Below, one piece after another: positions 1 through 64,000 of a stretch of 64,000 nt of DNA; within the stretch, counting starts at the first letter, position 1; each line of letters begins with the position of its first letter. The translations under genes and the position numbers were made by a program. The DNA is from Candidatus Terasakiella magnetica. GTDB taxonomy: Bacteria; Pseudomonadota; Alphaproteobacteria; Rhodospirillales; Terasakiellaceae. The notes under the pieces are model-generated. The model ran no database searches. It saw only the letters and a list, made by a program, of their open reading frames with translations, and was not told the DNA's origin. Where the stretch lies: the NCBI RefSeq assembly GCF_900093605.1, contig NZ_FLYE01000023.1:1-64000 (forward strand), written 5' to 3'.

Positions 1-1
1 G

Positions 2-355
2 GTGTCTACAATACTAGGGGCTTGCCATTTAGCCATCCCAAATGAGTTATCTAGGGAAGGTCAAATAGCTGTATCTCGTCAAATCGCGAAGCACATTTCT
101 GATCAAATTGGGGTGGCTTGCGACATCAATATTCATGATGAAAATGACGAAACAGAAACAGCCAATATTCATTGTCATTTGATGATGATTACACGAGTTG
201 TTGAAGATGATGGACTTGGTGCCAAAACTCGCTTTCTAGATAATAAAAACACATCTAAAGAATACGTTTCTAATTGGCGAAATGAATGGAAACAAATGGT
301 GAATAGTCAGTTTGCTTATGAAGGCATTGACGACTCAATTTGTATGGATTCCTAA
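2..355 (+). CDS. MobA/MobL-family relaxase, catalytic domain (5' end outside window, stops early)
   Basis: This would nick plasmid or integrative-element DNA at oriT to start conjugal mobilization. The visible part starts before the window (the GTG at base 2 is not a convincing start). The segment HLAIPNELSREGQIAV followed by NIHCHLMMITR is the typical MobA/MobL core; the HxH of NIHCH is the histidine pair that binds the catalytic metal. The frame ends at a TAA (353-355), but the same frame continues without another stop into the LPD7 protein that follows. Full relaxases of this family usually have both parts in one chain and a conserved D-x-R-S-x-x-x-Q-G-I motif; here it reads M-D-S-stop-Q-K-Q-G-I. 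I infer a nonsense mutation in a once longer gene. Family assignment is firm, functionality doubtful. Confidence 0.75.
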   Translation: MSTILGACHLAIPNELSREGQIAVSRQIAKHISDQIGVACDINIHDENDETETANIHCHLMMITRVVEDDGLGAKTRFLDNKNTSKEYVSNWRNEWKQMVNSQFAYEGIDDSICMDS

Positions 356-382
356 CAAAAACAAGGTATTAGTAAGCTACCT

Positions 383-1156
383 TTGAATAATATAGATGTT
401 GAAACTTACTACACAAAAAAGGAAGAAATTCTTGCATTGCATGACGCAACAGCAAGTAGGAATGCTAAAGCCGAGGCATTCGAAAACCATCTCATAAACG
501 AGATAAATTTAACTAATAAACAAATCGAGGAGCTAAAGAAAAATATGGCTAGAACAGATAATGAAAACAAACAAAAGAAATATGATGAAGACAAAGTACC
601 CGCCCAAACTGGATACGTTTCTAAATCTAAAAAACCACAAACAAATAAGAAGAAGTCTTCAAAATATAGTGATGAAGAAAAGCAAAATTGGAAAGCTAAT
701 CTAGTATCTGATTATTTCGATACTGACATGCAACATCATGCTTCACATATCAAGCAATTCAGAGCAGATAAACCAGTAGCTAGATTACAGCTACAGGACA
801 ATTCTTGGTTAAAAGATCATACAGACAAGGATAAAATTGCACTGCATGGAAATGTATCTGATCAATCAATGAATATGCTTGCTGATATGATCCAAGCTAA
901 AGGTTGGGAGCCAGTGACCCTTGAAGGTACAGACGAATTTAAAGCAAGGGCATGGTTAGAATTAGGGCAGCGGGATATTCAAGTAGATGACAGCTACAAG
1001 CCATCTAAAGAGATGGTTAAGGCATTAGAAGCCGTTGGAGCTATCAAGGAGTCCAAAGCGGAGGGAAACGACCCGAAGCCGGAACCCCCTTTGCCTTCCA
1101 ATGACAATGATAAGGATAAAGAAGTCGAAATTCCTGCACCAGCGATGGGAATGTAA
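383..1156 (+). CDS. LPD7-domain C-terminal part of the split relaxase
   Basis: The 257-residue product is highly charged. Residues 1-60 look like a coiled coil, followed by a lysine-rich linker (about 65-110), then a region around 145-215 (IALHGNVSDQSMNMLADMI, KGWEPVTLEGTDEFKARAW) matching the large polyvalent protein-associated domain LPD7 found at the C-terminus of many plasmid relaxases. The tail is acidic and proline-rich. The TTG at 383 is the first possible start but has no good ribosome binding site. The frame is open back through TAA 353-355 into the relaxase core, so this is best read as the distal half of one disrupted gene. It could still be translated separately. Role in DNA transfer is inferred from the domain and neighbour only. 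Confidence 0.6.
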   Translation: MNNIDVETYYTKKEEILALHDATASRNAKAEAFENHLINEINLTNKQIEELKKNMARTDNENKQKKYDEDKVPAQTGYVSKSKKPQTNKKKSSKYSDEEKQNWKANLVSDYFDTDMQHHASHIKQFRADKPVARLQLQDNSWLKDHTDKDKIALHGNVSDQSMNMLADMIQAKGWEPVTLEGTDEFKARAWLELGQRDIQVDDSYKPSKEMVKALEAVGAIKESKAEGNDPKPEPPLPSNDNDKDKEVEIPAPAMGM

Positions 1157-1159
1157 GCT

Positions 1160-1690
1160 ATGCCCAATATCTTAAAATCTAAAACTTACAACGGAAAATC
1201 CGCCTGTATCATTAAAGACAAAGTGCCTTTGAGGATTCAATTAGATTGTTTACGTGTGATCAAAGATAAAGAGATATCAGAAGGAAGACGCAATCGCATT
1301 GCGTCTTTCAATTCTGACTTAATCGAATTCTTTGAACACAAAGTTGAAGCACAAAAGTCATTTGAAAATGCTCTAGATCATGCGTCAGAAGAAAACCCTA
1401 TTGATTTATCTGATGAACCTTGGATTGACTTTGAACGTGTATCACGTTGGGGAATTGATGATAAAATCCCGCAATGGATAGCAGAGATTAGATTGATAAA
1501 AACAATCTATACCGCTTCTGATAGGGGTATTCTTCACGAACCAATCCTAACCTCTGAAAATGATCAAAATGAGTCCTCAGAGCCATCTGTAGGGCTTCAT
1601 CAAGCTGATGGTTTTGGCGATATAGAACTATCTGATTTTGATGAAGATGATTTTGATTTTGGGGGTAGTAATGATGACAGCATTCATTAA
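1160..1690 (+). CDS. Hypothetical protein with acidic C-terminus
   Basis: I do not recognise this 176-residue protein. It has no signal peptide or membrane segment. The N-terminal half is mixed alpha/beta and basic; the last 25 residues are very rich in Asp, Glu, Phe and Gly. It begins four bases after the stop of the LPD7 gene and its 3' end overlaps the next gene by about 20 bases, so the genes on this strand are probably co-transcribed as part of a mobilization or phage-like module. Confidence 0.55.
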   Translation: MPNILKSKTYNGKSACIIKDKVPLRIQLDCLRVIKDKEISEGRRNRIASFNSDLIEFFEHKVEAQKSFENALDHASEENPIDLSDEPWIDFERVSRWGIDDKIPQWIAEIRLIKTIYTASDRGILHEPILTSENDQNESSEPSVGLHQADGFGDIELSDFDEDDFDFGGSNDDSIH

Positions 1691-2162
1691 TTCAATAAAT
1701 ATCTATCACCAAGGGGAATGGATTGAGCAATCTATATATGCACATTCATTTAAAAATGTTGAATGGCAACCTTCAAATTCTGCCTATTTTCCATTTGCAG
1801 AAATGTTAAGAAATCAGATTGAAACTTTAATAGATACTATCAATCCTTCTGCGGTTGTTAGGTTTGGTCCCCGCCTAAAATTTCAGGGTCAAATAATGGG
1901 CGGTGGTTGCATCAATAGAGGGCAAATTTGTGTCTCTCTTTGCAGTTCATTTCATCCACTAGAAACACTAAGACACGAGCTATTTCATAGTGTCTTTGAT
2001 TTGCTTACAGATGAAGAAAAAAGCATCTTAAATGACGATGAAGAAACCTTAGCTAAAGCCTTCGAGTCGAGGGAATCCGTAGCTTACAGCGATAATTTAG
2101 AATTCTTTTTGATGGTAGAAAGTGGTGATATTTTTAAAAGAGATAGAGACTTCTTATCATAA
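1671..2162 (+). CDS. Small HExxH (putative zinc-binding) protein
   Basis: A soluble protein of about 163 residues. The segment LETLRHELFHSVFDLL contains HELFH, an HExxH motif typical of zincin metallopeptidases, with an acidic helix (LLTDEEKSIL) after it. No signal peptide is visible, so a cytoplasmic role is expected. I chose ATG 1671 (or 1674) because GGGGG lies at 1661-1665, the right distance upstream; an earlier ATG at 1638 has none. The gene overlaps the end of the preceding one in another frame. The stop codon TAA (2160-2162) is also the first base of a long inverted repeat. Substrate unknown; the motif could also be structural. Confidence 0.55.
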   Translation: MMTAFINSINIYHQGEWIEQSIYAHSFKNVEWQPSNSAYFPFAEMLRNQIETLIDTINPSAVVRFGPRLKFQGQIMGGGCINRGQICVSLCSSFHPLETLRHELFHSVFDLLTDEEKSILNDDEETLAKAFESRESVAYSDNLEFFLMVESGDIFKRDRDFLS

Positions 2163-2327
2163 TCTTCTTCGACACATTGCCCGTCATTTACCGTGTCTAC
2201 CCCTTTCGCTACAAAAATAAATATATCCTCCGCACCACTTCGATAAATCGAACCGTGAGGAATATTGATTTTCTTCACTGCAAGGTCTTTATCAACACTA
2301 TGACGGGCAACGCGACGAAGAAGATTA
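2160..2327. repeat. 168-bp element with 27-nt terminal inverted repeats
   Basis: Bases 2160-2186 and 2301-2327 are inverted copies of each other: TAATCTTCTTCG, five variable bases, TTGCCCGTCA. Of 27 positions about 24 pair. Between them is a smaller perfect hairpin TTCGAT-AA-ATCGAA flanked by CCTC/GAGG. No convincing gene lies inside. The size and ends fit either a MITE-like element or a structured RNA with a long closing stem; a strong terminator follows 20 bases later. No clear target duplication flanks it. Confidence 0.55.
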
Positions 2328-2346
2328 AAAACTGACAGCCCATATA

Positions 2347-2372
2347 ATGCCCCTAGACGGGGCATTTTTTCT
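2347..2372 (+). terminator. Rho-independent terminator
   Basis: ATGCCCC-TAGAC-GGGGCAT (2347-2365) is a perfect 7-bp stem with a 5-base loop, followed by a T run. It would end transcription of the mobilization genes, or of an RNA made from the inverted-repeat element just upstream. Confidence 0.75.
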
Positions 2373-2434
2373 TTCTTCGGGGCTTAGCTCAAAAGAAGTC
2401 CTTTTGATAGAGAGCTATTTACTAAAATGACCTA

Positions 2435-2959
2435 TTAGCAATTCACGCCGTTGAGGTTTGTTTGTTGTCTGCGGGCTAGGCCTTCGGGTTCTTCGTATTT
2501 CCCGTGGACTCCTACAAAGGACCCTTTGGGGTGATATTTTCCATCATTGCCAAGGAAAGAACCTTCAATATGGTACCTACCATCTGTACCTAGAAATGAT
2601 CCAGCATAATGGTACTTTCCATCATTTCCTAAAAAACAACCCTTAGGGTGATATTTTCCATCATTCCCTAGGAAGGAACCTTCGGGATGATATTTACCAT
2701 CATTGCCAAGAAGAGAACCCTTTGATTGATATTGTCCGTTATTACCTAAGAATGACCCTTTGGGATGGTATTTACCGTCATTACCTAGAACTGACCCTTG
2801 CTTATGGTATTTGCCATCGTTTCCTAAGAAAGAACCTTTAGGGTGATATTTTCCATCATTACCTAAGAAAGAACCTTTAGGGTGATATTTTCCATCATTA
2901 CCTAAGAAGGAACCCTGAGAATGATATTTACCGTCATTACCTAAAAACTTACCAGCCAT
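2435..2959 (-). CDS. Tandem 13-residue repeat protein (FLGNDGKYHPKGS units)
   Basis: The 174-residue protein is built almost entirely of 11 consecutive 13-residue units with consensus FLGNDGKYHPKGS, plus a degenerate twelfth (FVGVHGKYEEPEG) and a short unrelated tail ending in NGVNC. The DNA repeats have a 39-bp period. There is no signal peptide or membrane segment. N-D-G turns alternating with hydrophobic F-L and Y-H positions suggest a beta-repeat fold (solenoid or beta-flower type); this is an inference. AGAGGA about eight bases before ATG 2959 is a good ribosome binding site, and reading frame is preserved through all repeats, so it is a real gene. Function unknown. Confidence 0.7.
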   Translation of the reverse strand: MAGKFLGNDGKYHSQGSFLGNDGKYHPKGSFLGNDGKYHPKGSFLGNDGKYHKQGSVLGNDGKYHPKGSFLGNNGQYQSKGSLLGNDGKYHPEGSFLGNDGKYHPKGCFLGNDGKYHYAGSFLGTDGRYHIEGSFLGNDGKYHPKGSFVGVHGKYEEPEGLARRQQTNLNGVNC

Positions 2960-3097
2960 TTTAGTCCTCTATTTTACACATACTGATGATAGTATTCGTG
3001 TTTCATAATGTTGATTTATCTCATGTTTCGCATTTGTAAAGGTCAAAGCCATAATTTTTTTAAGGGTAAAGTCAGTCAAGTAAAATTGAAAAGAGAA

Positions 3098-3722
3098 TCA
3101 ATAGTTTTTGTCTTGGTAAGTAAATGTTTTCATATGCTTTGAATAAGCAATCCCCAAAATAGTAAGCATGTAACTATCAGGTGTGTTATCAGGTTTCATT
3201 AAATTATTTCTCAAGAAAAATGATCTCCATTGAATGTAGTCAAAATTAATAAATTGGGCTGGGTATATGCTTCTAGCCTCATTGTAGAAACGTAATAGAT
3301 TTTGATCATTAATCCGACTGCCATTAGTGAATGAAAACATGATAGCTCTATGTTGACTGCCATATATATCTCTGTAAATTCTTTCAATATTTAGTAGGAA
3401 AGTATATTCCTGAACCGCATATTTAAGAGTCTCAATGTCGCTTTCATTCTTTAGTTTTTCGTTGGTATTTAATTCAGCTTCTACTTCATCATGTAAGATT
3501 TGACTTTTATAACCATTCTCAGCGTTCTGATTATTTTTAGGTTCAAAATCCAGTTCGATATTCCCTTGAGATGATTGAGGGTTTAAATCAACTGTTGTTT
3601 TGCCATGAGAGATTTTAGATATACTTTTTTACCAGCTCTCCAAATGGTTCTTTAAACCTCCAAAACCCAACAAGAACAACTAATGGCCATAAAGACACAT
3701 CTAATATTTTTACCCAATCCAT
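3098..3722 (-). pseudogene. Frameshifted membrane-anchored protein gene
   Basis: From ATG 3722 (GGGG eight bases upstream) the frame encodes a membrane helix (ILDVSLWPLVVLVGFWRF) and the start of a soluble region (KEPFGELVKK), then stops at 3615-3617. Starting at a run of six A (3625-3630, complement) another frame continues without a start codon as SISKISHGKTTVDLNPQS and runs open to the stop at 3098, ending TFTYQDKNY. Adding one A to the run joins the halves into a protein of about 207 residues with the usual layout of one N-terminal helix and a cytoplasmic domain. An isolated 80-residue reading frame from ATG 3340 is only its last part. Either a real inactivating deletion or a sequencing error in the homopolymer. 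Function not recognised. Confidence 0.6.
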
Positions 3723-3938
3723 AACCATATCCCCAAAACTAAATAATTAATGGTGAATACAATATAAAATTGAGCTTATTTCTACCAGATAAATGTAATA
3801 TTGAAATGTGGAAAAGCTGCCTGACAAAACATGCAGAAGGTAATTAGATATTATTTCAATTACCTGACAAAATACCTGACACAAAAAAATCCCCATTTAA
3901 AATAAATGGAGACTGGCTTGCAACCTCTTGAATTTTAA

Positions 3939-3991
3939 GAGGAAAATGGTGCCCGATCCCGGACTTGAACCAGGGACACGCGGATTTTCAA
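3939..3991 (-). repeat. Left attachment site: 53-bp direct repeat with tRNA-Phe 3' half
   Basis: Read on the minus strand this is the 3' half of a tRNA-Phe from the GAA anticodon: TTGAAAATCCGCG, T arm CCTGG-TTCAAGT-CCGGG, acceptor strand ATCGGGC, discriminator A, CCA. The 5' half is absent. The same 53 bases recur exactly at 33399-33451 in the same orientation. Integration of tyrosine-recombinase elements into tRNA 3' ends leaves such duplicates, so this is read as one end of an integrative element. Confidence 0.8.
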
Positions 3992-4026
3992 GGCGATGCT
4001 CTTTGTTTATTTTCAATGACTTAAAT

Positions 4027-4085
4027 TGTCTAACTTTTGATTTAAGCTCATAGTTGTTCATTATGGGTTCTCAAAAATGTCTAAC
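4027..4085. promoter_or_regulatory. Pair of TGTCTAAC sites inside the left end
   Basis: TGTCTAACTTTT occurs at 4027-4038 and TGTCTAACTTTTTT at 4078-4091; GGTTCTCAA precedes the second. The same 8-mer pair and the same GGTTCTCAA are found just inside the right attachment repeat (33293-33340). Position and pairing suggest arm-type integrase or excisionase binding sites. The remaining bases between 3741 and 4329 show no gene. Confidence 0.45.
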
Positions 4086-4329
4086 TTTTTTCAGGATGAT
4101 AAATTAAGACAAATGTATTTCTTGTCCAAAAAAAAATCCCATGAGATAGGTAGCTACTCAATGAAATGGACATTATATTGTAAATTATTTTTATGCTAAA
4201 ATATGTGATGAATTGACCCTGTAAAGGGTTGTTTATAGCAAAAGCATATACGCAAACACAATTTATTTGAAATGACGCATGAATATCTTTAAATGTATTA
4301 ACTCTATATATTTAATCTAAAGGTGATTC

Positions 4330-4788
4330 TTGAAATTTCTACTGATCCTGAGTTTTGCTATATTGCTGAGCGCATGTGCAGCTCCGCAATTTAATGCGTC
4401 TCCACTTAAGTATTCTGGTTCCCAGATTGTCGTTATAAAAGACAATGATACACGTGAGGGTTTTTTACAGTCTATGAAAAGTTGGTTGGCCCAAAATAAG
4501 TATGATTTTGCAGTCTCAGAAGATGGAAGCAAACATGATCATAAAAAAGTTACTTTAGAATATGAGGGGCATTGGGGTTGGGATTTAGCTTTATACCTAA
4601 AGGATGCTGAGATTAAAGCATACAGTGATGGTCAAAGAATTGGCGAAGCATCATACAAAGTTCCTTATACGGCCAACCCAAATAAATTTAGCGTCGCAAG
4701 TGAACGTATTGCTAGTATGATGGACCTCCTCTTCGGGAAGAAGAGTGTTCAGGAAGCAAATTCAGAAATTAGAAGTTCAAAAAAATAG
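4330..4788 (+). CDS. Putative lipoprotein
   Basis: A 152-residue precursor with a short hydrophobic signal and lipobox LLSAC, so a lipid-anchored envelope protein after cleavage before Cys16. The mature part has a repeated beta pattern (IVVIKDND, KVTLEYEGHWGWDLALYL, IGEASYKVPY). Start is TTG 4330, seven bases after AAAGGTGA. It faces the next lipoprotein gene across a shared terminator. No function recognised. Confidence 0.6.
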   Translation: MKFLLILSFAILLSACAAPQFNASPLKYSGSQIVVIKDNDTREGFLQSMKSWLAQNKYDFAVSEDGSKHDHKKVTLEYEGHWGWDLALYLKDAEIKAYSDGQRIGEASYKVPYTANPNKFSVASERIASMMDLLFGKKSVQEANSEIRSSKK

Positions 4789-4797
4789 TCTATCTTT

Positions 4798-4832
4798 AGA
4801 CAAAGGGGCTAATCATTACTGCTCCTTTGTCT
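4798..4832. terminator. Bidirectional terminator between convergent lipoprotein genes
   Basis: AGACAAAGG-GGC at 4798-4810 pairs with GCTCCTTTGTCT at 4821-4832 around a 10-base loop. It lies between genes ending at 4788 (+) and 4847 (-). Confidence 0.65.
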
Positions 4833-4846
4833 AGTTCTCTTAATGT

Positions 4847-5485
4847 TCAAGCGTTAGCTAGGGCAGCTTTGATTTCTGGGTCATCTAAAATGACCTGAAG
4901 TCGTTTTGTATATATTTCAGTAAACATATCGAAGACATTATATGTGGAGCTTAATGGAATTTCTTTATCCCATTTTGCAAAAGTTTTTCGAACTTTGATG
5001 CGCCCTTCAATATCAACAATCGCAACTTCGAAGTCATATTGATAATCTGCACTTAACCAAAATGCATATCTGGATTTTTTCATTATTACGATTATTCCAG
5101 ATGATCCTTTGTCTGTAAGTGTTTGAATTGAGGCCTCGAGACTTTCCCCTTTGGGCAATTCAACAATTGTCACATTACTTCCTGCCTTGGACAATGACGT
5201 TTGGATCATAGTCGATAGATAATATGCAAAAGGGCGCCCTTCAGTTGGTCCATTTCTTTTTAATGACGCAGGGATACCGAAAGCACCATGCATAATTCCC
5301 TCAAACCAAGGTTCTTTATCGCCATTTAATATGAAATCACGATGATCAGTTACAGCAACAGACAGATCAGCAGTTAATGGGTTACTAAATTTTGGATAAC
5401 GTGCTTCTTCTGGTAATTTCTGGGCGCAGGCTCCTAAATAAGCGATACATAGAATAAGGGAAAAATAACGGAAAAACTGTTTCAA
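4847..5485 (-). CDS. Putative lipoprotein, 212 aa
   Basis: The N-terminus has a signal peptide ending in lipobox YLGAC (Cys20). The mature domain contains PFAYYLSTMIQTSLSKAG and SSGIIVIMKKSRYAFWLSAD, an alternation of helices and strands like envelope lipoproteins that have an N-terminal partner-binding domain, but I cannot assign a family. Start is TTG 5485 with AGGAG six bases upstream. It is a single-gene unit convergent with the 4330 gene. Confidence 0.6.
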   Translation of the reverse strand: MKQFFRYFSLILCIAYLGACAQKLPEEARYPKFSNPLTADLSVAVTDHRDFILNGDKEPWFEGIMHGAFGIPASLKRNGPTEGRPFAYYLSTMIQTSLSKAGSNVTIVELPKGESLEASIQTLTDKGSSGIIVIMKKSRYAFWLSADYQYDFEVAIVDIEGRIKVRKTFAKWDKEIPLSSTYNVFDMFTEIYTKRLQVILDDPEIKAALANA

Positions 5486-5683
5486 TTTAAACTCCTATGA
5501 GAAAGGCTATCTGCTCCTGAAGACTATGCCCTTTATCAATCGGATAAAGCAATATCAATAGTTGTAAAAAAGTAATAATTCATAATTTAAAGTGACTTGT
5601 CAGGAAAGCTCTATAAAATACCCTGACCTTCAAATGCCAGTTGGTTCATTTAAACCTGTTAAGTTCAGAAAAAGGAAAAGTTG

Positions 5684-6709
5684 ATGACGCGTGGATGTCC
5701 AGTTCTATCAACAACAATAATTGTTATATCTATGTTGATTACAACGATTTCTTTAGCGGCAGAGCCTTTGCCTTCATATAAAGTAGACCTTAAAGAAACA
5801 TCTGTATCGGGGCTATCTTCCGGTGCCTATATGGCTGATCAGTTTCATGTCGCTTTTTCAAGCACGATTAAGGGGGCTGGCATTATCGCAGGTGGCCCTT
5901 ATAATTGTGCTGATGCTTCACTTATGACGGCTTTGGGTCGGTGCATGAAACCATCGTTCTTTTCAGGTTCTCCTGATGGCAAAGAATTGGCGGCCAAAGC
6001 AAATAAAATTGCTGCAAATAAGATGATTGATGATCTGTCAAACCTAAAAGGTAACAAGGTCTATATCTTCAGTGGCACCAAGGATGAAACAGTAGATCAA
6101 AAAGTTGGTGATCAAGTTAAAGAATTCTACCAAGCTGCTGGTCTGGAAAAAGATGACATTCGATATGTAAACGATATTGCAGCAGGTCATGCAATGATCA
6201 CTCAAAATTATGGCAATGGTTGTTCAACCGCATCAAAGTCTCCATACATCAGCAAATGTGATCGTGATGAGGCAGGGAATTTACTCAAACATATTTATGA
6301 TGGCGCTTTAAATACCCCATCTGAAAAACCGGGAGGCAAGGTGATTGGTTTTGCCCAAGGAGAATTCCTAGCAAACCCGACGAGCCATTCTCTTGCTGAT
6401 GAAGGCTATGCCTTCATCCCAGAAGCTTGTGAAAAAGGAGAGATGTGTAAAGTCCATATTGTTTTTCACGGTTGCCAACAAAATGTAGCAACTATTGGCA
6501 AGGAATATATCGAAAATGCTGGATATAACCGCTGGGCTGATTCAAATAAAATAATTGTTCTCTATCCTCAAACCTCTTCAAATTTATCCGGTAATCCAAA
6601 AGGCTGCTGGGATTGGTGGGGCTATGACAGTGATCATTATTACACCAAGAAAGGCAATCAAATGGCAGCCGTCAAAGCCATGTTAAGCCGTCTGTCAGGA
6701 TCAGAGTAG
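5684..6709 (+). CDS. Secreted PHB-depolymerase-like esterase
   Basis: An alpha/beta hydrolase of the poly(3-hydroxybutyrate) depolymerase type, expected to cleave ester bonds of polyhydroxyalkanoate or a related substrate outside the cytoplasm. A signal peptide of about 25 residues ends SLAAEP. The nucleophile box SVSGLSSGAYMADQFHVAFS (GxSxG, second Ser) is characteristic; KVYIFSGTKDETV carries the likely acid Asp; HGCQQ and GCWDWWGY are typical further along. ATG 5684 is chosen over TTG 5681 because AAAGGAAAAG precedes it. It is convergent with the pigment operon and probably separate from it. Precise substrate unknown. Confidence 0.75.
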   Translation: MTRGCPVLSTTIIVISMLITTISLAAEPLPSYKVDLKETSVSGLSSGAYMADQFHVAFSSTIKGAGIIAGGPYNCADASLMTALGRCMKPSFFSGSPDGKELAAKANKIAANKMIDDLSNLKGNKVYIFSGTKDETVDQKVGDQVKEFYQAAGLEKDDIRYVNDIAAGHAMITQNYGNGCSTASKSPYISKCDRDEAGNLLKHIYDGALNTPSEKPGGKVIGFAQGEFLANPTSHSLADEGYAFIPEACEKGEMCKVHIVFHGCQQNVATIGKEYIENAGYNRWADSNKIIVLYPQTSSNLSGNPKGCWDWWGYDSDHYYTKKGNQMAAVKAMLSRLSGSE

Positions 6710-6715
6710 AAAATG

Positions 6716-8047
6716 TTATAAAAGCTTGTCCCAAAGGGGACCGGTCAAACCTGCTTTATGCATATCATCTATGGAGTTCAGGCTGTCAGAGACGGGGAAT
6801 ATTTTTGTTGGCTCAGGTGACCAAGCTTCTTTGATTTTGCCCTCCATGAGCGAGCGTTCAATCTTTGGAGAGAAATAGAATACAGGTTCTAACAGGTCAT
6901 CTTTATTTTGGATGATACCTTCGTTAATTGCCCGTTTCTGGATAGGTGCGTTTGGTAAAATTCGAATGCCGCTAAAACCAAAAATAGCAGCGCCTTCCAA
7001 TTTCTTTAGATTGCCTAAACCTTCTTGGAGGGTGTCTGGTGTTTCTTCAGGTCCGCCAAAAATGATAAAATGTGCTGAAGGCACATCAAAGTCTCGAACC
7101 AGTTGATGCGTTTGATATACATCTTCCATCTGGAAGGCTTTATGCATCCCTCTTAAGGTGGCATCACTGCTGGCGTCGGTGCCGAATTCCATGGCATGAA
7201 GGCCGGAACGTTTCATAATGCTCATGGCATCGATGTTTAAATGTGACGGGCGAAAATAAGCGCACCAAGGTGTTTTGTTTTCTCTTCGGATGAGTTCTTC
7301 ACAAATCTCCAAATAACGTTCCTTATGATCGTTAAAAACGGAGTCTGTAAAAAATAGGTATTTGCAGCCATAGTCTTTTTTTAATCGTTCGACTTCATCG
7401 ACAACTTCTTTTGGATCGCGATAGCGAAATTTATTTCCTTCAAGAGTTGGATAAGAACAATAATCACATTTAAAGGGGCAGCCCCGCTTTGTTTGAACAT
7501 TAAGCATGCCACCACGCTTGCGATAATACCCTGTAATGCGTTCATCATATGAAACAGGTAACCACTTATCTGTTAAAGCTGCTGTGCCTTGAAGGATTGT
7601 CCCTTTTGCAGGTGCGCACCCTTGTTCAATCTGATTAACTAGATTACAGACCGTCTGTTCACCTTCACCAGTTATGCCGTAATCAGCATCAAGCTTTTCC
7701 ATGATCAATTTTGGGAATAGTGTGAAAGCCCCGCCGCCAAGAATGATTGGGACAGCAGAGAATTGTTTTATTTCATTTATGGTTTTAATCGCTGCTTTTA
7801 TGAAAAATTGAGGGTCAGCACTATCGACAGTATCTATATTCCGAATAGATATGCCGATTACGTCAGTTTTGTGTTTTTCAAAGACAGGAGGGAGGCCTTC
7901 AATGCCATCTTCAACAAGAACATCATATTGTTTTACATGGTGTCCATCTTGTTTCAGAGCTCCTGCAATATGAGCCATTCCAAGAGGGTGGACCACATAA
8001 GGCGTTTTTACTGTATTTATGGAGATTAAAAGACAGTTTAGAGCCAT
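6716..8047 (-). CDS. B12-binding-type radical SAM enzyme
   Basis: The N-terminal 130 residues form a cobalamin-binding-like Rossmann domain (HPLGMAHIAGALKQDGHHV, VIGISIRN, PIILGGGAFTLFPK). The radical SAM core starts at about 185 with RGCPFKCDYCSYP, giving the CxxxCxxC [4Fe-4S] ligands, and includes YLFFTDSVFNDH and MEFGTDASSD. Enzymes of this type do radical methylations, ring closures or C-C bond formation. Families of this layout occur in lipid (for example ladderane-type) gene clusters. ATG 8047 directly abuts the stop of the ketosynthase gene, so it is the last gene of the aryl polyene operon and may modify the polyene or a bound fatty acid. Core APE clusters do not need such an enzyme. 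Substrate unknown. Confidence 0.8.
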   Translation of the reverse strand: MALNCLLISINTVKTPYVVHPLGMAHIAGALKQDGHHVKQYDVLVEDGIEGLPPVFEKHKTDVIGISIRNIDTVDSADPQFFIKAAIKTINEIKQFSAVPIILGGGAFTLFPKLIMEKLDADYGITGEGEQTVCNLVNQIEQGCAPAKGTILQGTAALTDKWLPVSYDERITGYYRKRGGMLNVQTKRGCPFKCDYCSYPTLEGNKFRYRDPKEVVDEVERLKKDYGCKYLFFTDSVFNDHKERYLEICEELIRRENKTPWCAYFRPSHLNIDAMSIMKRSGLHAMEFGTDASSDATLRGMHKAFQMEDVYQTHQLVRDFDVPSAHFIIFGGPEETPDTLQEGLGNLKKLEGAAIFGFSGIRILPNAPIQKRAINEGIIQNKDDLLEPVFYFSPKIERSLMEGKIKEAWSPEPTKIFPVSDSLNSIDDMHKAGLTGPLWDKLL

Positions 8048-9280
8048 TTAATCAATAGTCTTTTTGAAGATCAAGGACGTGTTGATGCCCCCAAAAGCAA
8101 AGTTATTAGACATCATATATTCCATGTCCAGATTTCTGCCTTCATTAACGATGTAATCTAGTTCCGCACATTCCGGGTCAAGGTTGTCCAGATTAGCTGT
8201 ATGGGTTAACCAACCTTCATGCATCATTTCAAGTCCAAGCCAGGCTTCGATAACACCGCATGCCCCTAAACTATGACCAAAATAACTTTTTAAGGAATGA
8301 ATGGGTGTTTGATTACCAACAACGGCTAGGGTTGCATGACTTTCAGCAACATCACCTCTATCTGTTGCTGTGCCATGAGCATTTACATAATCAATGGCAC
8401 CGGCATCAAGGTTTGCATCTTTCAAGGAAGAACGCAGTGCCAGCTCCATGGTTGCTTTTGTTGGTTGTGTGATATGCGCACCATCAGAATTTGTTCCAAA
8501 GCCAACAATCTCAGCATAAATTTTGGCTCCGCGCGCGATCGCACGGTCATAGTCTTCCAAAATTAAACTACCGGCACCTTCACCAATTACAAGGCCATCA
8601 CGGTCTTTATCAAAGGGACGTGGCGATAATTCAGGGGTTTCGTTCTTAACCGATGTTGCATAAAGCGTATCAAAAACAGCTGCCATGGATGGGCAAAGCT
8701 CTTCAGCACCACCTGCAACCATCACATCCTGCATGCCATACTTGATGGCTTCATAAGCATAGCCAATACCTTGAGAGCCTGAGGTACATGCACTTGATGT
8801 TGGAATAACACGCCCTTTTAAGCCAAAAAAGACGCCGATATTTACCGCAGCTGAATGGCTCATCATTTTCACATAACTCGTGGCAGTCAAGTTACGCATA
8901 GTGCCTTCGCTCATGAGTTCTGCAAAAGCCACGACGGGTTTCGTGCTGCCAAATGAAGATCCGTAGGATACGCCCATACGGCCACTATCAAAGAGCTTCT
9001 GGTCTTCAATCAGTCCCGCATTAGTCAACGCCATTTCTGTCGCATAGACAGCCATGCGTGAGACAGGTCCCATGCTGCGTAATTTTTTTCGTGGATAGCG
9101 CTTATCGACATTAAAGTCCTGAACGGGTCCAGCTAGGCGTGTATTGAGATCAATATAACGATCCCAATCAGCCATATGTTTAATGCCCGTGCGTCCTTCT
9201 TTAAAAGCTTCACGGATGGTTGGCCAGTCATTACCAAGGGCTGTTACCCCGCTCATGCCTGTGACAACAACTCTACGCAT
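8048..9280 (-). CDS. apeR: Beta-ketoacyl-ACP synthase (ApeR-like)
   Basis: A 410-residue FabF-type ketosynthase that condenses malonyl-ACP with the growing acyl chain. The Cys-His-His triad is visible: Cys165 in TSSACTSGSQG, His in NAHGTATDRGD and His in KSYFGHSLGACG. The C-terminal NNFAFGGINTSLIF signature is also present. It follows the ketoreductase gene with a TAATG-type overlap. Order and type match the last ketosynthase of characterised aryl polyene clusters, where ApeR is thought to support initiation or elongation alongside ApeO/ApeC. Symbol assigned by order and homology. Confidence 0.85.
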   Translation of the reverse strand: MRRVVVTGMSGVTALGNDWPTIREAFKEGRTGIKHMADWDRYIDLNTRLAGPVQDFNVDKRYPRKKLRSMGPVSRMAVYATEMALTNAGLIEDQKLFDSGRMGVSYGSSFGSTKPVVAFAELMSEGTMRNLTATSYVKMMSHSAAVNIGVFFGLKGRVIPTSSACTSGSQGIGYAYEAIKYGMQDVMVAGGAEELCPSMAAVFDTLYATSVKNETPELSPRPFDKDRDGLVIGEGAGSLILEDYDRAIARGAKIYAEIVGFGTNSDGAHITQPTKATMELALRSSLKDANLDAGAIDYVNAHGTATDRGDVAESHATLAVVGNQTPIHSLKSYFGHSLGACGVIEAWLGLEMMHEGWLTHTANLDNLDPECAELDYIVNEGRNLDMEYMMSNNFAFGGINTSLIFKKTID

Positions 9281-10005
9281 TAGAACATTCCCCCGTTAAT
9301 TGAGATCACTTGTCTGGTGATGTAGCTGGCATCATCAGAACAAAGGAATGAGACCGTTCCTGCAACTTCTTCTGGTGTTCCAACGCGACGCATAGGAATG
9401 GCCTTTTTAATTTCGTCCATGGGCAAGTCATCTAGCATCTGTGTGCCGATCAACCCTGGTGCAACGCTGTTTACAGTAATTTTTCGCTTAGCTAATTCAA
9501 TGGCCAAGGATTTTGCAGCGCCGATTAATCCCGCTTTAGAGGCTGCATAATTTGTTTGGCCTCGGTTCCCCATGACACCAGAAACAGAAGACATAACAAC
9601 AATACGCCCCCCCTTTCTTGCTGAGACCATAGGCATGGTGCAGGGGCGTAATACATTATAAAAACCATCCAAGTTGGTGTGAATGACCCCGTCCCAATCT
9701 TCATCTGTCATAGCTGGAAAAGCCGTGTCACTTGTCACGCCTGCATTCAGAACCACGCCATAATAAGCCCCATGTTCTTCTATATCGGCTTCTAAGGTAG
9801 ATTTACATTGCTCACGATCTGAAATATCAAATGAAATGATCCGACCAGAGGCACCTAACTCATTAATTTTAGTTAGTGTTTCTTCAGCGCCATTTTGATC
9901 TCGTCCATAATGAACAAGAATATCAAAACCATCTTTAGCAAGACGTAACGCGACAGCCTGACCAATACCCTTGCTGGCCCCTGTGACTAAAACCGTTCTA
10001 CCCAT
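9280..10005 (-). CDS. apeQ: 3-oxoacyl-ACP reductase (ApeQ-like)
   Basis: A short-chain dehydrogenase that reduces the 3-oxoacyl-ACP formed in each elongation round with NADPH. It has the nucleotide motif TGASKGIGQAVAL at residues 7-19, NAG at about 90, catalytic Ser in VMSSVSGVMG, the YAASK pair (Tyr-x-x-x-Lys), and C-terminal QVISINGGMF as in FabG. At 241 residues it has normal FabG length. Overlaps the dehydratase gene upstream by 8 bases and the ketosynthase downstream by 1. Confidence 0.88.
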   Translation of the reverse strand: MGRTVLVTGASKGIGQAVALRLAKDGFDILVHYGRDQNGAEETLTKINELGASGRIISFDISDREQCKSTLEADIEEHGAYYGVVLNAGVTSDTAFPAMTDEDWDGVIHTNLDGFYNVLRPCTMPMVSARKGGRIVVMSSVSGVMGNRGQTNYAASKAGLIGAAKSLAIELAKRKITVNSVAPGLIGTQMLDDLPMDEIKKAIPMRRVGTPEEVAGTVSFLCSDDASYITRQVISINGGMF

Positions 10006-10447
10006 CGGCTTTTGTCTCCATTTTTAAATTATCGTTACTTGGTTGATATACATTTAAACGTGCTTTTGCGACTATTTTTTCGCCTTTTTTAGTTACGCAA
10101 TCAAATGAGGCCATTTCCCCATCATTATAGAGTGCTTTTGCCTCTATATTAAGGTGATCCCCAATGAGAAAACCATCACCTAACAATTCAAGTCTGCGCG
10201 TCCCAAGTAGAAAACCAATACGGACGGCTTCGCCTTTTTCTCTTGCAATGATCCCGCTATAGGCCGCAATGGATTGCGCCATATATTCAACGGCGACATA
10301 GCAAGGGACTTTACCGTCAAACATGAATTGTGTGTCTTCCTTGATGGTAAGGGAGGTTTCAATCATTTCATCACTATGAGAGACAACATGGTCAATTAAG
10401 ATCATCGGGTGGCCATGTGCGATTAAGTCTTCAATGGCAAAATTCAT
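9998..10447 (-). CDS. apeP: 3-hydroxyacyl-ACP dehydratase (ApeP-like hotdog)
   Basis: A 149-residue hotdog-fold protein that dehydrates 3-hydroxyacyl-ACP to the trans-2-enoyl form; with no enoyl reductase in the operon the double bonds remain, giving a conjugated polyene. The N-terminal HGHPMILIDHV carries the probable catalytic His, and YVAVEYMAQSIAAYSG is the central helix with the acid residue. Both ApeP- and ApeI-type dehydratases are present in this cluster, as in known aryl polyene systems. Four-base overlap with the upstream ketosynthase gene. Confidence 0.82.
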   Translation of the reverse strand: MNFAIEDLIAHGHPMILIDHVVSHSDEMIETSLTIKEDTQFMFDGKVPCYVAVEYMAQSIAAYSGIIAREKGEAVRIGFLLGTRRLELLGDGFLIGDHLNIEAKALYNDGEMASFDCVTKKGEKIVAKARLNVYQPSNDNLKMETKADG

Positions 10448-11607
10448 AACGGGCTCGCTTTTTTCACTGCCAGACAGATGTTGTTTCCACCAAACGCAAA
10501 TGAATTGCTTAAAAGTACCTTATTGTCTGTTTCTAACTTATCATCAGGCTTTACAAATTTTAATTGGGCTAAGGCATCGTCTGATTTTCCATCCCAAATA
10601 TGGGGGGGAAGTTTTTGATGAATTAGAGACAACCATAAAAAACCGAGTTCATTGGCACCTGCTGCCCCAAGCATATGTCCTGTAAGAGACTTTGTTGAGC
10701 TGCATGGGACATGATCGCCCAAAAGCTCATTTACGGCTTTTGCTTCCATGGCATCGTTTAATTGGGTGGCAGTGCCATGAAGGTTAATATAGGCAACTTC
10801 ATGATCTCCTTTTGCCAATTTCATGGCTTTGATCGCTCCAAGCCCTTCAGGGGATGGAGCACTGATATGATAGGCATCAGATGTTTCACCATAACCGCAG
10901 AATTCAACAAGGCCGGGTTGGCGACTTAAGACGAATAAAGCTGCCCCTTCACCAATATTTATGCCATCACGGTTGTCACTAAAGGGTAAGCACTTCCCTT
11001 TGGAAAGTGAGTCCAGTGCGTTGAACCCGTTTAGCGTTAGGCCACATAAACTGTCTACACCTCCAACGATGGCTGCATCACAGATGCCTGCCTCAATCCA
11101 CCTAGCTGCTGAGGCAACTGCCTTGGCTCCTGAGGTGCAAGCGGTTGAAACCGTCATTGCTGGGCCGCTTATATCCAGATAGTTCTGAATGAATTGGGAA
11201 AGATCCGAAGTGGCTTGACGTTGGTAATCGTAATCAGGTGGAAATGTTCCATTAATTACTTTTTCTGCAATAGCGGGTTCATTTGATCCAATTCCAGATG
11301 TGCTTGTTCCGACAACAACGGCAATGCGCTCATTACCATATTCAGAGATGAGGTTTTGAATATCAGCCTCAATCTCTTGTAAAGCCATCATGGCCAGTTG
11401 ATTATTTCGACTTTTATGTAAAGAATGCTTTTCTGGGATAACTGGCAAGTCAGTATCAACTGTCCCGACATACACAGATTGGTCCGGGATATAAGTGTCG
11501 TTTTGTATCAGACCATCTTGAGATCCTGCGAACAAATTTTCAGCAACTTGATCTTTTCCACATCCAAGCGGATTCACAATCCCAAGGACGTTCAAATATA
11601 AAGTCAT
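10444..11607 (-). CDS. apeO: Beta-ketoacyl-ACP synthase (ApeO-like)
   Basis: A 387-residue ketosynthase with active-site Cys in VSTACTSGAKAVAS and the two His in NLHGTATQLND and KSLTGHMLGAAG. In studied aryl polyene systems ApeO is the catalytic partner of the chain-length factor ApeC, forming a type II elongation complex; here that partner is encoded at 23258-23980. Shares ATGA overlaps with both neighbours. Symbol assigned by gene order and type. Confidence 0.83.
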   Translation of the reverse strand: MTLYLNVLGIVNPLGCGKDQVAENLFAGSQDGLIQNDTYIPDQSVYVGTVDTDLPVIPEKHSLHKSRNNQLAMMALQEIEADIQNLISEYGNERIAVVVGTSTSGIGSNEPAIAEKVINGTFPPDYDYQRQATSDLSQFIQNYLDISGPAMTVSTACTSGAKAVASAARWIEAGICDAAIVGGVDSLCGLTLNGFNALDSLSKGKCLPFSDNRDGINIGEGAALFVLSRQPGLVEFCGYGETSDAYHISAPSPEGLGAIKAMKLAKGDHEVAYINLHGTATQLNDAMEAKAVNELLGDHVPCSSTKSLTGHMLGAAGANELGFLWLSLIHQKLPPHIWDGKSDDALAQLKFVKPDDKLETDNKVLLSNSFAFGGNNICLAVKKASPL

Positions 11608-12149
11608 TTTGGCCCCTTTATTTTCTGAGATTGAACCTCAATACGATAGGACCTGTGATGGTTCTCAATAATCAAGCGCCCCTGCCATCTGTCATGTACA
11701 TCCAGTCTTGAAATTGTGACACGGTTTTCTCCATCGCGTGTCACAAGGCGTTTATATTCCCCCTCAATAATAATATCTGAGGGTCTGTTTAGGGATTCAA
11801 GCGGCCAATAAGCCAGCATCAGGTCATAGAGGATATGTTCCCCTTTTAGCTGATCAGGCATCCAAGGTGCTTTTTCACCATGCACCCCATCCTTATCCCA
11901 TTTCACTGTAAAAGCTCTACGTCCCATGGCATCTAATCCGATGAGGGATAGACGTTCTTCCTGCAGACTAAGGGCGACTTGAAAGACAAAATCTTTGTCC
12001 CCATGCTTGCCTTTTAAAAGCTGGACTACTTCCACCGGGGCAAAGGGCAATTGCCATTTTCCAAAATCATTACCTTCAGGTTTAAACTTGGTTGCACAGC
12101 TAGAAAGGATAATAACAGCACAACAGATGATAAGGTTTTTTATGGACAT
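11604..12149 (-). CDS. DUF3261 lipoprotein
   Basis: A 181-residue outer-envelope lipoprotein: signal peptide with lipobox ILSSC (Cys18). The soluble part (VFQVALSLQEERLSLIGLDA, GRRAFTVKWD) is the DUF3261 type that accompanies aryl polyene clusters (position of ApeN). It is thought to help move the finished lipid to the outer membrane together with the LolA-like protein and MMPL exporter; this is an inference from context. Start ATG lies inside the end of the flavoenzyme gene (10-base overlap). Confidence 0.75.
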   Translation of the reverse strand: MSIKNLIICCAVIILSSCATKFKPEGNDFGKWQLPFAPVEVVQLLKGKHGDKDFVFQVALSLQEERLSLIGLDAMGRRAFTVKWDKDGVHGEKAPWMPDQLKGEHILYDLMLAYWPLESLNRPSDIIIEGEYKRLVTRDGENRVTISRLDVHDRWQGRLIIENHHRSYRIEVQSQKIKGPK

Positions 12150-13366
12150 TGGGCTGCCACCATTTCTAGATATTTCTTAGGCTGGGTAACAAACGGATTT
12201 TTTTCATCCCACGCATAACCCGCCAAGATAGAAATAATCATATCCCGGATGGAATTATCTCCTTCAGGTGGATTGAAAATGATCTTTTGTAGCGATCCTT
12301 CATACCAGCTTTCCACAAATGTTTTAAAACATGTAACGCCAATTTTTAACGGGTCTGCATACTCTTTTTCCCAGTCAACTTTTTCTCCATTGAGCTGCTT
12401 GAGTAAGGGGGGGACCACCAAATCAGCAGACTTTAAGGCTATGGTTACGCCTGAAGAAAAGACTGGGTCCAGAAATTCTCCAGCATTTCCCAACAAAGCA
12501 TATTTATCTGAACATAAGCTTGAGACATCACAGGAATACCCGGAGAGCTGGCCCACAGGGCGTATTTCTTCGGCACCATCAAGTAAAGCGCCAAGTTCTT
12601 TTGCTTCTCTTAATAATGTCCAGAGCTTTTCGGAATTATCACCTTTGTATTTATCTAATACTTCGGGGCGGACCACAACACCGACTGACGACGTTCCATC
12701 TGAGAACGGGATAAGCCAATACCAGATATCATGTTGTTCTGGATGAACGGTTATAAGAATTTTGTTGCGGTCAAATTCCTTAATGCAAAGCTGGTCTTCC
12801 ATATGTGTAAACAAGGCATTGCGTACAGGAAAACTGGAAGGGCGTTCAAGGTCTAACAATCGAGGCAGCACCCGCCCATACCCGCTGGCATCTAAGATGA
12901 ATTTACATTTTATTTCGCTCTCATTGCCTTGTGCGTCCTTGACTTTCAGGCGTGATATATCTTGTGACAGGTCAATGTCGATCACTTCATGATTATACCG
13001 GATATCAGTTCCTTTAGCCGCCGCTTCCTTTGCTAACAGGTGGTCAAAAGAAGCGCGCTGGACTTGATAAGTTGTTCCCCAACCTTCAGAGTACTTCAGG
13101 CGGAAGTCAATCAAGCTGCTTTGATCTGCACACCCAAAAGCCGCACCATTCTTAAACTGAAACCCATGTTCAATAACGCCTTTGAGTAAGTCTGCTTTTT
13201 CAAGAAATTCCATTGATTGGGGTAACAGGCTTTCCCCAATAATAAAACGAGGGAAGTCCAGTTTTTCAAGCATAAGAACTCGAACATCATGCTTTGCCAA
13301 TAGGCTTGCGGCAACGCTTCCGCTTGGCCCTGCACCAATAATCACAACATCAAACATATCATTCAT
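12140..13366 (-). CDS. FAD-dependent halogenase/oxidoreductase-like enzyme
   Basis: A 408-residue class A flavoprotein. It has the dinucleotide motif VVIIGAGPSGSVAASLLA (6-23), the GESLLPQSMEFLEKADL segment shared by flavin halogenases and geranylgeranyl-reductase-like enzymes, and IWYWLIPFSDG, which matches the WxWxIP motif of flavin-dependent halogenases. GNAGEFLDPVFSSGV is the distal FAD motif. Within a pigment operon it may halogenate or hydroxylate the aryl head group; xanthomonadins are brominated and flexirubins chlorinated aryl polyenes. The motif is not unique to halogenases, so oxidation is equally possible. Overlaps the exporter gene by 8 bases. Confidence 0.7.
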   Translation of the reverse strand: MNDMFDVVIIGAGPSGSVAASLLAKHDVRVLMLEKLDFPRFIIGESLLPQSMEFLEKADLLKGVIEHGFQFKNGAAFGCADQSSLIDFRLKYSEGWGTTYQVQRASFDHLLAKEAAAKGTDIRYNHEVIDIDLSQDISRLKVKDAQGNESEIKCKFILDASGYGRVLPRLLDLERPSSFPVRNALFTHMEDQLCIKEFDRNKILITVHPEQHDIWYWLIPFSDGTSSVGVVVRPEVLDKYKGDNSEKLWTLLREAKELGALLDGAEEIRPVGQLSGYSCDVSSLCSDKYALLGNAGEFLDPVFSSGVTIALKSADLVVPPLLKQLNGEKVDWEKEYADPLKIGVTCFKTFVESWYEGSLQKIIFNPPEGDNSIRDMIISILAGYAWDEKNPFVTQPKKYLEMVAAQCP

Positions 13367-15572
13367 AACTTTTATCTTCTTGTTTTTTTATGTGAGTTAA
13401 AGGGGCAAGAGCATAGGCAATGGAAATGCCGATCAGTATGGTCATGCCAAATGCATGAATGGCATACATGTCACTTAACGCTAACAGGCCAAATGCCATG
13501 ATTGTTGAGGCAGCTGATAGACCATTGGCAATCATAACGCCTGAGTATTTCTCAGAACTCGCTTCATGACTGAAAAGGGCATAATCCAATCCGATTGCCA
13601 AAACGAGAAGGAGGGCCATGGCATTGAAGAAAGTAAAGCTTTCTCCGAAAATAGACGCAATGAAGGGTGTTAGAACAACAGCACTTATGGGAACGCTCAA
13701 GATAATACTTGCGTTTTTAAAGCCATAATTTTTCACTAAAAATGCCCAGATAATTAGGCAAGAAAAACCAATGAGAAGTATGGCGCGTTCACGGTATTTA
13801 CCAAGTGTTTCACTAATGTTTTTTACTTGATCCACCAGTCGAACATTTTCATGGTTTGAGGCAAGGTCTATGAGAGCCTCTGTGTTTGTCACACCACTTA
13901 GTCGAATAAGATGAACTGATGGGGCAAGTCTAAATTCGGGAAGAAAGCCTTCAGGGTCTAAATATAGGGCTTCACCATAAATATTATTCTTCCTCGTCAT
14001 GCCAATATGGCTGAGATGTTTATCAAGCTTTTCACCGAGAAGGGTATTTTGGACAAGATCACGGTTTTCTTTTTGTTTTTTGATAGAAGGGATGAGCTGT
14101 GCCATAGCTTGAAAGCCAATGATGTCACCCTTGCCTTGGATATTAGATAATTTGGGCAGCAGGTTTTCTTCTAACTGCAAAACGTCTTGTTCATTTTTCC
14201 CATGAACAAGAAGAATGCGTGTGGCGTTATCCAGCCCCGTTATGTTGCGAATTTGATCTTCTTCAGCTTTTAGATCAAGCGGCAGGCTTTGCAAGCGACG
14301 CACATCGTCATCTATATGAAATAGCGTTGCCCCGGCCAGTGCCCCGAGAATAGATACACCAGCGATAATCAAGCTCCAGTTACGATCAAAACCCCACAAG
14401 CGTTTAAAATGCATAACGCCAGTGCTTTTATCAATTAGGGGATAGATACACATCACCGTCAGGTAGGCCATAATAAGACCTGCTGTTGCAAAGATTGCAA
14501 TCTGCTGCAAGCCTGGAAAAGGCGCGGTTGCAAGAATGAGAAAACCTAATGAGGAACTTATGACACCAAATGTCAGCGGACGTGCAATGTTTTGTGTTCG
14601 CAAAACACTGTTAGACTTTTCTTCGCCCAGACCATCGCAGCAATAATGAAAGGTATAATCAACCGCTATGCCAATAAGGCCCGCACCGAAAATAAAGGCC
14701 ATTAGATGAAGCTTGCCAAATAGAAGGAGGCAAACCCCAAGGCCACCGATGATGCCAGAAGAAATTGCCAACAGGCTTAACAGAATAGGGCGGATACTCC
14801 TTAAGAAAATAATATTTAGTAAGATAATTCCAGAGAGTGAGATAGCCCCAATCAAAGTAGCTTCGCTTTGTGCTTGTTCAATCCCTCTTTGTCCATAAAA
14901 GACAGCCCCTGTCTTTAAGATCTCAACCCCGTTTGGAGTTTTCAAACTTTCGTAGGCTGAAACAAATTCATCTTGGAAGTTTTGGTTAAACGCTTGGCCT
15001 CTTAATTTGAAAACAAGGACAATATGATCCCCAATAAGATCCCATCCATCCTTTATTTTGAAGTTCTTTTTCAGTTTTGGGCGTGAAGCTAAATAAGCAG
15101 GTAATAGAAGATAAGGGTCTTCTTTAATCAATTTCCCATCACTAAGCCCAAACGGTGACATGATTTGTGCTAAGGCGCGTTTTGAGACCTTTTCACCTTG
15201 TCCATTTCCCAGCCACTTCCGGTCCTGATCAGATAGAAGGTTTGCGCGATATTTGAACAATGTTTTTCCAAAGTCTTGAATTTGATCTTGCTGTTTATTT
15301 AAATCAGCATACGGTGCCAATTGCTTAACAATCTCATTTGCAAATGATTTGGCGGTTTCAAACTCTTTAGCTTTTACGAGAATGACAACGCGCTGGGTGA
15401 CTTCCTCTTTCATAAGTGAGTTTGCTTGTCGTACCCACTCGCTTTGTTCCTCATCTGGTAACAAGGACAAGAAGTCTGTTTCAATAGGAAGCGTGTTCTG
15501 AAACCGTAGACCTATTATAAAAAGACAGAGCAAGAGAACCAGTGCCCATGTGATTGTCCCTAGCCGTCTCAT
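13359..15572 (-). CDS. apeM: MMPL/RND-family exporter (ApeM-like)
   Basis: An inner-membrane protein of 737 residues with two halves, each with a large periplasmic loop followed by a six-helix bundle (about 235-385 and 610-730). IFGAGLIGIAVDYTFHYCC and LLLVLAIGLDYALFSHEA are the paired GxxxDY motifs whose Asp residues conduct protons in MMPL transporters. Likely exports the aryl polyene lipid from the inner membrane. Its start overlaps the last base of the LolA-like gene. Confidence 0.83.
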   Translation of the reverse strand: MRRLGTITWALVLLLCLFIIGLRFQNTLPIETDFLSLLPDEEQSEWVRQANSLMKEEVTQRVVILVKAKEFETAKSFANEIVKQLAPYADLNKQQDQIQDFGKTLFKYRANLLSDQDRKWLGNGQGEKVSKRALAQIMSPFGLSDGKLIKEDPYLLLPAYLASRPKLKKNFKIKDGWDLIGDHIVLVFKLRGQAFNQNFQDEFVSAYESLKTPNGVEILKTGAVFYGQRGIEQAQSEATLIGAISLSGIILLNIIFLRSIRPILLSLLAISSGIIGGLGVCLLLFGKLHLMAFIFGAGLIGIAVDYTFHYCCDGLGEEKSNSVLRTQNIARPLTFGVISSSLGFLILATAPFPGLQQIAIFATAGLIMAYLTVMCIYPLIDKSTGVMHFKRLWGFDRNWSLIIAGVSILGALAGATLFHIDDDVRRLQSLPLDLKAEEDQIRNITGLDNATRILLVHGKNEQDVLQLEENLLPKLSNIQGKGDIIGFQAMAQLIPSIKKQKENRDLVQNTLLGEKLDKHLSHIGMTRKNNIYGEALYLDPEGFLPEFRLAPSVHLIRLSGVTNTEALIDLASNHENVRLVDQVKNISETLGKYRERAILLIGFSCLIIWAFLVKNYGFKNASIILSVPISAVVLTPFIASIFGESFTFFNAMALLLVLAIGLDYALFSHEASSEKYSGVMIANGLSAASTIMAFGLLALSDMYAIHAFGMTILIGISIAYALAPLTHIKKQEDKSYE

Positions 15573-16123
15573 TATTCCACCTGTAAGACGGTTTGGTTAT
15601 TAAAGTTAATCACATCCTTGTCACCTTCCGGCTTAACAATGATCAGTTTTTTTAGATGTTTCGCGCCTTTAAGGTAAATTGATTTGAAGGGGGCATCTTT
15701 TGGCGCTTGAAATGATAAGGACCAACCTGTTTCAAGAGGTGTGAGCTTTGCCTCGAATTTTTCTTCCAGAAGACCCCATTGGCCTTGCATGGATAGGGAC
15801 AGAACATCGTGTAATGTTTTCAAAGCCGGGAATTGGCTTGTTGAAACCTCTATTGTTGCCTGTCCGCCAACACTTTGGCTCATACCTGTTTTGTTAATTC
15901 GTAATTCTGTCTCAAAAGGGCTGGAGGTCTTCCAGATAAGTCCTTTGGTTTTCTCAAAATAAAACTCACCCTCAGATGTAATGGGGTGATCAAAGCCGGA
16001 CAAAAATCTCTTTTGAGAAAAGGTCCCACTTAATGCTTCGTTTTCTTTCAGCTTGATGGGGCGTTCTTGAGCTTGAGTCATTGAAGACATAAAAAGAAAA
16101 GCAATGATTATGAGGAAGCGCAT
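15572..16123 (-). CDS. apeL: LolA-like outer-membrane lipid carrier (ApeL-like)
   Basis: A periplasmic protein of 183 residues with an 18-residue signal peptide (FLFMSSMTQAQ). The body has the LolA-type half-barrel pattern (LSGTFSQKRFLSGF, EGEFYFEKTKGLIWKT). Expected to shuttle the hydrophobic pigment through the periplasm, acting after the MMPL exporter. Overlaps the thioesterase gene upstream by 16 bases. Confidence 0.78.
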   Translation of the reverse strand: MRFLIIIAFLFMSSMTQAQERPIKLKENEALSGTFSQKRFLSGFDHPITSEGEFYFEKTKGLIWKTSSPFETELRINKTGMSQSVGGQATIEVSTSQFPALKTLHDVLSLSMQGQWGLLEEKFEAKLTPLETGWSLSFQAPKDAPFKSIYLKGAKHLKKLIIVKPEGDKDVINFNNQTVLQVE

Positions 16124-16527
16124 GTTGCCTCCTTAATCTTTTTAAAGAGGATGGCTGGGCTTTCATAAAGCATTTCTTGAGTTTCACCATCAACAGCGAC
16201 CTGAATGGTAAAGCCTTTTGTTATTTTCCCACCTGTTTCAACGTCTGTGATCAGATAATTGATTTTGAGGCGGTTTTCATATTCCGCGATGGTGGCTTCC
16301 ACATTGATGTTCTGTGCGAAGGTGACAGGACGTACAAATTTCACCCGCATATCAACAACAGGCCACATATAGCCACTGTCGCGCATCTGAGGATAGTTGT
16401 AGTCAATCTTATCCAATAGTGCACAGCGTGCTTGTTCAAAAAAGCGAACGTAATTGCCATGCCAGACTACTTCCATAGGGTCTAGATGGTAAAATTGTGC
16501 TTGGATTTGAACAGATGCAGAAATCAT
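16108..16527 (-). CDS. apeK: Acyl-thioesterase, 4HBT family (ApeK-like)
   Basis: A 139-residue hotdog thioesterase of the 4-hydroxybenzoyl-CoA type. FYHLDPMEVVWHGNYVRFFE contains the active-site Asp and the typical HGNYxRxFE helix. It could release the polyene from its ACP or edit stalled intermediates. It starts five bases from the ammonia-lyase stop and is part of the same operon. Confidence 0.8.
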   Translation of the reverse strand: MISASVQIQAQFYHLDPMEVVWHGNYVRFFEQARCALLDKIDYNYPQMRDSGYMWPVVDMRVKFVRPVTFAQNINVEATIAEYENRLKINYLITDVETGGKITKGFTIQVAVDGETQEMLYESPAILFKKIKEATCASS

Positions 16528-16531
16528 ATGC

Positions 16532-18076
16532 TTACTCGTATAAGGACCAATGTTGGTTTGAAATACGGTTTAATAAAAGCTTTAAGACATCTTCTAAAGG
16601 TTCATCCTCATTAACAAACGGGATATCGGCTTCTAAAGATTTCTGGAAGTCAGCCACCTCATTTGTAAGTTTGTCAAAACTGAAATCACCTTGGCGCACA
16701 CGAAGACGAAGGGCCTGGCAACACGCCAGCATATGCCCAACAACAGCCTGTTCTGTTAATTCGAGAACACGCAAGCAATCGCGCGCAGCAATAGTACCCA
16801 TACTCACTTTATCTTGGTTGTGACATTCTGTTGAACGCGAGAACACACTGGCGGGCATTGTGTTTTTTAATGCTTCTGCAGTCCATGCTGATACACCAAT
16901 TTGCAAGGCTTTCAAACCATGGTTAATCGGGGCCCGTTCACCTTCAGCACCAGATAGATTAGAAGGCAGGCCGTTATTGAATTTCACATCCACCAGCGAT
17001 GCCATTTGGCGATCAACCAAATCAGCAAGATTTGCCACAAGGTTCTTTAGGCTATCCATGACAAAACCGATATGTCCGCCATAGAAATGCCCGCCATGAA
17101 GGACACGTTCATTTTCCACATCAATGATAGGATTGTCATTGGCGCTGTTGATCTCGGTCTCAATGATTTGCCTGAATGTTGGTAACATGTCTTGCAACAC
17201 GCCTATCACATGTGGGGCGCAGCGAACAGAATATCTATCTTGTAGGCGATGAAGTGGCTCTTCACTCACACCGCCATCTAAATCTTCGCGCACACGTTTG
17301 GCAATTTCGGCCTGACCAGGGTGTGGTTTGGCAGAGAATAGAACTTCATCAAAATGCTCTGGATTTCCAAGCAAGCCGATTGAGGTCAAGGTTGTTAGGC
17401 GAGAACATAGTCGCGCAAGATAGTCCGCACGTTGAAAAGCAAAAACAGCCATGGCTGTCATGACTGCTGTGCCATTCATAATAGCCAAGGCTTCTTTGGG
17501 GCGCATCACTAACGGTTTGATGTTAAGTTCTTCATAAACATCTTTTGTGCTGCGGCGCTCCCCCTTATAGAAAACGTCACGCTCACCAATAAGAACAGCA
17601 GCTACATATGAGAGAGGTGTTAAATCACCACTGGCACCAACAGAACCTTCTTCCGGGATGACTGGGGCGATGTCATGTTCTAATAACAGTTCAAGCTGCC
17701 TCATGAGGTCCATGGAGACACCAGACATACCTTTTGTCAGGGATGCCAAGCGAACGGCAACGACCGCGCGCGATTGTTCAGGGCTTAGGTTTTTACCAAG
17801 TCCAACACCGTGAAAGCGAGACAGGTGAATAGGTAGTTCATGCACAAGTTCTTCTGGAACGCCACGTGTGCAACTGTCGCCATAGCCCGTTGTAATACCG
17901 TAAAGAACACCTGTTTTTTCAAGAACACCACTTAGGAAGTCTGCACCGGCTGAGATTTTATTTATAAAAGCTGGATCATCAGAAACCTGACTTTGGGCGC
18001 GCCCCATTGCTAAGGCATGGATGTCTTCAATAGAAACTGGCGTTTCGCCAAACGTAATAACAGGCATATGGAGCAT
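16532..18076 (-). CDS. Aromatic amino-acid ammonia-lyase (HAL/TAL/PAL family)
   Basis: A 514-residue cytoplasmic lyase expected to deaminate tyrosine or phenylalanine to 4-coumarate or cinnamate, the aryl starter of the pigment. Ala148-Ser149-Gly150 in GSVGASGDLTPLSY form the MIO prosthetic group; Tyr65 in TGYGDS is the catalytic tyrosine; MNGTAVM, FxxAxPHPGQ-type SAKPHPGQAEIA and NDNPII are family hallmarks. The ring-selectivity pair is Phe88-His89 (SRFHGVG), where histidine lyases have Ser-His, bacterial tyrosine lyases His-Leu and phenylalanine lyases Phe-Leu. Pigment context argues against histidine degradation: no other hut gene is present. Tyrosine preference is a guess. Confidence 0.85.
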   Translation of the reverse strand: MLHMPVITFGETPVSIEDIHALAMGRAQSQVSDDPAFINKISAGADFLSGVLEKTGVLYGITTGYGDSCTRGVPEELVHELPIHLSRFHGVGLGKNLSPEQSRAVVAVRLASLTKGMSGVSMDLMRQLELLLEHDIAPVIPEEGSVGASGDLTPLSYVAAVLIGERDVFYKGERRSTKDVYEELNIKPLVMRPKEALAIMNGTAVMTAMAVFAFQRADYLARLCSRLTTLTSIGLLGNPEHFDEVLFSAKPHPGQAEIAKRVREDLDGGVSEEPLHRLQDRYSVRCAPHVIGVLQDMLPTFRQIIETEINSANDNPIIDVENERVLHGGHFYGGHIGFVMDSLKNLVANLADLVDRQMASLVDVKFNNGLPSNLSGAEGERAPINHGLKALQIGVSAWTAEALKNTMPASVFSRSTECHNQDKVSMGTIAARDCLRVLELTEQAVVGHMLACCQALRLRVRQGDFSFDKLTNEVADFQKSLEADIPFVNEDEPLEDVLKLLLNRISNQHWSLYE

Positions 18077-18109
18077 TATATTCTCTTAAAAAATTATTCG
18101 CTGTTAGGT

Positions 18110-19774
18110 TTATTGATCTTCAGCCCAAAAGTCAAAAAAGTTGTACCACTGTAGAGGATATTCTCTACAGTTGCGTTCCAAAATATGTACATACTTGGTG
18201 ATCTCTGTGGTTAATGCTTCGTCACGGGTCTTGCGGGGGAGTATGATTTGATCAGAGATTTTTTCAAAAATGATACGGAACTTATCCCTTTCTTTCATGC
18301 AATGAAGGGAAAAAACCGGACATTTCAAAAGGGATGCTAAAATCATTGGGCCTTGAGAAAAAGGGGCCTCTTTGCCAAGAAACGGGATGTATGACAGGCG
18401 TTTTTGTCCTTCAACAGGTGTTCGATCTCCTGCAATCACGACCCATTCACCCCGATCAAGGCGTTCTTGAAGCTCTATGGCGGTTGCGGGCCCCATGTCA
18501 TTGACCTGAACAACATCCAAAGTGGCATCTGGATTATAGTCCGCAAGGATTTGATTGAACTTCACCGCATGTTGGGTATGGGCAAAGACTGTAATCTTAA
18601 TTTTGCTGCGCCTTTTTGAAAGTGCACGACAAATTTCGACATTGCCAAGATGAGAGGTGAAAACCAATACGCCTTTGTCTGATTTAATCACCTGATCAAA
18701 CTCTTTTTCATTCGGGATGATCAAATCTTTGATTTCTACCTTACCCATCCATGCTGAAAATTTATCCAAGGCCATTCGCCCAAAAGATCTGGTGTGTGAC
18801 CATAATTGAAGCAACCCGGGTTTATCTTTCCTGCCTTGTAGGGCGTATATCTTCTCAAAATACCGTTTAGAGGCTTGGCGCTGTACGCCACCTGTTAGGA
18901 AGAAATATAATAAAATTGGCTGCATGATCCACCAACAAACGTTATAGCCCAAGGCCTTATAAGTGGTGGCGAGGAATTTTAGCCCCCATGTCATACCACG
19001 CTCATCTATGGTCGCCCATTTGGAGGCGATTTGAGGTTTCTTGGGGCGATTTTTCAATACGCTTGGAAGGCGATAGAGCATATTGAAAACAAGACGGGTG
19101 TGCATTTTTGTAATGCGGATATTATCGGCGACAATATCAAAGTTTGAGGTGTTGTTTTCAGGGTAGGTGACTTTCACTGGCGTCATGATGGTGGGGATGC
19201 CACGCCAAAACAGGCGCACCATGATTTCTGTATCAAAATCCATGCGCTGGCCAATGGTTTCTTCATCACTAACTGCAAGGCTTTGTTTAAGGGGATAAAC
19301 ACGATAACCGCACATACTGTCTTTAATCTGAAATGAAAGTGTCTCAATCCACACCCAGACATGAGTGAACCATCTGGCGATTTTGCGTGATTTCGGGATG
19401 GTTTCATCATAGATGGGTTGACCAGATATCAGTGCCTCAGGGTGGTCCTTTGCAAGGCCTAACAGTGTGGGAAGGGCTGAGGCATCATGTTGCCCGTCTG
19501 CATCCACCTGAACGGCGTGGCTGTAGCCTGCCTCAAAAGCGATACGAAACCCTTCAATGACGGCACAGCCCTTGCCTTGGTTTTCATCAAACCGTTTAAC
19601 GATAATATTTTCATCAGGGTTATGCAGGGCTGCAATGGTTGATTTGGTGGGCTCAGTACTTCCATCATCAATGATAAAAACGGGTAGGCCTTTTTCGCGC
19701 AAACCGTTTGCAACATTTTCTATGACAAGATAATGATTGTGGCTAGGGATAATGGCGCAGAATTTAACACTCAT
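18110..19774 (-). CDS. apeJ: Glycosyltransferase 2 / LpxL-type acyltransferase fusion (ApeJ-like)
   Basis: A 554-residue two-domain protein. Residues 1-235 are a GT2 glycosyltransferase (AIIPSHNHYLVIENVANGL, DDGSTEPT, AVQVDADGQHDA). A membrane-associated stretch (about 265-300) leads into a lysophospholipid/lipid A-type acyltransferase domain with TSHLGNVEICRAL (HxxxxE) and GDRTPVEGQ. The same fusion is found in aryl polyene clusters and probably builds the lipid or sugar anchor on which the polyene is mounted. Four-base overlap with the dehydratase gene. Confidence 0.82.
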   Translation of the reverse strand: MSVKFCAIIPSHNHYLVIENVANGLREKGLPVFIIDDGSTEPTKSTIAALHNPDENIIVKRFDENQGKGCAVIEGFRIAFEAGYSHAVQVDADGQHDASALPTLLGLAKDHPEALISGQPIYDETIPKSRKIARWFTHVWVWIETLSFQIKDSMCGYRVYPLKQSLAVSDEETIGQRMDFDTEIMVRLFWRGIPTIMTPVKVTYPENNTSNFDIVADNIRITKMHTRLVFNMLYRLPSVLKNRPKKPQIASKWATIDERGMTWGLKFLATTYKALGYNVCWWIMQPILLYFFLTGGVQRQASKRYFEKIYALQGRKDKPGLLQLWSHTRSFGRMALDKFSAWMGKVEIKDLIIPNEKEFDQVIKSDKGVLVFTSHLGNVEICRALSKRRSKIKITVFAHTQHAVKFNQILADYNPDATLDVVQVNDMGPATAIELQERLDRGEWVVIAGDRTPVEGQKRLSYIPFLGKEAPFSQGPMILASLLKCPVFSLHCMKERDKFRIIFEKISDQIILPRKTRDEALTTEITKYVHILERNCREYPLQWYNFFDFWAEDQ

Positions 19775-20136
19775 TGGTCGGATAGCTTAATAATGCCGGA
19801 GGAGAAGGTCTTCTCACCAGAGGTATAGGAAAATACAACCCTGTTCTTTTCTTTCTGGAGATCGAGTTTCAAAGTGATTTGAACTTCTGGCAACATGAGA
19901 TCTCGGAATTTCAGTTGAGAAATTTCAGCAATGGTTTGTGTTAGAGAAAAACGATCTGTGGCAAAGCGAACAGCCCAATCCAATTGCCCCACACCCGGTA
20001 AGATTGGTTGTTCTGGGAAATGGCCCTGGAACTGGAAAAGGTCAGATTGCGGGCATAGGTCTAGCTCAATAAGCGTGCCTTGGTGGCGCTCTGCCAGAAT
20101 ATCCGGTTCTTGTTTGCTTTCTTTCCACATTTGCAT
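19771..20136 (-). CDS. apeI: 3-hydroxyacyl-ACP dehydratase (ApeI-like, FabZ type)
   Basis: A 121-residue hotdog protein. FQGHFPEQPILPGVGQLDWA is the FabZ/ApeI signature with catalytic His. It is the second dehydratase of the operon; ApeI and ApeP act together in characterised systems. Located between the acyl ligase and the glycosyltransferase fusion. Confidence 0.8.
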   Translation of the reverse strand: MQMWKESKQEPDILAERHQGTLIELDLCPQSDLFQFQGHFPEQPILPGVGQLDWAVRFATDRFSLTQTIAEISQLKFRDLMLPEVQITLKLDLQKEKNRVVFSYTSGEKTFSSGIIKLSDQ

Positions 20137-20141
20137 GAAGC

Positions 20142-21401
20142 CTAATATAAAGAAAGCAGGTCAGCCATCAAGCGTTTACCTTGAGAATTCACAGGTATTT
20201 TTGCAACAAACCGCCAGCGTCTGGGTAAGGCGACTTGGTCTAGGTCATTGCGCATCTCTGTTCGTAACAGACGCCCCATCCGAAACTCACCGATTTCATC
20301 CAGTTGAACTTGACCTTCAGGCGTTAGGACAATGACACAAGATAAAGACTGTCTTGCATCATCCGAAATTAAAGCAGCAGCTTCTTTAACATAGGGAGAT
20401 TGTAAGGCAACGGCTTCCACCTCGGGCAAGGAAACACGTTTACCTTCGACTTTAACGATCCGGTCAATACGTCCTTTTAATAGGAATTTATCATTTTCTA
20501 GGAATTCAACCTTATCACTCATCTCATACCAATGATCATCTCCAAGGTAGGGTGAACGGATGGATAAAACACCATAATCATCGCTTCGAACATCAATGGC
20601 ACTAAAGGGTGTCCATGGGGTGGCTTCATCGGTTTGTTGTCGATAAGCAATTCCACCAGTTTCCGTACTGCCGAAGACTTCCATGGGTGTTTTTGAGAGA
20701 AGGTTTTGTGTCTCAATGGCTGCATCAATGGGGAGCGGACCACCGGATGAAAAGATCATCTTTGGTGATGCTTCAATGTCTAATACAGGATAACGGGTCA
20801 GATGTGCGGGGCTAGAGATAATGAAGCTGTCTTCACAAATTTTTGGAACAAGATTTTCCCAATACTCAAACATCTCATCATAAAATGGGCGCCCTGCAGA
20901 TAAGGGCCATAAGACTTTAAATAACATCCCGTAGATATGTTGGTGAGAAACTGTCGCGAGTGCGATTGAGCTCCCTAACTGCTCCCCGAAAGTATCTTCC
21001 AGCACTGTTATCTCATTCTCAATTTGTCGTAATGTTTTGCGGATACATTTGGCTTCCCCTGTTGAACCTGATGTGAAAAAATCAAGGATGCAGTTGTTTA
21101 TATCAAGGGGCTGAAAGTCAAAATCAGTCTGTTGTCCTAATTCAAGAACAAGGCGATGTCCGTCCAGTTTTTCTAATGTTCCGGGCTGTGCATTTGGCGG
21201 CAGAGAAACCCTGCACCCTGCATGTAAAGCAGCCATAAGGCCCACAGCAAAGGTATAGCTGCTATCTTCGAATAAGATAACGCTCTGGCCTGAAAGCTGG
21301 GAGGCGTTATGGGCAACATCGTTCTTAAATTGTACGAAGGTGATGTCATTGGTGATCTGGTTTTCAAGATCATTGAGGAGAAGTTGAGACAGAGAAATCA
21401 T
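20142..21401 (-). CDS. apeH: AMP-dependent acyl/aryl-ACP ligase (ApeH-like)
   Basis: An adenylate-forming enzyme of 419 residues (short for the family). DFFTSGSTGEAKCIRKT is the P-loop-like A3 motif; FGSTETGGIAYRQ is A5; LLKGRIDRIVKVEGKRVSLPEVEA is A7/A8 with the hinge, and the final lysine is in NSQGKRLM. It should activate 4-coumarate or cinnamate as acyl-AMP and load it on an ACP to start the polyene. Four-base overlap with the membrane protein gene upstream. Confidence 0.82.
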   Translation of the reverse strand: MISLSQLLLNDLENQITNDITFVQFKNDVAHNASQLSGQSVILFEDSSYTFAVGLMAALHAGCRVSLPPNAQPGTLEKLDGHRLVLELGQQTDFDFQPLDINNCILDFFTSGSTGEAKCIRKTLRQIENEITVLEDTFGEQLGSSIALATVSHQHIYGMLFKVLWPLSAGRPFYDEMFEYWENLVPKICEDSFIISSPAHLTRYPVLDIEASPKMIFSSGGPLPIDAAIETQNLLSKTPMEVFGSTETGGIAYRQQTDEATPWTPFSAIDVRSDDYGVLSIRSPYLGDDHWYEMSDKVEFLENDKFLLKGRIDRIVKVEGKRVSLPEVEAVALQSPYVKEAAALISDDARQSLSCVIVLTPEGQVQLDEIGEFRMGRLLRTEMRNDLDQVALPRRWRFVAKIPVNSQGKRLMADLLSLY

Positions 21402-21982
21402 GAATGTGTTCCCACATGTTTTTTCTTCACAAATTGGCGCACAACAAACTCAACTGCAAAAAGGCAGCCCATGAAGATGTAAGATAAAAACCCGTTGTAA
21501 AATGTCCATGTTTCTAAACCTGTATATAAAGCCGTCCAAAGTGAGATGCAGGCATTTAGGATAAAGAAAATGATCCAGATAATTGTGACGTTTCGGGTGT
21601 AGCGTACACCACTTTCGTTTAGGTCAGGCTCCATCATTCGGGCAAAACGCTCAATGATGGTTGGAGAATGAATAAGGGAATATCCAAAGACAGCTGCCAA
21701 GCTTAAACATAAGGCGATGGGGTAGGATTTTACAGCCAGCATGCTGTCAACAAAGGCGAGTATGCCAACAACACAAATGGTCAGGCCTAAGGAAACAAGA
21801 TGTATGGTTTCTTTTTTATCATGCCATTGCAGCACAATGCGAAACCCTAGGAAAACCATTAATCCCATAGAAATGGCTAAAGGGGTAAAAACCTGAAGCC
21901 CAAAATAAACCGCAAACGGGTAGGCCACACCAATAACACTGGCGAGAACCATGAGCGGTTTAAATTTGATGGGTGGTTTCAT
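21398..21982 (-). CDS. apeG: COG4648-type integral membrane protein (ApeG-like)
   Basis: A 194-residue inner-membrane protein with five or six hydrophobic helices (for example LMVLASVIGVAYPFAVYFGL, IALCLSLAAVFGYSLI, IIWIIFFILNACISLWTAL). This uncharacterised type is regularly found between the ACPs and the ligase in aryl polyene clusters. Start is seven bases after the second ACP. Confidence 0.72.
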   Translation of the reverse strand: MKPPIKFKPLMVLASVIGVAYPFAVYFGLQVFTPLAISMGLMVFLGFRIVLQWHDKKETIHLVSLGLTICVVGILAFVDSMLAVKSYPIALCLSLAAVFGYSLIHSPTIIERFARMMEPDLNESGVRYTRNVTIIWIIFFILNACISLWTALYTGLETWTFYNGFLSYIFMGCLFAVEFVVRQFVKKKHVGTHS

Positions 21983-21988
21983 TCGGCC

Positions 21989-22237
21989 TTATTCGGACAC
22001 AAGACTGTGTACACGCTCAATAATATCATTAACGGTGCGAACGGTTTTGAATTCTTCCGGTGGGATTTTCTTACCTGTGAGTTCTTGAAGCTTCACTACA
22101 AGGTCAACGGCGTCGATACTATCAAGATCCAAATCTTCAAAGAGTTTTGCATCAGGGGTGATGTCTTCAGCAGGGACTTCAAAAAGATCCTGTAAATATT
22201 CATTCAACTTATCTGAAATTTCTTCACGGCTTAACAT
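21989..22237 (-). CDS. apeF: Acyl carrier protein 2 (ApeF-like)
   Basis: About 82 residues, all helical. Ser in DLDLDSIDAVDLVVK carries the phosphopantetheine arm. I place the start at ATG 22237 because GGAGG lies ten bases upstream; an earlier possible start at 22294 would add 19 residues unlike an ACP and overlap the previous gene. It would be modified by the transferase at 24516. Confidence 0.85.
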   Translation of the reverse strand: MLSREEISDKLNEYLQDLFEVPAEDITPDAKLFEDLDLDSIDAVDLVVKLQELTGKKIPPEEFKTVRTVNDIIERVHSLVSE

Positions 22238-22241
22238 GGTT

Positions 22242-22502
22242 TTAGCCCTCCTTCTCAGATGAAATGAATTTTGCAAGATTTGCAACTGAGGCAAAATGCG
22301 TCTTTATATTCTCAGTCTCAGAATTGATTTTGATGCCGTATTTTTTCTGAATTTCCATGCCCAATTCAAGGGCATCAATGGAATCCAGGCCGAGGCCTTC
22401 TACGAACAGGCGTTCGCTACTTTCAATCTCTTCTGGTTCAAGGTCTTCGAGGTTTAAAGCTTCTATGATGAGCTTTTTAAGTTCGAGTTCTAATTCATCC
22501 AT
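22242..22502 (-). CDS. apeE: Acyl carrier protein 1 (ApeE-like)
   Basis: An 86-residue acidic helical protein with modification site GLGLDSIDALELGMEI. Two ACPs in tandem are characteristic of aryl polyene clusters, one for initiation and one for elongation. Overlaps the acyltransferase gene by 8 bases. Confidence 0.87.
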   Translation of the reverse strand: MDELELELKKLIIEALNLEDLEPEEIESSERLFVEGLGLDSIDALELGMEIQKKYGIKINSETENIKTHFASVANLAKFISSEKEG

Positions 22503-23298
22503 GAGAGACTTTTCCGCTGAAATGTTGTTCTAAATCTCGGGTCAGTTTTCTGACCACTTTTGATCTCGGTTGATGGCCTATATATGCCTGAATGTCTAGT
22601 TGTTCTTCAACCCAAAAGTTGAATTGCATTTTTTTTGGTGGGATTTCATACCATTTTTGTCCTTTAGCCAAGCTAGGGGGCAAGCAAGAGATTGTAATGG
22701 GTTGAATATCACAGGGCACAAGGGCTGCAATATTGGCAAAACCTCTCTGGAATTTCAGGTCTTTTCCGGGGACACTACGTGTTCCTTCAGGGAATATCAC
22801 AATGTCATGGCCTTGTTCGATGGCTTGCTTACATTGTTCAAATAAGGCTTCGGGGTTTCCATCATTGCGAATATATCCTGCAGCTCTCATCACACCACCA
22901 AGATATTTACTATCCCATAATTCATGTTTCACAATGCATTGGGCTTTTGGCAGCATGGAAATTAAAAAAACAACGTCCAGAAGTGTCGGATGGTTTGCAA
23001 CAATAAGTCGCCCCTTATCGTCTTTTAAGCGTTCTCTATCATAAACATCACAGTTAAGAATTCCTGTTATGCGCAGCATAAAGACAAAGAACCTAAAACA
23101 GAAGTGAACCATTCTTCGGGTACGATTAATACGTTTTTCTTCAGTTTTTGAAAAAATGGAAATCGCAGGGAAAACAGTTAATGTTAATAATAACCCACCA
23201 AGGCTAAATGAGGCGAAGGCAAGACCTGTGAATACTAAGCGCTGGAAATAATTGAGTTTATTTAACATGTTGAAAATTCCATTGAGTACGCCCATCAC
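22495..23298 (-). CDS. apeD: PlsC-type 1-acylglycerol-3-phosphate acyltransferase (ApeD-like)
   Basis: A membrane-associated acyltransferase with one long N-terminal hydrophobic segment, the NHPTLLD (HxxxxD) catalytic motif and FPEGTRSVPG substrate motif. Likely attaches the acyl or polyene chain to a glycerol or sugar lipid. Start is uncertain: GTG 23298/ATG 23295 overlap the chain-length factor by about 40 bases, while ATG 23268 (MLNKLNYFQRL) is an alternative with GGA eight bases upstream. Confidence 0.78.
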   Translation of the reverse strand: MMGVLNGIFNMLNKLNYFQRLVFTGLAFASFSLGGLLLTLTVFPAISIFSKTEEKRINRTRRMVHFCFRFFVFMLRITGILNCDVYDRERLKDDKGRLIVANHPTLLDVVFLISMLPKAQCIVKHELWDSKYLGGVMRAAGYIRNDGNPEALFEQCKQAIEQGHDIVIFPEGTRSVPGKDLKFQRGFANIAALVPCDIQPITISCLPPSLAKGQKWYEIPPKKMQFNFWVEEQLDIQAYIGHQPRSKVVRKLTRDLEQHFSGKVSHG

Positions 23299-23980
23299 TC
23301 CAAAACCAGTTTCTCTTTTTCTTTAAGAAGCCGTCCATAAAATTTAAAGCCGCATCCTCTTTGTTTCCATTTCCATCAGCTTTAGATACGGAATATGAAA
23401 TTTGTTCTGAATCGCTCTGTTGTATAACTAAAGCCATAGCCATTGGTTTGACTGTCTCATCACAGAATCCCTCATAAAAATCTGGTAGGGGTTCATCATA
23501 ATGGACCAACAAGACGGGTGTTTCTGGATTAAGCTGCAACATGGTGCCAGCTTCTAATAAAGCATTGCAGAAGCTAGCGGGCCCGGCAGAAACAGCCGTA
23601 TGGGGTTGTATATTTTTTGATGTAATTGAAAATAGGCCAGCTAATCCATTATGGACTGACATACTGAAGTTTGCGGGGGACAAAGGTTCTTTTTGTGATA
23701 AGGACCTAAGCATTTTTACAGTTTGCGCACTTTCTCCATAACGTGATGAAAAAACCATAGGAATGCTTTCCACGGCATCTAAATCATGTGTTACGCGCAT
23801 GACCATGCGTCCAAGACGGCTCAAACGTCTGCGCAGCATCATGGGGAGGTCTTTCACATCCGGTACGTCGTCGTTTTTTTTCAGTGTTTCTGAAATATCC
23901 TGTGACGACATCCATTTTTGGCAGGTTTCAAGACTTGGCCCCCAAGCAGACCAGTTTGAAACGTTAAATGCAGCTGACAT
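23258..23980 (-). CDS. apeC: Chain-length factor, beta-ketoacyl synthase-like (ApeC-like)
   Basis: A 240-residue short ketosynthase homologue lacking the Cys-His-His triad (SAGPASFCNALLEAGT replaces the usual A-C-A/S-G nucleophile elbow). VESIPMVFSSRYGE and SVHNGLAGLFSI are typical of the 'beta-ketoacyl synthase chain length factor' group. In type II systems such a partner dimerises with a catalytic ketosynthase (here probably the 10444 product) and sets chain length. Confidence 0.78.
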   Translation of the reverse strand: MSAAFNVSNWSAWGPSLETCQKWMSSQDISETLKKNDDVPDVKDLPMMLRRRLSRLGRMVMRVTHDLDAVESIPMVFSSRYGESAQTVKMLRSLSQKEPLSPANFSMSVHNGLAGLFSITSKNIQPHTAVSAGPASFCNALLEAGTMLQLNPETPVLLVHYDEPLPDFYEGFCDETVKPMAMALVIQQSDSEQISYSVSKADGNGNKEDAALNFMDGFLKKKRNWFWSDGRTQWNFQHVK

Positions 23981-23983
23981 TTG

Positions 23984-24394
23984 TTATCGATTCATCGCAG
24001 ATTTTTGCAAATTCATTTCAATGTCTTTTTCTAAATTTGCAACCCATCGATTATAATTTCGATGGATACGGCTGCCGTTATATAAGAGATCGACACTATT
24101 CAAATACTTAATTGAATAACTTGATTGGTCAAACGTAACTTCAATAACAGCTACATGTGTTTTTTTGCGGAATGTTAGCTTTAACAAGCCGGGGTATTGC
24201 TCTTCTACAAGCCATTTACGGTTCATGGCTGAAAGCTCAATGACTTCACTAATTTCTCTTAGAGACATAAATTCAGCAGAGGAAGGTACAGGATGACTAA
24301 ACACTGAATAAACAGGTTGAACACGCCCAAAGCAACCACTGAGAATTAAACAGGCTACAACGACCAGCCCACTGCGTTTAATGAAATTAGCCAT
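23984..24394 (-). CDS. Putative lipoprotein, first gene of the aryl polyene operon
   Basis: A small lipoprotein with signal peptide and lipobox LILSGC. ATG 24394 is preferred (GGGGGA upstream, and it lies about 40 bases downstream of a good promoter); a longer form from 24433 would begin within the promoter's -10. The mature domain (SVFSHPVPSSAEFMSL, VIEVTFDQSSYSIKYLNSV) is not one I can name. Three bases separate it from the chain-length factor gene. Confidence 0.62.
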   Translation of the reverse strand: MANFIKRSGLVVVACLILSGCFGRVQPVYSVFSHPVPSSAEFMSLREISEVIELSAMNRKWLVEEQYPGLLKLTFRKKTHVAVIEVTFDQSSYSIKYLNSVDLLYNGSRIHRNYNRWVANLEKDIEMNLQKSAMNR

Positions 24395-24433
24395 AATAAA
24401 GAATGTTCCCCCAATAATATCCATAGTCTTCAC

Positions 24434-24462
24434 AATAAACCTGTTTAAGCTGTATTGGTCAA
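24434..24462 (-). promoter_or_regulatory. Candidate sigma-70 promoter of the aryl polyene operon
   Basis: On the minus strand TTGACC (24457-24462) and TTTATT (24434-24439) are separated by exactly 17 bases, upstream of the first operon gene. The 5' region is shared with the divergent phosphopantetheinyl transferase gene. Confidence 0.4.
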
Positions 24463-24515
24463 GCCAGATATCGTTTATGTTTTGGTATATTTAAGCAGCA
24501 TGTTAAAAAGTCACC

Positions 24516-25100
24516 ATGCTAAAAATGTCATACTTATCTCTCTCTGACCCGACGACCCATGAGTTTATTGAGAAATGGTGCGCACAGGAAGATTATGATT
24601 ACGCATTGAAATTTAAGAAAAAGCAGCGCCAAGAACAAAGCCTTGCAGGACGGTGCCTTGTCAGGATGCTTTATTCTTGTTTTTGGGCAACGACTGAATG
24701 TGATCTAAAAATCATAGTTGGTGAAAATGGAGAGCCATTAATTCGTAGTCACCTGCAATCAATGCCATTATGGGTATCTATCAGCCATTCAAATGATTTC
24801 GTTTGTGCGGTTTTAAGTGATCATTGCCCTGTAGGTGTTGATTCAGAATATATAAAAGCCAATAGAGATATAACAACATTGGTTCATAAGCTTTATTCAA
24901 GCTTTAAAGGCAGTGAAATAAGTGCATATAAATTTTGGACTTTGAACGAGGCCTATGGAAAAGCAAAAGGGGTCGGTGTTGATTTTTCACAAGCTGATTC
25001 GATTTATCAAGCAATCTCACTGGCATATGATTCTGGTAACAGTTACAGCTTTAGGACGATCATGATTGGGGATTACGTCACTTCAGTATATTGCTTGTAA
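24516..25100 (+). CDS. Sfp-type 4'-phosphopantetheinyl transferase
   Basis: A 194-residue enzyme that transfers the phosphopantetheine arm from CoA to carrier proteins, most likely the two ACPs of the operon. The Mg-binding GVDSEYI (D of GVD, E two residues on) and FWTLNEAYGKAKG (W-x-x-x-E-A-x-x-K) motifs are present, as is the earlier SISHSNDFVCA. It is transcribed divergently from the pigment operon. Several other types exist; the residue pattern is clearly Sfp/AcpT-like. Confidence 0.85.
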   Translation: MLKMSYLSLSDPTTHEFIEKWCAQEDYDYALKFKKKQRQEQSLAGRCLVRMLYSCFWATTECDLKIIVGENGEPLIRSHLQSMPLWVSISHSNDFVCAVLSDHCPVGVDSEYIKANRDITTLVHKLYSSFKGSEISAYKFWTLNEAYGKAKGVGVDFSQADSIYQAISLAYDSGNSYSFRTIMIGDYVTSVYCL

Positions 25101-25720
25101 AAGATGTGAAAGAACACTTCGAACAAAGGGGCAAGATTGAAAAGGTTTATTTTGGTTCTGTGAATGAACAATGAAGAAATGTTGTAAACGTAGAGTTTTG
25201 ATATCAGTATCGAACTTATTATAGCCATTTAGTGCAGGCATAATGTTAGTTTTTAAACAACACGTGATGCCGATTCAGTTGAAAGCCTAAAATTATACAA
25301 AGCATTAAAAAATAAGAAAAAAGGAAAACAAACGGTAATACCTGCGTTTGTTAGTGCCCAAGCCACACTATTGACGATTTCCTATATGTTTTATTCAAAT
25401 GATCGAACAAAACACAAAACCCCAGTTGGGGTTAAATACGGAAACTTTCCATCCGTCCAAAACTAATCTGTCCACCCTGATATCCATCTTCATGACCCCG
25501 ATCTTCATGCGGATCGGGTTAACGCCTTTTAAACATCACATTCTCATATAGAGCATCAAGACTGAAGAAAAAGTGATCGCAGTCATAATTAGTCATTTTG
25601 AATTATGACCGCGATTTATGAATAAGAAATCAGTCATAAATGGCAGTTTTCCTAGTGCTATAGGGAATTTGCCAAAAAAACATTTCAAACAAAAGCATAA
25701 ATGAAGAAAAGGATTTAAAT
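25101..25720. other. 620-bp region without a recognisable gene
   Basis: AT-rich, only short frames. Visible structures are a small hairpin CCCGATC-N8-GATCGGG (25497-25518) and a larger dyad at 25576-25615. It separates the pigment module from the recombination module. Confidence 0.5.
25576..25615. promoter_or_regulatory. 15-bp dyad upstream of recombinase-like gene
   Basis: ATCGCAGTCATAATT (25576-25590) and AATTATGACCGCGAT (25601-25615) are inverted copies with one mismatch and a 10-base spacer. No T run follows, so an operator is more likely than a terminator. The gene at 25721 starts about 105 bases downstream. Confidence 0.4.
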
Positions 25721-27664
25721 ATGCTGAATATCGTAGAAATTGATGATGTGAAAATTGAGAATTTGATTGAAAGTATCTCCGCGCAAGAACGTTCTGCTGT
25801 GAACTGCGTGCTAACCAATTTGGGCATAGCAAGTGGTAAAAAAGGGGATGAAAGTCACTATCATGTAACAATTCCAGATGAACTGATTGTTGCAGCAAAA
25901 TCTGAAGAAGAAGCCCGAGACCATTTCAAAAGCCTTGTGCCTTCCAAGTACCATAAGAACTATCCAACTTTACTGCTTAGGGTTCGTTTACAACTTATCG
26001 AAGCTACAGCAGGCATTTTGCATAGTGACCATGATATACAAACCTTTTGTGGAGGGCTCCATATCGCCATGGAACGTATTTTTGGCCAGAATTATGTTTC
26101 TAAAATGAGAGTGAGATATGGGCATACAGTATATAACTGGTTACGAGGCCTTCGTTCACCAAGAGGGACAGAAGTAAATAGAAACAAACTGTCCCAAATA
26201 GCTATGGATGCTGGCTTGCAGGCGGAAATCCTGACCAAGCACTTACCTGTACAACGTAAACTTCTAAAGAGAACTTCTGGTCGCGGTAATGCGAGCAACG
26301 AGGAGTATGGCATAACGAAATATGGTTATGCTCGGCCCTTCATTACTGAGAGCATGTTAAGTAAATATAATACTGAACGTGTACGAGTTAAAAAGGGTAA
26401 GGCACAATTATTGTCAACCCCATTGAATGCTGAGTTTGCGGACTACTATTTCTATAAAACTGCGAGACAGTCTGTTTTACGATTAAAGGACCTGAAAAGA
26501 AATTCCAGGCAGAGTTGGAAGGACCCTATTAATGACAGGGGCAATCTGGCCGGTCGGGCCAATGCCTGTTCCTATGCATTATCCAAGTATTATGGATTTC
26601 TTTTATCTGCTGGCATCCCTGTGGAAGAACTCAGGTTGTATATGATTGCTGACCCTGAATTGCTAAATGATTATTGGAACTTTACAACCCGTCGTAATAA
26701 CGGGAATGAAGCGAATTCAGTAATTGAAGCGATGTTTCATATTGCATCAACATTAGTTACTGTCGCAGGTCGTGAGGCAGAAGAAGGTTACTTACGTCAA
26801 AAGCCTGCACTTGTACCTGTAAATATACCAATGAAATGGATTGAAGAGGCATACGAGAACCTATGCCAGATGAAAACAGATTGGCTAGCTGCAAAAGCTA
26901 AACTCCCTAAAGATCCGAAATTAGATCCGTTGATGCGCATTGAACCAATTCTAAGGTTGGATAATCCAATGCAGTATCTATATGACATGCTCGATAATAT
27001 GATCCAACGACGTAAATCATATGCAACTGGAACAGGTCAGCGGTTGATACTTGAATATGATATCGCACTTCTTGCACTTCATATACAGAGGCCATTTCGT
27101 TGTGCCACAACAGCTCGCTTGACAGTGGATAATCTCATTCTTGATCCGGTATCAGGAAAACTACGTTTCAATACTCCTGCTAATTATTTGAAGAATGAAA
27201 GGTATTTGCCTCAAAATATTTTGTTGAGCGGTATTACGACGGAATTTTCTGAGCCTTACAATACGATTATACGCGAATGGCTAGAAGTCTGGCGACCAAA
27301 GGTACATGGAGCGCAAAAGGGGTCACACGCATTGTTTCCTATTCGTCTTGAGCACAGAGAAGGTGATGCATTAAAGCAGCCTCTTACGAACACCATACGA
27401 AATCATTTGTTTAAACTGACCCAAATATATGCACCGCAAGGAGTATTTCTTGATCAAGACGCTGCTCAGTGGCAAGGAGAATACGGTCATTGGATTAGGA
27501 AAGTACAAGCTGTTGCGATTATTAAAGCAACAGGTCGTTATGATTTAGCAGCAGCTCAGTTGTTAGATAGTGAAAAGATGGTTCGAAGGGCATATCACCG
27601 TTTCAATCCTCACGATCACGATCAGCAGATATCCAATTTAATCACTCCGTCCACACAACAGTGA
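25721..27664 (+). CDS. Large tyrosine-recombinase-like protein
   Basis: A 647-residue protein. The C-terminal 200 residues have the order expected of tyrosine recombinases: Arg in IQRPFRCATTARLTVDNL (about 455), a Lys-bearing beta region (NTPANYLKNERYLP), HWIRKVQAVAIIKATG in the place of HxxR, and a terminal Tyr in MVRRAYHRF. The N-terminal 400 residues are unlike common integrases and include a helix-turn-helix-like segment (LSQIAMDAGLQAEILTKHL). Assignment is by residue order only. A terminator follows. It may mobilise the element, or be a cargo gene of defence or transposon type. Confidence 0.5.
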   Translation: MLNIVEIDDVKIENLIESISAQERSAVNCVLTNLGIASGKKGDESHYHVTIPDELIVAAKSEEEARDHFKSLVPSKYHKNYPTLLLRVRLQLIEATAGILHSDHDIQTFCGGLHIAMERIFGQNYVSKMRVRYGHTVYNWLRGLRSPRGTEVNRNKLSQIAMDAGLQAEILTKHLPVQRKLLKRTSGRGNASNEEYGITKYGYARPFITESMLSKYNTERVRVKKGKAQLLSTPLNAEFADYYFYKTARQSVLRLKDLKRNSRQSWKDPINDRGNLAGRANACSYALSKYYGFLLSAGIPVEELRLYMIADPELLNDYWNFTTRRNNGNEANSVIEAMFHIASTLVTVAGREAEEGYLRQKPALVPVNIPMKWIEEAYENLCQMKTDWLAAKAKLPKDPKLDPLMRIEPILRLDNPMQYLYDMLDNMIQRRKSYATGTGQRLILEYDIALLALHIQRPFRCATTARLTVDNLILDPVSGKLRFNTPANYLKNERYLPQNILLSGITTEFSEPYNTIIREWLEVWRPKVHGAQKGSHALFPIRLEHREGDALKQPLTNTIRNHLFKLTQIYAPQGVFLDQDAAQWQGEYGHWIRKVQAVAIIKATGRYDLAAAQLLDSEKMVRRAYHRFNPHDHDQQISNLITPSTQQ

Positions 27665-27684
27665 TTTTTTGATTAGTGAAGATT

Positions 27685-27716
27685 AAAGGCTCGTTATCAA
27701 ACGGGCCTTTTTCTTT
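27685..27716 (+). terminator. Rho-independent terminator
   Basis: AAAGGC-T-CGTT pairs with AACG-G-GCCTTT around a short loop, followed by TTTCTTTTT, 20 bases after the recombinase-like gene. Confidence 0.75.
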
Positions 27717-27778
27717 TTACTTCCTTCCTTTCGTTGTTCACGGGGCTAGGTCGATCTCAAACAAATGAGATCAACAGA

Positions 27779-28024
27779 ATGAATAAAACGAATATCAATG
27801 TGTCAAAACTAATTAATGAACTTGATGGCCCATACAAGGCGCATTTGAAATTGAAAAAATGCGGTTATGACATCTCTGAAAGTGGGGTGCGAAAATGGGT
27901 TAAGAGGAATTCAATTCCTGCACATCGCCTGATTGAAGTTATCGATACTTTACAGCGGATAAAATATTCCCCTCCACCTATGTCAAAATTTATAGAGAGC
28001 ACAGAAGAAAGTGAAAGTTCGTAA
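27779..28024 (+). CDS. Cro/CI-like small DNA-binding protein
   Basis: About 81 residues starting at ATG 27779. VSKLINELDGPYKAHLKLKK followed by GVRKWVKRNSIPAHRLIEVI is the pattern of small phage Cro-like regulators: the GVRKW helix reads DNA and IPAHRLIEVI closes the fold. A longer form from 27734 adds 15 residues without a good ribosome site. Probably regulates the recombination module. Confidence 0.6.
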   Translation: MNKTNINVSKLINELDGPYKAHLKLKKCGYDISESGVRKWVKRNSIPAHRLIEVIDTLQRIKYSPPPMSKFIESTEESESS

Positions 28025-28131
28025 GTGTTTCTATTCGGTAAGAACACTCACGAACGGAAAAATAATAAAAGAAAAGACTACATAAAATATTGATTCCAAA
28101 AGTTTTTAACTTGCAAGCAAAGGAGTCAAAT

Positions 28132-28566
28132 ATGTTTGCTACAACTCAAAATGAAACTTCACCCATCCATACGTGTAAGAAGTTTCATCGATATGTACGC
28201 CCTGTGACGTCACTCGTTAATTTGATCACGATCATCAAGCTTTTTAAAGTTGAACAGGTTTTGATTGGAGAGATCGACAGAGATGAAACGACCTTTATCA
28301 CAGTCGATAATGAAAGGTGCAAATCAATTTTGGGTGTCATGTCTTCAATTATTCAGAATAGGGGAGATAATGTTGACCAATATAAGAGGATGGTAGCTTC
28401 ATTGAAGAAACGACACCTTTACACGACAGTTTTTATCACTGAGCAGCAAGACAATAAGGTTAACACGCTCGTTTTAGCCGTTGGGCCTGTTGAGGACAAG
28501 ATCACATATGTCAGTGTTACAGAAGACCTTCTTTTAAAGGCTTCATCTAAAGTCCAGGAGCTGTAG
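28132..28566 (+). CDS. Hypothetical protein
   Basis: About 144 residues; ATG 28132 has AAGGAG eight bases upstream. Mixed alpha/beta, no signal peptide. Segments VEQVLIGEIDRDETTFITVD and HLYTTVFITEQQDNKVNTLV are strands. Pairs with the next gene (four-base gap). No family recognised. Confidence 0.5.
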   Translation: MFATTQNETSPIHTCKKFHRYVRPVTSLVNLITIIKLFKVEQVLIGEIDRDETTFITVDNERCKSILGVMSSIIQNRGDNVDQYKRMVASLKKRHLYTTVFITEQQDNKVNTLVLAVGPVEDKITYVSVTEDLLLKASSKVQEL

Positions 28567-28570
28567 AGAG

Positions 28571-28996
28571 ATGGAGTTACAAATCCCAAAGACTTTGTCT
28601 GACGTAATTACTCAGCACAAAGATGAACTTACACTTAGTATTACGGATATCGGAAAATTAAAAGCAATGGTTGACCGTCGATTGGATGGTCAACTACGCG
28701 GAGAGATCAGACCATCTTATTTAATTGAGCTCATTTGGTATCCTGACTCTGAGAAAGAGAAGAAAGATATTCATGTGCTCGGAGAACACGTATCACTGAA
28801 AAGTGCTTATGCAACTTCCAGAATAGTTTCTGCTTCACTAGACTTGTCTAAAGTCCGAACTCTATCAGGTAGCATTTACAACATTTCAAACATCACGACA
28901 TCTGAACCTCCCCAGAATTTACTTCTACATATGTGTGCAACACTCAATTGTTGGCGATTAGGAAGATATTTCGGTGTGCTGGATGTCTTTTACTGA
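28571..28996 (+). CDS. Hypothetical protein
   Basis: A 141-residue soluble protein beginning nine bases after GAGAG. It contains an acidic helix-rich N-terminus and a region SLDLSKVRTLSGSIYNISNI. Co-transcribed with the preceding gene; hairpin downstream. Not recognised. Confidence 0.48.
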   Translation: MELQIPKTLSDVITQHKDELTLSITDIGKLKAMVDRRLDGQLRGEIRPSYLIELIWYPDSEKEKKDIHVLGEHVSLKSAYATSRIVSASLDLSKVRTLSGSIYNISNITTSEPPQNLLLHMCATLNCWRLGRYFGVLDVFY

Positions 28997-29005
28997 ATTC
29001 CCTTT

Positions 29006-29042
29006 AATGGCGCGCATGCATACAAAAGTATGCGTGCCATTT
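29006..29042 (+). terminator. Hairpin terminator-like structure
   Basis: AATGGC-G-CGCATGCATAC pairs with GTATGCG-T-GCCATT around AAAA. Very stable, but the T run after it is weak. Confidence 0.5.
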
Positions 29043-29170
29043 GTGATGGTAACAGCAGTCAAATATTATGAAGAAAAAAACAAAAAAATGTTTTCTTTGT
29101 TTTCAATGAGTTAGTTGGTTTGTGCAAAAAAAGTGGCGTGTGCGATTCCAAAAAATGGAATTACGAGCCT

Positions 29171-29196
29171 TTTCCTTAGAACCACACATAAGGAAA
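29171..29196 (+). promoter_or_regulatory. Hairpin covering the ribosome binding site of the coiled-coil gene
   Basis: TTTCCTTA (29171-29178) and TAAGGAAA (29189-29196) pair exactly; the right arm is the AAGGA stretch in front of ATG 29210. If folded in the mRNA it could limit translation. Confidence 0.35.
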
Positions 29197-29209
29197 GGAA
29201 ACTCCCACT

Positions 29210-29929
29210 ATGCCCCATTCAACAAAAACGATAATTGATATGTTGAACAAAGAAAATCATGAGAAGTGTTTAGCACTTCCGCATGAACAAATCAAGCATA
29301 TCGTTTACGGCGCTGAGAAACTTAGCTTCGATGAAAACCTAATTTCGGTTCGTTCTATTCGATCAGTACTGAAAGATGAAGGAATTTCAGCTGGTGAAAA
29401 TAAGCAACTAGGCGTTGCGGTTAAATCACTTGTTCAGATTATTCAGAAGCTAAATGCTCAGAAGAAAATTGATGAAGAAAATCTTCTAGAAGCGGTGCTC
29501 CCTCTTCAGGTTACTGAAAAGTTTGAGCAACTCGCTGAAACATACGCTGCGTCATTGAAAGAAGTTCGGTTTGCTGCAGCTGAGGCTATTAAAGAGCAAA
29601 ATACTAAAGCATTTGCTCAGATGAATCAGAGTGTTGGACTTGCAGCTGCTGAATATGAAGAACGCATCAAGCGCCTTCATATCGAAAATGACGACCTTCG
29701 CAAACAAGTTGAAGAACAATCTGAAGCGATCTCGTCAGGAAATGAAGAAAGACAGCAGCTAACAGTCACAGTTCAGAGTTTGGAAAGTGAAGTTGATATC
29801 TTGAAGGAACAAGTTTCAGGAAAAGACAAAGCAGAGAAGGAAGTTGAACGCCTTCTAGGACGTCTTGATGTCTACGAGAGCTTCCCCAAACCAACAGCAC
29901 CACGACGCTCTTCATCAACAAAGAAATAA
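29210..29929 (+). CDS. KfrA-like coiled-coil protein
   Basis: A 239-residue protein. Residues 1-85 are a small helical domain with a winged-helix-like segment (VRSIRSVLKDEGISAGENKQ); residues 95-220 form a long coiled coil (KRLHIENDDLRKQVEEQSEA), and the tail is basic with Ser/Pro. This layout resembles plasmid KfrA-type DNA-binding proteins that aid segregation and regulate their own promoters. Assignment rests on shape, not on a strong motif. Preceded by a strong AAGGAAAGG ribosome site. Confidence 0.5.
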   Translation: MPHSTKTIIDMLNKENHEKCLALPHEQIKHIVYGAEKLSFDENLISVRSIRSVLKDEGISAGENKQLGVAVKSLVQIIQKLNAQKKIDEENLLEAVLPLQVTEKFEQLAETYAASLKEVRFAAAEAIKEQNTKAFAQMNQSVGLAAAEYEERIKRLHIENDDLRKQVEEQSEAISSGNEERQQLTVTVQSLESEVDILKEQVSGKDKAEKEVERLLGRLDVYESFPKPTAPRRSSSTKK

Positions 29930-29931
29930 CG

Positions 29932-29974
29932 CCGTAACAGCGTAACGGATTGTTATCGCGTTACGCAGTTACGC
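29932..29974. promoter_or_regulatory. Palindromic array of four GTAAC half-sites
   Basis: GTAAC-N3-GTAAC (29934-29946) faces GTTAC-N3-GTTAC (29960-29972). The two arms are inverted copies at 14 of 16 positions. It lies between the coiled-coil gene and the excisionase, a good place for an operator controlling excision. Confidence 0.45.
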
Positions 29975-30014
29975 ACAGATTTTTATTACGAATTTATTTT
30001 TAAGGAATTTTATT

Positions 30015-30260
30015 ATGGCTCAAAAATTAGCACTAGACGAACTGCCAGATTGGCCCTTGCTTTTAAATATAGAGGAAGCGTCACGATACATTGGAATATC
30101 GTCAAATATGTTTCGTGACCTTGACCCTGTTGAAAAAATATATCTTAGCGAGAAAACGGTTCGTTATCATCGTGACGACCTAAAAGCATGGGTTGAGTTT
30201 TTAAAACAAGGTACTTCCAAAAATACGAATAGCTCGCTGATTGAAGGGATGCTTAACTAA
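30015..30260 (+). CDS. AlpA/MerR-like excisionase or DNA-binding protein
   Basis: 81 residues with a winged-helix motif LLNIEEASRYIGISSNMFRD, as in AlpA-type recombination directionality factors. Its stop overlaps the integrase start by one base, the usual arrangement of xis and int. It should bind near the attachment sites and favour excision or activate int. Confidence 0.65.
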   Translation: MAQKLALDELPDWPLLLNIEEASRYIGISSNMFRDLDPVEKIYLSEKTVRYHRDDLKAWVEFLKQGTSKNTNSSLIEGMLN

Positions 30261-31339
30261 TGGTCAAATTTCACATCAAAGGCATCAAGACCTTCGTAAG
30301 TAAAGGTAAGCGTTATTATTATGACCGTAAAACCAATACGCGAATTTATGCCCCCTATGGAACTCCTGAATTTGCGATAGAAGTTCAAGATATTCGTAAA
30401 GCTGCGGGTGAGAAAGGGCCTATAATTAAAAAAGGGACGCTTGGTGCCCTGTTACAAGAATATCAAATGTCTTTGGAGTTTGGGGCATTAGCACCACGTA
30501 CTCAGAAAGATTATCGCAGTTATTCAAAAGATTTGGATAAAGTCAAAGGCCTTGTCTTAGCCGAATTAACGGCGCCGCACATAACCGCAATCCGTGATCA
30601 TATTGCCAAGAAACGCACAAAGGATCGTGCAAACCGCGTGAAGACTTACCTGACAACATTATTCAATTGGGGAATTCCGCACGGCCATATCACGGATAAT
30701 CCAGCGATAGCTGTTCCAAAATTGAAGAAATCACGTGAAGAAAAGAAAAAGAAAGCGAACAGGCCTTGGAAGGCTGAAGAGGTACAAGCATTTCTGGATA
30801 ACACTTATCCTGAAATGGGTACAGCGATAGCATTGGCAGTAGGAACATCTCTACGCGAACAAGACGTTATAAGGCTTCCTTGGACAGCAATAGAAGATGA
30901 ACGCATCGTTTGGACGCACACAAAGACGGGAGTTGAGATTGATATTCCACTCTCTGAATCTTTGAAAAAGGTTTTGGAAACATGCAGAAAATCAGCTGAT
31001 ACGATTGTGGTTGGTCGCCGTGGCAAATCATACGCAGGTGAGGATGGTTTTCGTGCAAACTTTACAAAAGAGCGAAACAGGTTAGCTGAATTAAAATTGA
31101 TCGGGAAAGACTGCACTTTCCACGGCTTACGCCACACGATCTTAACCATGATCGTGGAAGCAGGTGGTACAGCAACAGATGTGATGTCTGTGTCTGGGCA
31201 TCAAACGGAAAGCCAGGTTGTACGATACACGGAAACGGCCAATCGCTCTAAAGGGGCTAACAATGCTGTTTCTCTGATGAATCAACATGAAAAAGAACAA
31301 AGAAAAAAAGCCAAAAACAATGAAAGGAATAAAAAATGA
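30260..31339 (+). CDS. int: Tyrosine-type site-specific integrase
   Basis: A 359-residue integrase. N-terminal arm-binding region (FHIKGIKTFVSKGKRYYY), core-binding domain (about 60-165), and catalytic domain with Arg in VGTSLREQDVIRL, Lys in WTHTKTGVEI, HGLRHT (HxxR), the SGHQTES box and Tyr in QVVRYTETA. All pentad positions are present, so the enzyme is likely active. It is 2.1 kb from the right 53-bp repeat and probably integrates this element in the tRNA-Phe site. Confidence 0.85.
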   Translation: MVKFHIKGIKTFVSKGKRYYYDRKTNTRIYAPYGTPEFAIEVQDIRKAAGEKGPIIKKGTLGALLQEYQMSLEFGALAPRTQKDYRSYSKDLDKVKGLVLAELTAPHITAIRDHIAKKRTKDRANRVKTYLTTLFNWGIPHGHITDNPAIAVPKLKKSREEKKKKANRPWKAEEVQAFLDNTYPEMGTAIALAVGTSLREQDVIRLPWTAIEDERIVWTHTKTGVEIDIPLSESLKKVLETCRKSADTIVVGRRGKSYAGEDGFRANFTKERNRLAELKLIGKDCTFHGLRHTILTMIVEAGGTATDVMSVSGHQTESQVVRYTETANRSKGANNAVSLMNQHEKEQRKKAKNNERNKK

Positions 31340-31683
31340 CAAATGTTATGGCTACGCAGAATGTGAGAACATTCGATTTTGATTATTATGTAGCGCCTAC
31401 AGGAAAGGATTCAGGATATTATCTGCAGAGATTAACTGATGATACATTCTTGACTCTAGAAGCTACGAACGATGATTGGGGTTGGGGGCAGGTTAACAAT
31501 TCTAATGGTATATTCGTTATAGGTCCGAAGTTGGGCAGCGAACGAAGTGTATCGACTTTCTCTGACCAGCAACTAGCTGATAATACGAAGATGATTTCCA
31601 AAGCTGATATTATAGCAAATATGGAAAGACATGTCCGAGAGACAACAGGATTAATGCCAGAGTTTGATGGGTTTGTTGTTTAA
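31336..31683 (+). CDS. Hypothetical protein behind integrase
   Basis: 115 residues, ATGA overlap with the integrase stop. Contains aromatic-rich segments (FDFDYYVAPTGKDSGYYLQR and DDWGWGQVNNSNGIFVIGP). Ends before a strong terminator, so it shares the xis-int transcript. Function unknown. Confidence 0.5.
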   Translation: MTNVMATQNVRTFDFDYYVAPTGKDSGYYLQRLTDDTFLTLEATNDDWGWGQVNNSNGIFVIGPKLGSERSVSTFSDQQLADNTKMISKADIIANMERHVRETTGLMPEFDGFVV

Positions 31684-31706
31684 TTATCAAATAATAGATA
31701 TCTGAG

Positions 31707-31744
31707 AAAAAAGCGTTAGCCCTAAGTATGGGCTTACGCTTTTT
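31707..31744 (+). terminator. Rho-independent terminator
   Basis: AAAAAGCGTTAGCCC and GGGCTTACGCTTTTT form a 15-bp stem with one mismatch, usable in both directions; it ends the xis-int operon. Confidence 0.8.
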
Positions 31745-31977
31745 CATTATGTGGGTTTTCTGCTGACCTGAAAAATACTTACTTATGACGTTATTACCCC
31801 AATATCAGTCATTCTTTGTATTGCTAAAATGTCGACTTCTACCCCTTCGTGATGGATGCTACTCATTGCATGAGTGGCTATGATCTGAGAGAATTGTTTG
31901 TTGGTTGTATTAGAAGACAGCTCTCACCATTCAAATCATGGATGAAATTGGAAAATTATTCACATTAAGGTTGCACG

Positions 31978-33111
31978 ATGAAGGGTAGAAACCGAAATGC
32001 ACCTTGCTGGTGCGGCTCTGGTAAAAAGTTTAAAAAATGTCACCTTGACCGAGATGAGCAGTCGAAGGAAAATCCATGGACTGCTGTAGACAAAAATCGA
32101 CAGGCATTTTCAAAGAAGAAGTGCTTCGCATTCGACATCGGTCTGGGAAGTTGCGATGGTAGCGTGATCAAAGCTCACACCGTCTCACGTGGCACTAACC
32201 TTGCCAAAATTGCCAAAGATGGTCATGTCTTGAAATACGTTACCAGCATTCAGGAAATGAAAAAGAACGGTGGCAAGTTATCCGTGAAGAAGATCGGTAT
32301 TAGAGATGGGTCGGTTTTCCATGGTTTTTGCAGCAAGCATGATCGAGAACTTTTCTCATGTATCGAGAATGAAGCATTTATCGGGCGACCCGACCAATGC
32401 CTTGCTGTGGCCTATCGCACGATGAGCAGAGAACTCTATGGAAAAGATGCTTCAGCTCACTTGCGCGAGACGTTGCGAGGAGCCGACAAAGGCTTAAAAC
32501 CATTCGATCAATTAATGCTTCAGAAGATGTTAAATGAAATAGACATGGGCAATGAAGCTGCGCGACGTGAACAAAAGGTTACGCATGATGTGTTGACAAC
32601 AGCATTGGCGAATGCTCGTCTCGATACACTAAGGTCGGTCATATTTGAGTTTGCGGGTCCTTTACCATTCATGTTTGCAGGCGCTTGGTCACCCTTTACT
32701 GACTTTCATGGCAGAGAGCTTCAAAAAGGGTATGCAGACGAACTTCTTGAGCAGTTTTTTGTGTCTTCATTCGCTGGTGAATCCGGAGCGAAAATATGTG
32801 TTTCGTGGCTGAATACTGATGACGCGCCGGGGTTTGTCATCGCAGAGCAGCTGATGGCGCTGCCGGGTGATCAACAAGCTTCAGCATTTCTTCAATTTGT
32901 GATGAAGCATGTTGAGAACATCTTTTTCAATCCCGACTGGTTCCAAGCCCTGAATAACAAACAGAGAGAACGGCTCGACCAGCTTGCAGCCGACGGCATC
33001 GATCCGATGGGCAGTGTTCCATCAATAGCTGTTAATTTAGATGTAGACTTCCTACTGCCTACATCATCGAAATTGTTTCACGTTCAACCACGAAGCCGCA
33101 TTTCGTCCTAG
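31978..33111 (+). CDS. SEC-C motif protein, possible defence gene
   Basis: A 377-residue cytoplasmic protein. Residues 9-22 (APCWCGSGKKFKKCH) are a SEC-C zinc motif. The following domain has CFAFDIGLGSCDGSVIKAHT, then SRGTNLAKIAKDGHVLKY and FHGFCSKHDRELFSCIE, an arrangement of Cys and His that looks like a degenerate zinc-bound nuclease-type finger. The rest is helical. Proteins of this architecture are found as single cargo genes next to integrases, a usual place for antiphage genes. Function is inferred from location and layout only. The gene has its own promoter region (31745-31977). Confidence 0.6.
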   Translation: MKGRNRNAPCWCGSGKKFKKCHLDRDEQSKENPWTAVDKNRQAFSKKKCFAFDIGLGSCDGSVIKAHTVSRGTNLAKIAKDGHVLKYVTSIQEMKKNGGKLSVKKIGIRDGSVFHGFCSKHDRELFSCIENEAFIGRPDQCLAVAYRTMSRELYGKDASAHLRETLRGADKGLKPFDQLMLQKMLNEIDMGNEAARREQKVTHDVLTTALANARLDTLRSVIFEFAGPLPFMFAGAWSPFTDFHGRELQKGYADELLEQFFVSSFAGESGAKICVSWLNTDDAPGFVIAEQLMALPGDQQASAFLQFVMKHVENIFFNPDWFQALNNKQRERLDQLAADGIDPMGSVPSIAVNLDVDFLLPTSSKLFHVQPRSRISS

Positions 33112-33292
33112 CAAAACGCAGTTCGTCATAATTGCAGACGTTGCTACGGACGAGGTGAATTTCCAAATTGGCTCAAAAGCAGATATTTATTCCCATTAGG
33201 TAGGACGCTGGCTAAGAGCATTTCAACAGACAAGTGAGAGAAAATATAATACATGGAAGTATTTATAGATCGATTGGAAATCTAAAAAGAAT

Positions 33293-33340
33293 AGGTTCTC
33301 AAGAAGCATTCAGAAAAAGTGTCTAACTCGATTGTCTAAC
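33293..33340. promoter_or_regulatory. Pair of TGTCTAAC sites inside the right end
   Basis: GGTTCTCAA (33293-33301) and TGTCTAAC at 33320-33327 and 33333-33340 mirror the set found inside the left end. Candidate arm-type integrase sites. Confidence 0.45.
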
Positions 33341-33398
33341 TTAGGAAAAAGCACCTATGTGCTTAGGCACACATTCCAAAAAGTCTTTTATTTTCAAG

Positions 33399-33451
33399 GA
33401 GGAAAATGGTGCCCGATCCCGGACTTGAACCAGGGACACGCGGATTTTCAA
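33399..33451 (-). repeat. Right attachment site: 53-bp direct repeat with tRNA-Phe 3' half
   Basis: Exact copy of 3939-3991, again containing only the tRNA-Phe sequence from anticodon GAA to CCA on the minus strand. Identity stops at the anticodon loop. Distance between copies is 29,460 bp. The DNA to its right does not restore the 5' half of the tRNA, so the intact tRNA is outside the window. Confidence 0.8.
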
Positions 33452-33613
33452 TATCATTTTTTATCTGCTCATAGCGGAACATAAGTGAACATAGGGTATG
33501 GCTAAGTATTTGATATAAAATAACTAATTGAAGTTTTGTTTAAATTTGCATAACATAGGTGAATACGGTGAAAACACCCAAATGTGTTACCTAAGCGTTA
33601 CCTATGGAGCGAC

Positions 33614-34870
33614 ATGCGGATGCCAAAAACAAAGCTTACATCTCTTTCCGTTGGCAAGTTGCCAATCCCGCCAAAAGGGCAAGTTGACTATTTTGATACC
33701 TCCATGCCTTCCTTTGGTGTTCGTCTCTCATTATCTGGTTCACGCACATATTTCGTGATGACCCGAGTTTATGGGAAAGTGGTTCGTCTTAGTATTGGTC
33801 GAGCCAAGGTTAATACGGATGATATTGGTTTCTCCTTGAAAGATGCACGAGCAAAAGCCGGAGAGCTTGTTGATATCGCGTCTAAAGGTATCGATCCCCG
33901 CCAACTCAAGAGAATTGAAAAAGAAGAAAAGGAAGCCGAAGCGAACAAGACATTCAAAGCGGTGGCTGAGAAATTCATCAAACGTTATGTCGAACCCCGC
34001 CTCGCTCCATCAACTAAACGAGAATATGATCGTGCCTTGTTTGGTAAAGAAGTGAAGGCGTGGCAGTCCCGCCCCGTCGATGTGATTACCAAAGCTGACG
34101 TTCGAAACTTGTTAGAGAAAATGGTTCGTCGTGGGAGTGCTGGGGCAGCCAATAATCGTTTGGCTTATTTGCGTAAGTTTTTCAACTGGTGTGCGGAAGA
34201 AGATTATATCGAACATCCGCCGACTGATCGAATTCGTCCTCCGGGTCCCAAAAAGATTGGGGAGCGTGTTTTAACTGAAGACGAGATCAAATTGGTTTGG
34301 GCGGCCTTTGATGCAGAGGGCGGAACGTTCGGGGACTTGTTCAAACTCCTTCTTCTAACAGGTCAAAGGCGTGCAGAAGTCGGAGGTATGAGACGGGATG
34401 AACTGAAAAATATAGATGGAGGAAATCCAACTTGGGAAATCCCAAGCCACAGGACAAAAAACAAACGTCCTCATATTATTCCGCTTTCCCCACAAGCTGT
34501 TGCGATTATAAAACATCGCCCCGTTTTCGGGGATGAAGGATTACTTTTCACAAATACAGGAGATACTCCCGTGTCAGGCTATGGGAAAATCAAGAAACGA
34601 GTTGATGATTGGGTCGCGAAAAACCGGGAAAATGCGTGTCTATCACCAATGCCTTCCTGGGTACTGCATGATTTACGTAGAACCATGGTTACTATAATGA
34701 ATGAAAATTTGAAAACCCCACCCCATGTTGTGGAAGCTTGTGTGAACCATGTTTCTGGAGCGGCTAAAATGGGTGTCGCAGGTGTGTATAATAAAGCGTT
34801 ATATATAGAGGAACGCAAAAAATCCCTTAATGCCTGGGGCGTATTTGTGGAGAAGTTAACCTGCTTGTGA
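33614..34870 (+). CDS. intA: P4-type tyrosine integrase
   Basis: About 418 residues. The N-terminal DUF4102 arm domain (PSFGVRLSLSGSRTYFVMTR) is typical of P4-family integrases that use tRNA genes. Catalytic residues: Arg in TGQRRAEVGGM, Lys in SHRTKNKRPH, HDLRRT (HxxR) and Tyr in GVAGVYNKALY. ATG 33614 (GGAG seven bases upstream) is preferred over GTG 33584. It lies 160 bases right of the tRNA-Phe repeat and reads into the metal island, so it is probably the integrase of a second element in tandem. It is unlike the integrase at 30260. Confidence 0.85.
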   Translation: MRMPKTKLTSLSVGKLPIPPKGQVDYFDTSMPSFGVRLSLSGSRTYFVMTRVYGKVVRLSIGRAKVNTDDIGFSLKDARAKAGELVDIASKGIDPRQLKRIEKEEKEAEANKTFKAVAEKFIKRYVEPRLAPSTKREYDRALFGKEVKAWQSRPVDVITKADVRNLLEKMVRRGSAGAANNRLAYLRKFFNWCAEEDYIEHPPTDRIRPPGPKKIGERVLTEDEIKLVWAAFDAEGGTFGDLFKLLLLTGQRRAEVGGMRRDELKNIDGGNPTWEIPSHRTKNKRPHIIPLSPQAVAIIKHRPVFGDEGLLFTNTGDTPVSGYGKIKKRVDDWVAKNRENACLSPMPSWVLHDLRRTMVTIMNENLKTPPHVVEACVNHVSGAAKMGVAGVYNKALYIEERKKSLNAWGVFVEKLTCL

Positions 34871-34929
34871 AAATAAAGCTTACAACTGTGGTAATGCAGA
34901 TCGTTAAAAATGCAATAAATATACTTCTG

Positions 34930-34986
34930 TAAAACTCTGTCACACTTTTATCTTCGCATGATTTCGATTACGTTGATATAATCGCA
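34930..34986 (+). promoter_or_regulatory. Promoter of the two-component operon with 10-bp repeats
   Basis: CTGTAAAACT-CTGTCACACT (34927-34946) are adjacent 10-bp copies of the island motif, and GATATAAT (about 34974-34981) is a good -10 close to ATG 34990. Suggests autoregulation by the response regulator. Confidence 0.45.
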
Positions 34987-34989
34987 CCT

Positions 34990-35712
34990 ATGAGTACTTC
35001 ACAGCACATACTTGTCGTAGACGACAACAAAGAAATTCAAGATTTGGTTTCCCGTTTCCTGACTAAGGACGGGTATCGTGTTTCTACAGCCGGCGACGGT
35101 CGGGAAATGAAAAAGATCATAGCGGATGCCCGTATCGATCTTATTCTTCTAGACCTAATGTTACCGGGTGATGATGGCTTAACGCTTTGTCGTGATATTA
35201 GGGCAGATTCCAATATTCCAATTATTATGCTGACAGCTAAAGGTGAAGAAATTGATCGTGTGATTGGGCTTGAGATGGGGGCTGATGATTACATCGCCAA
35301 ACCATTCGGAACCCGTGAACTTCTTGCACGTATAAAAGCCGTATTACGACGAACGGGTGATGTGGCTAGCCCCGCAGCGGCACCGGACACACCCAGTAAT
35401 TATCTGTTTGATGAATGGAAACTTGATACAGCGAAACGTGAATTAAATTCTAAAGATGATGTCATTGTTCCTCTAAGCACAGGTGAGTTTACCTTGCTTA
35501 TGGCCCTGGTCGAACGGCCACAACGCGTTTTAAATAGAGACCAGCTACTGGATATTGCACGCGGGCGCGCATCAGTTGCTTTTGACCGCAGTATTGACAC
35601 GCAAGTCAGTCGGTTGAGACGCAAGATAGAAAAAGATGCCAAAAACCCTGAACTCATTAAAACAATCTGGGGTGGTGGATATGTCTTCACACCTGAAGTA
35701 ACAAAAGAATGA
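34990..35712 (+). CDS. OmpR-family response regulator
   Basis: A 240-residue regulator. Receiver domain 1-125: acidic pair DD (12-13), phospho-acceptor Asp in LLDLMLPGDDG, Thr in MLTAKG, Lys in YIAKPFG. The C-terminal winged helix (about 140-235) has PLSTGEFTLLMALVERPQRVL and VDTQVSRLRRKIE-like DTQVSRLRRKIEKD. Genes around it deal with copper and periplasmic redox, so a CusR/CopR-like role is likely. Four-base overlap with the kinase gene. Confidence 0.85.
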   Translation: MSTSQHILVVDDNKEIQDLVSRFLTKDGYRVSTAGDGREMKKIIADARIDLILLDLMLPGDDGLTLCRDIRADSNIPIIMLTAKGEEIDRVIGLEMGADDYIAKPFGTRELLARIKAVLRRTGDVASPAAAPDTPSNYLFDEWKLDTAKRELNSKDDVIVPLSTGEFTLLMALVERPQRVLNRDQLLDIARGRASVAFDRSIDTQVSRLRRKIEKDAKNPELIKTIWGGGYVFTPEVTKE

Positions 35713-37103
35713 GAAAGTTTCTCCCTAAGACATTAACATCTCAAACGATTTGGGTTTTGCTTATCGGATTAAGTGTCTCTCACTTTTTGAGCATGGTGAT
35801 TTATTCAGGTGATCGCACTGAATCTCTTTCCATGCTGGGTGGTCGCAATATGGCGCAACGTATCGCCAGTGTTTCCCATGTCATTATTGAAACACCATCA
35901 GAATGGAGAGGCCGAATTGTTGCAGCATTAAACGAACCAACATTCCGGGTTTCCATCAGCCCTGAAAGCACGTTGGTCAATCAACCAGATGAAGGCGAAC
36001 AACTTGCATTATTAAAACGTTTTTTGCGCTTTAAAATTGGCTTGTCGACTGAAACCCCAATGTCTGTACAACTGTTTGAGAAACCACATGACGGTGGTCT
36101 TTTGAGTCAATTCAATCCCAACCAGTGGATGCACATGCGAATGATGAACCAAATGCATGGCATATCGGCACATCAATCCTTGCGGGTTTCATTCACTCTT
36201 CCTGATGGTAAATGGCTGAATTTTGCGACTGACATTCCTGAAAGTAACCCATTCTGGTCACCAACATCACTTATGTCACTTATATCAATGGCTGTTGCCG
36301 TTATCGTACTGTCCATCTGGGTTGTTCGTCGGCTGACTGTTCCTTTGCGTTCCTTTGCACATGCAGCGAGGCAATTAGGTAAGGACGTAAAGGCAGAGCC
36401 AATGTTAGAAACGGGACCATTGGAAGTACAAGAAGCGGCTAAGGCTTTTAATGAAATGCAGGGACGATTGCAGCGTCTGATTGAGAACAGAACACAAATG
36501 CTGGCTGCCATTTCACATGACTTGCGGACGCCCATTACATTAATGCGATTACGCTCTGAATTAGTCGAAGATGAGACAGACCGCCAAAAAATGCTCGAAA
36601 CTTTAGATGATATGGAACATATGATCTCACTGACCTTGGAGTTTGCAAAACAAGAGTCAGAAAATGAAGAGCGTAGAAATGTTGATATCGCGGCACTTGT
36701 TGAAAGTATATGTGATGATATGGAGGACACGGGCAAAGACATCTCTTTGGAACGCGGTGAACAGATCCTCTATGAGTGTGCTCTTGTCGGCATGAAGCGC
36801 GTTGTAAACAACCTGATATCGAATGCAATTAAATATGGCGATTGCGCAAGGGTCTCAATAGGCGCGAATGACAATGAAATTGAAATTGTAATCACTGATA
36901 AAGGCCCTGGTATTCCGGAAGACCAACTTGAGAAAGTCTTACAACCTTTCTATCGGTGTGAAGCATCACGCAATAGAGATACAGGGGGTGTTGGCCTTGG
37001 TCTAAGCATTGCTCAATCAATTATTGAGGCTCATGGTGGAGAACTACTTCTGGGTAATCGAAAAGAGGGAGGCCTTGAGGCCAAAGTACTGCTCCCCCGT
37101 TAA
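35709..37103 (+). CDS. Sensor histidine kinase
   Basis: 464 residues, EnvZ/CusS-like. Two membrane helices (about 10-32 and 190-212) enclose a periplasmic sensor domain of about 155 residues that contains a Met/His-rich stretch WMHMRMMNQMHGISAHQ, a plausible copper-binding patch. HAMP 212-260, H-box AAISHDLRTPITLM, N-box NNLISNAIKYGD, G1/G2 DKGPGIPE and GGVGLGLSIAQ. Phosphorylates the adjacent regulator. Confidence 0.85.
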   Translation: MRKFLPKTLTSQTIWVLLIGLSVSHFLSMVIYSGDRTESLSMLGGRNMAQRIASVSHVIIETPSEWRGRIVAALNEPTFRVSISPESTLVNQPDEGEQLALLKRFLRFKIGLSTETPMSVQLFEKPHDGGLLSQFNPNQWMHMRMMNQMHGISAHQSLRVSFTLPDGKWLNFATDIPESNPFWSPTSLMSLISMAVAVIVLSIWVVRRLTVPLRSFAHAARQLGKDVKAEPMLETGPLEVQEAAKAFNEMQGRLQRLIENRTQMLAAISHDLRTPITLMRLRSELVEDETDRQKMLETLDDMEHMISLTLEFAKQESENEERRNVDIAALVESICDDMEDTGKDISLERGEQILYECALVGMKRVVNNLISNAIKYGDCARVSIGANDNEIEIVITDKGPGIPEDQLEKVLQPFYRCEASRNRDTGGVGLGLSIAQSIIEAHGGELLLGNRKEGGLEAKVLLPR

Positions 37104-37132
37104 ATCATGTCATCGTGCCTCTACAGCTTTGT

Positions 37133-37472
37133 GTAACCACATGTTATTAAACCCCGCCCTTATGGGCTTTTAGGTTTTCTCGCATTGGTTGACAATATGG
37201 CATGCGTTCTGATCTTGGTTCGTTACAAAGACGGTGATGCCAATGTACGTTCGGTTTGGTTATGTAGCCGCAATGATGCCATTGGTAATGTCGCTGTCCT
37301 TATTGCTGCCATACTTGTTTTCTATACGGGTTCTGCATGGCCTGATTTGGCTGTTGCTGGTGTTATGGCAGGGTTGTTTTTGTTGTCAGCCTCTCAAATC
37401 GTTATGCAATCCATCAAAGAAATGAATGAAACTCCATCCTGTGAAATAGAGGCAAAAACATGTCAGAAGTAG
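37133..37472 (+). pseudogene. C-terminal remnant of a cation diffusion facilitator
   Basis: In-frame from after TAA 37130-37132 the DNA encodes PHVIKPRPYGLLGFLALVDN, then DGDANVRSVWLCSRNDAIGN and VAVLIAAILVFYTGS, clearly membrane helices III-VI of a CDF cation exporter (Zn/Co/Cd type) with the SRNDAIGN metal-site segment. Helices I-II and a proper start are missing, and the C-terminal cytoplasmic domain is absent. TTG 37185 could start a truncated product. Considered a decayed gene. Confidence 0.7.
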
Positions 37473-37891
37473 CTGTTCCCAAAAAACAAATGAATGCTCT
37501 GATTTTGTCTTGGGTCATTGCCCTTATGGCAACATTAAGTGCTCTCTTCATTGGAGAGGTATTAGGGAAAACGCCTTGTCTTTTATGCTGGTATCAACGT
37601 ATTGCGATGTTCCCATTGGCACTCATTCTTGGGGTGGCCTCTTATACAGGTGACTTGGCGGGTCGAAAATATGCACTTCCCCTAATCATCATAGGCACAT
37701 TGATAGCCGCATGGCATAGTTTGGTTTTTGCAGGCATTGTACCAGCAGAAGCTCAACCCTGTTCTCAAGCAGGACCATCCTGCTCAGGTGAGGGGCAAAT
37801 CTTGTTTGGCATATTGCCTTTACCTTACCTTTCCCTCTTAACCTTTCTTACTCTTCTCGGCTTACTAACCATTCCATTCAAAAAAGGATAA
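37460..37891 (+). CDS. dsbB: Disulfide bond formation protein B (DsbB/BdbC type)
   Basis: A 143-residue inner-membrane protein with four helices. The two Cys pairs are TPCLLCWYQR (first loop, CxxC) and PCSQAGPSC (second loop). Reoxidises a periplasmic DsbA and passes electrons to quinone. Overlaps the CDF remnant by 13 bases and is followed after four bases by a DsbA-like gene, its probable partner. Confidence 0.85.
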   Translation: MSEVAVPKKQMNALILSWVIALMATLSALFIGEVLGKTPCLLCWYQRIAMFPLALILGVASYTGDLAGRKYALPLIIIGTLIAAWHSLVFAGIVPAEAQPCSQAGPSCSGEGQILFGILPLPYLSLLTFLTLLGLLTIPFKKG

Positions 37892-37895
37892 AAAA

Positions 37896-38531
37896 ATGAA
37901 CAGACGCGCTCTCATCGCATCAACTGCTGCCGGAGCTTTGGCTCTTTTTACAGGTGGAGTGTTCTTTTACAAGCCGTCCGGTGGTCCTGCTCAAAAAATG
38001 TCAGAAGATGGTCCTCTTCTTCGGCCCTTTGCCCCAACGTTTGGTCCTGACGATGCCCCCGTTACAATTGTCGAATTTTTTGATCCTGCCTGTGAAGCCT
38101 GTCGAGCTTTTTATCCCATTGTGAAAAGCATTATGAGAAAGCACAAAGGCAAGGTTCGCTTGGTGTTGCGTTATGTGGCTTTCCACGGCCCATCCGAAGA
38201 GGCCATCCGTTTATTAGAAGCTGCACGAATACAAGGTGCATTTACCAAAACACTTAAACGTCTTTATGAAACACAGCCTAAATGGGCACCACACGGTCGT
38301 CCCGCAGCAAATGTTTGGGCAATGGTTGAAGATTTGGGGTTTGATATGGAAAAAGCTCAGATTGATAAAAACCTGCCAGACATCCAAGCTATTCTTAATA
38401 TGTCTGTTCAAGATGTGGAAGCTGCAGGCGTTCGCCAAACACCAACATTTTTCGTTAATGGGAAACCCTTAACAAAGTTTGGGCGTACTGAACTTGAAGA
38501 GCTTGTCCAAGATGAAGTCGATGCCCTGTAG
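37896..38531 (+). CDS. DsbA-family thiol oxidoreductase
   Basis: 211 residues, exported: NRRALIASTAAGALALFTGG is a signal with a twin Arg, possibly Tat-type. Thioredoxin fold with active site PACEACRAF (CxxC) and cis-Pro in VRQTPTFFVN. PVTIVEFFDPACEACRAFYP is typical of the DsbA/BdbD/DSBA-like group. Most likely oxidised by the DsbB encoded just upstream. Good ribosome site AAGGA. Confidence 0.82.
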   Translation: MNRRALIASTAAGALALFTGGVFFYKPSGGPAQKMSEDGPLLRPFAPTFGPDDAPVTIVEFFDPACEACRAFYPIVKSIMRKHKGKVRLVLRYVAFHGPSEEAIRLLEAARIQGAFTKTLKRLYETQPKWAPHGRPAANVWAMVEDLGFDMEKAQIDKNLPDIQAILNMSVQDVEAAGVRQTPTFFVNGKPLTKFGRTELEELVQDEVDAL

Positions 38532-38581
38532 ATAAAAAGCTCAAGTTATTATTTAGTTTTTTCATCAATAAATTTTCATTC

Positions 38582-38610
38582 CCCCACCATTAATCAGTTT
38601 TAATGGTGGG
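38582..38610. terminator. Bidirectional terminator
   Basis: CCCACCATTAA-TCAGT-TTTAATGGTGGG between convergent genes (ending at 38531 and 38632). Confidence 0.65.
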
Positions 38611-38631
38611 ACTAACAGCGGCTTATTGCCA

Positions 38632-39216
38632 TTATCTGTTTTCGTCGAGGATTTCTTTGATACGCTTTGCCATATCTTTGCCGGAGAGGCCATGAGCGAA
38701 TTTACGAATAAACTGTCCTGTAGGGCTCATAAAATAAACACCTGCAGAGTGATCGATTAGATAATGTTCATCTTTATCGTTTGTACCAGGCACTTTTGAA
38801 TATTTTACTTTAAATAAATCTGCCGTTCGTTTGATGAGCTTAGCTGGTCCGGTTAAGCCGATGATCGATGGATGGAAGTTTTTAACATATTCACGCAGAA
38901 CTGTCGTTGTATCGCGTTCTGGGTCAACTGAAATGAAAAGCGGTTGGAACTTTTCTTCCATGCCTTCCAGTTCGTCCATAGCCTCTGAAATGTTAGAAAG
39001 CGATGTAGGACATACATCTGGGCAGAATGTATAACCAAAAAAAATTATGCGAAATTTACCTGTAAAATGTTGATCTGTGACGAACTCGTTAAAATGATTG
39101 CTCATTATCCATTTGCCACCGATGGTCCTTTTTTCCTTGGCTTCCCAGTCTAATTGTTGAGCATGTGAGACAGTTGAGAAAAGGATAAATCCGATTATAG
39201 CAATAAAGAATTTCAT
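38632..39216 (-). CDS. SCO1/SenC family copper chaperone
   Basis: 194 residues with an 18-residue signal peptide (STVSHAQQ). Thioredoxin fold with copper-binding CPDVCP in FFGYTFCPDVCPTSLS and the later His in DHSAGVYFMSP. SCO proteins deliver copper to cytochrome oxidase or related sites. Downstream of the ZnuA-like gene by 35 bases and probably co-transcribed. Confidence 0.87.
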   Translation of the reverse strand: MKFFIAIIGFILFSTVSHAQQLDWEAKEKRTIGGKWIMSNHFNEFVTDQHFTGKFRIIFFGYTFCPDVCPTSLSNISEAMDELEGMEEKFQPLFISVDPERDTTTVLREYVKNFHPSIIGLTGPAKLIKRTADLFKVKYSKVPGTNDKDEHYLIDHSAGVYFMSPTGQFIRKFAHGLSGKDMAKRIKEILDENR

Positions 39217-39251
39217 GACATTATTTCCAGTAATATTTTAGTTTACACTTC

Positions 39252-40163
39252 TTATTGAGCAATCTTGTTTAAAGGCTTTGCACCCCTGTACTTGGCACCG
39301 ATAGAAGCATAGCAATTCGCAATGGTGTCATAATTATATTGCATCATATCAACGTATAAATCTGGCCCTGCAGGCAGGCTCAAGCCGAATGATTTTAATG
39401 TTCCAACTTGAACCTGTTCTTTATTAATGGCGAGTGACATGTTCTTTTGGCTCAACCCTTCTTCAACAAAGAAACAAATCTTATCAAAATTATTTAATGC
39501 GGCTCGCATCTTAAAGATATTTGCTGTTTGTGCGTTTTCTGACGGATGCTCAGACAAAAAACCAAGGGACTTGAAGGCGTATGATTGTTCAAAATATTGA
39601 TGTGTATCGTGATACATCCAAGAAATACCCGCAGCAATACCTCTGAACCCAAATTCAAACTTTCGATCTAAAGCAGTGATCTTGTATTTTAAAGTGTTTC
39701 GGTTTTTTTTGAAAATTTTCTCATTCTTGGGGTCAAGGGTAACTATTTTTTCATAAAGAGAATCAAGGAAAACCTCAGCATTTCGAACATCCAGCCACAT
39801 ATAGGGGTCACGCAAATTATCGATTTTCCGATCTGGTAAAACTTTGAACTCGGTATCACTGAGCATTTCATAATCTTTTATTTCAGGCGTCAAAATCTCT
39901 GCGACACTTTTCTCAAGCTCCGGTCCCATCCAGACGACCAAATCAGCACGTTTCAACAATGCCTGATCTTCCGGCGATGGTGAGTAATCGTATGGTGTTA
40001 CATCTTTCATCAATAAGATCGGTTCTCCGGCTCCTTTCATCAATGCACTAAGAAAAGAGTGAATAGGCTTGATCGTTGCAACAACTTCCACAGGTTTTGC
40101 AATCGCCATTGAAGTCAGTGAAAAGATAGCTATCCAGAATGTTAAAAATAACCGCCAAAACAT
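39252..40163 (-). CDS. ZnuA-like metal-binding periplasmic protein with altered ligands
   Basis: 303 residues with a 22-residue signal peptide (SLTSMAIAKP). The fold of zinc ABC-transporter binding proteins is clear: ADLVVWMGPELEKSV, GISWMYHDTHQYF, TLKSFGLSLPAGPDLYVDMM. Of the three zinc ligands of E. coli ZnuA, two positions are Tyr here (TPYDYSP for PHDYAL; DPYMWLDV for MHLW), while the third, in YHDTHQYF, remains His. No permease or ATPase genes are nearby. Possibly it binds another metal or acts as a chaperone with the SCO protein next to it. Promoter region resembles the one near 41000. Confidence 0.75.
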   Translation of the reverse strand: MFWRLFLTFWIAIFSLTSMAIAKPVEVVATIKPIHSFLSALMKGAGEPILLMKDVTPYDYSPSPEDQALLKRADLVVWMGPELEKSVAEILTPEIKDYEMLSDTEFKVLPDRKIDNLRDPYMWLDVRNAEVFLDSLYEKIVTLDPKNEKIFKKNRNTLKYKITALDRKFEFGFRGIAAGISWMYHDTHQYFEQSYAFKSLGFLSEHPSENAQTANIFKMRAALNNFDKICFFVEEGLSQKNMSLAINKEQVQVGTLKSFGLSLPAGPDLYVDMMQYNYDTIANCYASIGAKYRGAKPLNKIAQ

Positions 40164-40220
40164 ATTTGTTCCCCTTGATTTTGGATTTCTGATCTATTGT
40201 AGCCCGTCATTTGAAGAGCA

Positions 40221-40234
40221 TTGACATTAGTCAG
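40221..40234. promoter_or_regulatory. CRP/FNR-family-type box
   Basis: TTGACATTAGTCAG is a TTGAC-N4-GTCAR dyad 58 bases upstream of the ZnuA-like start and sits in a block also found at about 40966-41040. Confidence 0.35.
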
Positions 40235-40428
40235 ATGTAAGTAAGATATAAATCTAATTCCATTATCCATTCATTCAAAACTATCGTTACTAAGCCCATG
40301 TCAAAAGACAGGCTAAACTCCAAGATGGAAACTGTTTGAAAAAAAAGCTATGAAAGTGAAAATGGAAACGACTCTTGATACCGGATGCACGCCTATAAAG
40401 GCCGTGACTTTATTTGAAGTGACGGTTA

Positions 40429-40872
40429 TCAAATTATGAGGATGGTCGTTTTCTTTGTGTTGAGGGCATTATAATGTGGAAAAGAGCTTTCTAGGGGAGC
40501 CTCCACATAAATTGCTTTAGGTGAGCCAGATAAAAGGTCGGCAATAGTATAAAGTTTAATTTTATCACTTGGTAATAAACTCAAGGAATGTGTTGAGTTT
40601 GCATTACCTTCAGGAGTTATGCGCTTATCACGGTGTAATTCCTTTGAAGCAATCACTGAAGTAGAATTACCACCATCAAAGAGCAGGACAGAATGTAATG
40701 AATCTTGTTGATGTTCCTGCATGGTTATTCCATGCATTGCCTTCTCAAAATAAATATCGCCATTCTGCTCAAAACAATTAGCAAAAGCTACATCCGCACC
40801 AACGCCAATTACCAGATATACTGATAGAGCAATTAATGCCGTTACCTTTTTTATTTTGGCAGATAAACTCAT
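40429..40872 (-). CDS. Hypothetical exported protein
   Basis: 147 residues with an N-terminal hydrophobic signal ending VGADVAFANC. The mature part has one Cys, several His (KAMHGITMQEHQQD, STHSLSLLPSD) and no known motif. Lies alone between two copies of a similar promoter block. Possibly metal-related from its location only. Confidence 0.45.
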   Translation of the reverse strand: MSLSAKIKKVTALIALSVYLVIGVGADVAFANCFEQNGDIYFEKAMHGITMQEHQQDSLHSVLLFDGGNSTSVIASKELHRDKRITPEGNANSTHSLSLLPSDKIKLYTIADLLSGSPKAIYVEAPLESSFPHYNALNTKKTTILII

Positions 40873-41023
40873 GCGTCATAAATCCAATTACTGATTTGGT
40901 GTTCACTAAATAAGAAATGTGGCAAAAAATTATTTTGACATCTTATTTTGAGAATACCTGCAGCATCATATTCGTTCCCCTTTATTCAAGGTCGGATTAT
41001 TGCAGTCCATCATATGAAGAGCA

Positions 41024-41037
41024 TTGACGTAGGTCAG
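41024..41037. promoter_or_regulatory. CRP/FNR-family-type box, second copy
   Basis: TTGACGTAGGTCAG, same layout as 40221-40234 within a similar block of about 75 bp. It lies about 150 bases upstream of the 40872 gene and touches the stop of the diheme cytochrome. Confidence 0.35.
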
Positions 41038-41039
41038 GT

Positions 41040-41951
41040 TTAACTTCCAGATTTATCCTGACCTGGTTCATTGGTAGCCGTTTTCTTGTTATCCGGTTTC
41101 CCTAGATAGGCTGCAATGGCTTTCAGGTCTGCTTCAGTCATTTTGCCTGTTGTATTGGCAATCACTTTCCCCATAGAGCCGCCAAGGAAATCACCTTCTG
41201 GTGTCATGCCCATTTGTAGGCCAAAGACTGTGTCCGTATGGCTCCACTTAGAAAACTTGCTCTCGTCACTGTTTAGCAAACTTGGAATTTTCTCGCCTTC
41301 CGGACTCTTAGGTTCTCCCGCTAACAGGTTTTCCGTATCCAGTCCGCCAAGTAAATTTCTTGGCGAATGACATTCCACACAGTGACTTGGACCGTTGACC
41401 AAATAAGCCCCTCTGTTCCATTCAGCACTCTTGGATGGATCTTGCTTGAATGGGCTGTCGTCGAAGAATAATGCCTTCCAAACCATCATGCCTTCTCGCA
41501 CATTAAATGGAAATGGGACATCATGTTCTGGGGCAGCTTTTGCAACAGGTGGAACAGTATCCAAATAGGCTTTTAGGTCAACCAAGTCCTGGCGTGTCAT
41601 TTTCGCATATGAGGTATAAGGGAAAGCAGGGAAATAATGTGATCCATCCGGGGAGACCCCTTTCGTCATTGCTTGAATGAATTGTTCAGTATCCCAGCTA
41701 CCGATGCCAAATTCTTTATCTGACGTTATATTTGGGGTGTAGAAAGTTCCAAATGGGGTGGGAAGACCTAGACCGCCGGCAAGTTCTTTCCCCTTGTACT
41801 TCTTATCTGTATGGCAAGAAACGCACCCCCCAATGTCCATGACATATTTTCCACGCTTTACAGAATCAGCTTGATCATTACCTGCATAAGCCTGGGAAGA
41901 GACAAGAAGAGTTAAAGATAAAACACTGGTCAAATATGAAGATGTACGCAT
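41040..41951 (-). CDS. Diheme cytochrome c
   Basis: 303 residues, exported (signal ending SSQAYAGN). Two haem sites, GGCVSCHTDKK (about 43-47) and SHCVECHSPRN (about 190-194); TPNITSDKEFGIGSWD and FPAFPYTSYAKMTRQDLVDL are typical of the diheme cytochromes that serve membrane dehydrogenases. Last gene of an eight-gene periplasmic redox operon. Donor and acceptor unknown. Confidence 0.83.
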   Translation of the reverse strand: MRTSSYLTSVLSLTLLVSSQAYAGNDQADSVKRGKYVMDIGGCVSCHTDKKYKGKELAGGLGLPTPFGTFYTPNITSDKEFGIGSWDTEQFIQAMTKGVSPDGSHYFPAFPYTSYAKMTRQDLVDLKAYLDTVPPVAKAAPEHDVPFPFNVREGMMVWKALFFDDSPFKQDPSKSAEWNRGAYLVNGPSHCVECHSPRNLLGGLDTENLLAGEPKSPEGEKIPSLLNSDESKFSKWSHTDTVFGLQMGMTPEGDFLGGSMGKVIANTTGKMTEADLKAIAAYLGKPDNKKTATNEPGQDKSGS

Positions 41952-41975
41952 TGGGGGGCTCCGTTCTTTTTATAA

Positions 41976-42446
41976 TTAATCTTTTTTCACACGAAAATCT
42001 GTGTGGCAGGTTGAACAAACTTTTCCTGTTTTCGCAAATTGCATCATCACGGCACGCTTATCACCAGTCGTGGCGACTTCGCCAAGTTTTGTGGCTTCCG
42101 TTTCCAGATCGTTACTCAATTGTGCAAAGCGGTCCCAATCTTCCCAGATTGTTGGCAGGGCCTCTGTTGGTTTATCCATTGAGCCTTTTGGGAAAAGGGC
42201 ATTGATCTTAGTGGAATGCTCAGCCATGGATTTTGCGGATGTTTCAATCACTGCGGCATCAAAAGTAGTTTCCCCTTTAACCATAGCGGCAACTGCTTTC
42301 ATGTTTTTGCCAATAGCACTCATCAAATCCATGCGTTCTTTGACAATACCCATCGCACCACCATGGGCGAGTACTGCAGTTGTTGCTGATACAACGATGA
42401 CAGCACTCAAGCCGGCAACTTTTGCTTTAATCGAAAGTTTCTTCAT
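41976..42446 (-). CDS. Cytochrome c' (class II)
   Basis: 156 residues with signal ending VLAHGG. Four-helix bundle type: RMDLMSAIGKNMKAVAAMVK near the N-terminus and the haem site KVCSTCHTDFR near the C-terminus. Such cytochromes bind NO and can take part in stress protection. Good AAGGAAATAAA leader. Confidence 0.82.
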   Translation of the reverse strand: MKKLSIKAKVAGLSAVIVVSATTAVLAHGGAMGIVKERMDLMSAIGKNMKAVAAMVKGETTFDAAVIETSAKSMAEHSTKINALFPKGSMDKPTEALPTIWEDWDRFAQLSNDLETEATKLGEVATTGDKRAVMMQFAKTGKVCSTCHTDFRVKKD

Positions 42447-42473
42447 TTTATTTCCTTCATTATTTTAGAGGGG

Positions 42474-42908
42474 TTACATTTTATGAGCTTGATATCGGAT
42501 GCCATTTTCAACCTGGACCTCACGAATAAAATTAATAACATTCTCCATGTCATATCTGGATACCTGAGGCTGTGCCGGCATATTACCAAATTTCCAATGA
42601 TGGCTTGTGACACCAGAAACTGCTGCACGGTAAAAGGATTCATCACCATGATGACCAGGATTGTAGATGTTATGGATTAAAGGTGGGCCTTGTTCAGAAC
42701 CTGCGCCATTTTCACCATGGCAAGCTGCACAGTTCTCGGAAAATGTTCTTTTACCCTTTACCGCTTTTGCGGACAGTTTTCCTGGCATTTCTACATCGAC
42801 AACAGTAGCGTCACTAGAACCTGACATCATATTGTTTACAACAACACCGATACCGCCGATCAACAGTCCGACAATTACAATTTTAGGAATTTGTTCTGAA
42901 AAACTCAT
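42474..42908 (-). CDS. Membrane-anchored monoheme cytochrome c
   Basis: One N-terminal helix (IVIVGLLIGGIGVVVNNMM) anchors a class I domain with SENCAACHGENG. ATG 42908 has GAG upstream; GTG 42920 is the alternative and overlaps the previous stop. Met/His-rich C-terminus (HHWKFGNMPAQPQVSRYDM) contains the likely axial Met. Confidence 0.78.
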   Translation of the reverse strand: MSFSEQIPKIVIVGLLIGGIGVVVNNMMSGSSDATVVDVEMPGKLSAKAVKGKRTFSENCAACHGENGAGSEQGPPLIHNIYNPGHHGDESFYRAAVSGVTSHHWKFGNMPAQPQVSRYDMENVINFIREVQVENGIRYQAHKM

Positions 42909-42916
42909 TAATAGTC

Positions 42917-43696
42917 TCACTCTTTCTTTTTTGAATTTCTGGTCCGCTCAACAGCCGCTTTCAATGTATTCAAATCTGCTGCACCGCGAATAATCATATT
43001 TCCAATAATGAAGCCTGGTGTTCCAGTAATATCGAGTTGTTGTGCAAGGGCATAGTTTCGTTGGACGATACTGTTGATAAGATCTTCATGCTCATTCATA
43101 TCTTGTTTAAGCTGAGGAATATCAAGCCCTGCTTTTTCAGCAATCTTGAAAACCTTTTCCTTTGAGTATTTCCCCCGGCTGCGCATTAGAAGATCACTAA
43201 AAACCGTATATTTGTCCTGATAGTTTGACGCTAACGCGGCTTTTGCTGCAAAAACAGATTCAGGGCCTAAGATTGGGAATTCTTTATATACATATCGAAT
43301 ATTTCCATCTTCTTTAACGAGCTTTAAAACCGTGTCATGGACACGTTTACAGTAACCGCAACGATAATCAAAAAACTCAACAAGAGTGACATCCCCATTT
43401 GGATTTCCACCGACGGGATCGTCTGGGTGAAAATAGATTTCATTGGCTTTGGATACCAACACCTCATCGATACGCTGTTTTGTTGCTGTTTGTTTTTTCA
43501 GTTCCAAGAGCTGTAAGGCTTCCAAGATTATTTCTGGTTGCTGCAGTATTGTCTCTTTCACAAGCTTCCGTACTTCTGCCTTTTCTTTATCATTCAAACC
43601 CTGAGAGTGAGCGTCATTGATCGTAATTAGACTGAGCATAAAAATGACGCTCAAGAATATAATTTGGTAGGTGCTTTTCATTGTTAACGACATCAT
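42917..43696 (-). CDS. DsbA-family disulfide oxidoreductase (BdbD/ScsC-like)
   Basis: 259 residues with signal (SVIFMLSLITINDAHSQG). Helical N-terminal extension (about 30-85), then thioredoxin fold with FFDYRCGYCKRVHDT (CxxC) and cis-Pro in DITGTPGFIIGN. ScsC-like proteins protect or load copper proteins. In this operon it may fold the multiheme partners or the Cys-rich propeller protein. Confidence 0.8.
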   Translation of the reverse strand: MMSLTMKSTYQIIFLSVIFMLSLITINDAHSQGLNDKEKAEVRKLVKETILQQPEIILEALQLLELKKQTATKQRIDEVLVSKANEIYFHPDDPVGGNPNGDVTLVEFFDYRCGYCKRVHDTVLKLVKEDGNIRYVYKEFPILGPESVFAAKAALASNYQDKYTVFSDLLMRSRGKYSKEKVFKIAEKAGLDIPQLKQDMNEHEDLINSIVQRNYALAQQLDITGTPGFIIGNMIIRGAADLNTLKAAVERTRNSKKKE

Positions 43697-43699
43697 AAA

Positions 43700-44683
43700 T
43701 CAATCCGTATGGGTGGCGCTTAACACCATCTGATGGCCTTCACCCGATATGGCGATTTCATCGACAGGTTTGAAGGTTTGAGCATCGATCACCCAGATTT
43801 TTGGAGATTTACTGCTGGAAACAAAAACCTTGCCTGTCCCAGTTAACGCTTCAAGGTGATAAGGAGAGGGCGCAAGTTGAATTTCTGTTCGTGTTTCATT
43901 TTCAATATCGATTTTTACAGCAACACCGCTCTTTTTACTGGTCGCATAAATCGACTGTCCATCTTCTGACAGGTCCAAACCATGCGCACCCTTACCGATA
44001 GAAAATGATCGTGTAACTTTTCCAGATGCAATATCTGTTTCAGAGACTGTTCCAGCTTTTGCATTTACGCTGTAAAGTTTCTTCTGGTCTTTAGATAACG
44101 CGAGATGTTCTGGCGTAGGGCCGCCATCCAAGGTTCGTACAACCTTCCATGTCACGGTATCTACCTCAGAAATTGTTCCGCTACCTGTATTAGAAATGAA
44201 TGCACGTCCACTGTCTTTTGTGAAAACAGTGTAGTTGGGTCCGTTGCCCGTTTTTAGGAAAATATCATTTGGGGAGCCATCGAGGTCCGTAATGCTCACC
44301 CCACCTAATGTCGGGTGTGTCGATACAACATAACGCCCTGTAGGTTTAATCGCCTGATGATGAACCATACCCGGCAGCGAGCGCGTCGACATGATGTGGC
44401 CATGCTCAGGATGAATGACAAAGAGTGTACCTTCCATCTTACCCATCTCGTTCTTTTTTGCGGCAAGGCTAGCTGTTATCACATATTCACCATCCGGTGT
44501 GATCGCTAAGGCATGGGGGTTCCTGATACCGTCAAACTCATTTACGACCTGGTTGTTTTCACTATCAATAACCAGCACTTTATTGGCGCTTCCGGCGGCG
44601 ACATAAATAAACGGTTCGGCAAAGGCTGAGATAGACATAATAGCTGTTGCAGCAACAGCAATTGAGAAAAGTGTTTTTTGCAT
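43700..44683 (-). CDS. YncE-like beta-propeller protein
   Basis: About 327 residues with a signal peptide ending SISAFAEP. Repeated blades such as NPHALAITPDGEYVITASL, TPEHLALSKDQKKLYSVNA and GAHGLDLSEDGQSIYATSKK form a seven-blade YVTN-type propeller. ATG 44683 has GGAG nine bases upstream; 44707 is an in-frame alternative. A non-haem scaffold, perhaps binding metal or docking cytochromes. Confidence 0.78.
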   Translation of the reverse strand: MQKTLFSIAVAATAIMSISAFAEPFIYVAAGSANKVLVIDSENNQVVNEFDGIRNPHALAITPDGEYVITASLAAKKNEMGKMEGTLFVIHPEHGHIMSTRSLPGMVHHQAIKPTGRYVVSTHPTLGGVSITDLDGSPNDIFLKTGNGPNYTVFTKDSGRAFISNTGSGTISEVDTVTWKVVRTLDGGPTPEHLALSKDQKKLYSVNAKAGTVSETDIASGKVTRSFSIGKGAHGLDLSEDGQSIYATSKKSGVAVKIDIENETRTEIQLAPSPYHLEALTGTGKVFVSSSKSPKIWVIDAQTFKPVDEIAISGEGHQMVLSATHTD

Positions 44684-44703
44684 TTTTATATTCTCCATAA
44701 TTC

Positions 44704-45036
44704 TCATGACCCAAAGTTCTCACGTAAGTATTGAATGAGTTCACGAGATTGTTCCGTTGAGAATGGATCGGCTCCTCCAAATGCTGGCATCAAAACTGTG
44801 CCATCAGCCTCTTCCACACCTTCCATGATAATTTTTGTAAGGATGTTTTCGTCTTTTCCTAAGCGGTTCTGATCGCCTGTGAAATCAGGAATTTCGGCAC
44901 TCATACCGCTTCCATCAAAGCCATGACAGGCGGCACAAAACTCAGAATATGTTGCACTAGCATCAAACTCTTGTGCTTGAGACGCCGAAGCGAAAACAGT
45001 CATTGTCATAACGGTAATGATGAGGAAAAGACGCAT
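44704..45036 (-). CDS. Small periplasmic cytochrome c
   Basis: About 110 residues, signal ending SASQAQEF, haem site SEFCAACHGFDGSG, and Met ligand in VLMPAFGG. ATG 45036 with GAGGAAG upstream is preferred to GTG 45039. Soluble class I electron carrier. Confidence 0.82.
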   Translation of the reverse strand: MRLFLIITVMTMTVFASASQAQEFDASATYSEFCAACHGFDGSGMSAEIPDFTGDQNRLGKDENILTKIIMEGVEEADGTVLMPAFGGADPFSTEQSRELIQYLRENFGS

Positions 45037-45049
45037 CACTGTTTCTTCC

Positions 45050-46282
45050 TCAATGCATGCAGCTCATATGTCGTGGACCCTGACACGACAAGCTGTTGAA
45101 GTTCCACAGACTTTTAATGTACGCGACAAGACTTTTTGCGTCCTCTTCACTTACATCATGTTCTTTCCAGGCAATCATACGTTCATTGCGCTCAACACCG
45201 TTCAGGATCGTTGACATAATCTGATCATCTGAATGATGCCAGGCATGCATTGTATCGTTGAGCGAAGGTGCTAATGGCAAGCCCTCTTCATCAACAGCTC
45301 TTGGGTCTGCGGGGTTTTCACCCGCGCCCTTTTCACCATGACAGGCAACACAATTATCTTCATATAGTGTTTTACCTGCTTTAATCCGGTCAATTGAAGC
45401 ATATTGATTGCCTTCAAAACTTCCCCATGTTTCACCAGCATCTTTACTTATCATCATCGCACCAGTGTCTGAGACACCATAAATGTGCTTTGGGTTTCGC
45501 GGATCAATGGTTGCGTTTAGCAGGGCGCGTTTCTGAAATTCTTTAGCATGGCGTTTCCATTTTAAATCTTTTTCAGAGGCTGTGACATAACCGTAATCAT
45601 AGATAAAGGCATGTATCTGCCCCTTATTTGTAACTTGCAAAGAAGCGACAGGTTTATCGACGGGGCCAATGTTTTTCCACGTCTTAGCCCCATCCTCACT
45701 TTTGAAAAGACCATTGAAAGTACCTGCATAGACCGTCTTAGGCTTTAAGGGGGAAACCGCAATTTCAAACATACGTTCCCCTTGAATAGGGCTCACAACT
45801 GTCCAGGTCTTACCGCCATCTGCACTGGCTTGTATATTTTCATCAACCCCATAAATAATACGCGGGGAAACCGCACTGATCGCCATGGCATAGAAAGAGG
45901 CTATACCGTTTGCATCGTCACCTAATTTTTGCCAGTTCCGGCCCCCATCTTTTGAGCTAACAACACCCATTTTTTCCGTTTTGCTTACATAGCCGCTTGC
46001 AAATAAGGTATTCGGATTATTGGGATGGGATATCAATTCCATGAAATAGCCTGTGTTTTTATTTAACTTTTTGACCAAGCCATTTTCTCTAACTGTGAAA
46101 ACACCATGAGGTGTTGCCACGGTAAATTTTTCTTTATCTTTTGGGTTGAACACAATTCCACTGACATCTTTCAACTGGTGTAGAAAAATGTCCTGTTTTG
46201 GATCTTCTGCCTGCGCGATTGATACAGAAAGAAATCCTCCGGCTAATACTGCTGATAATTTTACAAATGCCCTCAAATTCAC
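45050..46282 (-). CDS. Sortilin/BNR-type propeller fused to cytochrome c
   Basis: 410 residues with signal ending SIAQAEDP. Residues 30-285 form a propeller with Asp-box repeats (SSKDGGRNWQKLG, SADGGKTWTVVS, SEDGAKTWKNIG, SKDAGETWGSFE). Residues 295-395 are a cytochrome c domain with EDNCVACHGEKGAG. The last 16 residues, FNSLSCQGPRHMSCMH, hold two Cys, two Met and two His, a likely metal site. The combination suggests an extracytoplasmic redox enzyme or copper handling protein. Substrate unknown. Confidence 0.8.
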   Translation of the reverse strand: MNLRAFVKLSAVLAGGFLSVSIAQAEDPKQDIFLHQLKDVSGIVFNPKDKEKFTVATPHGVFTVRENGLVKKLNKNTGYFMELISHPNNPNTLFASGYVSKTEKMGVVSSKDGGRNWQKLGDDANGIASFYAMAISAVSPRIIYGVDENIQASADGGKTWTVVSPIQGERMFEIAVSPLKPKTVYAGTFNGLFKSEDGAKTWKNIGPVDKPVASLQVTNKGQIHAFIYDYGYVTASEKDLKWKRHAKEFQKRALLNATIDPRNPKHIYGVSDTGAMMISKDAGETWGSFEGNQYASIDRIKAGKTLYEDNCVACHGEKGAGENPADPRAVDEEGLPLAPSLNDTMHAWHHSDDQIMSTILNGVERNERMIAWKEHDVSEEDAKSLVAYIKSLWNFNSLSCQGPRHMSCMH

Positions 46283-46503
46283 GAGTGCTCTCCCCCATTT
46301 TCCCCAGGTTCAATACTGTCAGCCATAACCTTGATACATTTACGAACTTGTTCAATGTCGCATCCAACCAGCTCTGCATATCCAAGTGTTTCGGTCATGG
46401 CTTCGCGTAATTCCTCTAACGATTCAATAACGATGGCACGGGCAATAAGTGGTACCTCTTGTTTCACCTTGGAAACTGAATTTAAGTTAACAATTTCACC
46501 CAT
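46279..46503 (-). CDS. Small hypothetical protein, first gene of cytochrome operon
   Basis: 74 residues, acidic, no signal peptide. VPLIARAIVIESLEELREAM and DIEQVRKCIKVMADSI are helices. ATGA overlap with the propeller-cytochrome gene shows co-transcription. Not recognised; could be a cytoplasmic regulator. Confidence 0.55.
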   Translation of the reverse strand: MGEIVNLNSVSKVKQEVPLIARAIVIESLEELREAMTETLGYAELVGCDIEQVRKCIKVMADSIEPGENGGEHS

Positions 46504-46535
46504 TTCATCATCCTTTCATTACCCGTATTTTTGCG

Positions 46536-46622
46536 AATAGACGTGTCCGAAGTATGTCTAAAACACACAAGTAAATGACAAAGTGTGGCAAAAGTGGGAG
46601 TTGACAAACTTTGTCACAAAAT
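46536..46622 (-). promoter_or_regulatory. Promoter of the cytochrome/propeller operon with island repeats
   Basis: AATGACAAAG-TGTGGCAAAA (46574-46593) are 10-bp direct repeats; TTGACAAACTTTGTCACAA (46601-46619) is an additional dyad. On the minus strand TTGTCA-N17-GACATA (46552-46580) is a promoter-like core shared with other island promoters. Confidence 0.5.
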
Positions 46623-46638
46623 ACCCCGATAAAGGGAG

Positions 46639-47520
46639 CTATGCGTTTCCATGGCAAATTTGTCTGTATGTGACATGGCGTTGAATGAAAGCTGAAATAC
46701 TCTCCAGAGCACGAACCTCTAATTGGCGAACTCGTTCACTGGAAATACCAAAACGTTGCCCCAATTCTTTCAGTGAAGATGGTTCTTCAGCCAAGTATCT
46801 TGCTTTCACAATTTCCCTATCCCTACCTTCAAGGCGACGCAAAGCAGCTTTTATTGCCTTTTTCTTTATCGCTGTTTCTTGACGTACCACTAAAACTTCT
46901 TCTTGATTTGGCCCTCCATCTTCCAAGAGGTCTTGATGCTGGGAATAGGTGTCATCTCCGACGGGGGCGTTTAACGACTGATCCCGACCAAATAGACGTT
47001 TATTGATTTGCTGTACATCTTCAACACTGGTATCAACTTTTGCTGCAATTCTCTGGGCTTGATCTTTGCTCAGTTCACCATTGTCGATAATTTCAAGCTC
47101 CCGTTTCACTCGTCTCAACGAGAAAAACAGTTTCTTTTGTGCATTCACTGTCCCCAAAGGAACCAGTGACCAGTTCTTTAAAATGAAATCATTTACAGAT
47201 GCTTTGATCCACCACATAGCATAAGTAGAAAGCCTGACTTCCTTAGATAGATCGAATTTATGAAGTGCTTTGAGCAAACCGATATTCCCTTCTGCAATCA
47301 AATCAGCAACAGGCAATCCATAGCCTTTTGCATCCATCGCAATTTTAACAACCAGACGCAAATGACTGGTGATAAGGGTTTCTGCTGCTGATGGACATTG
47401 GGCATGAAGAAAGTCAGATAAATATTTCTTTTCCTCTTCAGCAGATAGAATGGGATAGTCCCATGCTTTTCTCAAATAAGCTTGAAGCTCATCTGTATTC
47501 TGGGGGGTATATATGCTCAT
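46639..47520 (-). CDS. RpoH-like (sigma-32 type) sigma factor
   Basis: About 293 residues. Region 2 SHLRLVVKIAMDAKGYGLPV, DLIAEGNIGLLKALHKFD, STYAMWWIKASVNDFIL; RpoH box QKKLFFSLRRVKRE, which separates heat-shock sigma factors from RpoD; region 4 LKELGQRFGISSERVRQLEV. ATG 47520 fits the family start (MSIYTPQN); 47532 is in-frame. Start overlaps the thioredoxin gene by about 30 bases. As a heat-shock sigma inside a copper island it may be a paralogue dedicated to envelope or metal stress. I cannot see anti-sigma control. Confidence 0.85.
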   Translation of the reverse strand: MSIYTPQNTDELQAYLRKAWDYPILSAEEEKKYLSDFLHAQCPSAAETLITSHLRLVVKIAMDAKGYGLPVADLIAEGNIGLLKALHKFDLSKEVRLSTYAMWWIKASVNDFILKNWSLVPLGTVNAQKKLFFSLRRVKRELEIIDNGELSKDQAQRIAAKVDTSVEDVQQINKRLFGRDQSLNAPVGDDTYSQHQDLLEDGGPNQEEVLVVRQETAIKKKAIKAALRRLEGRDREIVKARYLAEEPSSLKELGQRFGISSERVRQLEVRALESISAFIQRHVTYRQICHGNA

Positions 47521-48112
47521 CCTGCTTTCCATATTTGGTGATCAGAGGTAAAACGTCTTGATTAAAACGATCAATATCCATACTGCCCATATGTCGATAA
47601 ATGACTTGGCCATTGTCATTCAAAAGGAAGATTTCCGGTAAACCGTAAACTCCCCATTTTGAAGCAACTTCCCCATTAAGGTCGGCACCGATCTTGGTAA
47701 ATGGATTACCGTGACGATCCAGCCACAAACGGGCATCTTCTGGTCGGTCTTTATAATTCAGGCCGTAAACAGGAAGCCCCTGCTCAGTTGATAGTTTTAA
47801 AAGGAAATTATGATTTTCCTGACATTCTTCACACCAGGAAGCAAAAACGCTGACCAGAGAATACTGACCATGGAAGTCATTTGAGTTCAGCCCCGAAATT
47901 TCTCCTTCGACGGGAGGAAGGGAAAAGATCGGTGTGTTATTTCCAACCGATTCATCCGGGCTGTCAAAATTTAAAAAACTGTATGCACTAAATAAAATTG
48001 TTATCAGGCCTAATGCGATCAGAACGGGCGTATATGTGGAAACATAGTGAGTTTTTTTTCTTTCAGCCTGTTCTGATACATGATGAAGGTGAATGCTATG
48101 GTGGCTGCCCAT
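47489..48112 (-). CDS. CcmG/TlpA-type membrane thioredoxin
   Basis: 207 residues. His-rich cytoplasmic N-terminus (GSHHSIHLHHVSEQ), one helix (VLIALGLITILFSAYSFL), and a periplasmic thioredoxin domain with FASWCEECQENH (CxxC) and cis-Pro in VYGLPEIFLL. Such proteins reduce apocytochrome haem sites, which fits the five cytochromes downstream. AAGGAG precedes ATG. Confidence 0.82.
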   Translation of the reverse strand: MGSHHSIHLHHVSEQAERKKTHYVSTYTPVLIALGLITILFSAYSFLNFDSPDESVGNNTPIFSLPPVEGEISGLNSNDFHGQYSLVSVFASWCEECQENHNFLLKLSTEQGLPVYGLNYKDRPEDARLWLDRHGNPFTKIGADLNGEVASKWGVYGLPEIFLLNDNGQVIYRHMGSMDIDRFNQDVLPLITKYGKQDEHIYPPEYR

Positions 48113-48131
48113 GACAAACTCCTTTCCAGGT

Positions 48132-48401
48132 TTATGGATTGGTTTTAGGGATGCCGTGATGGTTTGCGTTCAGCTGTTTCGTCTTCTTTTTTTCTCCATC
48201 ATGAGAATCATGACAACTCTTTCCTGTCATTTTCATCATGAGGAAATGAACGCCTACACAGGCAATTAACGGAGCCAAAGCGGCCAATGTACTTCCTTCT
48301 GCAATACCACTGGCAAACACGAAGTAGGCTCCAACCATTGCAAGACAACAAACCAACATCATTCCCATATGGGAACCAAAGAATGATTTGAGGTGTTTCA
48401 T
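48132..48401 (-). CDS. DUF2933 membrane protein
   Basis: 89 residues with two helices (MMLVCCLAMVGAYFVFA, LAALAPLIACVGVHFLMM) and a C-terminal tail with KSCHDSHDGEKKK. DUF2933 proteins occur next to copper-resistance genes. First gene of the transcript with the thioredoxin and sigma factor. GGAG ribosome site. Confidence 0.75.
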   Translation of the reverse strand: MKHLKSFFGSHMGMMLVCCLAMVGAYFVFASGIAEGSTLAALAPLIACVGVHFLMMKMTGKSCHDSHDGEKKKTKQLNANHHGIPKTNP

Positions 48402-48577
48402 AATTTATCTCCGTTTTCAAAAGGGTGAACGAAAGTGGAAAGGGGAACGATGGTTTATATTGGAGGATATCATCATCGTTTTGTTTCCCACCTTCGTTCA
48501 GAGGGGCAGTTCATGAGAGAAGGGCAATCTCTCTGTTGATCAAGTGTATTAAACCGCATTCCCTTGTCTGAAGTGTG

Positions 48578-48642
48578 TCTATTCCTCCCTCACTTGGTGA
48601 CAGATTATGTCAATCCCTGTACCTGTCACACTTTGCTACAAT
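48578..48642 (-). promoter_or_regulatory. Island promoter with CTGTCACACTT repeats
   Basis: Adjacent TGTCACACTT and TGCTACAATT (48624-48643) are 10-bp repeats. TGTCTATTCC...TTGGTGACAGATT...TCAAT (48580-48613) closely matches 62484-62519. On the minus strand CTGTCA-N18-GACACA is the likely core, driving DUF2933, thioredoxin and sigma factor. The rest of 48421-48751 holds only this and the next terminator. Confidence 0.45.
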
Positions 48643-48676
48643 TTTTAGATATTTAGTTAAGCTGCGAAATAAAAAA

Positions 48677-48700
48677 TCAGCCGTTTAAGAAAACGGCTGA
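48677..48700 (-). terminator. Rho-independent terminator
   Basis: TCAGCCGTTT-TCTT-AAACGGCTGA on the minus strand followed by TTTTTTATTT; ends the gene at 48752. Confidence 0.8.
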
Positions 48701-48751
48701 CGATTAAGTTGTTATTTAAAGGGTAATTTAAGGGAGGCTATCGTTGATCAG

Positions 48752-49138
48752 TTAGTTCTTGATATATACATCCTTTCCATCATCGTAAGAATGATCTAAA
48801 GCCCATTCTTTTTGTTCATGGGGCGTTTTGCGAACCAGCTTGGTACCGTATTTAGGGTTCGGGACTTGGACAACTTTATAATAGGAACCATTGTCATCCG
48901 GTGTGTACCCAGGCTTAAGAGTGTTAGAAGTTTTTGTGACCGTCATCATTTTGCTGTCAGGATAATACCCGGTATCTTCTTCAACATATTTCATACGTGT
49001 GTATTGGTTAGTTCCATCATCATAAGAGAAACCCGGTTTCCAAGTATCAGAATACTCAATGACTGAGCCGGCTTGTGCACCGAAAGACATAGCAGTAGTA
49101 GCGGCAATAGCGATTGCAAAAAGTGAAGAGCGTTTCAT
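48752..49138 (-). CDS. Hypothetical periplasmic protein
   Basis: 128 residues with signal ending SFGAQAGS. Mature part has repeated D-D-G/N motifs (YDDGTNQYTRMKY, TPDDNGSYYKVVQV, YDDGKDVYIKN), three similar units that end with aromatic residues, perhaps calcium- or metal-binding turns. Single-gene transcript. Family unknown. Confidence 0.6.
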   Translation of the reverse strand: MKRSSLFAIAIAATTAMSFGAQAGSVIEYSDTWKPGFSYDDGTNQYTRMKYVEEDTGYYPDSKMMTVTKTSNTLKPGYTPDDNGSYYKVVQVPNPKYGTKLVRKTPHEQKEWALDHSYDDGKDVYIKN

Positions 49139-49290
49139 AAGTTTTCCTTTTGTTAGGTTAGTGTGTTTCGCTAAAAAGGAATATGATGGATAGGCTTGTC
49201 AGTTGTTTGTCATAAATGTTTCTTTTTGCGACAAAAACATCTTAATTTGAAACAAAATATTTCATCCTAATACACTGTTATAAAACAAAA

Positions 49291-49318
49291 AAAGAGGCGC
49301 TATTAAAGCGCCTCTTTG
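49291..49318 (-). terminator. Rho-independent terminator of the cus operon
   Basis: AAAGAGGCGC-N7-GCGCCTCTTT, flanked by an A run that is a T run on the minus strand; follows the CusF gene. Confidence 0.82.
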
Positions 49319-49338
49319 AAATCATTATGATGAGTGTA

Positions 49339-49683
49339 TTAATGAGCCATTTTGATGCCCATAATTTCATACATGCCGCCTTTACCTTTACCCAAAGTAA
49401 ATTCGACATCTTGGCCTGGTTTAACTTTGCTGACGTCAACGCCTTCAGCAACAGCAAAGTCCATTTTCATTGGAGGCCAGCCGAGCTCTTTGATTTTACC
49501 GTGAGAAATATTGACCTTGCCGTCTTTAACAGCATTTACCTTACCAGTCGCATTGATGCCAGCCATGTTCATTTCATGACCTTTCATGTTTTTCATATCA
49601 CTGTGACCAGAACCGGCAAGTGCCGCTGTGCTCATAAAGCCGATTGTAAGGGCAGCCATAGCAATTGAGAGTGTCTTTTTCAT
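49339..49683 (-). CDS. cusF: CusF-like periplasmic copper chaperone
   Basis: 114 residues with signal ending STAALAGS and a Met/His-rich linker (GHSDMKNMKGHEMNMAG). OB-fold domain with ISHGKIKELGWPPMKMDF: His, then Trp after seven residues, then Met-x-Met, the exact Cu(I)/Ag(I) ligand spacing of CusF. Hands copper to CusB. 43 bases after cusA and before the terminator. Confidence 0.87.
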   Translation of the reverse strand: MKKTLSIAMAALTIGFMSTAALAGSGHSDMKNMKGHEMNMAGINATGKVNAVKDGKVNISHGKIKELGWPPMKMDFAVAEGVDVSKVKPGQDVEFTLGKGKGGMYEIMGIKMAH

Positions 49684-49725
49684 TTTAGTCTTTCCTTTAA
49701 TGGAGTTGTAAATAAGAGTTTAGGA

Positions 49726-52700
49726 TCAGGAATCTGCTTCTTGAGCTTCCAGTTTTTTCAGTTTCTTTTCCGCTTTTTTCATCTGTGCTCGTTTCCAAAT
49801 AACAAACACAGCGGGAATAATCAGAAGAGCAAGTGCGGTCGCACTGATCATGCCGCCAACCATTGGCGCAGCGATACGGCGCATCACTTCAGAACCGGTA
49901 CCGGTACCAAACATGATCGGCAACAGCCCGGCAACAACAACTGAGAAGGTCATCATAATCGGTCGAACACGCATCAAAGCCCCTTCAATGATTGACTTAT
50001 TCAAATCTTCATAAGTGATGCGACGGTCTGGAATAGCATCCATACATTTATCAAGGGCCTGATTAAGATAAACCAACATCAATACACCGATCTCTACAGC
50101 CACACCGGCCAAAGCGATGAAGCCGACACCTACGGCTACAGAGAAGTTGTACCCCAAGAGATAGAGTAACCAAACGCCACCTACGAGAGCGAATGGCAAA
50201 GTTCCCATGATGATGCCAACTTCGATCAGGTTTTTAAAGTTTAGGAAGAGAAGAACAACGATAATGGCAATCGTGACTGGAACCACAACAGACAATTTCT
50301 GCTTAGCCCGTTCCATAAACTCATACTGTCCAGACCATGCAATCGAGTAACCTGCTGGTAACTTGATCTGATCGGCAACAGCTTTCTTTGCATCAACAAC
50401 ATAAGAACCGAGATCACGATCTGCTATATCAACATAAATCCAACCATTTAGGCGTGCGTTTTCTGACCGGATCATACCGGGACCACCTACAACTTTAACA
50501 TTGGCAACCTCAGCAAGAGGAATTTGTGCCCCATTAGGCGTCACAATTGGTAAAGTCTTCACTTGTTCAACAGAATCACGAACATCACGAGGATACCTCA
50601 AATTAACAGGGTAGCGTTCACGCCCTTCAACAGTTCGTGTGACAGTCATCCCGCCAATTGCTGTTTTAACAACATCCTGAACATCTTTAATATTCAAGCC
50701 GTAACGCGCAGCTGCTGCACGATCAATATCAACATTAACGTAGCGCCCACCAGTTACACGTTCCGCATATACAGATGCTGTACCTGGAACATTTTTAACG
50801 ACCTTTTCGATTTCTTCACCAACTTTGGCAATAACGTCAAGATCAGGTCCCGCGACTTTGATACCGACAGGTGTTTTAATACCTGTTGCTAACATATCAA
50901 TACGGTTTTTAATCGGCATGATCCATGTGTTGGTCAAGCTGGGTACATTAACGATTTGATTAAGTTCTTTTTTCAAACCGTCAATGGTCATGCCTTCACG
51001 CCACTGATCCTTCGGCTTCAATTTAATCGTTGTTTCGATCATGGTTAGTGGTGCTGGATCAGTCGCACTGTCTGCACGTCCCGCTTTACCATACACAGTT
51101 TCCACCTCCGGAATGGTGCGGATCAGCTTGTTTGTTTGTTGAACAACTTCCGCAACCTTGCCAACTGAAATAGCTGGAAACGCACTAGGCATATAAAGTA
51201 AATCACCTTCATCCAACTCAGGCATAAATTCACTACCCAAGTTTTTAAGTGGCCAAACAGCTGTCATTGCCAATGCCAAACAGACAATAATAAGTGTTTT
51301 TGGGAAACGCAAAGCCACATTGATAAAGGGACGATACATTGCAATAAGTGCGCGGTTTACTGGGTTTTTGTGTTCATGAACAACATGACCACGAATAAAA
51401 TAACCCATTAGAACTGGTACAAGCGTAATTGATAATATCGCCGCAGCACCCATCGCATATGTTTTCGTGAAGGCAAGTGGTGAGAACAGTCGCCCTTCTT
51501 GAGCCTCCAAAGTGAAAACTGGCACAAAGCTTAGAGTAATGATGACAAGAGAGAAGAATAATGGTGCACCAACTTCACTTGCCGCGTCTGCAATAACCCG
51601 CCAACGGTTTTCGTCAGTGATTTTGATTCTCTCCATATGCTTATGTACATTCTCGATCATTACAATGGCCGCGTCGACCATCGCACCAATTGCAATTGCA
51701 ATACCACCAAGTGACATGATATTTGCGTTAATACCTTGTTGTCCCATGATGACAAAGGCTGCAATAATACCAACTGGCAGACTGGCTACGATTACAAGGG
51801 CTGAACGCACATGAAAGAGGAAAATTGCGCAAACAAGTGCAACAACGATAAATTCTTCTAAGAGCTTTTCTTTTAGTGTTTCAACTGCACGCTCGATCAA
51901 ACCCGAACGGTCATATGTTTCAACAATTTCCACACCTTCAGGCAAACCCTTTTTAAGTTCTTCTATTTTTGCTTTAGCAGCCTCAATCGTTGTTAGGGCG
52001 TTCTCACCCCAACGCATGATAATTACGCCACCAACAGCTTCACCTTCTCCATTTAATTCACCAATCCCACGACGTAGTTGTGGCCCTACGCGAATGTCGG
52101 CTATATCGCCCATTACAATCGGTGTGCCCGTTGATGTTGCCCCAAGTGGTATGGAACGTAGGTCTTCTTCAGATTGAATATAACCGGTTGCACGAACCAT
52201 ATATTCAGCTTCGGCCATTTCGATGACAGAACCACCAACTTCTTGGTTGCCGTTTTTAATGGCCATACGCACTTTTGATAATGGAATACCAAAGGCACGC
52301 AAACGATCAGGATCGACAATCACTTGATATTGTTTGACCATTCCACCAATTGTGGCGACCTCAGAGACACCAGGCACAGTCTGGAGCTCATATTTTAAAA
52401 ACCAATCTTGGATGGAACGTAATTGAGATAAATCGTGTTTTCCAGATTTATCGGTTAATGCATATTGATAGACCCAGCCCACACCTGTTGCATCAGGGCC
52501 TAAAGCAGCTCGAGCTTCTGGTGGCAGATTTGGAGCAACCTGGCTGAGATATTCTAAAACTCGAGACCTTGCCCAATAGAGATCAGTTCCATCTTCAAAA
52601 ATGATGTAAACATAAGAATCACCAAAGAAAGAATACCCACGGACATTGGTTGCACCAGGCACCGATAACATTGCAGTTGTTAACGGATATGTTACTTGGT

Positions 52701-52887
52701 CTTCTACAACTTGGGGCGCTTGTCCGGGATAACTTGTTTTAATAATAACCTGAACATCAGAAAGGTCAGGGATCGCATCCAGTGGGGTTTTCATCACCGA
52801 ATAGGAGCCCCATCCGACGAACAACACAGTCATAAGAATAACAATCAACCTGTTATTAATTGACCAATGAATAATATTGGAGATCAT
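49726..52887 (-). CDS. cusA: CusA heavy-metal efflux RND pump
   Basis: 1053 residues, inner membrane, twelve helices and two large periplasmic domains. GIAIAIGAMVDAAIVMIENV contains the proton-relay Asp of the HME-RND family; PELDEGDLLYMPSAFPAIS and VYGKAGRADSATDPAPL are family signatures. Exports Cu(I)/Ag(I) from the periplasm or cytoplasm through CusC. Four-base overlap with cusB. Confidence 0.9.
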   Translation of the reverse strand: MISNIIHWSINNRLIVILMTVLFVGWGSYSVMKTPLDAIPDLSDVQVIIKTSYPGQAPQVVEDQVTYPLTTAMLSVPGATNVRGYSFFGDSYVYIIFEDGTDLYWARSRVLEYLSQVAPNLPPEARAALGPDATGVGWVYQYALTDKSGKHDLSQLRSIQDWFLKYELQTVPGVSEVATIGGMVKQYQVIVDPDRLRAFGIPLSKVRMAIKNGNQEVGGSVIEMAEAEYMVRATGYIQSEEDLRSIPLGATSTGTPIVMGDIADIRVGPQLRRGIGELNGEGEAVGGVIIMRWGENALTTIEAAKAKIEELKKGLPEGVEIVETYDRSGLIERAVETLKEKLLEEFIVVALVCAIFLFHVRSALVIVASLPVGIIAAFVIMGQQGINANIMSLGGIAIAIGAMVDAAIVMIENVHKHMERIKITDENRWRVIADAASEVGAPLFFSLVIITLSFVPVFTLEAQEGRLFSPLAFTKTYAMGAAAILSITLVPVLMGYFIRGHVVHEHKNPVNRALIAMYRPFINVALRFPKTLIIVCLALAMTAVWPLKNLGSEFMPELDEGDLLYMPSAFPAISVGKVAEVVQQTNKLIRTIPEVETVYGKAGRADSATDPAPLTMIETTIKLKPKDQWREGMTIDGLKKELNQIVNVPSLTNTWIMPIKNRIDMLATGIKTPVGIKVAGPDLDVIAKVGEEIEKVVKNVPGTASVYAERVTGGRYVNVDIDRAAAARYGLNIKDVQDVVKTAIGGMTVTRTVEGRERYPVNLRYPRDVRDSVEQVKTLPIVTPNGAQIPLAEVANVKVVGGPGMIRSENARLNGWIYVDIADRDLGSYVVDAKKAVADQIKLPAGYSIAWSGQYEFMERAKQKLSVVVPVTIAIIVVLLFLNFKNLIEVGIIMGTLPFALVGGVWLLYLLGYNFSVAVGVGFIALAGVAVEIGVLMLVYLNQALDKCMDAIPDRRITYEDLNKSIIEGALMRVRPIMMTFSVVVAGLLPIMFGTGTGSEVMRRIAAPMVGGMISATALALLIIPAVFVIWKRAQMKKAEKKLKKLEAQEADS

Positions 52888-54617
52888 TGGCCGCTACCCT
52901 CTTCCAAAACTTCAACACTGCCAAGGCCATACATACCTTCTGCATCTTTACTCAAACCAAAACGAATTTGATCACCGGCTTTTAAGGCTGCAATATCAAA
53001 ATCACCGAGTTTGACAAAATCCATTTCCATTTCAGGCCAACCAATCTCAGGAATAGGGGCATGTTTCATATTGATGATACCGTTTTCAACGGAAACATTA
53101 TTGATGACACCTTCACCATAAGCTTCGATCTTTGGCCCTGCCATCGCCATAATTTTGGAAATGCCCCACATGCCCTCTTCATCTTGGGCAAGTGTGATAT
53201 GAACAGAGCCATTTTCTTTAAGGCCCTCTAGGGATGCATCATGCAGGAGTTTGAAATCCATGGTCATGGCGGGCCAGCCAATTTCCGGAATGGGCTCATG
53301 GGTCAAGTTGACCATGCCATGATCAGCCATAAGTGTATTTACCTTGGCCATTGTAGATGGTGCTGGCTTTGATTCTTCGCCCTCAGTAGATTCATCCGTA
53401 TCTGAAAGTCGTTGAATGCTGGCAGACAGACTTGCTTCTGAATCAATAAGGAACTGACCAGACGTCACTACAGTATCGTTTTCAGAAATGCCTTTTTTAA
53501 TTTCAATACGCTGATTGGCTTCGATACCACTGATAACTTCAACAGATTTGAAACGGCCTTCCCCCAGAGACAGGATCAGGCGGTCTCTTTTTCCTGAACG
53601 AATGACAGCTTCACGCGGAACCGTTAGAACGTCATCTTTCCCAACGCCAGAAATACTGACTTTGGCATACATATTCGGTTTGAGTTCTTCATTCGGATTG
53701 TCAAACTTCAGACGCACTTTGAGCGTGCGTGCCTTGGCATCAAGGGTCGGATAGATGTATTCGACTTTACCTTCCCAATGCTTACCTGGTGCATAAGACA
53801 AGTTCATTCTTGCCTCTTGGCCGACTTCTACAGCTTGAGCCTGGTCTTCAAAAACATCTGCAAGCAACCATACCGATGAAAGGTCGGCTAATGTAAAAGT
53901 GCTTTTCTTTTGGGTAATGTACATGCCATCACGTACATTCATAGAAGACACCACACCATCCTGTGGAGCGCGAACTTTAACCAGACGCTGGATTTTACGA
54001 TCTTTGCGAAGCGCATTAATCTGAGGGCGACCAAAATCTAAGGCACGTAACCTTTCTGCTGAAGCCGCAATGAGTCCTTTGCGTCCCGTCTGTAGAGCTT
54101 GAAGATATTCGGCTTGGGCATTGGCCAAATCAGGTGAGTAATATTCAAAAAGCAACTGTCCCCGTTTGACACGTTCACCAACTGATTTTACAGCCAGTTT
54201 TTCGATCCAACCATCCGAGCGAACATGGACTTGTTGAATTTTACTTTCATCATAATCAAGATAGCCAACCGTTTCGATGTTACGTGACAAATCCAACCGT
54301 TCTACGGATGCAGTGCGCACACCGATGTTATTTACAACAGACGGTTTGATTTTTATGGCACCGGAATCGTCATCATTATTTTCCTGGCCTTCATAAACAG
54401 GGATCAAATCCATCCCCATTGGGGATTTCCCCGGATTATCGCTGCGAAAATTGGGGTCCATCGGCGCCACCCAATAAAGAACTTTTTTCTCAGTACTTTC
54501 GCTTGATGACATGGAGCTGGCTGAACCACCGAGCATTCCTGATTGCTGGGCACCATACATGCCGATTGCGCCCAATAATCCAGCGGATAGGGCGATGATC
54601 ACTGTTTTAGAACTCAC
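52884..54617 (-). CDS. cusB: CusB membrane-fusion protein with two C-terminal CusF domains
   Basis: 577 residues, far longer than E. coli CusB (about 400). Order: N-terminal anchor (1-30), heavy-metal-binding domain YWVAPMDPNFRSDNPGKSPM (48-75), barrel-sandwich and beta-barrel domains (about 95-385), acidic linker, then two CusF-type OB domains: THEPIPEIGWPAMTMDF (about 430) and KHAPIPEIGWPEMEMDF (about 525), each with His-x7-Trp-x2-Met-x-Met. The fused domains may feed copper directly into the pump. Overlaps cusA and cusC by four bases. Confidence 0.88.
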   Translation of the reverse strand: MSSKTVIIALSAGLLGAIGMYGAQQSGMLGGSASSMSSSESTEKKVLYWVAPMDPNFRSDNPGKSPMGMDLIPVYEGQENNDDDSGAIKIKPSVVNNIGVRTASVERLDLSRNIETVGYLDYDESKIQQVHVRSDGWIEKLAVKSVGERVKRGQLLFEYYSPDLANAQAEYLQALQTGRKGLIAASAERLRALDFGRPQINALRKDRKIQRLVKVRAPQDGVVSSMNVRDGMYITQKKSTFTLADLSSVWLLADVFEDQAQAVEVGQEARMNLSYAPGKHWEGKVEYIYPTLDAKARTLKVRLKFDNPNEELKPNMYAKVSISGVGKDDVLTVPREAVIRSGKRDRLILSLGEGRFKSVEVISGIEANQRIEIKKGISENDTVVTSGQFLIDSEASLSASIQRLSDTDESTEGEESKPAPSTMAKVNTLMADHGMVNLTHEPIPEIGWPAMTMDFKLLHDASLEGLKENGSVHITLAQDEEGMWGISKIMAMAGPKIEAYGEGVINNVSVENGIINMKHAPIPEIGWPEMEMDFVKLGDFDIAALKAGDQIRFGLSKDAEGMYGLGSVEVLEEGSGQ

Positions 54618-55870
54618 AGTGTTTCTCCTTGAAGATATTGAAGGCGGACGAGGTATTTTGAACTATCGATTTCGAGGCGAAGTCGTTTCAATTGTGCCTC
54701 CAGTTCAGAAACACGAGCACGCACCAGAGCGTCAAAATCAGAAGCCTCATATTGATATGCTGTGATTGCAGCTGAGACGTTATCTTTGGCACGTTTTAAA
54801 ACTTGCTCATCGAAATTTAGTAAACGTTGTTGTGTGCGTTCATATGCCGCTGTTTCAATATGGTATTGACGGGTTAATTCACGTAATTGCTCTTCTGCAC
54901 GAAGGCGAGCGGCGGCAGCCTGATGTTTACGTGCACTCAGTTTGCGGTCCTGGCGAGGTCCGGTAAAAAATGGCAAACTCATAGAAAACTTCAGACTGAC
55001 TAAATCAGATCGCGTATCTCCCATAGGCGTATCTTGTCGATAACCATAAGAAGCACCGACACCAAATTTTGGCCCATAATCAGCTTCGGCCAGTTTTACC
55101 TTCCGCTCCGACACAGCCTCTTTCTCATTAAACACCTTTAAAGTTGGGTGATTTTTTACAGCTTGTAGAAAGTCATCTTCTTTAAAAGGTTTTGCAAAAA
55201 CGGGAGTGTTCTCAGGAAGTGTTCGCGCTGCACTATTTTCGCCTGTCCATTTACTCAGATTTGCTTTTGCAATATCCAAATTTTTGATTGCGCCAAGAGA
55301 CCGGTCATCTAGCAAACTGGACGCAAGTTCTGCGGCGATTACACGTTGTGCACTTATTCGTCCCGAACTGTAAATTGCCTGGACTGAACGGATATCGTCT
55401 TCTACGAGGTCTTTGTAATCCTCTAGAATGAGCAGAGCTTTCTTCCAATAAATCGCATCCAGCCAAGACAAACGCACAGCTTTCAGTGAAAGAAGCTTCC
55501 GGGCTTCTTCATTTGCTCTATCAACACGTGAAAGTGCTGTTGCAATTTCGGTCTTGGCATCCAGAACATCAAAATTCGGGATTTGTTGGGTGATACCGAC
55601 CTGAAACTGGGTCATTGCTTCTTGATCAGTATTGAATGTATCAGTCGGTAAATTCAGCGCCCCTAAACTGATTTTGGGGTCAGGTAATTGCCCAGCTGAA
55701 ACTGCAAGGTCTTCTTGTGCCAATGCACTGCTTTGGAATTTTCGTGAAAGAGGATCAGTTTCCAAGGTCAGCTTTTCAGCTTCTGACAATGTCAACTCCT
55801 GTGCGAAAGCACCAGACGACATAAGGCTTAACGCAAGGGCGCTAACGGCTAAGGCCCGAATTTTATTCAT
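54614..55870 (-). CDS. cusC: CusC-like outer-membrane efflux protein (TolC family)
   Basis: About 418 residues from ATG 55870 with signal ending SSGAFAQEL. Two repeats of the TolC fold with long helices (ALAQEDLAVSAGQLPDPKIS, ELEAQLKRLRLEIDSSKY). A longer frame from 55948 lacks a signal at its N-terminus and is less likely. First gene of cusCBAF. Confidence 0.85.
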   Translation of the reverse strand: MNKIRALAVSALALSLMSSGAFAQELTLSEAEKLTLETDPLSRKFQSSALAQEDLAVSAGQLPDPKISLGALNLPTDTFNTDQEAMTQFQVGITQQIPNFDVLDAKTEIATALSRVDRANEEARKLLSLKAVRLSWLDAIYWKKALLILEDYKDLVEDDIRSVQAIYSSGRISAQRVIAAELASSLLDDRSLGAIKNLDIAKANLSKWTGENSAARTLPENTPVFAKPFKEDDFLQAVKNHPTLKVFNEKEAVSERKVKLAEADYGPKFGVGASYGYRQDTPMGDTRSDLVSLKFSMSLPFFTGPRQDRKLSARKHQAAAARLRAEEQLRELTRQYHIETAAYERTQQRLLNFDEQVLKRAKDNVSAAITAYQYEASDFDALVRARVSELEAQLKRLRLEIDSSKYLVRLQYLQGETL

Positions 55871-55959
55871 TGACCTACACCCCATTGAGAAACACCAGTT
55901 TTCAACATTCTTCTTCCTTTCATTCACCAAAAGCCTTTTGCAGCGCAAAAAACTACGAT

Positions 55960-56049
55960 GGGGAATGTGCCTAAAGAATGTGGCTGACGTATTTCAAAAG
56001 TGGGTCAAGTTGTGCCAAAGTGTAACAAAGTGTGTCAAAGTGGATAAAG
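55960..56049 (-). promoter_or_regulatory. cus promoter with five 10-bp direct repeats
   Basis: Five consecutive decamers at 56000-56049: GTGGGTCAAG, TTGTGCCAAA, GTGTAACAAA, GTGTGTCAAA, GTGGATAAAG. A 10-bp period is one helical turn, as with OmpR-family regulators binding head to tail. The cusC gene starts 130 bases further along. Confidence 0.6.
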
Positions 56050-56092
56050 CTGACAAATTAAAAGGTTATAAGAAACCTTAAAACGATTTTAT

Positions 56093-56527
56093 CTACAAAA
56101 CTTGAAGAAGACTGACGACCATCACATAACGTGCCGTCTTAGCAACTGCGACGATTAAGAAGAAGCTTTTCAAAGGTTCGCGTAAAACACCTGCGGCAAA
56201 GGTTAATGGGTCACCAATGATCGGCACCCAACTGAGCAACAAGCTCCATCGACCATATCTGTGATACCAGCTACAGGCTTTGTCCAGTTGATGTGGTTTT
56301 ATGGGAAACCATCGACGGCCCCGGAATTTCTCAACTCGTTGTCCCAACCACCAATTCACCACAGCCCCAATGGTGTTGCCAGCACTGGCAAACAACACCA
56401 AAAGAACGATTGAATATTCACTTGAAAGGATTAAAGCGGACAAGCCCAATTCAGATTGGGCAGGAAGGATTGTTGCAGCCAGAAACGAAACTGAAAACAA
56501 TCCTGCATAAACGCCGATGTCAGTCAT
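56093..56527 (-). CDS. YqaA-type (DedA-like) membrane protein
   Basis: 144 residues with three or four helices. FASAGNTIGAVVNWWLGQRV and GRWSLLLSWVPIIGDPLTFAAGVL are the E/R/G motifs of the small DedA relatives. Possibly lipid handling; often near metal islands. Not in the cus transcript. Confidence 0.72.
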   Translation of the reverse strand: MTDIGVYAGLFSVSFLAATILPAQSELGLSALILSSEYSIVLLVLFASAGNTIGAVVNWWLGQRVEKFRGRRWFPIKPHQLDKACSWYHRYGRWSLLLSWVPIIGDPLTFAAGVLREPLKSFFLIVAVAKTARYVMVVSLLQVL

Positions 56528-56552
56528 GAGGGTTTATGTATTAGCTGATGGT

Positions 56553-57128
56553 CTATTTCTTCCCGACCAGCACATAATTGCCTTCGGTAAATAACGACAC
56601 TGTCACCGGCTTATCTGTTTCATTTTTCCAATACCACCCATGCGTTCCGTTAAAGGGAGCCGTCAATGTGCCTTTGGCTGTATTGGCTGTGCTGGCGGTA
56701 TAAGTCTGGAAATATCCTGTCGTGTCACCTTCGGGTTCACCATGAAAATCGTAATAAAGATTTACGTCATTGCTCATCCATTCATAGATGATGGCATCGC
56801 CTTTTTTAACATCCAATTTGTATTCAATGCCAGAGTTAGCCGGGACAATTACCTCGACCATAGCTTCTTGATATTCACGGGTACTTTCAGGTGTGGCTGC
56901 ATTCGCTTTTTTCATGGGTGAAACAGGTTCATCAGCCAATTTTGTAAGACCGAGGTTTGCACCAATGCCTGTTGGGTCGATGTCATATTCGGCTGGCAGG
57001 ATGACCGTAACTAACAACACAGCCGCAAGTGCCGTCGCCGCAAGAGAGGCTTTTACCAATGTTGCTGTCGATTGGACAACATGCAGCATTTCATGCTGGG
57101 ATTTACCTGTATATTCGACTTTTTCCAT
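56553..57128 (-). CDS. Transmembrane anchor protein
   Basis: 191 residues: one helix near the N-terminus (SLAATALAAVLLVTVILPA), then a periplasmic beta domain (IEYKLDVKKGDAIIYEWMS, GTHGWYWKNETDKPVTVSL). This type regularly precedes HupE-like proteins in bacterial metal islands. Function not known. Confidence 0.65.
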   Translation of the reverse strand: MEKVEYTGKSQHEMLHVVQSTATLVKASLAATALAAVLLVTVILPAEYDIDPTGIGANLGLTKLADEPVSPMKKANAATPESTREYQEAMVEVIVPANSGIEYKLDVKKGDAIIYEWMSNDVNLYYDFHGEPEGDTTGYFQTYTASTANTAKGTLTAPFNGTHGWYWKNETDKPVTVSLFTEGNYVLVGKK

Positions 57129-57129
57129 T

Positions 57130-57822
57130 TTATTGTCCTACGATATAGCCTGTTAATTGATACCCGGTAAGCATGACCCCACCACTCATTAACAATGTAT
57201 TTGTTACGGTAGAAAACCGCAGATAACTTTCGTGTCGTCGCCAGAAACCCAAAAGGATCAATACGAAGATCAAGGCAAGGAACTGACCAATTTCCACACC
57301 AACGTTGAATGATATAAGGTTCTCAAATAATCCATCTTTCGGGATTTGAAATTCTTGAATTTTGGTCGCCAAACCGAAACCATGAAACAGACCGAAGGTT
57401 AAAACCGCAATTTTTGTATTAGGCTGGAAACCAATGAGTTTCTTGAAGCCTCCAAGATTATCAAAGCCTTTATAAATGATGGAGAAGCCGATGATCGCAT
57501 CAATCAAATACGGATTGACGGCGATCTCGTTTAAGACGCCTGTCATTAAAGTGAGGCTGTGACCAATCGTAAACAGGGTCACATAGACCAAAACATCTTT
57601 GGATCGGTACAAGAAGAAGATGACACCGACAAGGAACAGCAGATGGTCATATCCCGTTATCATGTGTTTTGCCCCGATGTACATATAGGGGATGATCGAT
57701 ACCCCCTCATTTGACAGCAGGAACTGTTTGGTACTGTCATCAACACCATGTGCCAGTGTGGCCATCGGCATCATAACGATGGTAAAAAATAACAGGGTCG
57801 ATAGGGAAAACAAACGGGTCAT
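57130..57822 (-). CDS. HupE/UreJ-family membrane protein
   Basis: 230 residues, signal or first helix then six helices; GAKHMITGYDHLLFLVGVIF and FTIGHSLTLMTG and LFHGFGLATKI carry the conserved His residues of the HupE/UreJ-2 family, a metal (Ni/Cu) permease-like group. One base before the anchor protein start. Confidence 0.78.
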   Translation of the reverse strand: MTRLFSLSTLLFFTIVMMPMATLAHGVDDSTKQFLLSNEGVSIIPYMYIGAKHMITGYDHLLFLVGVIFFLYRSKDVLVYVTLFTIGHSLTLMTGVLNEIAVNPYLIDAIIGFSIIYKGFDNLGGFKKLIGFQPNTKIAVLTFGLFHGFGLATKIQEFQIPKDGLFENLISFNVGVEIGQFLALIFVLILLGFWRRHESYLRFSTVTNTLLMSGGVMLTGYQLTGYIVGQ

Positions 57823-57833
57823 TGAGAAAAACC

Positions 57834-58187
57834 TTATTGGATATCGTCAAATTCACCAGAGAAATTCACGCCTGCCAACTTGCCATTGCGGTTCAGGAAT
57901 ATGAAAATGTTCTTACCTATTTCTGGGTGCTTGATGGAAACAACAAAGTAACGGACATTCTTCTTATAGATATCCTTTTCTGTGGCTTTATTCCAAGACG
58001 CATCCAACACCTGACCATCAACTTTTTTACCATTGTCAATCATATCGCTCAGGTCAGTTGTTGCTTTCGCAATGACTTGCCCTTTGCTGACTTGCTGAGG
58101 ACCATGGCCGCTGCTATGTGCCAAAACGGGAGAAATACTGATAACGCTGAGAGCCAGAACCAAGGCGAGTGATTTGAGGAACTTCAT
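57834..58187 (-). CDS. DUF6488 periplasmic protein
   Basis: 117 residues with signal ending SPVLAHSSGHG. His-rich mature N-terminus. Matches the small exported DUF6488-type protein that pairs with HupE-like genes. Starts the four-gene leftward group with HupE, anchor and YqaA. Confidence 0.62.
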   Translation of the reverse strand: MKFLKSLALVLALSVISISPVLAHSSGHGPQQVSKGQVIAKATTDLSDMIDNGKKVDGQVLDASWNKATEKDIYKKNVRYFVVSIKHPEIGKNIFIFLNRNGKLAGVNFSGEFDDIQ

Positions 58188-58243
58188 GGAACACCTATTG
58201 AAAGAGTTGATACGTTCGTTCTTTCTGATAGGTATAATTCAAC

Positions 58244-58268
58244 AAAAACCGATAGGCAATCGGTTTTT
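58244..58268 (-). terminator. Rho-independent terminator
   Basis: AAAAACCGAT-AGGCA-ATCGGTTTTT; ends the BlaI/M56 operon. Confidence 0.8.
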
Positions 58269-58288
58269 ACAAAATCAATGAAATTACA

Positions 58289-59266
58289 TTACGGAATTGA
58301 TTGAAACAGGCGTTCCAAAAAATTGTGATATGGCACGGCTGTTAAGACCGCAAACATCAGCACAAAAGCAAGAAAAGTCGTGATAGATTGTTTACTCAAC
58401 TGCTGCTGAGTGTCGTCCCCTAACAAAGTTTCTACTCTTTGTTCAACAGCATTACCGAGAAACGAGACGACAAGATTTAAATCGTTGTTTGTGAAAGTTC
58501 TGGATGCCTTATGAACGTCCAGAATAGTTTGAGCGACATCAACATTCGATCTGTTTTTATCTTGTGTTTCCTGATCCGCTCGAAGCTCAAAACAAAGGCT
58601 GTGATGTTCGAGTAAAGCCTTGCGGGACCATGGCATATGTAAACACGCCACTACTCGACTGATCTGTTTCATCAGATTGTCTTTATGTCGGGTATGGGCT
58701 TGTTCATGTGCCAGAACAATATCGATCTGCTTTGCATTCAAAGTCTTCAACAAGCCCCGAGTGACTACCGTGATCGGTTTGAAATATCCAACCGAGAAGG
58801 CAAAAACATCTGATGTTTCGATGATCTGTGCCTTGTGGTTTGCACAAGGAGTGCTGTTGGCAAGGATGCTTCTGACCAACGCATCTGAACGACGTTTATG
58901 GAAAACTGTTTTGGTCAATGGCATGATAAAACAGGAAACGAGAACAAACAGCACCATCAATTCCACAGAAGTTGGGAAATGGTTTTGCTCCCCCCCGAAA
59001 CAGCCAAACTCATTGTGGCAATGATCTATAGGCAAACCCGTGTCATGGAAAACAGAAGGAACGGTCGCCATCGCCGCCAATAAAACGCCACCGACAAGCG
59101 GCATGAAAATATAGCCACGTATGAAGATTAATCTTGAGGCTGGCGTGAATTTCTCTGTTAAGTGAAGAAAGGGATTATAGAAGAGGAACCCTATAATCGA
59201 AAAGATCAATGACCCAATCGCAATCAGGAATGCCAGATGAATAAACCAAGTGCTGTCAAACACCAT
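58289..59266 (-). CDS. M56/M48 (BlaR1-like) membrane peptidase
   Basis: 325 residues with helices at about 8-28, 48-68, 108-125 and 295-315. HEQAHTRHKDNLMKQISRVV is the HExxH zinc site. BlaR1-type proteases cleave their partner repressor on a signal, but the C-terminal penicillin-binding sensor is missing, so the trigger must be another one. Overlaps the repressor gene by one base. Confidence 0.8.
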   Translation of the reverse strand: MVFDSTWFIHLAFLIAIGSLIFSIIGFLFYNPFLHLTEKFTPASRLIFIRGYIFMPLVGGVLLAAMATVPSVFHDTGLPIDHCHNEFGCFGGEQNHFPTSVELMVLFVLVSCFIMPLTKTVFHKRRSDALVRSILANSTPCANHKAQIIETSDVFAFSVGYFKPITVVTRGLLKTLNAKQIDIVLAHEQAHTRHKDNLMKQISRVVACLHMPWSRKALLEHHSLCFELRADQETQDKNRSNVDVAQTILDVHKASRTFTNNDLNLVVSFLGNAVEQRVETLLGDDTQQQLSKQSITTFLAFVLMFAVLTAVPYHNFLERLFQSIP

Positions 59267-59655
59267 TACTGACCACCTTGCAGGCTCTTCTTCTTGGACG
59301 TGATCAGTTTTTCCAAACGTTCCAAGTTTTCTTCGTCCAGTTCACTGGATACATCGACAAAGGCTTCAAGAACGGTATCGTTATTGTCCTTGGCAAATTC
59401 TGCCGTAATGTTGGAAATAAGGTTGCCCAGCAAAGTTTTACGATTTAGGGCTGGTGAGTAAACAAAAGCATGACCTTGCTTCTCTCGTTCCAGAAGCCCC
59501 TTCTTGAACAGTCGGTCCAAAGTGGACTGGATCGTATTCAAAGACCCTCCACGTTCTTTGGAAAAATGCTGATGGACCTGTTTGGCATTCGCTTCTCGCT
59601 CATCAAACAGATAATTCAACACCAGTGTTTCAAGTTCGCCTAACTGCATCTTCAA
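59266..59655 (-). CDS. BlaI/MecI/CopY-family repressor
   Basis: 129 residues. Winged helix LGELETLVLNYLFDEREANA, GGSLNTIQSTLDRLFKKGLL and a C-terminal dimer region. It should repress its own operon and perhaps the DUF6488/HupE group, and be cleaved by the adjacent membrane peptidase. Some CopY members sense copper directly but the CxC motifs of CopY are absent. Confidence 0.82.
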   Translation of the reverse strand: MKMQLGELETLVLNYLFDEREANAKQVHQHFSKERGGSLNTIQSTLDRLFKKGLLEREKQGHAFVYSPALNRKTLLGNLISNITAEFAKDNNDTVLEAFVDVSSELDEENLERLEKLITSKKKSLQGGQ

Positions 59656-59728
59656 GCCTTTAGAAATGATTTATGTATCCATATCAGGTTTTACTAATCA
59701 CAACAAGAAACTGTCACGCTTCACTCGT

Positions 59729-59751
59729 ATCAATACCGATATAGTATTAAT
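59729..59751. promoter_or_regulatory. Candidate BlaI-type operator
   Basis: ATCAATAC-N7-GTATTAAT is a dyad (7 of 8 positions) 75 bases upstream of the repressor gene. CGTATCAA at its left edge is also found upstream of 58187. Confidence 0.4.
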
Positions 59752-59851
59752 TGAAAACACAATGTCCGGTAAGTTTCCTCTCTTAATTTTGTGACAAGCG
59801 ATGTCTAAAAAGATTTGGTAATCACTTGCTATAAATGAATAGAGCCACACA

Positions 59852-60502
59852 CTAAACCGACAAACGTCCTTTACATATTTTAATAACAAACGGTAGAGCC
59901 ATAATGCATCCGAGTACAAGTACTGAAATGACTATACGTTCTGCATTAAATGATGAGAATTCTTCTCCGAAATGAGCCAATAGAAAACTTGCTGGAATGA
60001 TCCCAGCTAAAGTCGCAATGGCAAAGCGCCATGCTGAGATAGACGATAAACCAGCTGCGTAGCTTACAAGATCAAATGACACAAACGGAAGAAGCCTTGA
60101 GATAAAGACAATTCCCATAATAACATTTTGAGATCCCAAAAAACGTCTTGAGATAACCTCAGTATCTATCCATTTATTTAGGAACTTGTGTCCAAAATAA
60201 CGAGCTAGACCGAACGCAATTATTGCACCCAACTCAGCACCAATAAGAATATAAATAGTTCCCCAAAGATGCCCATAAAGTGCACCTGCGATCAAAGCAA
60301 TGGGTGCACTGGGCAAGGGAGCAAGCACAATAGCTGTTGTCATTAAAATAATAATCGCTATTGGCCCTAAAACCCCCAATTCTTGAACAGCATTTTTAAG
60401 CTCTTTTGTATCAAAGAAGGTTTCCAGAAGTCCAGTTGAGTCAAAATAAATATACAGTCCAAATAGTATCAATATACTGATTAAGAACAGTATGTTTTTC
60501 AT
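59852..60502 (-). CDS. TVP38/TMEM64 (DedA superfamily) membrane protein
   Basis: 216 residues with about six helices. APLPSAPIALIAGALYGHLW and FISRLLPFVSFDLVSYAAGL are the VTT-domain signatures. Follows the chemoreceptor gene by one base; often found in mercury or copper islands. Function probably in lipid transport. Confidence 0.82.
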   Translation of the reverse strand: MKNILFLISILILFGLYIYFDSTGLLETFFDTKELKNAVQELGVLGPIAIIILMTTAIVLAPLPSAPIALIAGALYGHLWGTIYILIGAELGAIIAFGLARYFGHKFLNKWIDTEVISRRFLGSQNVIMGIVFISRLLPFVSFDLVSYAAGLSSISAWRFAIATLAGIIPASFLLAHFGEEFSSFNAERIVISVLVLGCIMALPFVIKICKGRLSV

Positions 60503-60503
60503 T

Positions 60504-62432
60504 TTAAGTGTCCCTAGTAACGCGTTTCAAGAAAACGCTTACAGACTGGCTTAATTGATCACTTCTGCCCTGCAATTTCTCAGCAACACCTTGGACATGA
60601 CCTGCTGCATCACCTGTCGATTTTGCTGATGACGCAACCTGTTCAATATTCTCTGAAACTTCACTTGATGTTTCAGAAGCTTGATTTGAATTTGAAGCGA
60701 TACTAGCTGTCGCCTGTCCTTGGTCTTCAACATGGCCTTGAACTTCTGAGGCCAAAGTATAGATATTCTGTATCGTGTCCGATATCTGGTTGATCGCAGA
60801 TACAGCACCTGCTGCTTCACCTTGAATACCGGAAATCTGAGTGACAATTTCTTCAGTTGCTCGTGCTGTTTGATTTGCCAAGTTTTTGACTTCGCTTGCA
60901 ACAACAGCAAATCCTTTCCCAGCATTTCCAGCACGTGCTGCTTCAATCGTTGCATTCAGTGCTAATAAATTGGTTTGGGCTGCAATATCATTGATCAAGT
61001 TTACGACTGTTCCAATTTCATCAGCAGCAGCTTCCAATTGAGCAATTTTATTTGTAGCATTTTTGGCATCAGATACAGCTTGTTGGGAAATTGATGACGT
61101 ATTGCCAATTTGCGTGCCTATTCCGCTGATTGTATCGACTAGGACTTCAGAATTTTCGGAAATTTCTTTCACATTGGCTTCCGCTTGAAGAGCTGCAGAT
61201 GCGACAGAACTACTTAACCGGTTTGTTTCTTCTGCTGCTCCTGACATTGTCGAAGAGGATGTTTCCAATACATTGACGAGTTGAACAATATCTTTTGAAA
61301 TCTCAGAAATATCATTTTCAAAGGTTTGAATAGCTTTTTCCATCTCCACACGTTCTTCTTCTTGTGCCCGTTGATGTTGTTCTTTTTCTTTTTGCAGAAC
61401 GTTACGCTCTTTTAGTGTTCCCTTTAATTTATCAAGAGCAAATGCAATTGAGGCAAACTCATCATTACGATTTAATCCAGGCGTAATGAAGTCCGTTTCA
61501 TTGTTTGTGAGTTTGGTTAAGGCGTCAGAAATGCTGAGCACGGGAGATGTTAAGCGTTTTGTAAAGTAATAGGTCGAAATCACAACCAAGCTCAAAATAA
61601 CCACGCCAAAAATAATGGACAGAGTCATATTCTCAGACTGGATGGTTGCAGCACTCGATTTATCTAAGATGACACTGACAAATCCAATCGTCTTTCCATC
61701 TTTATCTTTTAATGGTGTACTCAGGCTTTCTGAGGGCTTTCCATTAACAGAAAGATTCAACCTGTTCTGTCCTGTTTTTGCTGAAACAATTAATGCTTCC
61801 CTCAATGACTTCTGGTCCGCTTCATCAATGGTCGCTGCAACTATCGAGCTGCTTGGAATATCGGTCCCTAACATCAACACGACATCGGCATCATATGCCT
61901 CTTTAAAGTGTTCAAGCATAGAGAAATTGATTGGTGCCGTTAATGTAACGCTGCCAATGGCACGACCTTCAATACTCACATTTCCACTGGCTTCTGATTG
62001 CAACTGCTCATTTTGAATTGAAAGACCATGCCCAGAAGCTGCGTTCTTGTGGGAAGACCCGTGATCTTCCTCTTTATCATTGGCTACGATAGCCTTGGAA
62101 AGATTAACAGCGTCAATATGATAAAATTGACTTAATTCCCCTGTTAGCTGATTTGATTTTTCAGCTAAGTCATTCTCTGCGCCACTTTCAAAAACCCGTT
62201 GGATATCAATACGTTCATTTAAGAGAGAGGCGACTGTTTTCAGTCCTTTCGCTTCATTCTCAAGAGATGTTTGAAAGCTTTTGCTTAAGGCATGCAGTTC
62301 ATGTTCAGAAAGCATATTACTTAATTGGTCACTTCGATAATGATTGAAAACCATCAAGGAAAGCAAAACCAATAATGCCGGTAAAAAAACGTTCAGGGAA
62401 ATCTTAGTTACAATTTTCATTTTGGCCCACAT
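60504..62432 (-). CDS. Methyl-accepting chemotaxis protein
   Basis: 642 residues. Helices at about 12-30 and 270-292 enclose a periplasmic dCache-like sensor with a His-rich insert (EEDHGSSHKNAASGHG, about 118-133). HAMP 293-345, coiled coil signalling domain with the hairpin tip INDIAAQTNLLALNATIEAA and GKGFAVVASEVKNLAN. ATG 62420 (MKIVTK) is an alternative start. May sense metal, judged only from the insert and location. Confidence 0.83.
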   Translation of the reverse strand: MWAKMKIVTKISLNVFLPALLVLLSLMVFNHYRSDQLSNMLSEHELHALSKSFQTSLENEAKGLKTVASLLNERIDIQRVFESGAENDLAEKSNQLTGELSQFYHIDAVNLSKAIVANDKEEDHGSSHKNAASGHGLSIQNEQLQSEASGNVSIEGRAIGSVTLTAPINFSMLEHFKEAYDADVVLMLGTDIPSSSIVAATIDEADQKSLREALIVSAKTGQNRLNLSVNGKPSESLSTPLKDKDGKTIGFVSVILDKSSAATIQSENMTLSIIFGVVILSLVVISTYYFTKRLTSPVLSISDALTKLTNNETDFITPGLNRNDEFASIAFALDKLKGTLKERNVLQKEKEQHQRAQEEERVEMEKAIQTFENDISEISKDIVQLVNVLETSSSTMSGAAEETNRLSSSVASAALQAEANVKEISENSEVLVDTISGIGTQIGNTSSISQQAVSDAKNATNKIAQLEAAADEIGTVVNLINDIAAQTNLLALNATIEAARAGNAGKGFAVVASEVKNLANQTARATEEIVTQISGIQGEAAGAVSAINQISDTIQNIYTLASEVQGHVEDQGQATASIASNSNQASETSSEVSENIEQVASSAKSTGDAAGHVQGVAEKLQGRSDQLSQSVSVFLKRVTRDT

Positions 62433-62482
62433 TGATTGTCGTTACATGCGAGCTATTTAACATCAGCATTGTTGCTTCAATA

Positions 62483-62600
62483 TGTCTATTCCCTCCTATT
62501 TGGTGACAAACTTTTTCAATACCGGGACTGGTAAAAGATTGTCACAAGTTTGATGTGATTTCAGACAGGAGTGACAAACTTCTGAATACTTTTGCCTGTT
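62483..62600. promoter_or_regulatory. Divergent promoter region with island repeats
   Basis: TGTCTATTCC, TTTGGTGACAAACTT (62500-62514), ATTGTCACAAG (62549-62559) and GTGACAAACTT (62571-62581). On the minus strand TTGTCA-N17-GACATA is identical in layout to 46552-46580. Lies between the chemoreceptor (-) and the 62650 gene (+). Confidence 0.5.
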
Positions 62601-62649
62601 TAATCGACCCACTGAAACACGCATTTTCATAAAGTTAAGGAGAAGAAAC

Positions 62650-62844
62650 ATGGTTGATAAAATTGGTGCTTCAGCCGCAACTGTGATCCAAACAGGAATG
62701 GTCGGCTCAGATACAAACAATGGACCTGGTTTTGCTGAAGAACTTGCAAAGCAACTTGATGAAGAACAACAGAATAGCTGTTGTGGTGGTAACAAAGAGG
62801 ATGAAGAGGCTGTACCAAGCCTTACCCCAGCTACATCATCATGA
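62650..62844 (+). CDS. Small Cys-pair protein
   Basis: 64 residues, no signal peptide, acidic, with NSCCGGNKEDEE near the end. AAGGAGAAG is a strong ribosome site. Own transcript with island-type promoter and terminator. The vicinal Cys pair suggests a metal-binding peptide; no family recognised. Confidence 0.6.
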   Translation: MVDKIGASAATVIQTGMVGSDTNNGPGFAEELAKQLDEEQQNSCCGGNKEDEEAVPSLTPATSS

Positions 62845-62854
62845 AAAACTAAAT

Positions 62855-62884
62855 CCCGGACATGCCATACTCGTACTGTCCGGG
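62855..62884. terminator. Terminator between convergent genes
   Basis: CCCGGACA-N14-TGTCCGGG; serves 62650 (+) and 62901 (-). Confidence 0.6.
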
Positions 62885-62900
62885 TTCAACATCCTGAAAA

Positions 62901-63104
62901 TTAAGAACAACATTTTCCTTCTTGAATGGGTGGGCAAGGGATGTTTGCATAAGAACAATAAACACAACAGTCTCCCTGATGTGGTTTCAATACTGTTCCA
63001 CAGCCTTTACAGTCATAGAAATACTGGCATGAATCTGTAGGCATTGTTTCTTTCTCTTGATGTCCGCATTTCGGGCAGGTAATTGTTGTTTCAAGAATTG
63101 TCAT
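62901..63104 (-). CDS. GDCCVxC-domain Cys-rich protein
   Basis: About 67 residues, starts at MTILETTIT. Zinc ribbon ITCPKCGHQE ... YDCKGCG and the signature HQGDCCVYCSYANIPCPP. Found next to MerF/MerT in mercury operons; binds metal through twelve Cys. Start overlaps the MerF gene slightly. Confidence 0.8.
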   Translation of the reverse strand: MTILETTITCPKCGHQEKETMPTDSCQYFYDCKGCGTVLKPHQGDCCVYCSYANIPCPPIQEGKCCS

Positions 63105-63316
63105 TTGCATGTCCTCCTTCTATTAAGTCTTAGCAGGGCGATGATTGTAATGAGAACAAAACCTCCTAAAGAGGGAAGAAGAACCCAATCAATCCATCCT
63201 AACCAAGCAGAAAGACCAATACCGCCTAGAACAATGACAAGAAAAGGTGTGAAACAGCATATAGCCATTGCAATGCTGCCTACGACACCTGTTTTTAACC
63301 AAGATTTATCATTCAT
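63101..63316 (-). CDS. merF: MerF-like mercury transporter
   Basis: About 71 residues from ATG 63316, two helices: GSIAMAICCFTPFLVIVLGG has the CC pair of MerF that carries Hg(II) in, and LLPSLGGFVLITIIALL is the second. A longer frame from 63364 would cover the promoter. No mercuric reductase is visible in the window; it could be further right or absent. Confidence 0.83.
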   Translation of the reverse strand: MNDKSWLKTGVVGSIAMAICCFTPFLVIVLGGIGLSAWLGWIDWVLLPSLGGFVLITIIALLRLNRRRTCK

Positions 63317-63355
63317 TGTGCTCTCGTATTTGTGATTTTGATATCGATAAAATCC

Positions 63356-63386
63356 ATCATACAATCTGTAATGATTACAGGTTCAA
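63356..63386 (-). promoter_or_regulatory. MerR-type promoter of merF with operator dyad
   Basis: On the minus strand TTGAAC (63381-63386) and TATGAT (63356-63361) are 19 bases apart, the overlong spacer of MerR-controlled promoters. The spacer holds the perfect dyad CTGTAAT-G-ATTACAG (63366-63380). Confidence 0.75.
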
Positions 63387-63406
63387 GCATTTTTTTAGGT
63401 TTAATA

Positions 63407-63811
63407 ATGGGTATTGGTGAACTGGCGAAAATTGGCAATTGCAGCGTCGAAATTATTCGCCATTATGAAAAATTAAAGCTGTTAACGGCTCCACCGCGTA
63501 CCAATGGTGGTCATAGGCAATATGGAGCACTTCATGTCCAACAACTGTCTTTTATTCGCAATAGCCGAAGCTTGGGATTTAGCCTAGATGAAATCGCTGA
63601 GCTTTTAGCAATGATTTCCACTCAGAACGTCTCGTGTAAAAAAGTAAAAAACATAGCTGAAAAACAGTTAACCAGGATCCGAGAACGTATCTTGGAATTC
63701 CAACAAATGGAAGCTTCTCTCCTTTATGCTGTCAAGGAATGCCATGGTGAACATCAACCAGATTGTGCCTTTGTGGACCATGTTTTCCCTTATCAATCCA
63801 TTAAAGACTGA
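63407..63811 (+). CDS. merR: MerR-family regulator
   Basis: About 134 residues from ATG 63407. HTH MGIGELAKIGNCSVEIIRHYE, wing GGHRQYGALHVQQLSFI, dimer helix, and Cys at three places: NVSCKKV and KECHGEHQPDC. MerR of Tn501 has C-x8-C in the last pair; here it is C-x7-C, so it may sense Hg or another soft metal (Cd, Zn, Pb). Earlier in-frame starts would cover the operator. Divergent from merF. Confidence 0.83.
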   Translation: MGIGELAKIGNCSVEIIRHYEKLKLLTAPPRTNGGHRQYGALHVQQLSFIRNSRSLGFSLDEIAELLAMISTQNVSCKKVKNIAEKQLTRIRERILEFQQMEASLLYAVKECHGEHQPDCAFVDHVFPYQSIKD

Positions 63812-63857
63812 TAAGGGAAAACATGAGTTAAACATCGCATGGAAGGTAGAAAAACGA

Positions 63858-63894
63858 GGAGGAAACGGAGTTTAGATAAAGGGGGGTTTCCTCC
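63858..63894 (-). terminator. Hairpin terminator-like structure
   Basis: GGAGGAAAC pairs with GTTTCCTCC around an 19-base loop, just beyond the stop of the gene that enters from the right. Confidence 0.45.
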
Positions 63895-63908
63895 CCGCTC
63901 CAATGGGC

Positions 63909-64000
63909 TTAGCGTTGGTATCCCATGCCTGGGCCCATCATATAAGATGTGTTGTTCATCATACCACCTTGCCAGCCATTGGCATCACAAGGCATGCCTG
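63909..64000 (-). CDS. C-terminal end of a Met/Gly-rich protein (truncated by window)
   Basis: In-frame codons up to TAA (63909-63911) encode MPCDANGWQGGMMNNTSYMM followed by GPGMGYQR. Seven Met and one Cys in 29 residues suggests a copper-binding tail. Upstream part is outside the window. Confidence 0.4.
   Translation of the reverse strand, partial: GMPCDANGWQGGMMNNTSYMMGPGMGYQR

Follow-up and report, generated by a model that had tools for sequence, protein, structure and literature searches.

What is an operon of cytochromes and propellers doing in an integrase-flanked, mobile copper-resistance island of Candidatus Terasakiella magnetica? In the window, that is, the whole 64 kb stretch of DNA analysed here, the operon runs along the minus strand between positions 46503 and 41040. 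The initial annotation described eight tightly packed genes, and all eight open reading frames are indeed present, with intergenic gaps of -4 to +27 bp. The first gene, g1 (46279..46503), encodes a 74-aa protein that has no Pfam or NCBIfam family and no signal peptide. It is followed by g2 (45050..46282), in which a BNR/F510_1955-like propeller is fused to a C-terminal mono-heme cytochrome c with one CxxCH motif, and by the mono-heme cytochrome c g3 (44704..45039). The YncE/YVTN seven-bladed propeller g4 (43700..44683) is listed among the open reading frames with a start at 44707; the ATG at 44683 better fits its homologues and its signal peptide. The thiol oxidoreductase g5 (42917..43696) is a ScsC-like member of the DsbA family, with a CGYC motif, a PF18312 (ScsC_N) score of 29 bits against a cut-off of 25.8, and a DSBA score of 73.8 bits. 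Three more cytochromes close the operon: the mono-heme g6 (42474..42920), the cytochrome c' g7 (41976..42446; PF01322, 117.8 bits, CSTCH at residue 144 of 156) and the diheme g8 (41040..41951). Pfam, NCBIfam and sequence together give six CxxCH motifs, so that the earlier count of four cytochromes and one propeller-cytochrome fusion was correct; the family assignments of the YncE-type propeller and the DsbA-like protein agree with the initial annotation as well.

The operon shares its island with minus-strand genes for CusA, CusB (with CusF domains) and CusC-type efflux (49726..55948), and with a plus-strand response regulator and sensor kinase of the CusRS/CopRS type (34990..37103), its likely regulator. 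In T. pusilla and T. brassicae this pair comes directly after g8, in convergent orientation. A promoter shared across the island had been suggested, and this idea is supported by TGNCACACTTT, which occurs in four exact copies in the 64 kb against 0.18 expected. The copies lie before g1 (46580..46590, minus strand), before the response regulator gene (34938..34948, plus strand), before the cusC-like gene (56027..56037, minus strand) and, in opposite orientation, before the gene at 48132-48401 (48624..48634, plus strand). Another candidate box, TTGACNTNNGTCA, was discarded, its frequency being not above chance.

Is this gene set an accident of the island? T. pusilla keeps all eight genes at 94-100% per gene, and T. 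brassicae has retained five of them at 67-83%, which excludes a chance array. The T. brassicae operon lives without g3, g4 and g5; thus g4 is dispensable for the rest of the operon. Among the relatives compared, g1 occurs only in Terasakiella, whereas copper-resistance regions of plasmids and chromosomes repeatedly contain homologues of g2, g4, g5, g6, g7 and g8. Two gene groups are seen on alphaproteobacterial copper plasmids. In one, a cytochrome, a cytochrome c' and a diheme cytochrome adjoin a multicopper oxidase and a DsbA; in the other, a YncE-type propeller adjoins a cytochrome, a Rieske protein and a CopA ATPase. The former is seen as the cluster of g6, g7, g8, multicopper oxidase, cytochrome and DsbA in Salipiger (pPABY3) and Aestuarium, where the three cytochromes are ordered as in Terasakiella and the DsbA is of the g5 type; Martelella pMM259 matches it as far as the multicopper oxidase. 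In contrast, the Terasakiella operon has no multicopper oxidase of the PcoA/CopA kind that marks pco/cop copper-resistance operons, and carries g1-g4 in its stead. The only clear multicopper oxidase of the genome is on contig C44, away from the contig of the operon.

Judged by sequence, the operon is a Terasakiella recombination of gene groups from alphaproteobacterial copper plasmids and is not unique. These groups occur in Rhodobacterales, Hyphomicrobiales and Rhodospirillales, where they are annotated merely gene by gene. The earlier statement that no known complex has this set holds for characterised complexes, whereas the set itself is assembled from gene groups that relatives also carry. 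In the open-access literature we found no account of the eight-gene set or of g4, and in the searchable literature no characterisation of the Salipiger/Aestuarium type of cytochrome-oxidase cluster; Martelella pMM259 appears there as a carrier of copper export operons and nothing further. What is new is the propeller g4 with its seven conserved histidines.

On copper-resistance plasmids the only label given to the g4 family is 'YncE family protein'. In g4, His57, His108, His109, His193, His234, His276 and His317 fall at the starts of inner strands, at the blade tops, on six of the seven blades; one blade carries the adjacent pair and one has no His. All seven are invariant in 17 aligned family sequences and are also found in two further copper-plasmid relatives of 26-27% identity (19 of 19 members). 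As controls, one propeller of the PQQ type has none of the seven, and two D1-like propellers have three. His123 was considered as an eighth ligand and rejected, as just 14 of the 17 sequences keep it. The AF2 model of g4 has a propeller fold with a pLDDT of 53 overall and a low first half; structure-library matches are propeller folds only, which do not discriminate, and the absence of a chain from them excludes nothing. No g4 relative was found in viral contigs by sequence or alignment. In other loci the commonest neighbour of g4 is a g6-type cytochrome c (11 of 17), and a CopA ATPase is present equally often (11 of 17). We propose that g4 is probably a copper protein that has so far gone unrecognised and has cytochromes as partners.

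To our knowledge, very few enzymes contain a copper-cluster propeller, namely NosZ, L-NosZ and thiocyanate dehydrogenase (TcDH). The lactonase-type, clade III L-NosZ (NF052460) is a seven-bladed propeller like g4, with an identical order of histidines: H, HH, none (P-x-Y), H, H, H, H. However, L-NosZ has 588 aa and carries YCQHFCGPLHLEM, whereas g4 has 327 aa and ends right after the propeller, with no C-terminal CuA cupredoxin domain. Against the L-NosZ model g4 scores 63 bits (cut-off 700), and against the NosZ models 12-14 bits (cut-off 625). In profile comparison, generic YVTN propellers score better with g4 than L-NosZ does, and the register slips between repeats; we thus dropped the profile alignment as proof of kinship with NosZ, used only the blade-ordered histidines for comparison, and regard g4-NosZ homology as undemonstrated. 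A role as N2O reductase was rejected as unlikely, given the missing CuA domain, NosL and NosD; no match to NosZ, NosL or NosD was detected in the genome. NosZ draws its seven His from six blades (PMC11573801), and in both NosZ and TcDH the His pair comes one blade earlier than in g4. TcDH is a CuA-lacking copper propeller whose active site has seven His and whose electrons go to cytochrome c (PMC6504805, PMC9456337); cop or cus genes flank its genes too (PMC6504805). g4 resembles TcDH in its seven His, its lack of CuA and its setting near copper genes, with a weak sequence match. Unlike g4, TcDH carries its HH doublet on the first blade that has any His, and it has a Tat signal, a longer chain and a known substrate; g4 looks Sec-exported. 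The TcDH active site further includes Lys103, Gln156, Glu288, Asp314, Asp529 and Arg544, and at the place of Asp529 in TcDH, compared by description rather than alignment, a Gln follows the last His of g4.

We tentatively propose, at somewhat less than an even chance, that the operon provides an electron route for copper stress in the periplasm: g4 would bind a copper centre and relay electrons, probably taken from Cu(I), to the cytochromes. Induction would be joint with that of the island's Cus efflux genes. Seven His, predicted to meet at the blade hub of g4, would hold a multinuclear copper centre, which would take electrons from a substrate, most likely Cu(I) accumulating in the periplasm. 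The next carriers might be g6, g3 and the g2 fusion, with one heme each, followed by g7 and g8 and then by the respiratory chain, while g5 may keep thiols, such as the Cys tail of g2 and the apo-cytochromes, in the right redox state. The place that a multicopper oxidase takes beside the same cytochromes in relatives is filled in this operon by g2 and g4. In favour of the proposal are the His pattern of g4, the copper genes and cytochromes around it in most loci, the motif shared with the cus genes and the invariant tail of g2; the T. brassicae operon, which does without g4, a g4 locus (L092) that has no copper genes, and the better profile scores of generic propellers count against it. The metal-stress electron path suggested earlier thus keeps its copper side, through the homologues in copper regions and the His set of g4; for mercury there are just mer genes near some plasmid relatives. 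A bolder reading, which we consider doubtful, is that g4 is the founding member of an overlooked family of seven-His copper-cluster propellers which lack CuA and, together with cytochrome c, work as Cu(I):cytochrome c oxidoreductases, detoxifying Cu(I) in copper islands without a multicopper oxidase and feeding the electrons into respiration. If true, the family would widen the copper-cluster propeller class and account for the recurrent cytochromes in copper islands, and Cu(I) detoxification coupled to respiration would become directly testable.

The same histidines could serve storage, since a propeller funnel lined with His would fit it as well. g4 would then be redox-inactive, a sponge or chaperone for copper in the periplasm that delivers the metal to efflux pumps or enzymes, with the cytochromes a separate matter. 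The zinc metallochaperone AztD (6cmk), a periplasmic metal-binding propeller in a metal operon, is among the weak structural and sequence matches of g4, although it serves zinc uptake rather than copper; the adjoining CopA ATPases and an extra DEHAAHH loop in many family members point the same way. We nevertheless find this unlikely: a fixed seven-His pattern with one silent blade suggests a catalytic copper cluster and not a loose ring, and a cytochrome c is the most constant companion of g4, even at the L092 locus outside any copper island, where copper genes are lacking and a cytochrome c still lies downstream. That locus could also speak for a copper enzyme acting on another substrate, such as a small sulfur or nitrogen compound, and placed in the island for its copper supply genes, much as the TcDH genes are cop- or cus-flanked. 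Most g4 loci, however, belong to complete resistance regions that include CopA, CueR or multicopper oxidase genes, no catabolic genes recur across the 17, and the missing CuA, NosL and NosD make N2O reduction unlikely, so that we hold this to be very improbable.

One target of copper in the periplasm is the assembly of cytochrome c. Repair or replacement of copper-damaged electron carriers and cytochrome assembly might accordingly be the task of the cytochromes, Ccm-like genes and propellers, the g2 propeller being a YCF48-like assembly factor. The CcmF, CcmI, DsbE, DsbD, SCO and PCuAC genes of related islands and a weak match of g2 to Ycf48 are consistent with such a role, but it seems decidedly unlikely for the Terasakiella operon, which has no Ccm genes; it also leaves the His set of g4 and the C-terminal tail of g2, CQGxRHMxCMH with invariant Cys, His and Met, unexplained. 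The separate cytochromes of relatives, also examined for this tail, do not have it. Against NF045728 (F510_1955 family) g2 scores 129 bits, below the curated cut-off of 175, and on this sequence evidence it is a related, divergent, fused form of that family. In Phyllobacterium, Halomonas and Azospirillum an F510_1955 family protein and a c-type cytochrome are encoded by neighbouring separate genes; g2 has the same two domains but joins them in a single protein and adds the tail.

The g1–g8 operon runs on the minus strand from 46503 to 41040, and its eight genes, described by the initial annotation as tightly packed, are all real, with intergenic gaps of -4 to +27 bp. Domain searches identified a BNR/F510_1955-like propeller fused at its C-terminus to a mono-heme cytochrome in g2, mono-heme cytochromes in g3 and g6, a YncE/YVTN propeller in g4, an ScsC_N-containing DsbA-like protein in g5, a cytochrome c' in g7 and a diheme cytochrome in g8, with no family match for g1. 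These assignments, with six CxxCH motifs across the operon, agree with the earlier reading of four cytochromes and one propeller-cytochrome fusion. The C-terminal tail of g2, CQGxRHMxCMH, is invariant in five homologues and may hold a second copper.

The new element of the finding is a seven-histidine propeller family, to which g4 belongs. In a search of 385 genomes of the class with the g4 alignment (cut-off E <= 1e-40; a second genome sample was also searched), matches occurred in seven genomes, including the window's own. Since every match passing the cut-off falls below 1e-125, these propellers form a distinct family. Across 17 aligned sequences (g4, its counterpart in T. pusilla and a further 15 that are 33-38% identical), exactly seven histidines are invariant: 57, 108, 109, 193, 234, 276 and 317. 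Histidine makes up 3.4% of residues, and the binomial probability of seven among 37 conserved columns (35 strict) is 2e-4, a guide only, as the columns are not independent. All seven are retained in two more distant copper-plasmid relatives (26-27% identity); among control propellers, one PQQ-type protein has none of the set and two D1-like proteins have three. By the repeat pattern, each histidine lies at the start of the inner strand of a blade, in six of the seven blades, and the third inner strand carries an invariant P-N-Y (P-E-Y in the two more distant relatives). In the AF2 model of g4, which is reliable in its second half only, strands begin at the histidine positions for blades 1, 4, 5 and 6.

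The same order of histidines is found in the lactonase-type nitrous-oxide reductase L-NosZ (locus L075: H88, H142-H143, PDY, H228, H271, H331, H389), with spacings that differ mainly through two insertions. In canonical NosZ, the CuZ cluster is held by seven histidines from six of seven blades, two of them from one blade, and one ligand sits on the C-terminal strand closing the propeller (PMC11573801). However, automatic profile alignment of g4 slips between repeats, and generic YVTN propellers outscore L-NosZ; thus, the likeness is one of histidine order, and the alignment does not establish common descent with NosZ. Moreover, searches of the source genome (3.68 Mb) gave no match to NosZ at E <= 1e-80 and found neither NosL nor NosD, making a sulfide-bridged CuZ built by Nos machinery unlikely in g4. 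Thiocyanate dehydrogenase, an enzyme with three Cu and seven active-site histidines whose electrons go to cytochrome c (PMC6504805, PMC9456337), offers a better analogy for the putative g4 site.

Within the stretch examined at the 17 g4 loci, a g6-type cytochrome and a CopA ATPase are each present at 11, and a Rieske protein at eight. The plasmid loci were partly selected for copper genes; in the fairer sample of eight loci from the genome samples, seven carry copper-resistance markers. The eighth (L092, 9950-12439) lies outside a copper region and adjoins 5-oxoprolinase-type genes; its g4-type propeller, with the isoprenylcysteine-methyltransferase-like and cytochrome c genes that immediately follow it, possibly forms a minimal module. 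A cytochrome is the constant partner of g4, which favours electron exchange over storage. The copper-region context, the cytochrome partners and the seven-histidine pattern support the earlier proposal of a copper-linked redox system, and we consider the following mechanism most likely: copper stress would switch on cus and the g1–g8 operon, g4 would load its putative seven-histidine site, and Cu(I), or another donor, would give electrons via g4 to g6, g3 and g2 and onward via g7/g8 to oxidases, while g5 would tend the thiols of the g2 tail. Of this, only what concerns the genes and the residue patterns is shown directly; metal binding by g4, its substrate and the direction of electron flow are what we infer.

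The initial annotation had presented the operon as its best candidate for an undescribed system. No description of the gene set was found in the literature open to search; however, the set is not unique, and its parts recur as gene groups in other copper regions. The whole g2 fusion occurs in two genomes of another family (47-48% identity, g6 nearby), and its propeller and cytochrome are separate adjoining genes in copper regions of Phyllobacterium, Halomonas and Azospirillum; in that of Pontibrevibacter, DUF411 lies between them. In Salipiger and Aestuarium, g6-g7-g8 keep the Terasakiella order and a multicopper oxidase, a cytochrome and a DsbA come next; Martelella matches this arrangement as far as the oxidase. 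Given these recurring groups, the Terasakiella operon is a local selection from genes that are widespread on copper plasmids; the published account of one such plasmid mentions only copper export operons (PMC5613091). Several of the regions above include CcmF, DsbE and CcmI genes of their own, and cytochrome c maturation genes of these three kinds are found on the alphaproteobacterial copper plasmids L045, L047, L060 and L062, some of which also have lgt and DsbD-like genes. Within the genus, T. pusilla, to which the source genome is close, has all eight genes (94-100% identical), and T. brassicae keeps g1, g2, g6, g7 and g8 without g3, g4 and g5. With g2 in three and g4 in two of six Terasakiella species, the operon is accessory DNA.

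The surrounding island contains an integrase (33.6 kb), a CusRS-type pair, DsbA/DsbB, SCO, a ZnuA-like protein, a sigma-32-like factor and CusABC with CusF domains. The motif TGNCACACTTT has exactly four copies in the 64 kb (0.18 expected; four reached in 0 of 100 shuffles), upstream of the response regulator, g1, the 48.4 kb gene and cusC, from which we infer co-regulation of the operon with the copper genes.

At its left border, the island has two phage-type integrase genes (30260-31339 and 33584-34870). The sigma-32 (RpoH)-like gene of the island (46639-47532) is complete and sits immediately upstream of the operon; T. pusilla has it too, and in T. brassicae only a diverged or partial match is seen (locus L035, 9398; 46% over some 70 residues). 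A block at 37185-40872, which separates g8 from the two-component genes, comprises a cation-efflux fragment, DsbB, a second DsbA, SCO, the ZnuA-like protein and an orphan 147-aa protein. This block is absent from that position in T. pusilla and T. brassicae; it is probably an insertion, because in both species the two-component genes come after g8, convergent to it. The repeat GTCAATGCTCTTCA is common to 40200-40235, upstream of the ZnuA-like gene, and 41008-41036, upstream of the 147-aa protein gene, and common regulation of the two through it is possible. An 89-aa protein (48132-48401) is related to DUF2933 genes of other copper plasmids (L046, L047, L060, L062) at 36-41% identity.
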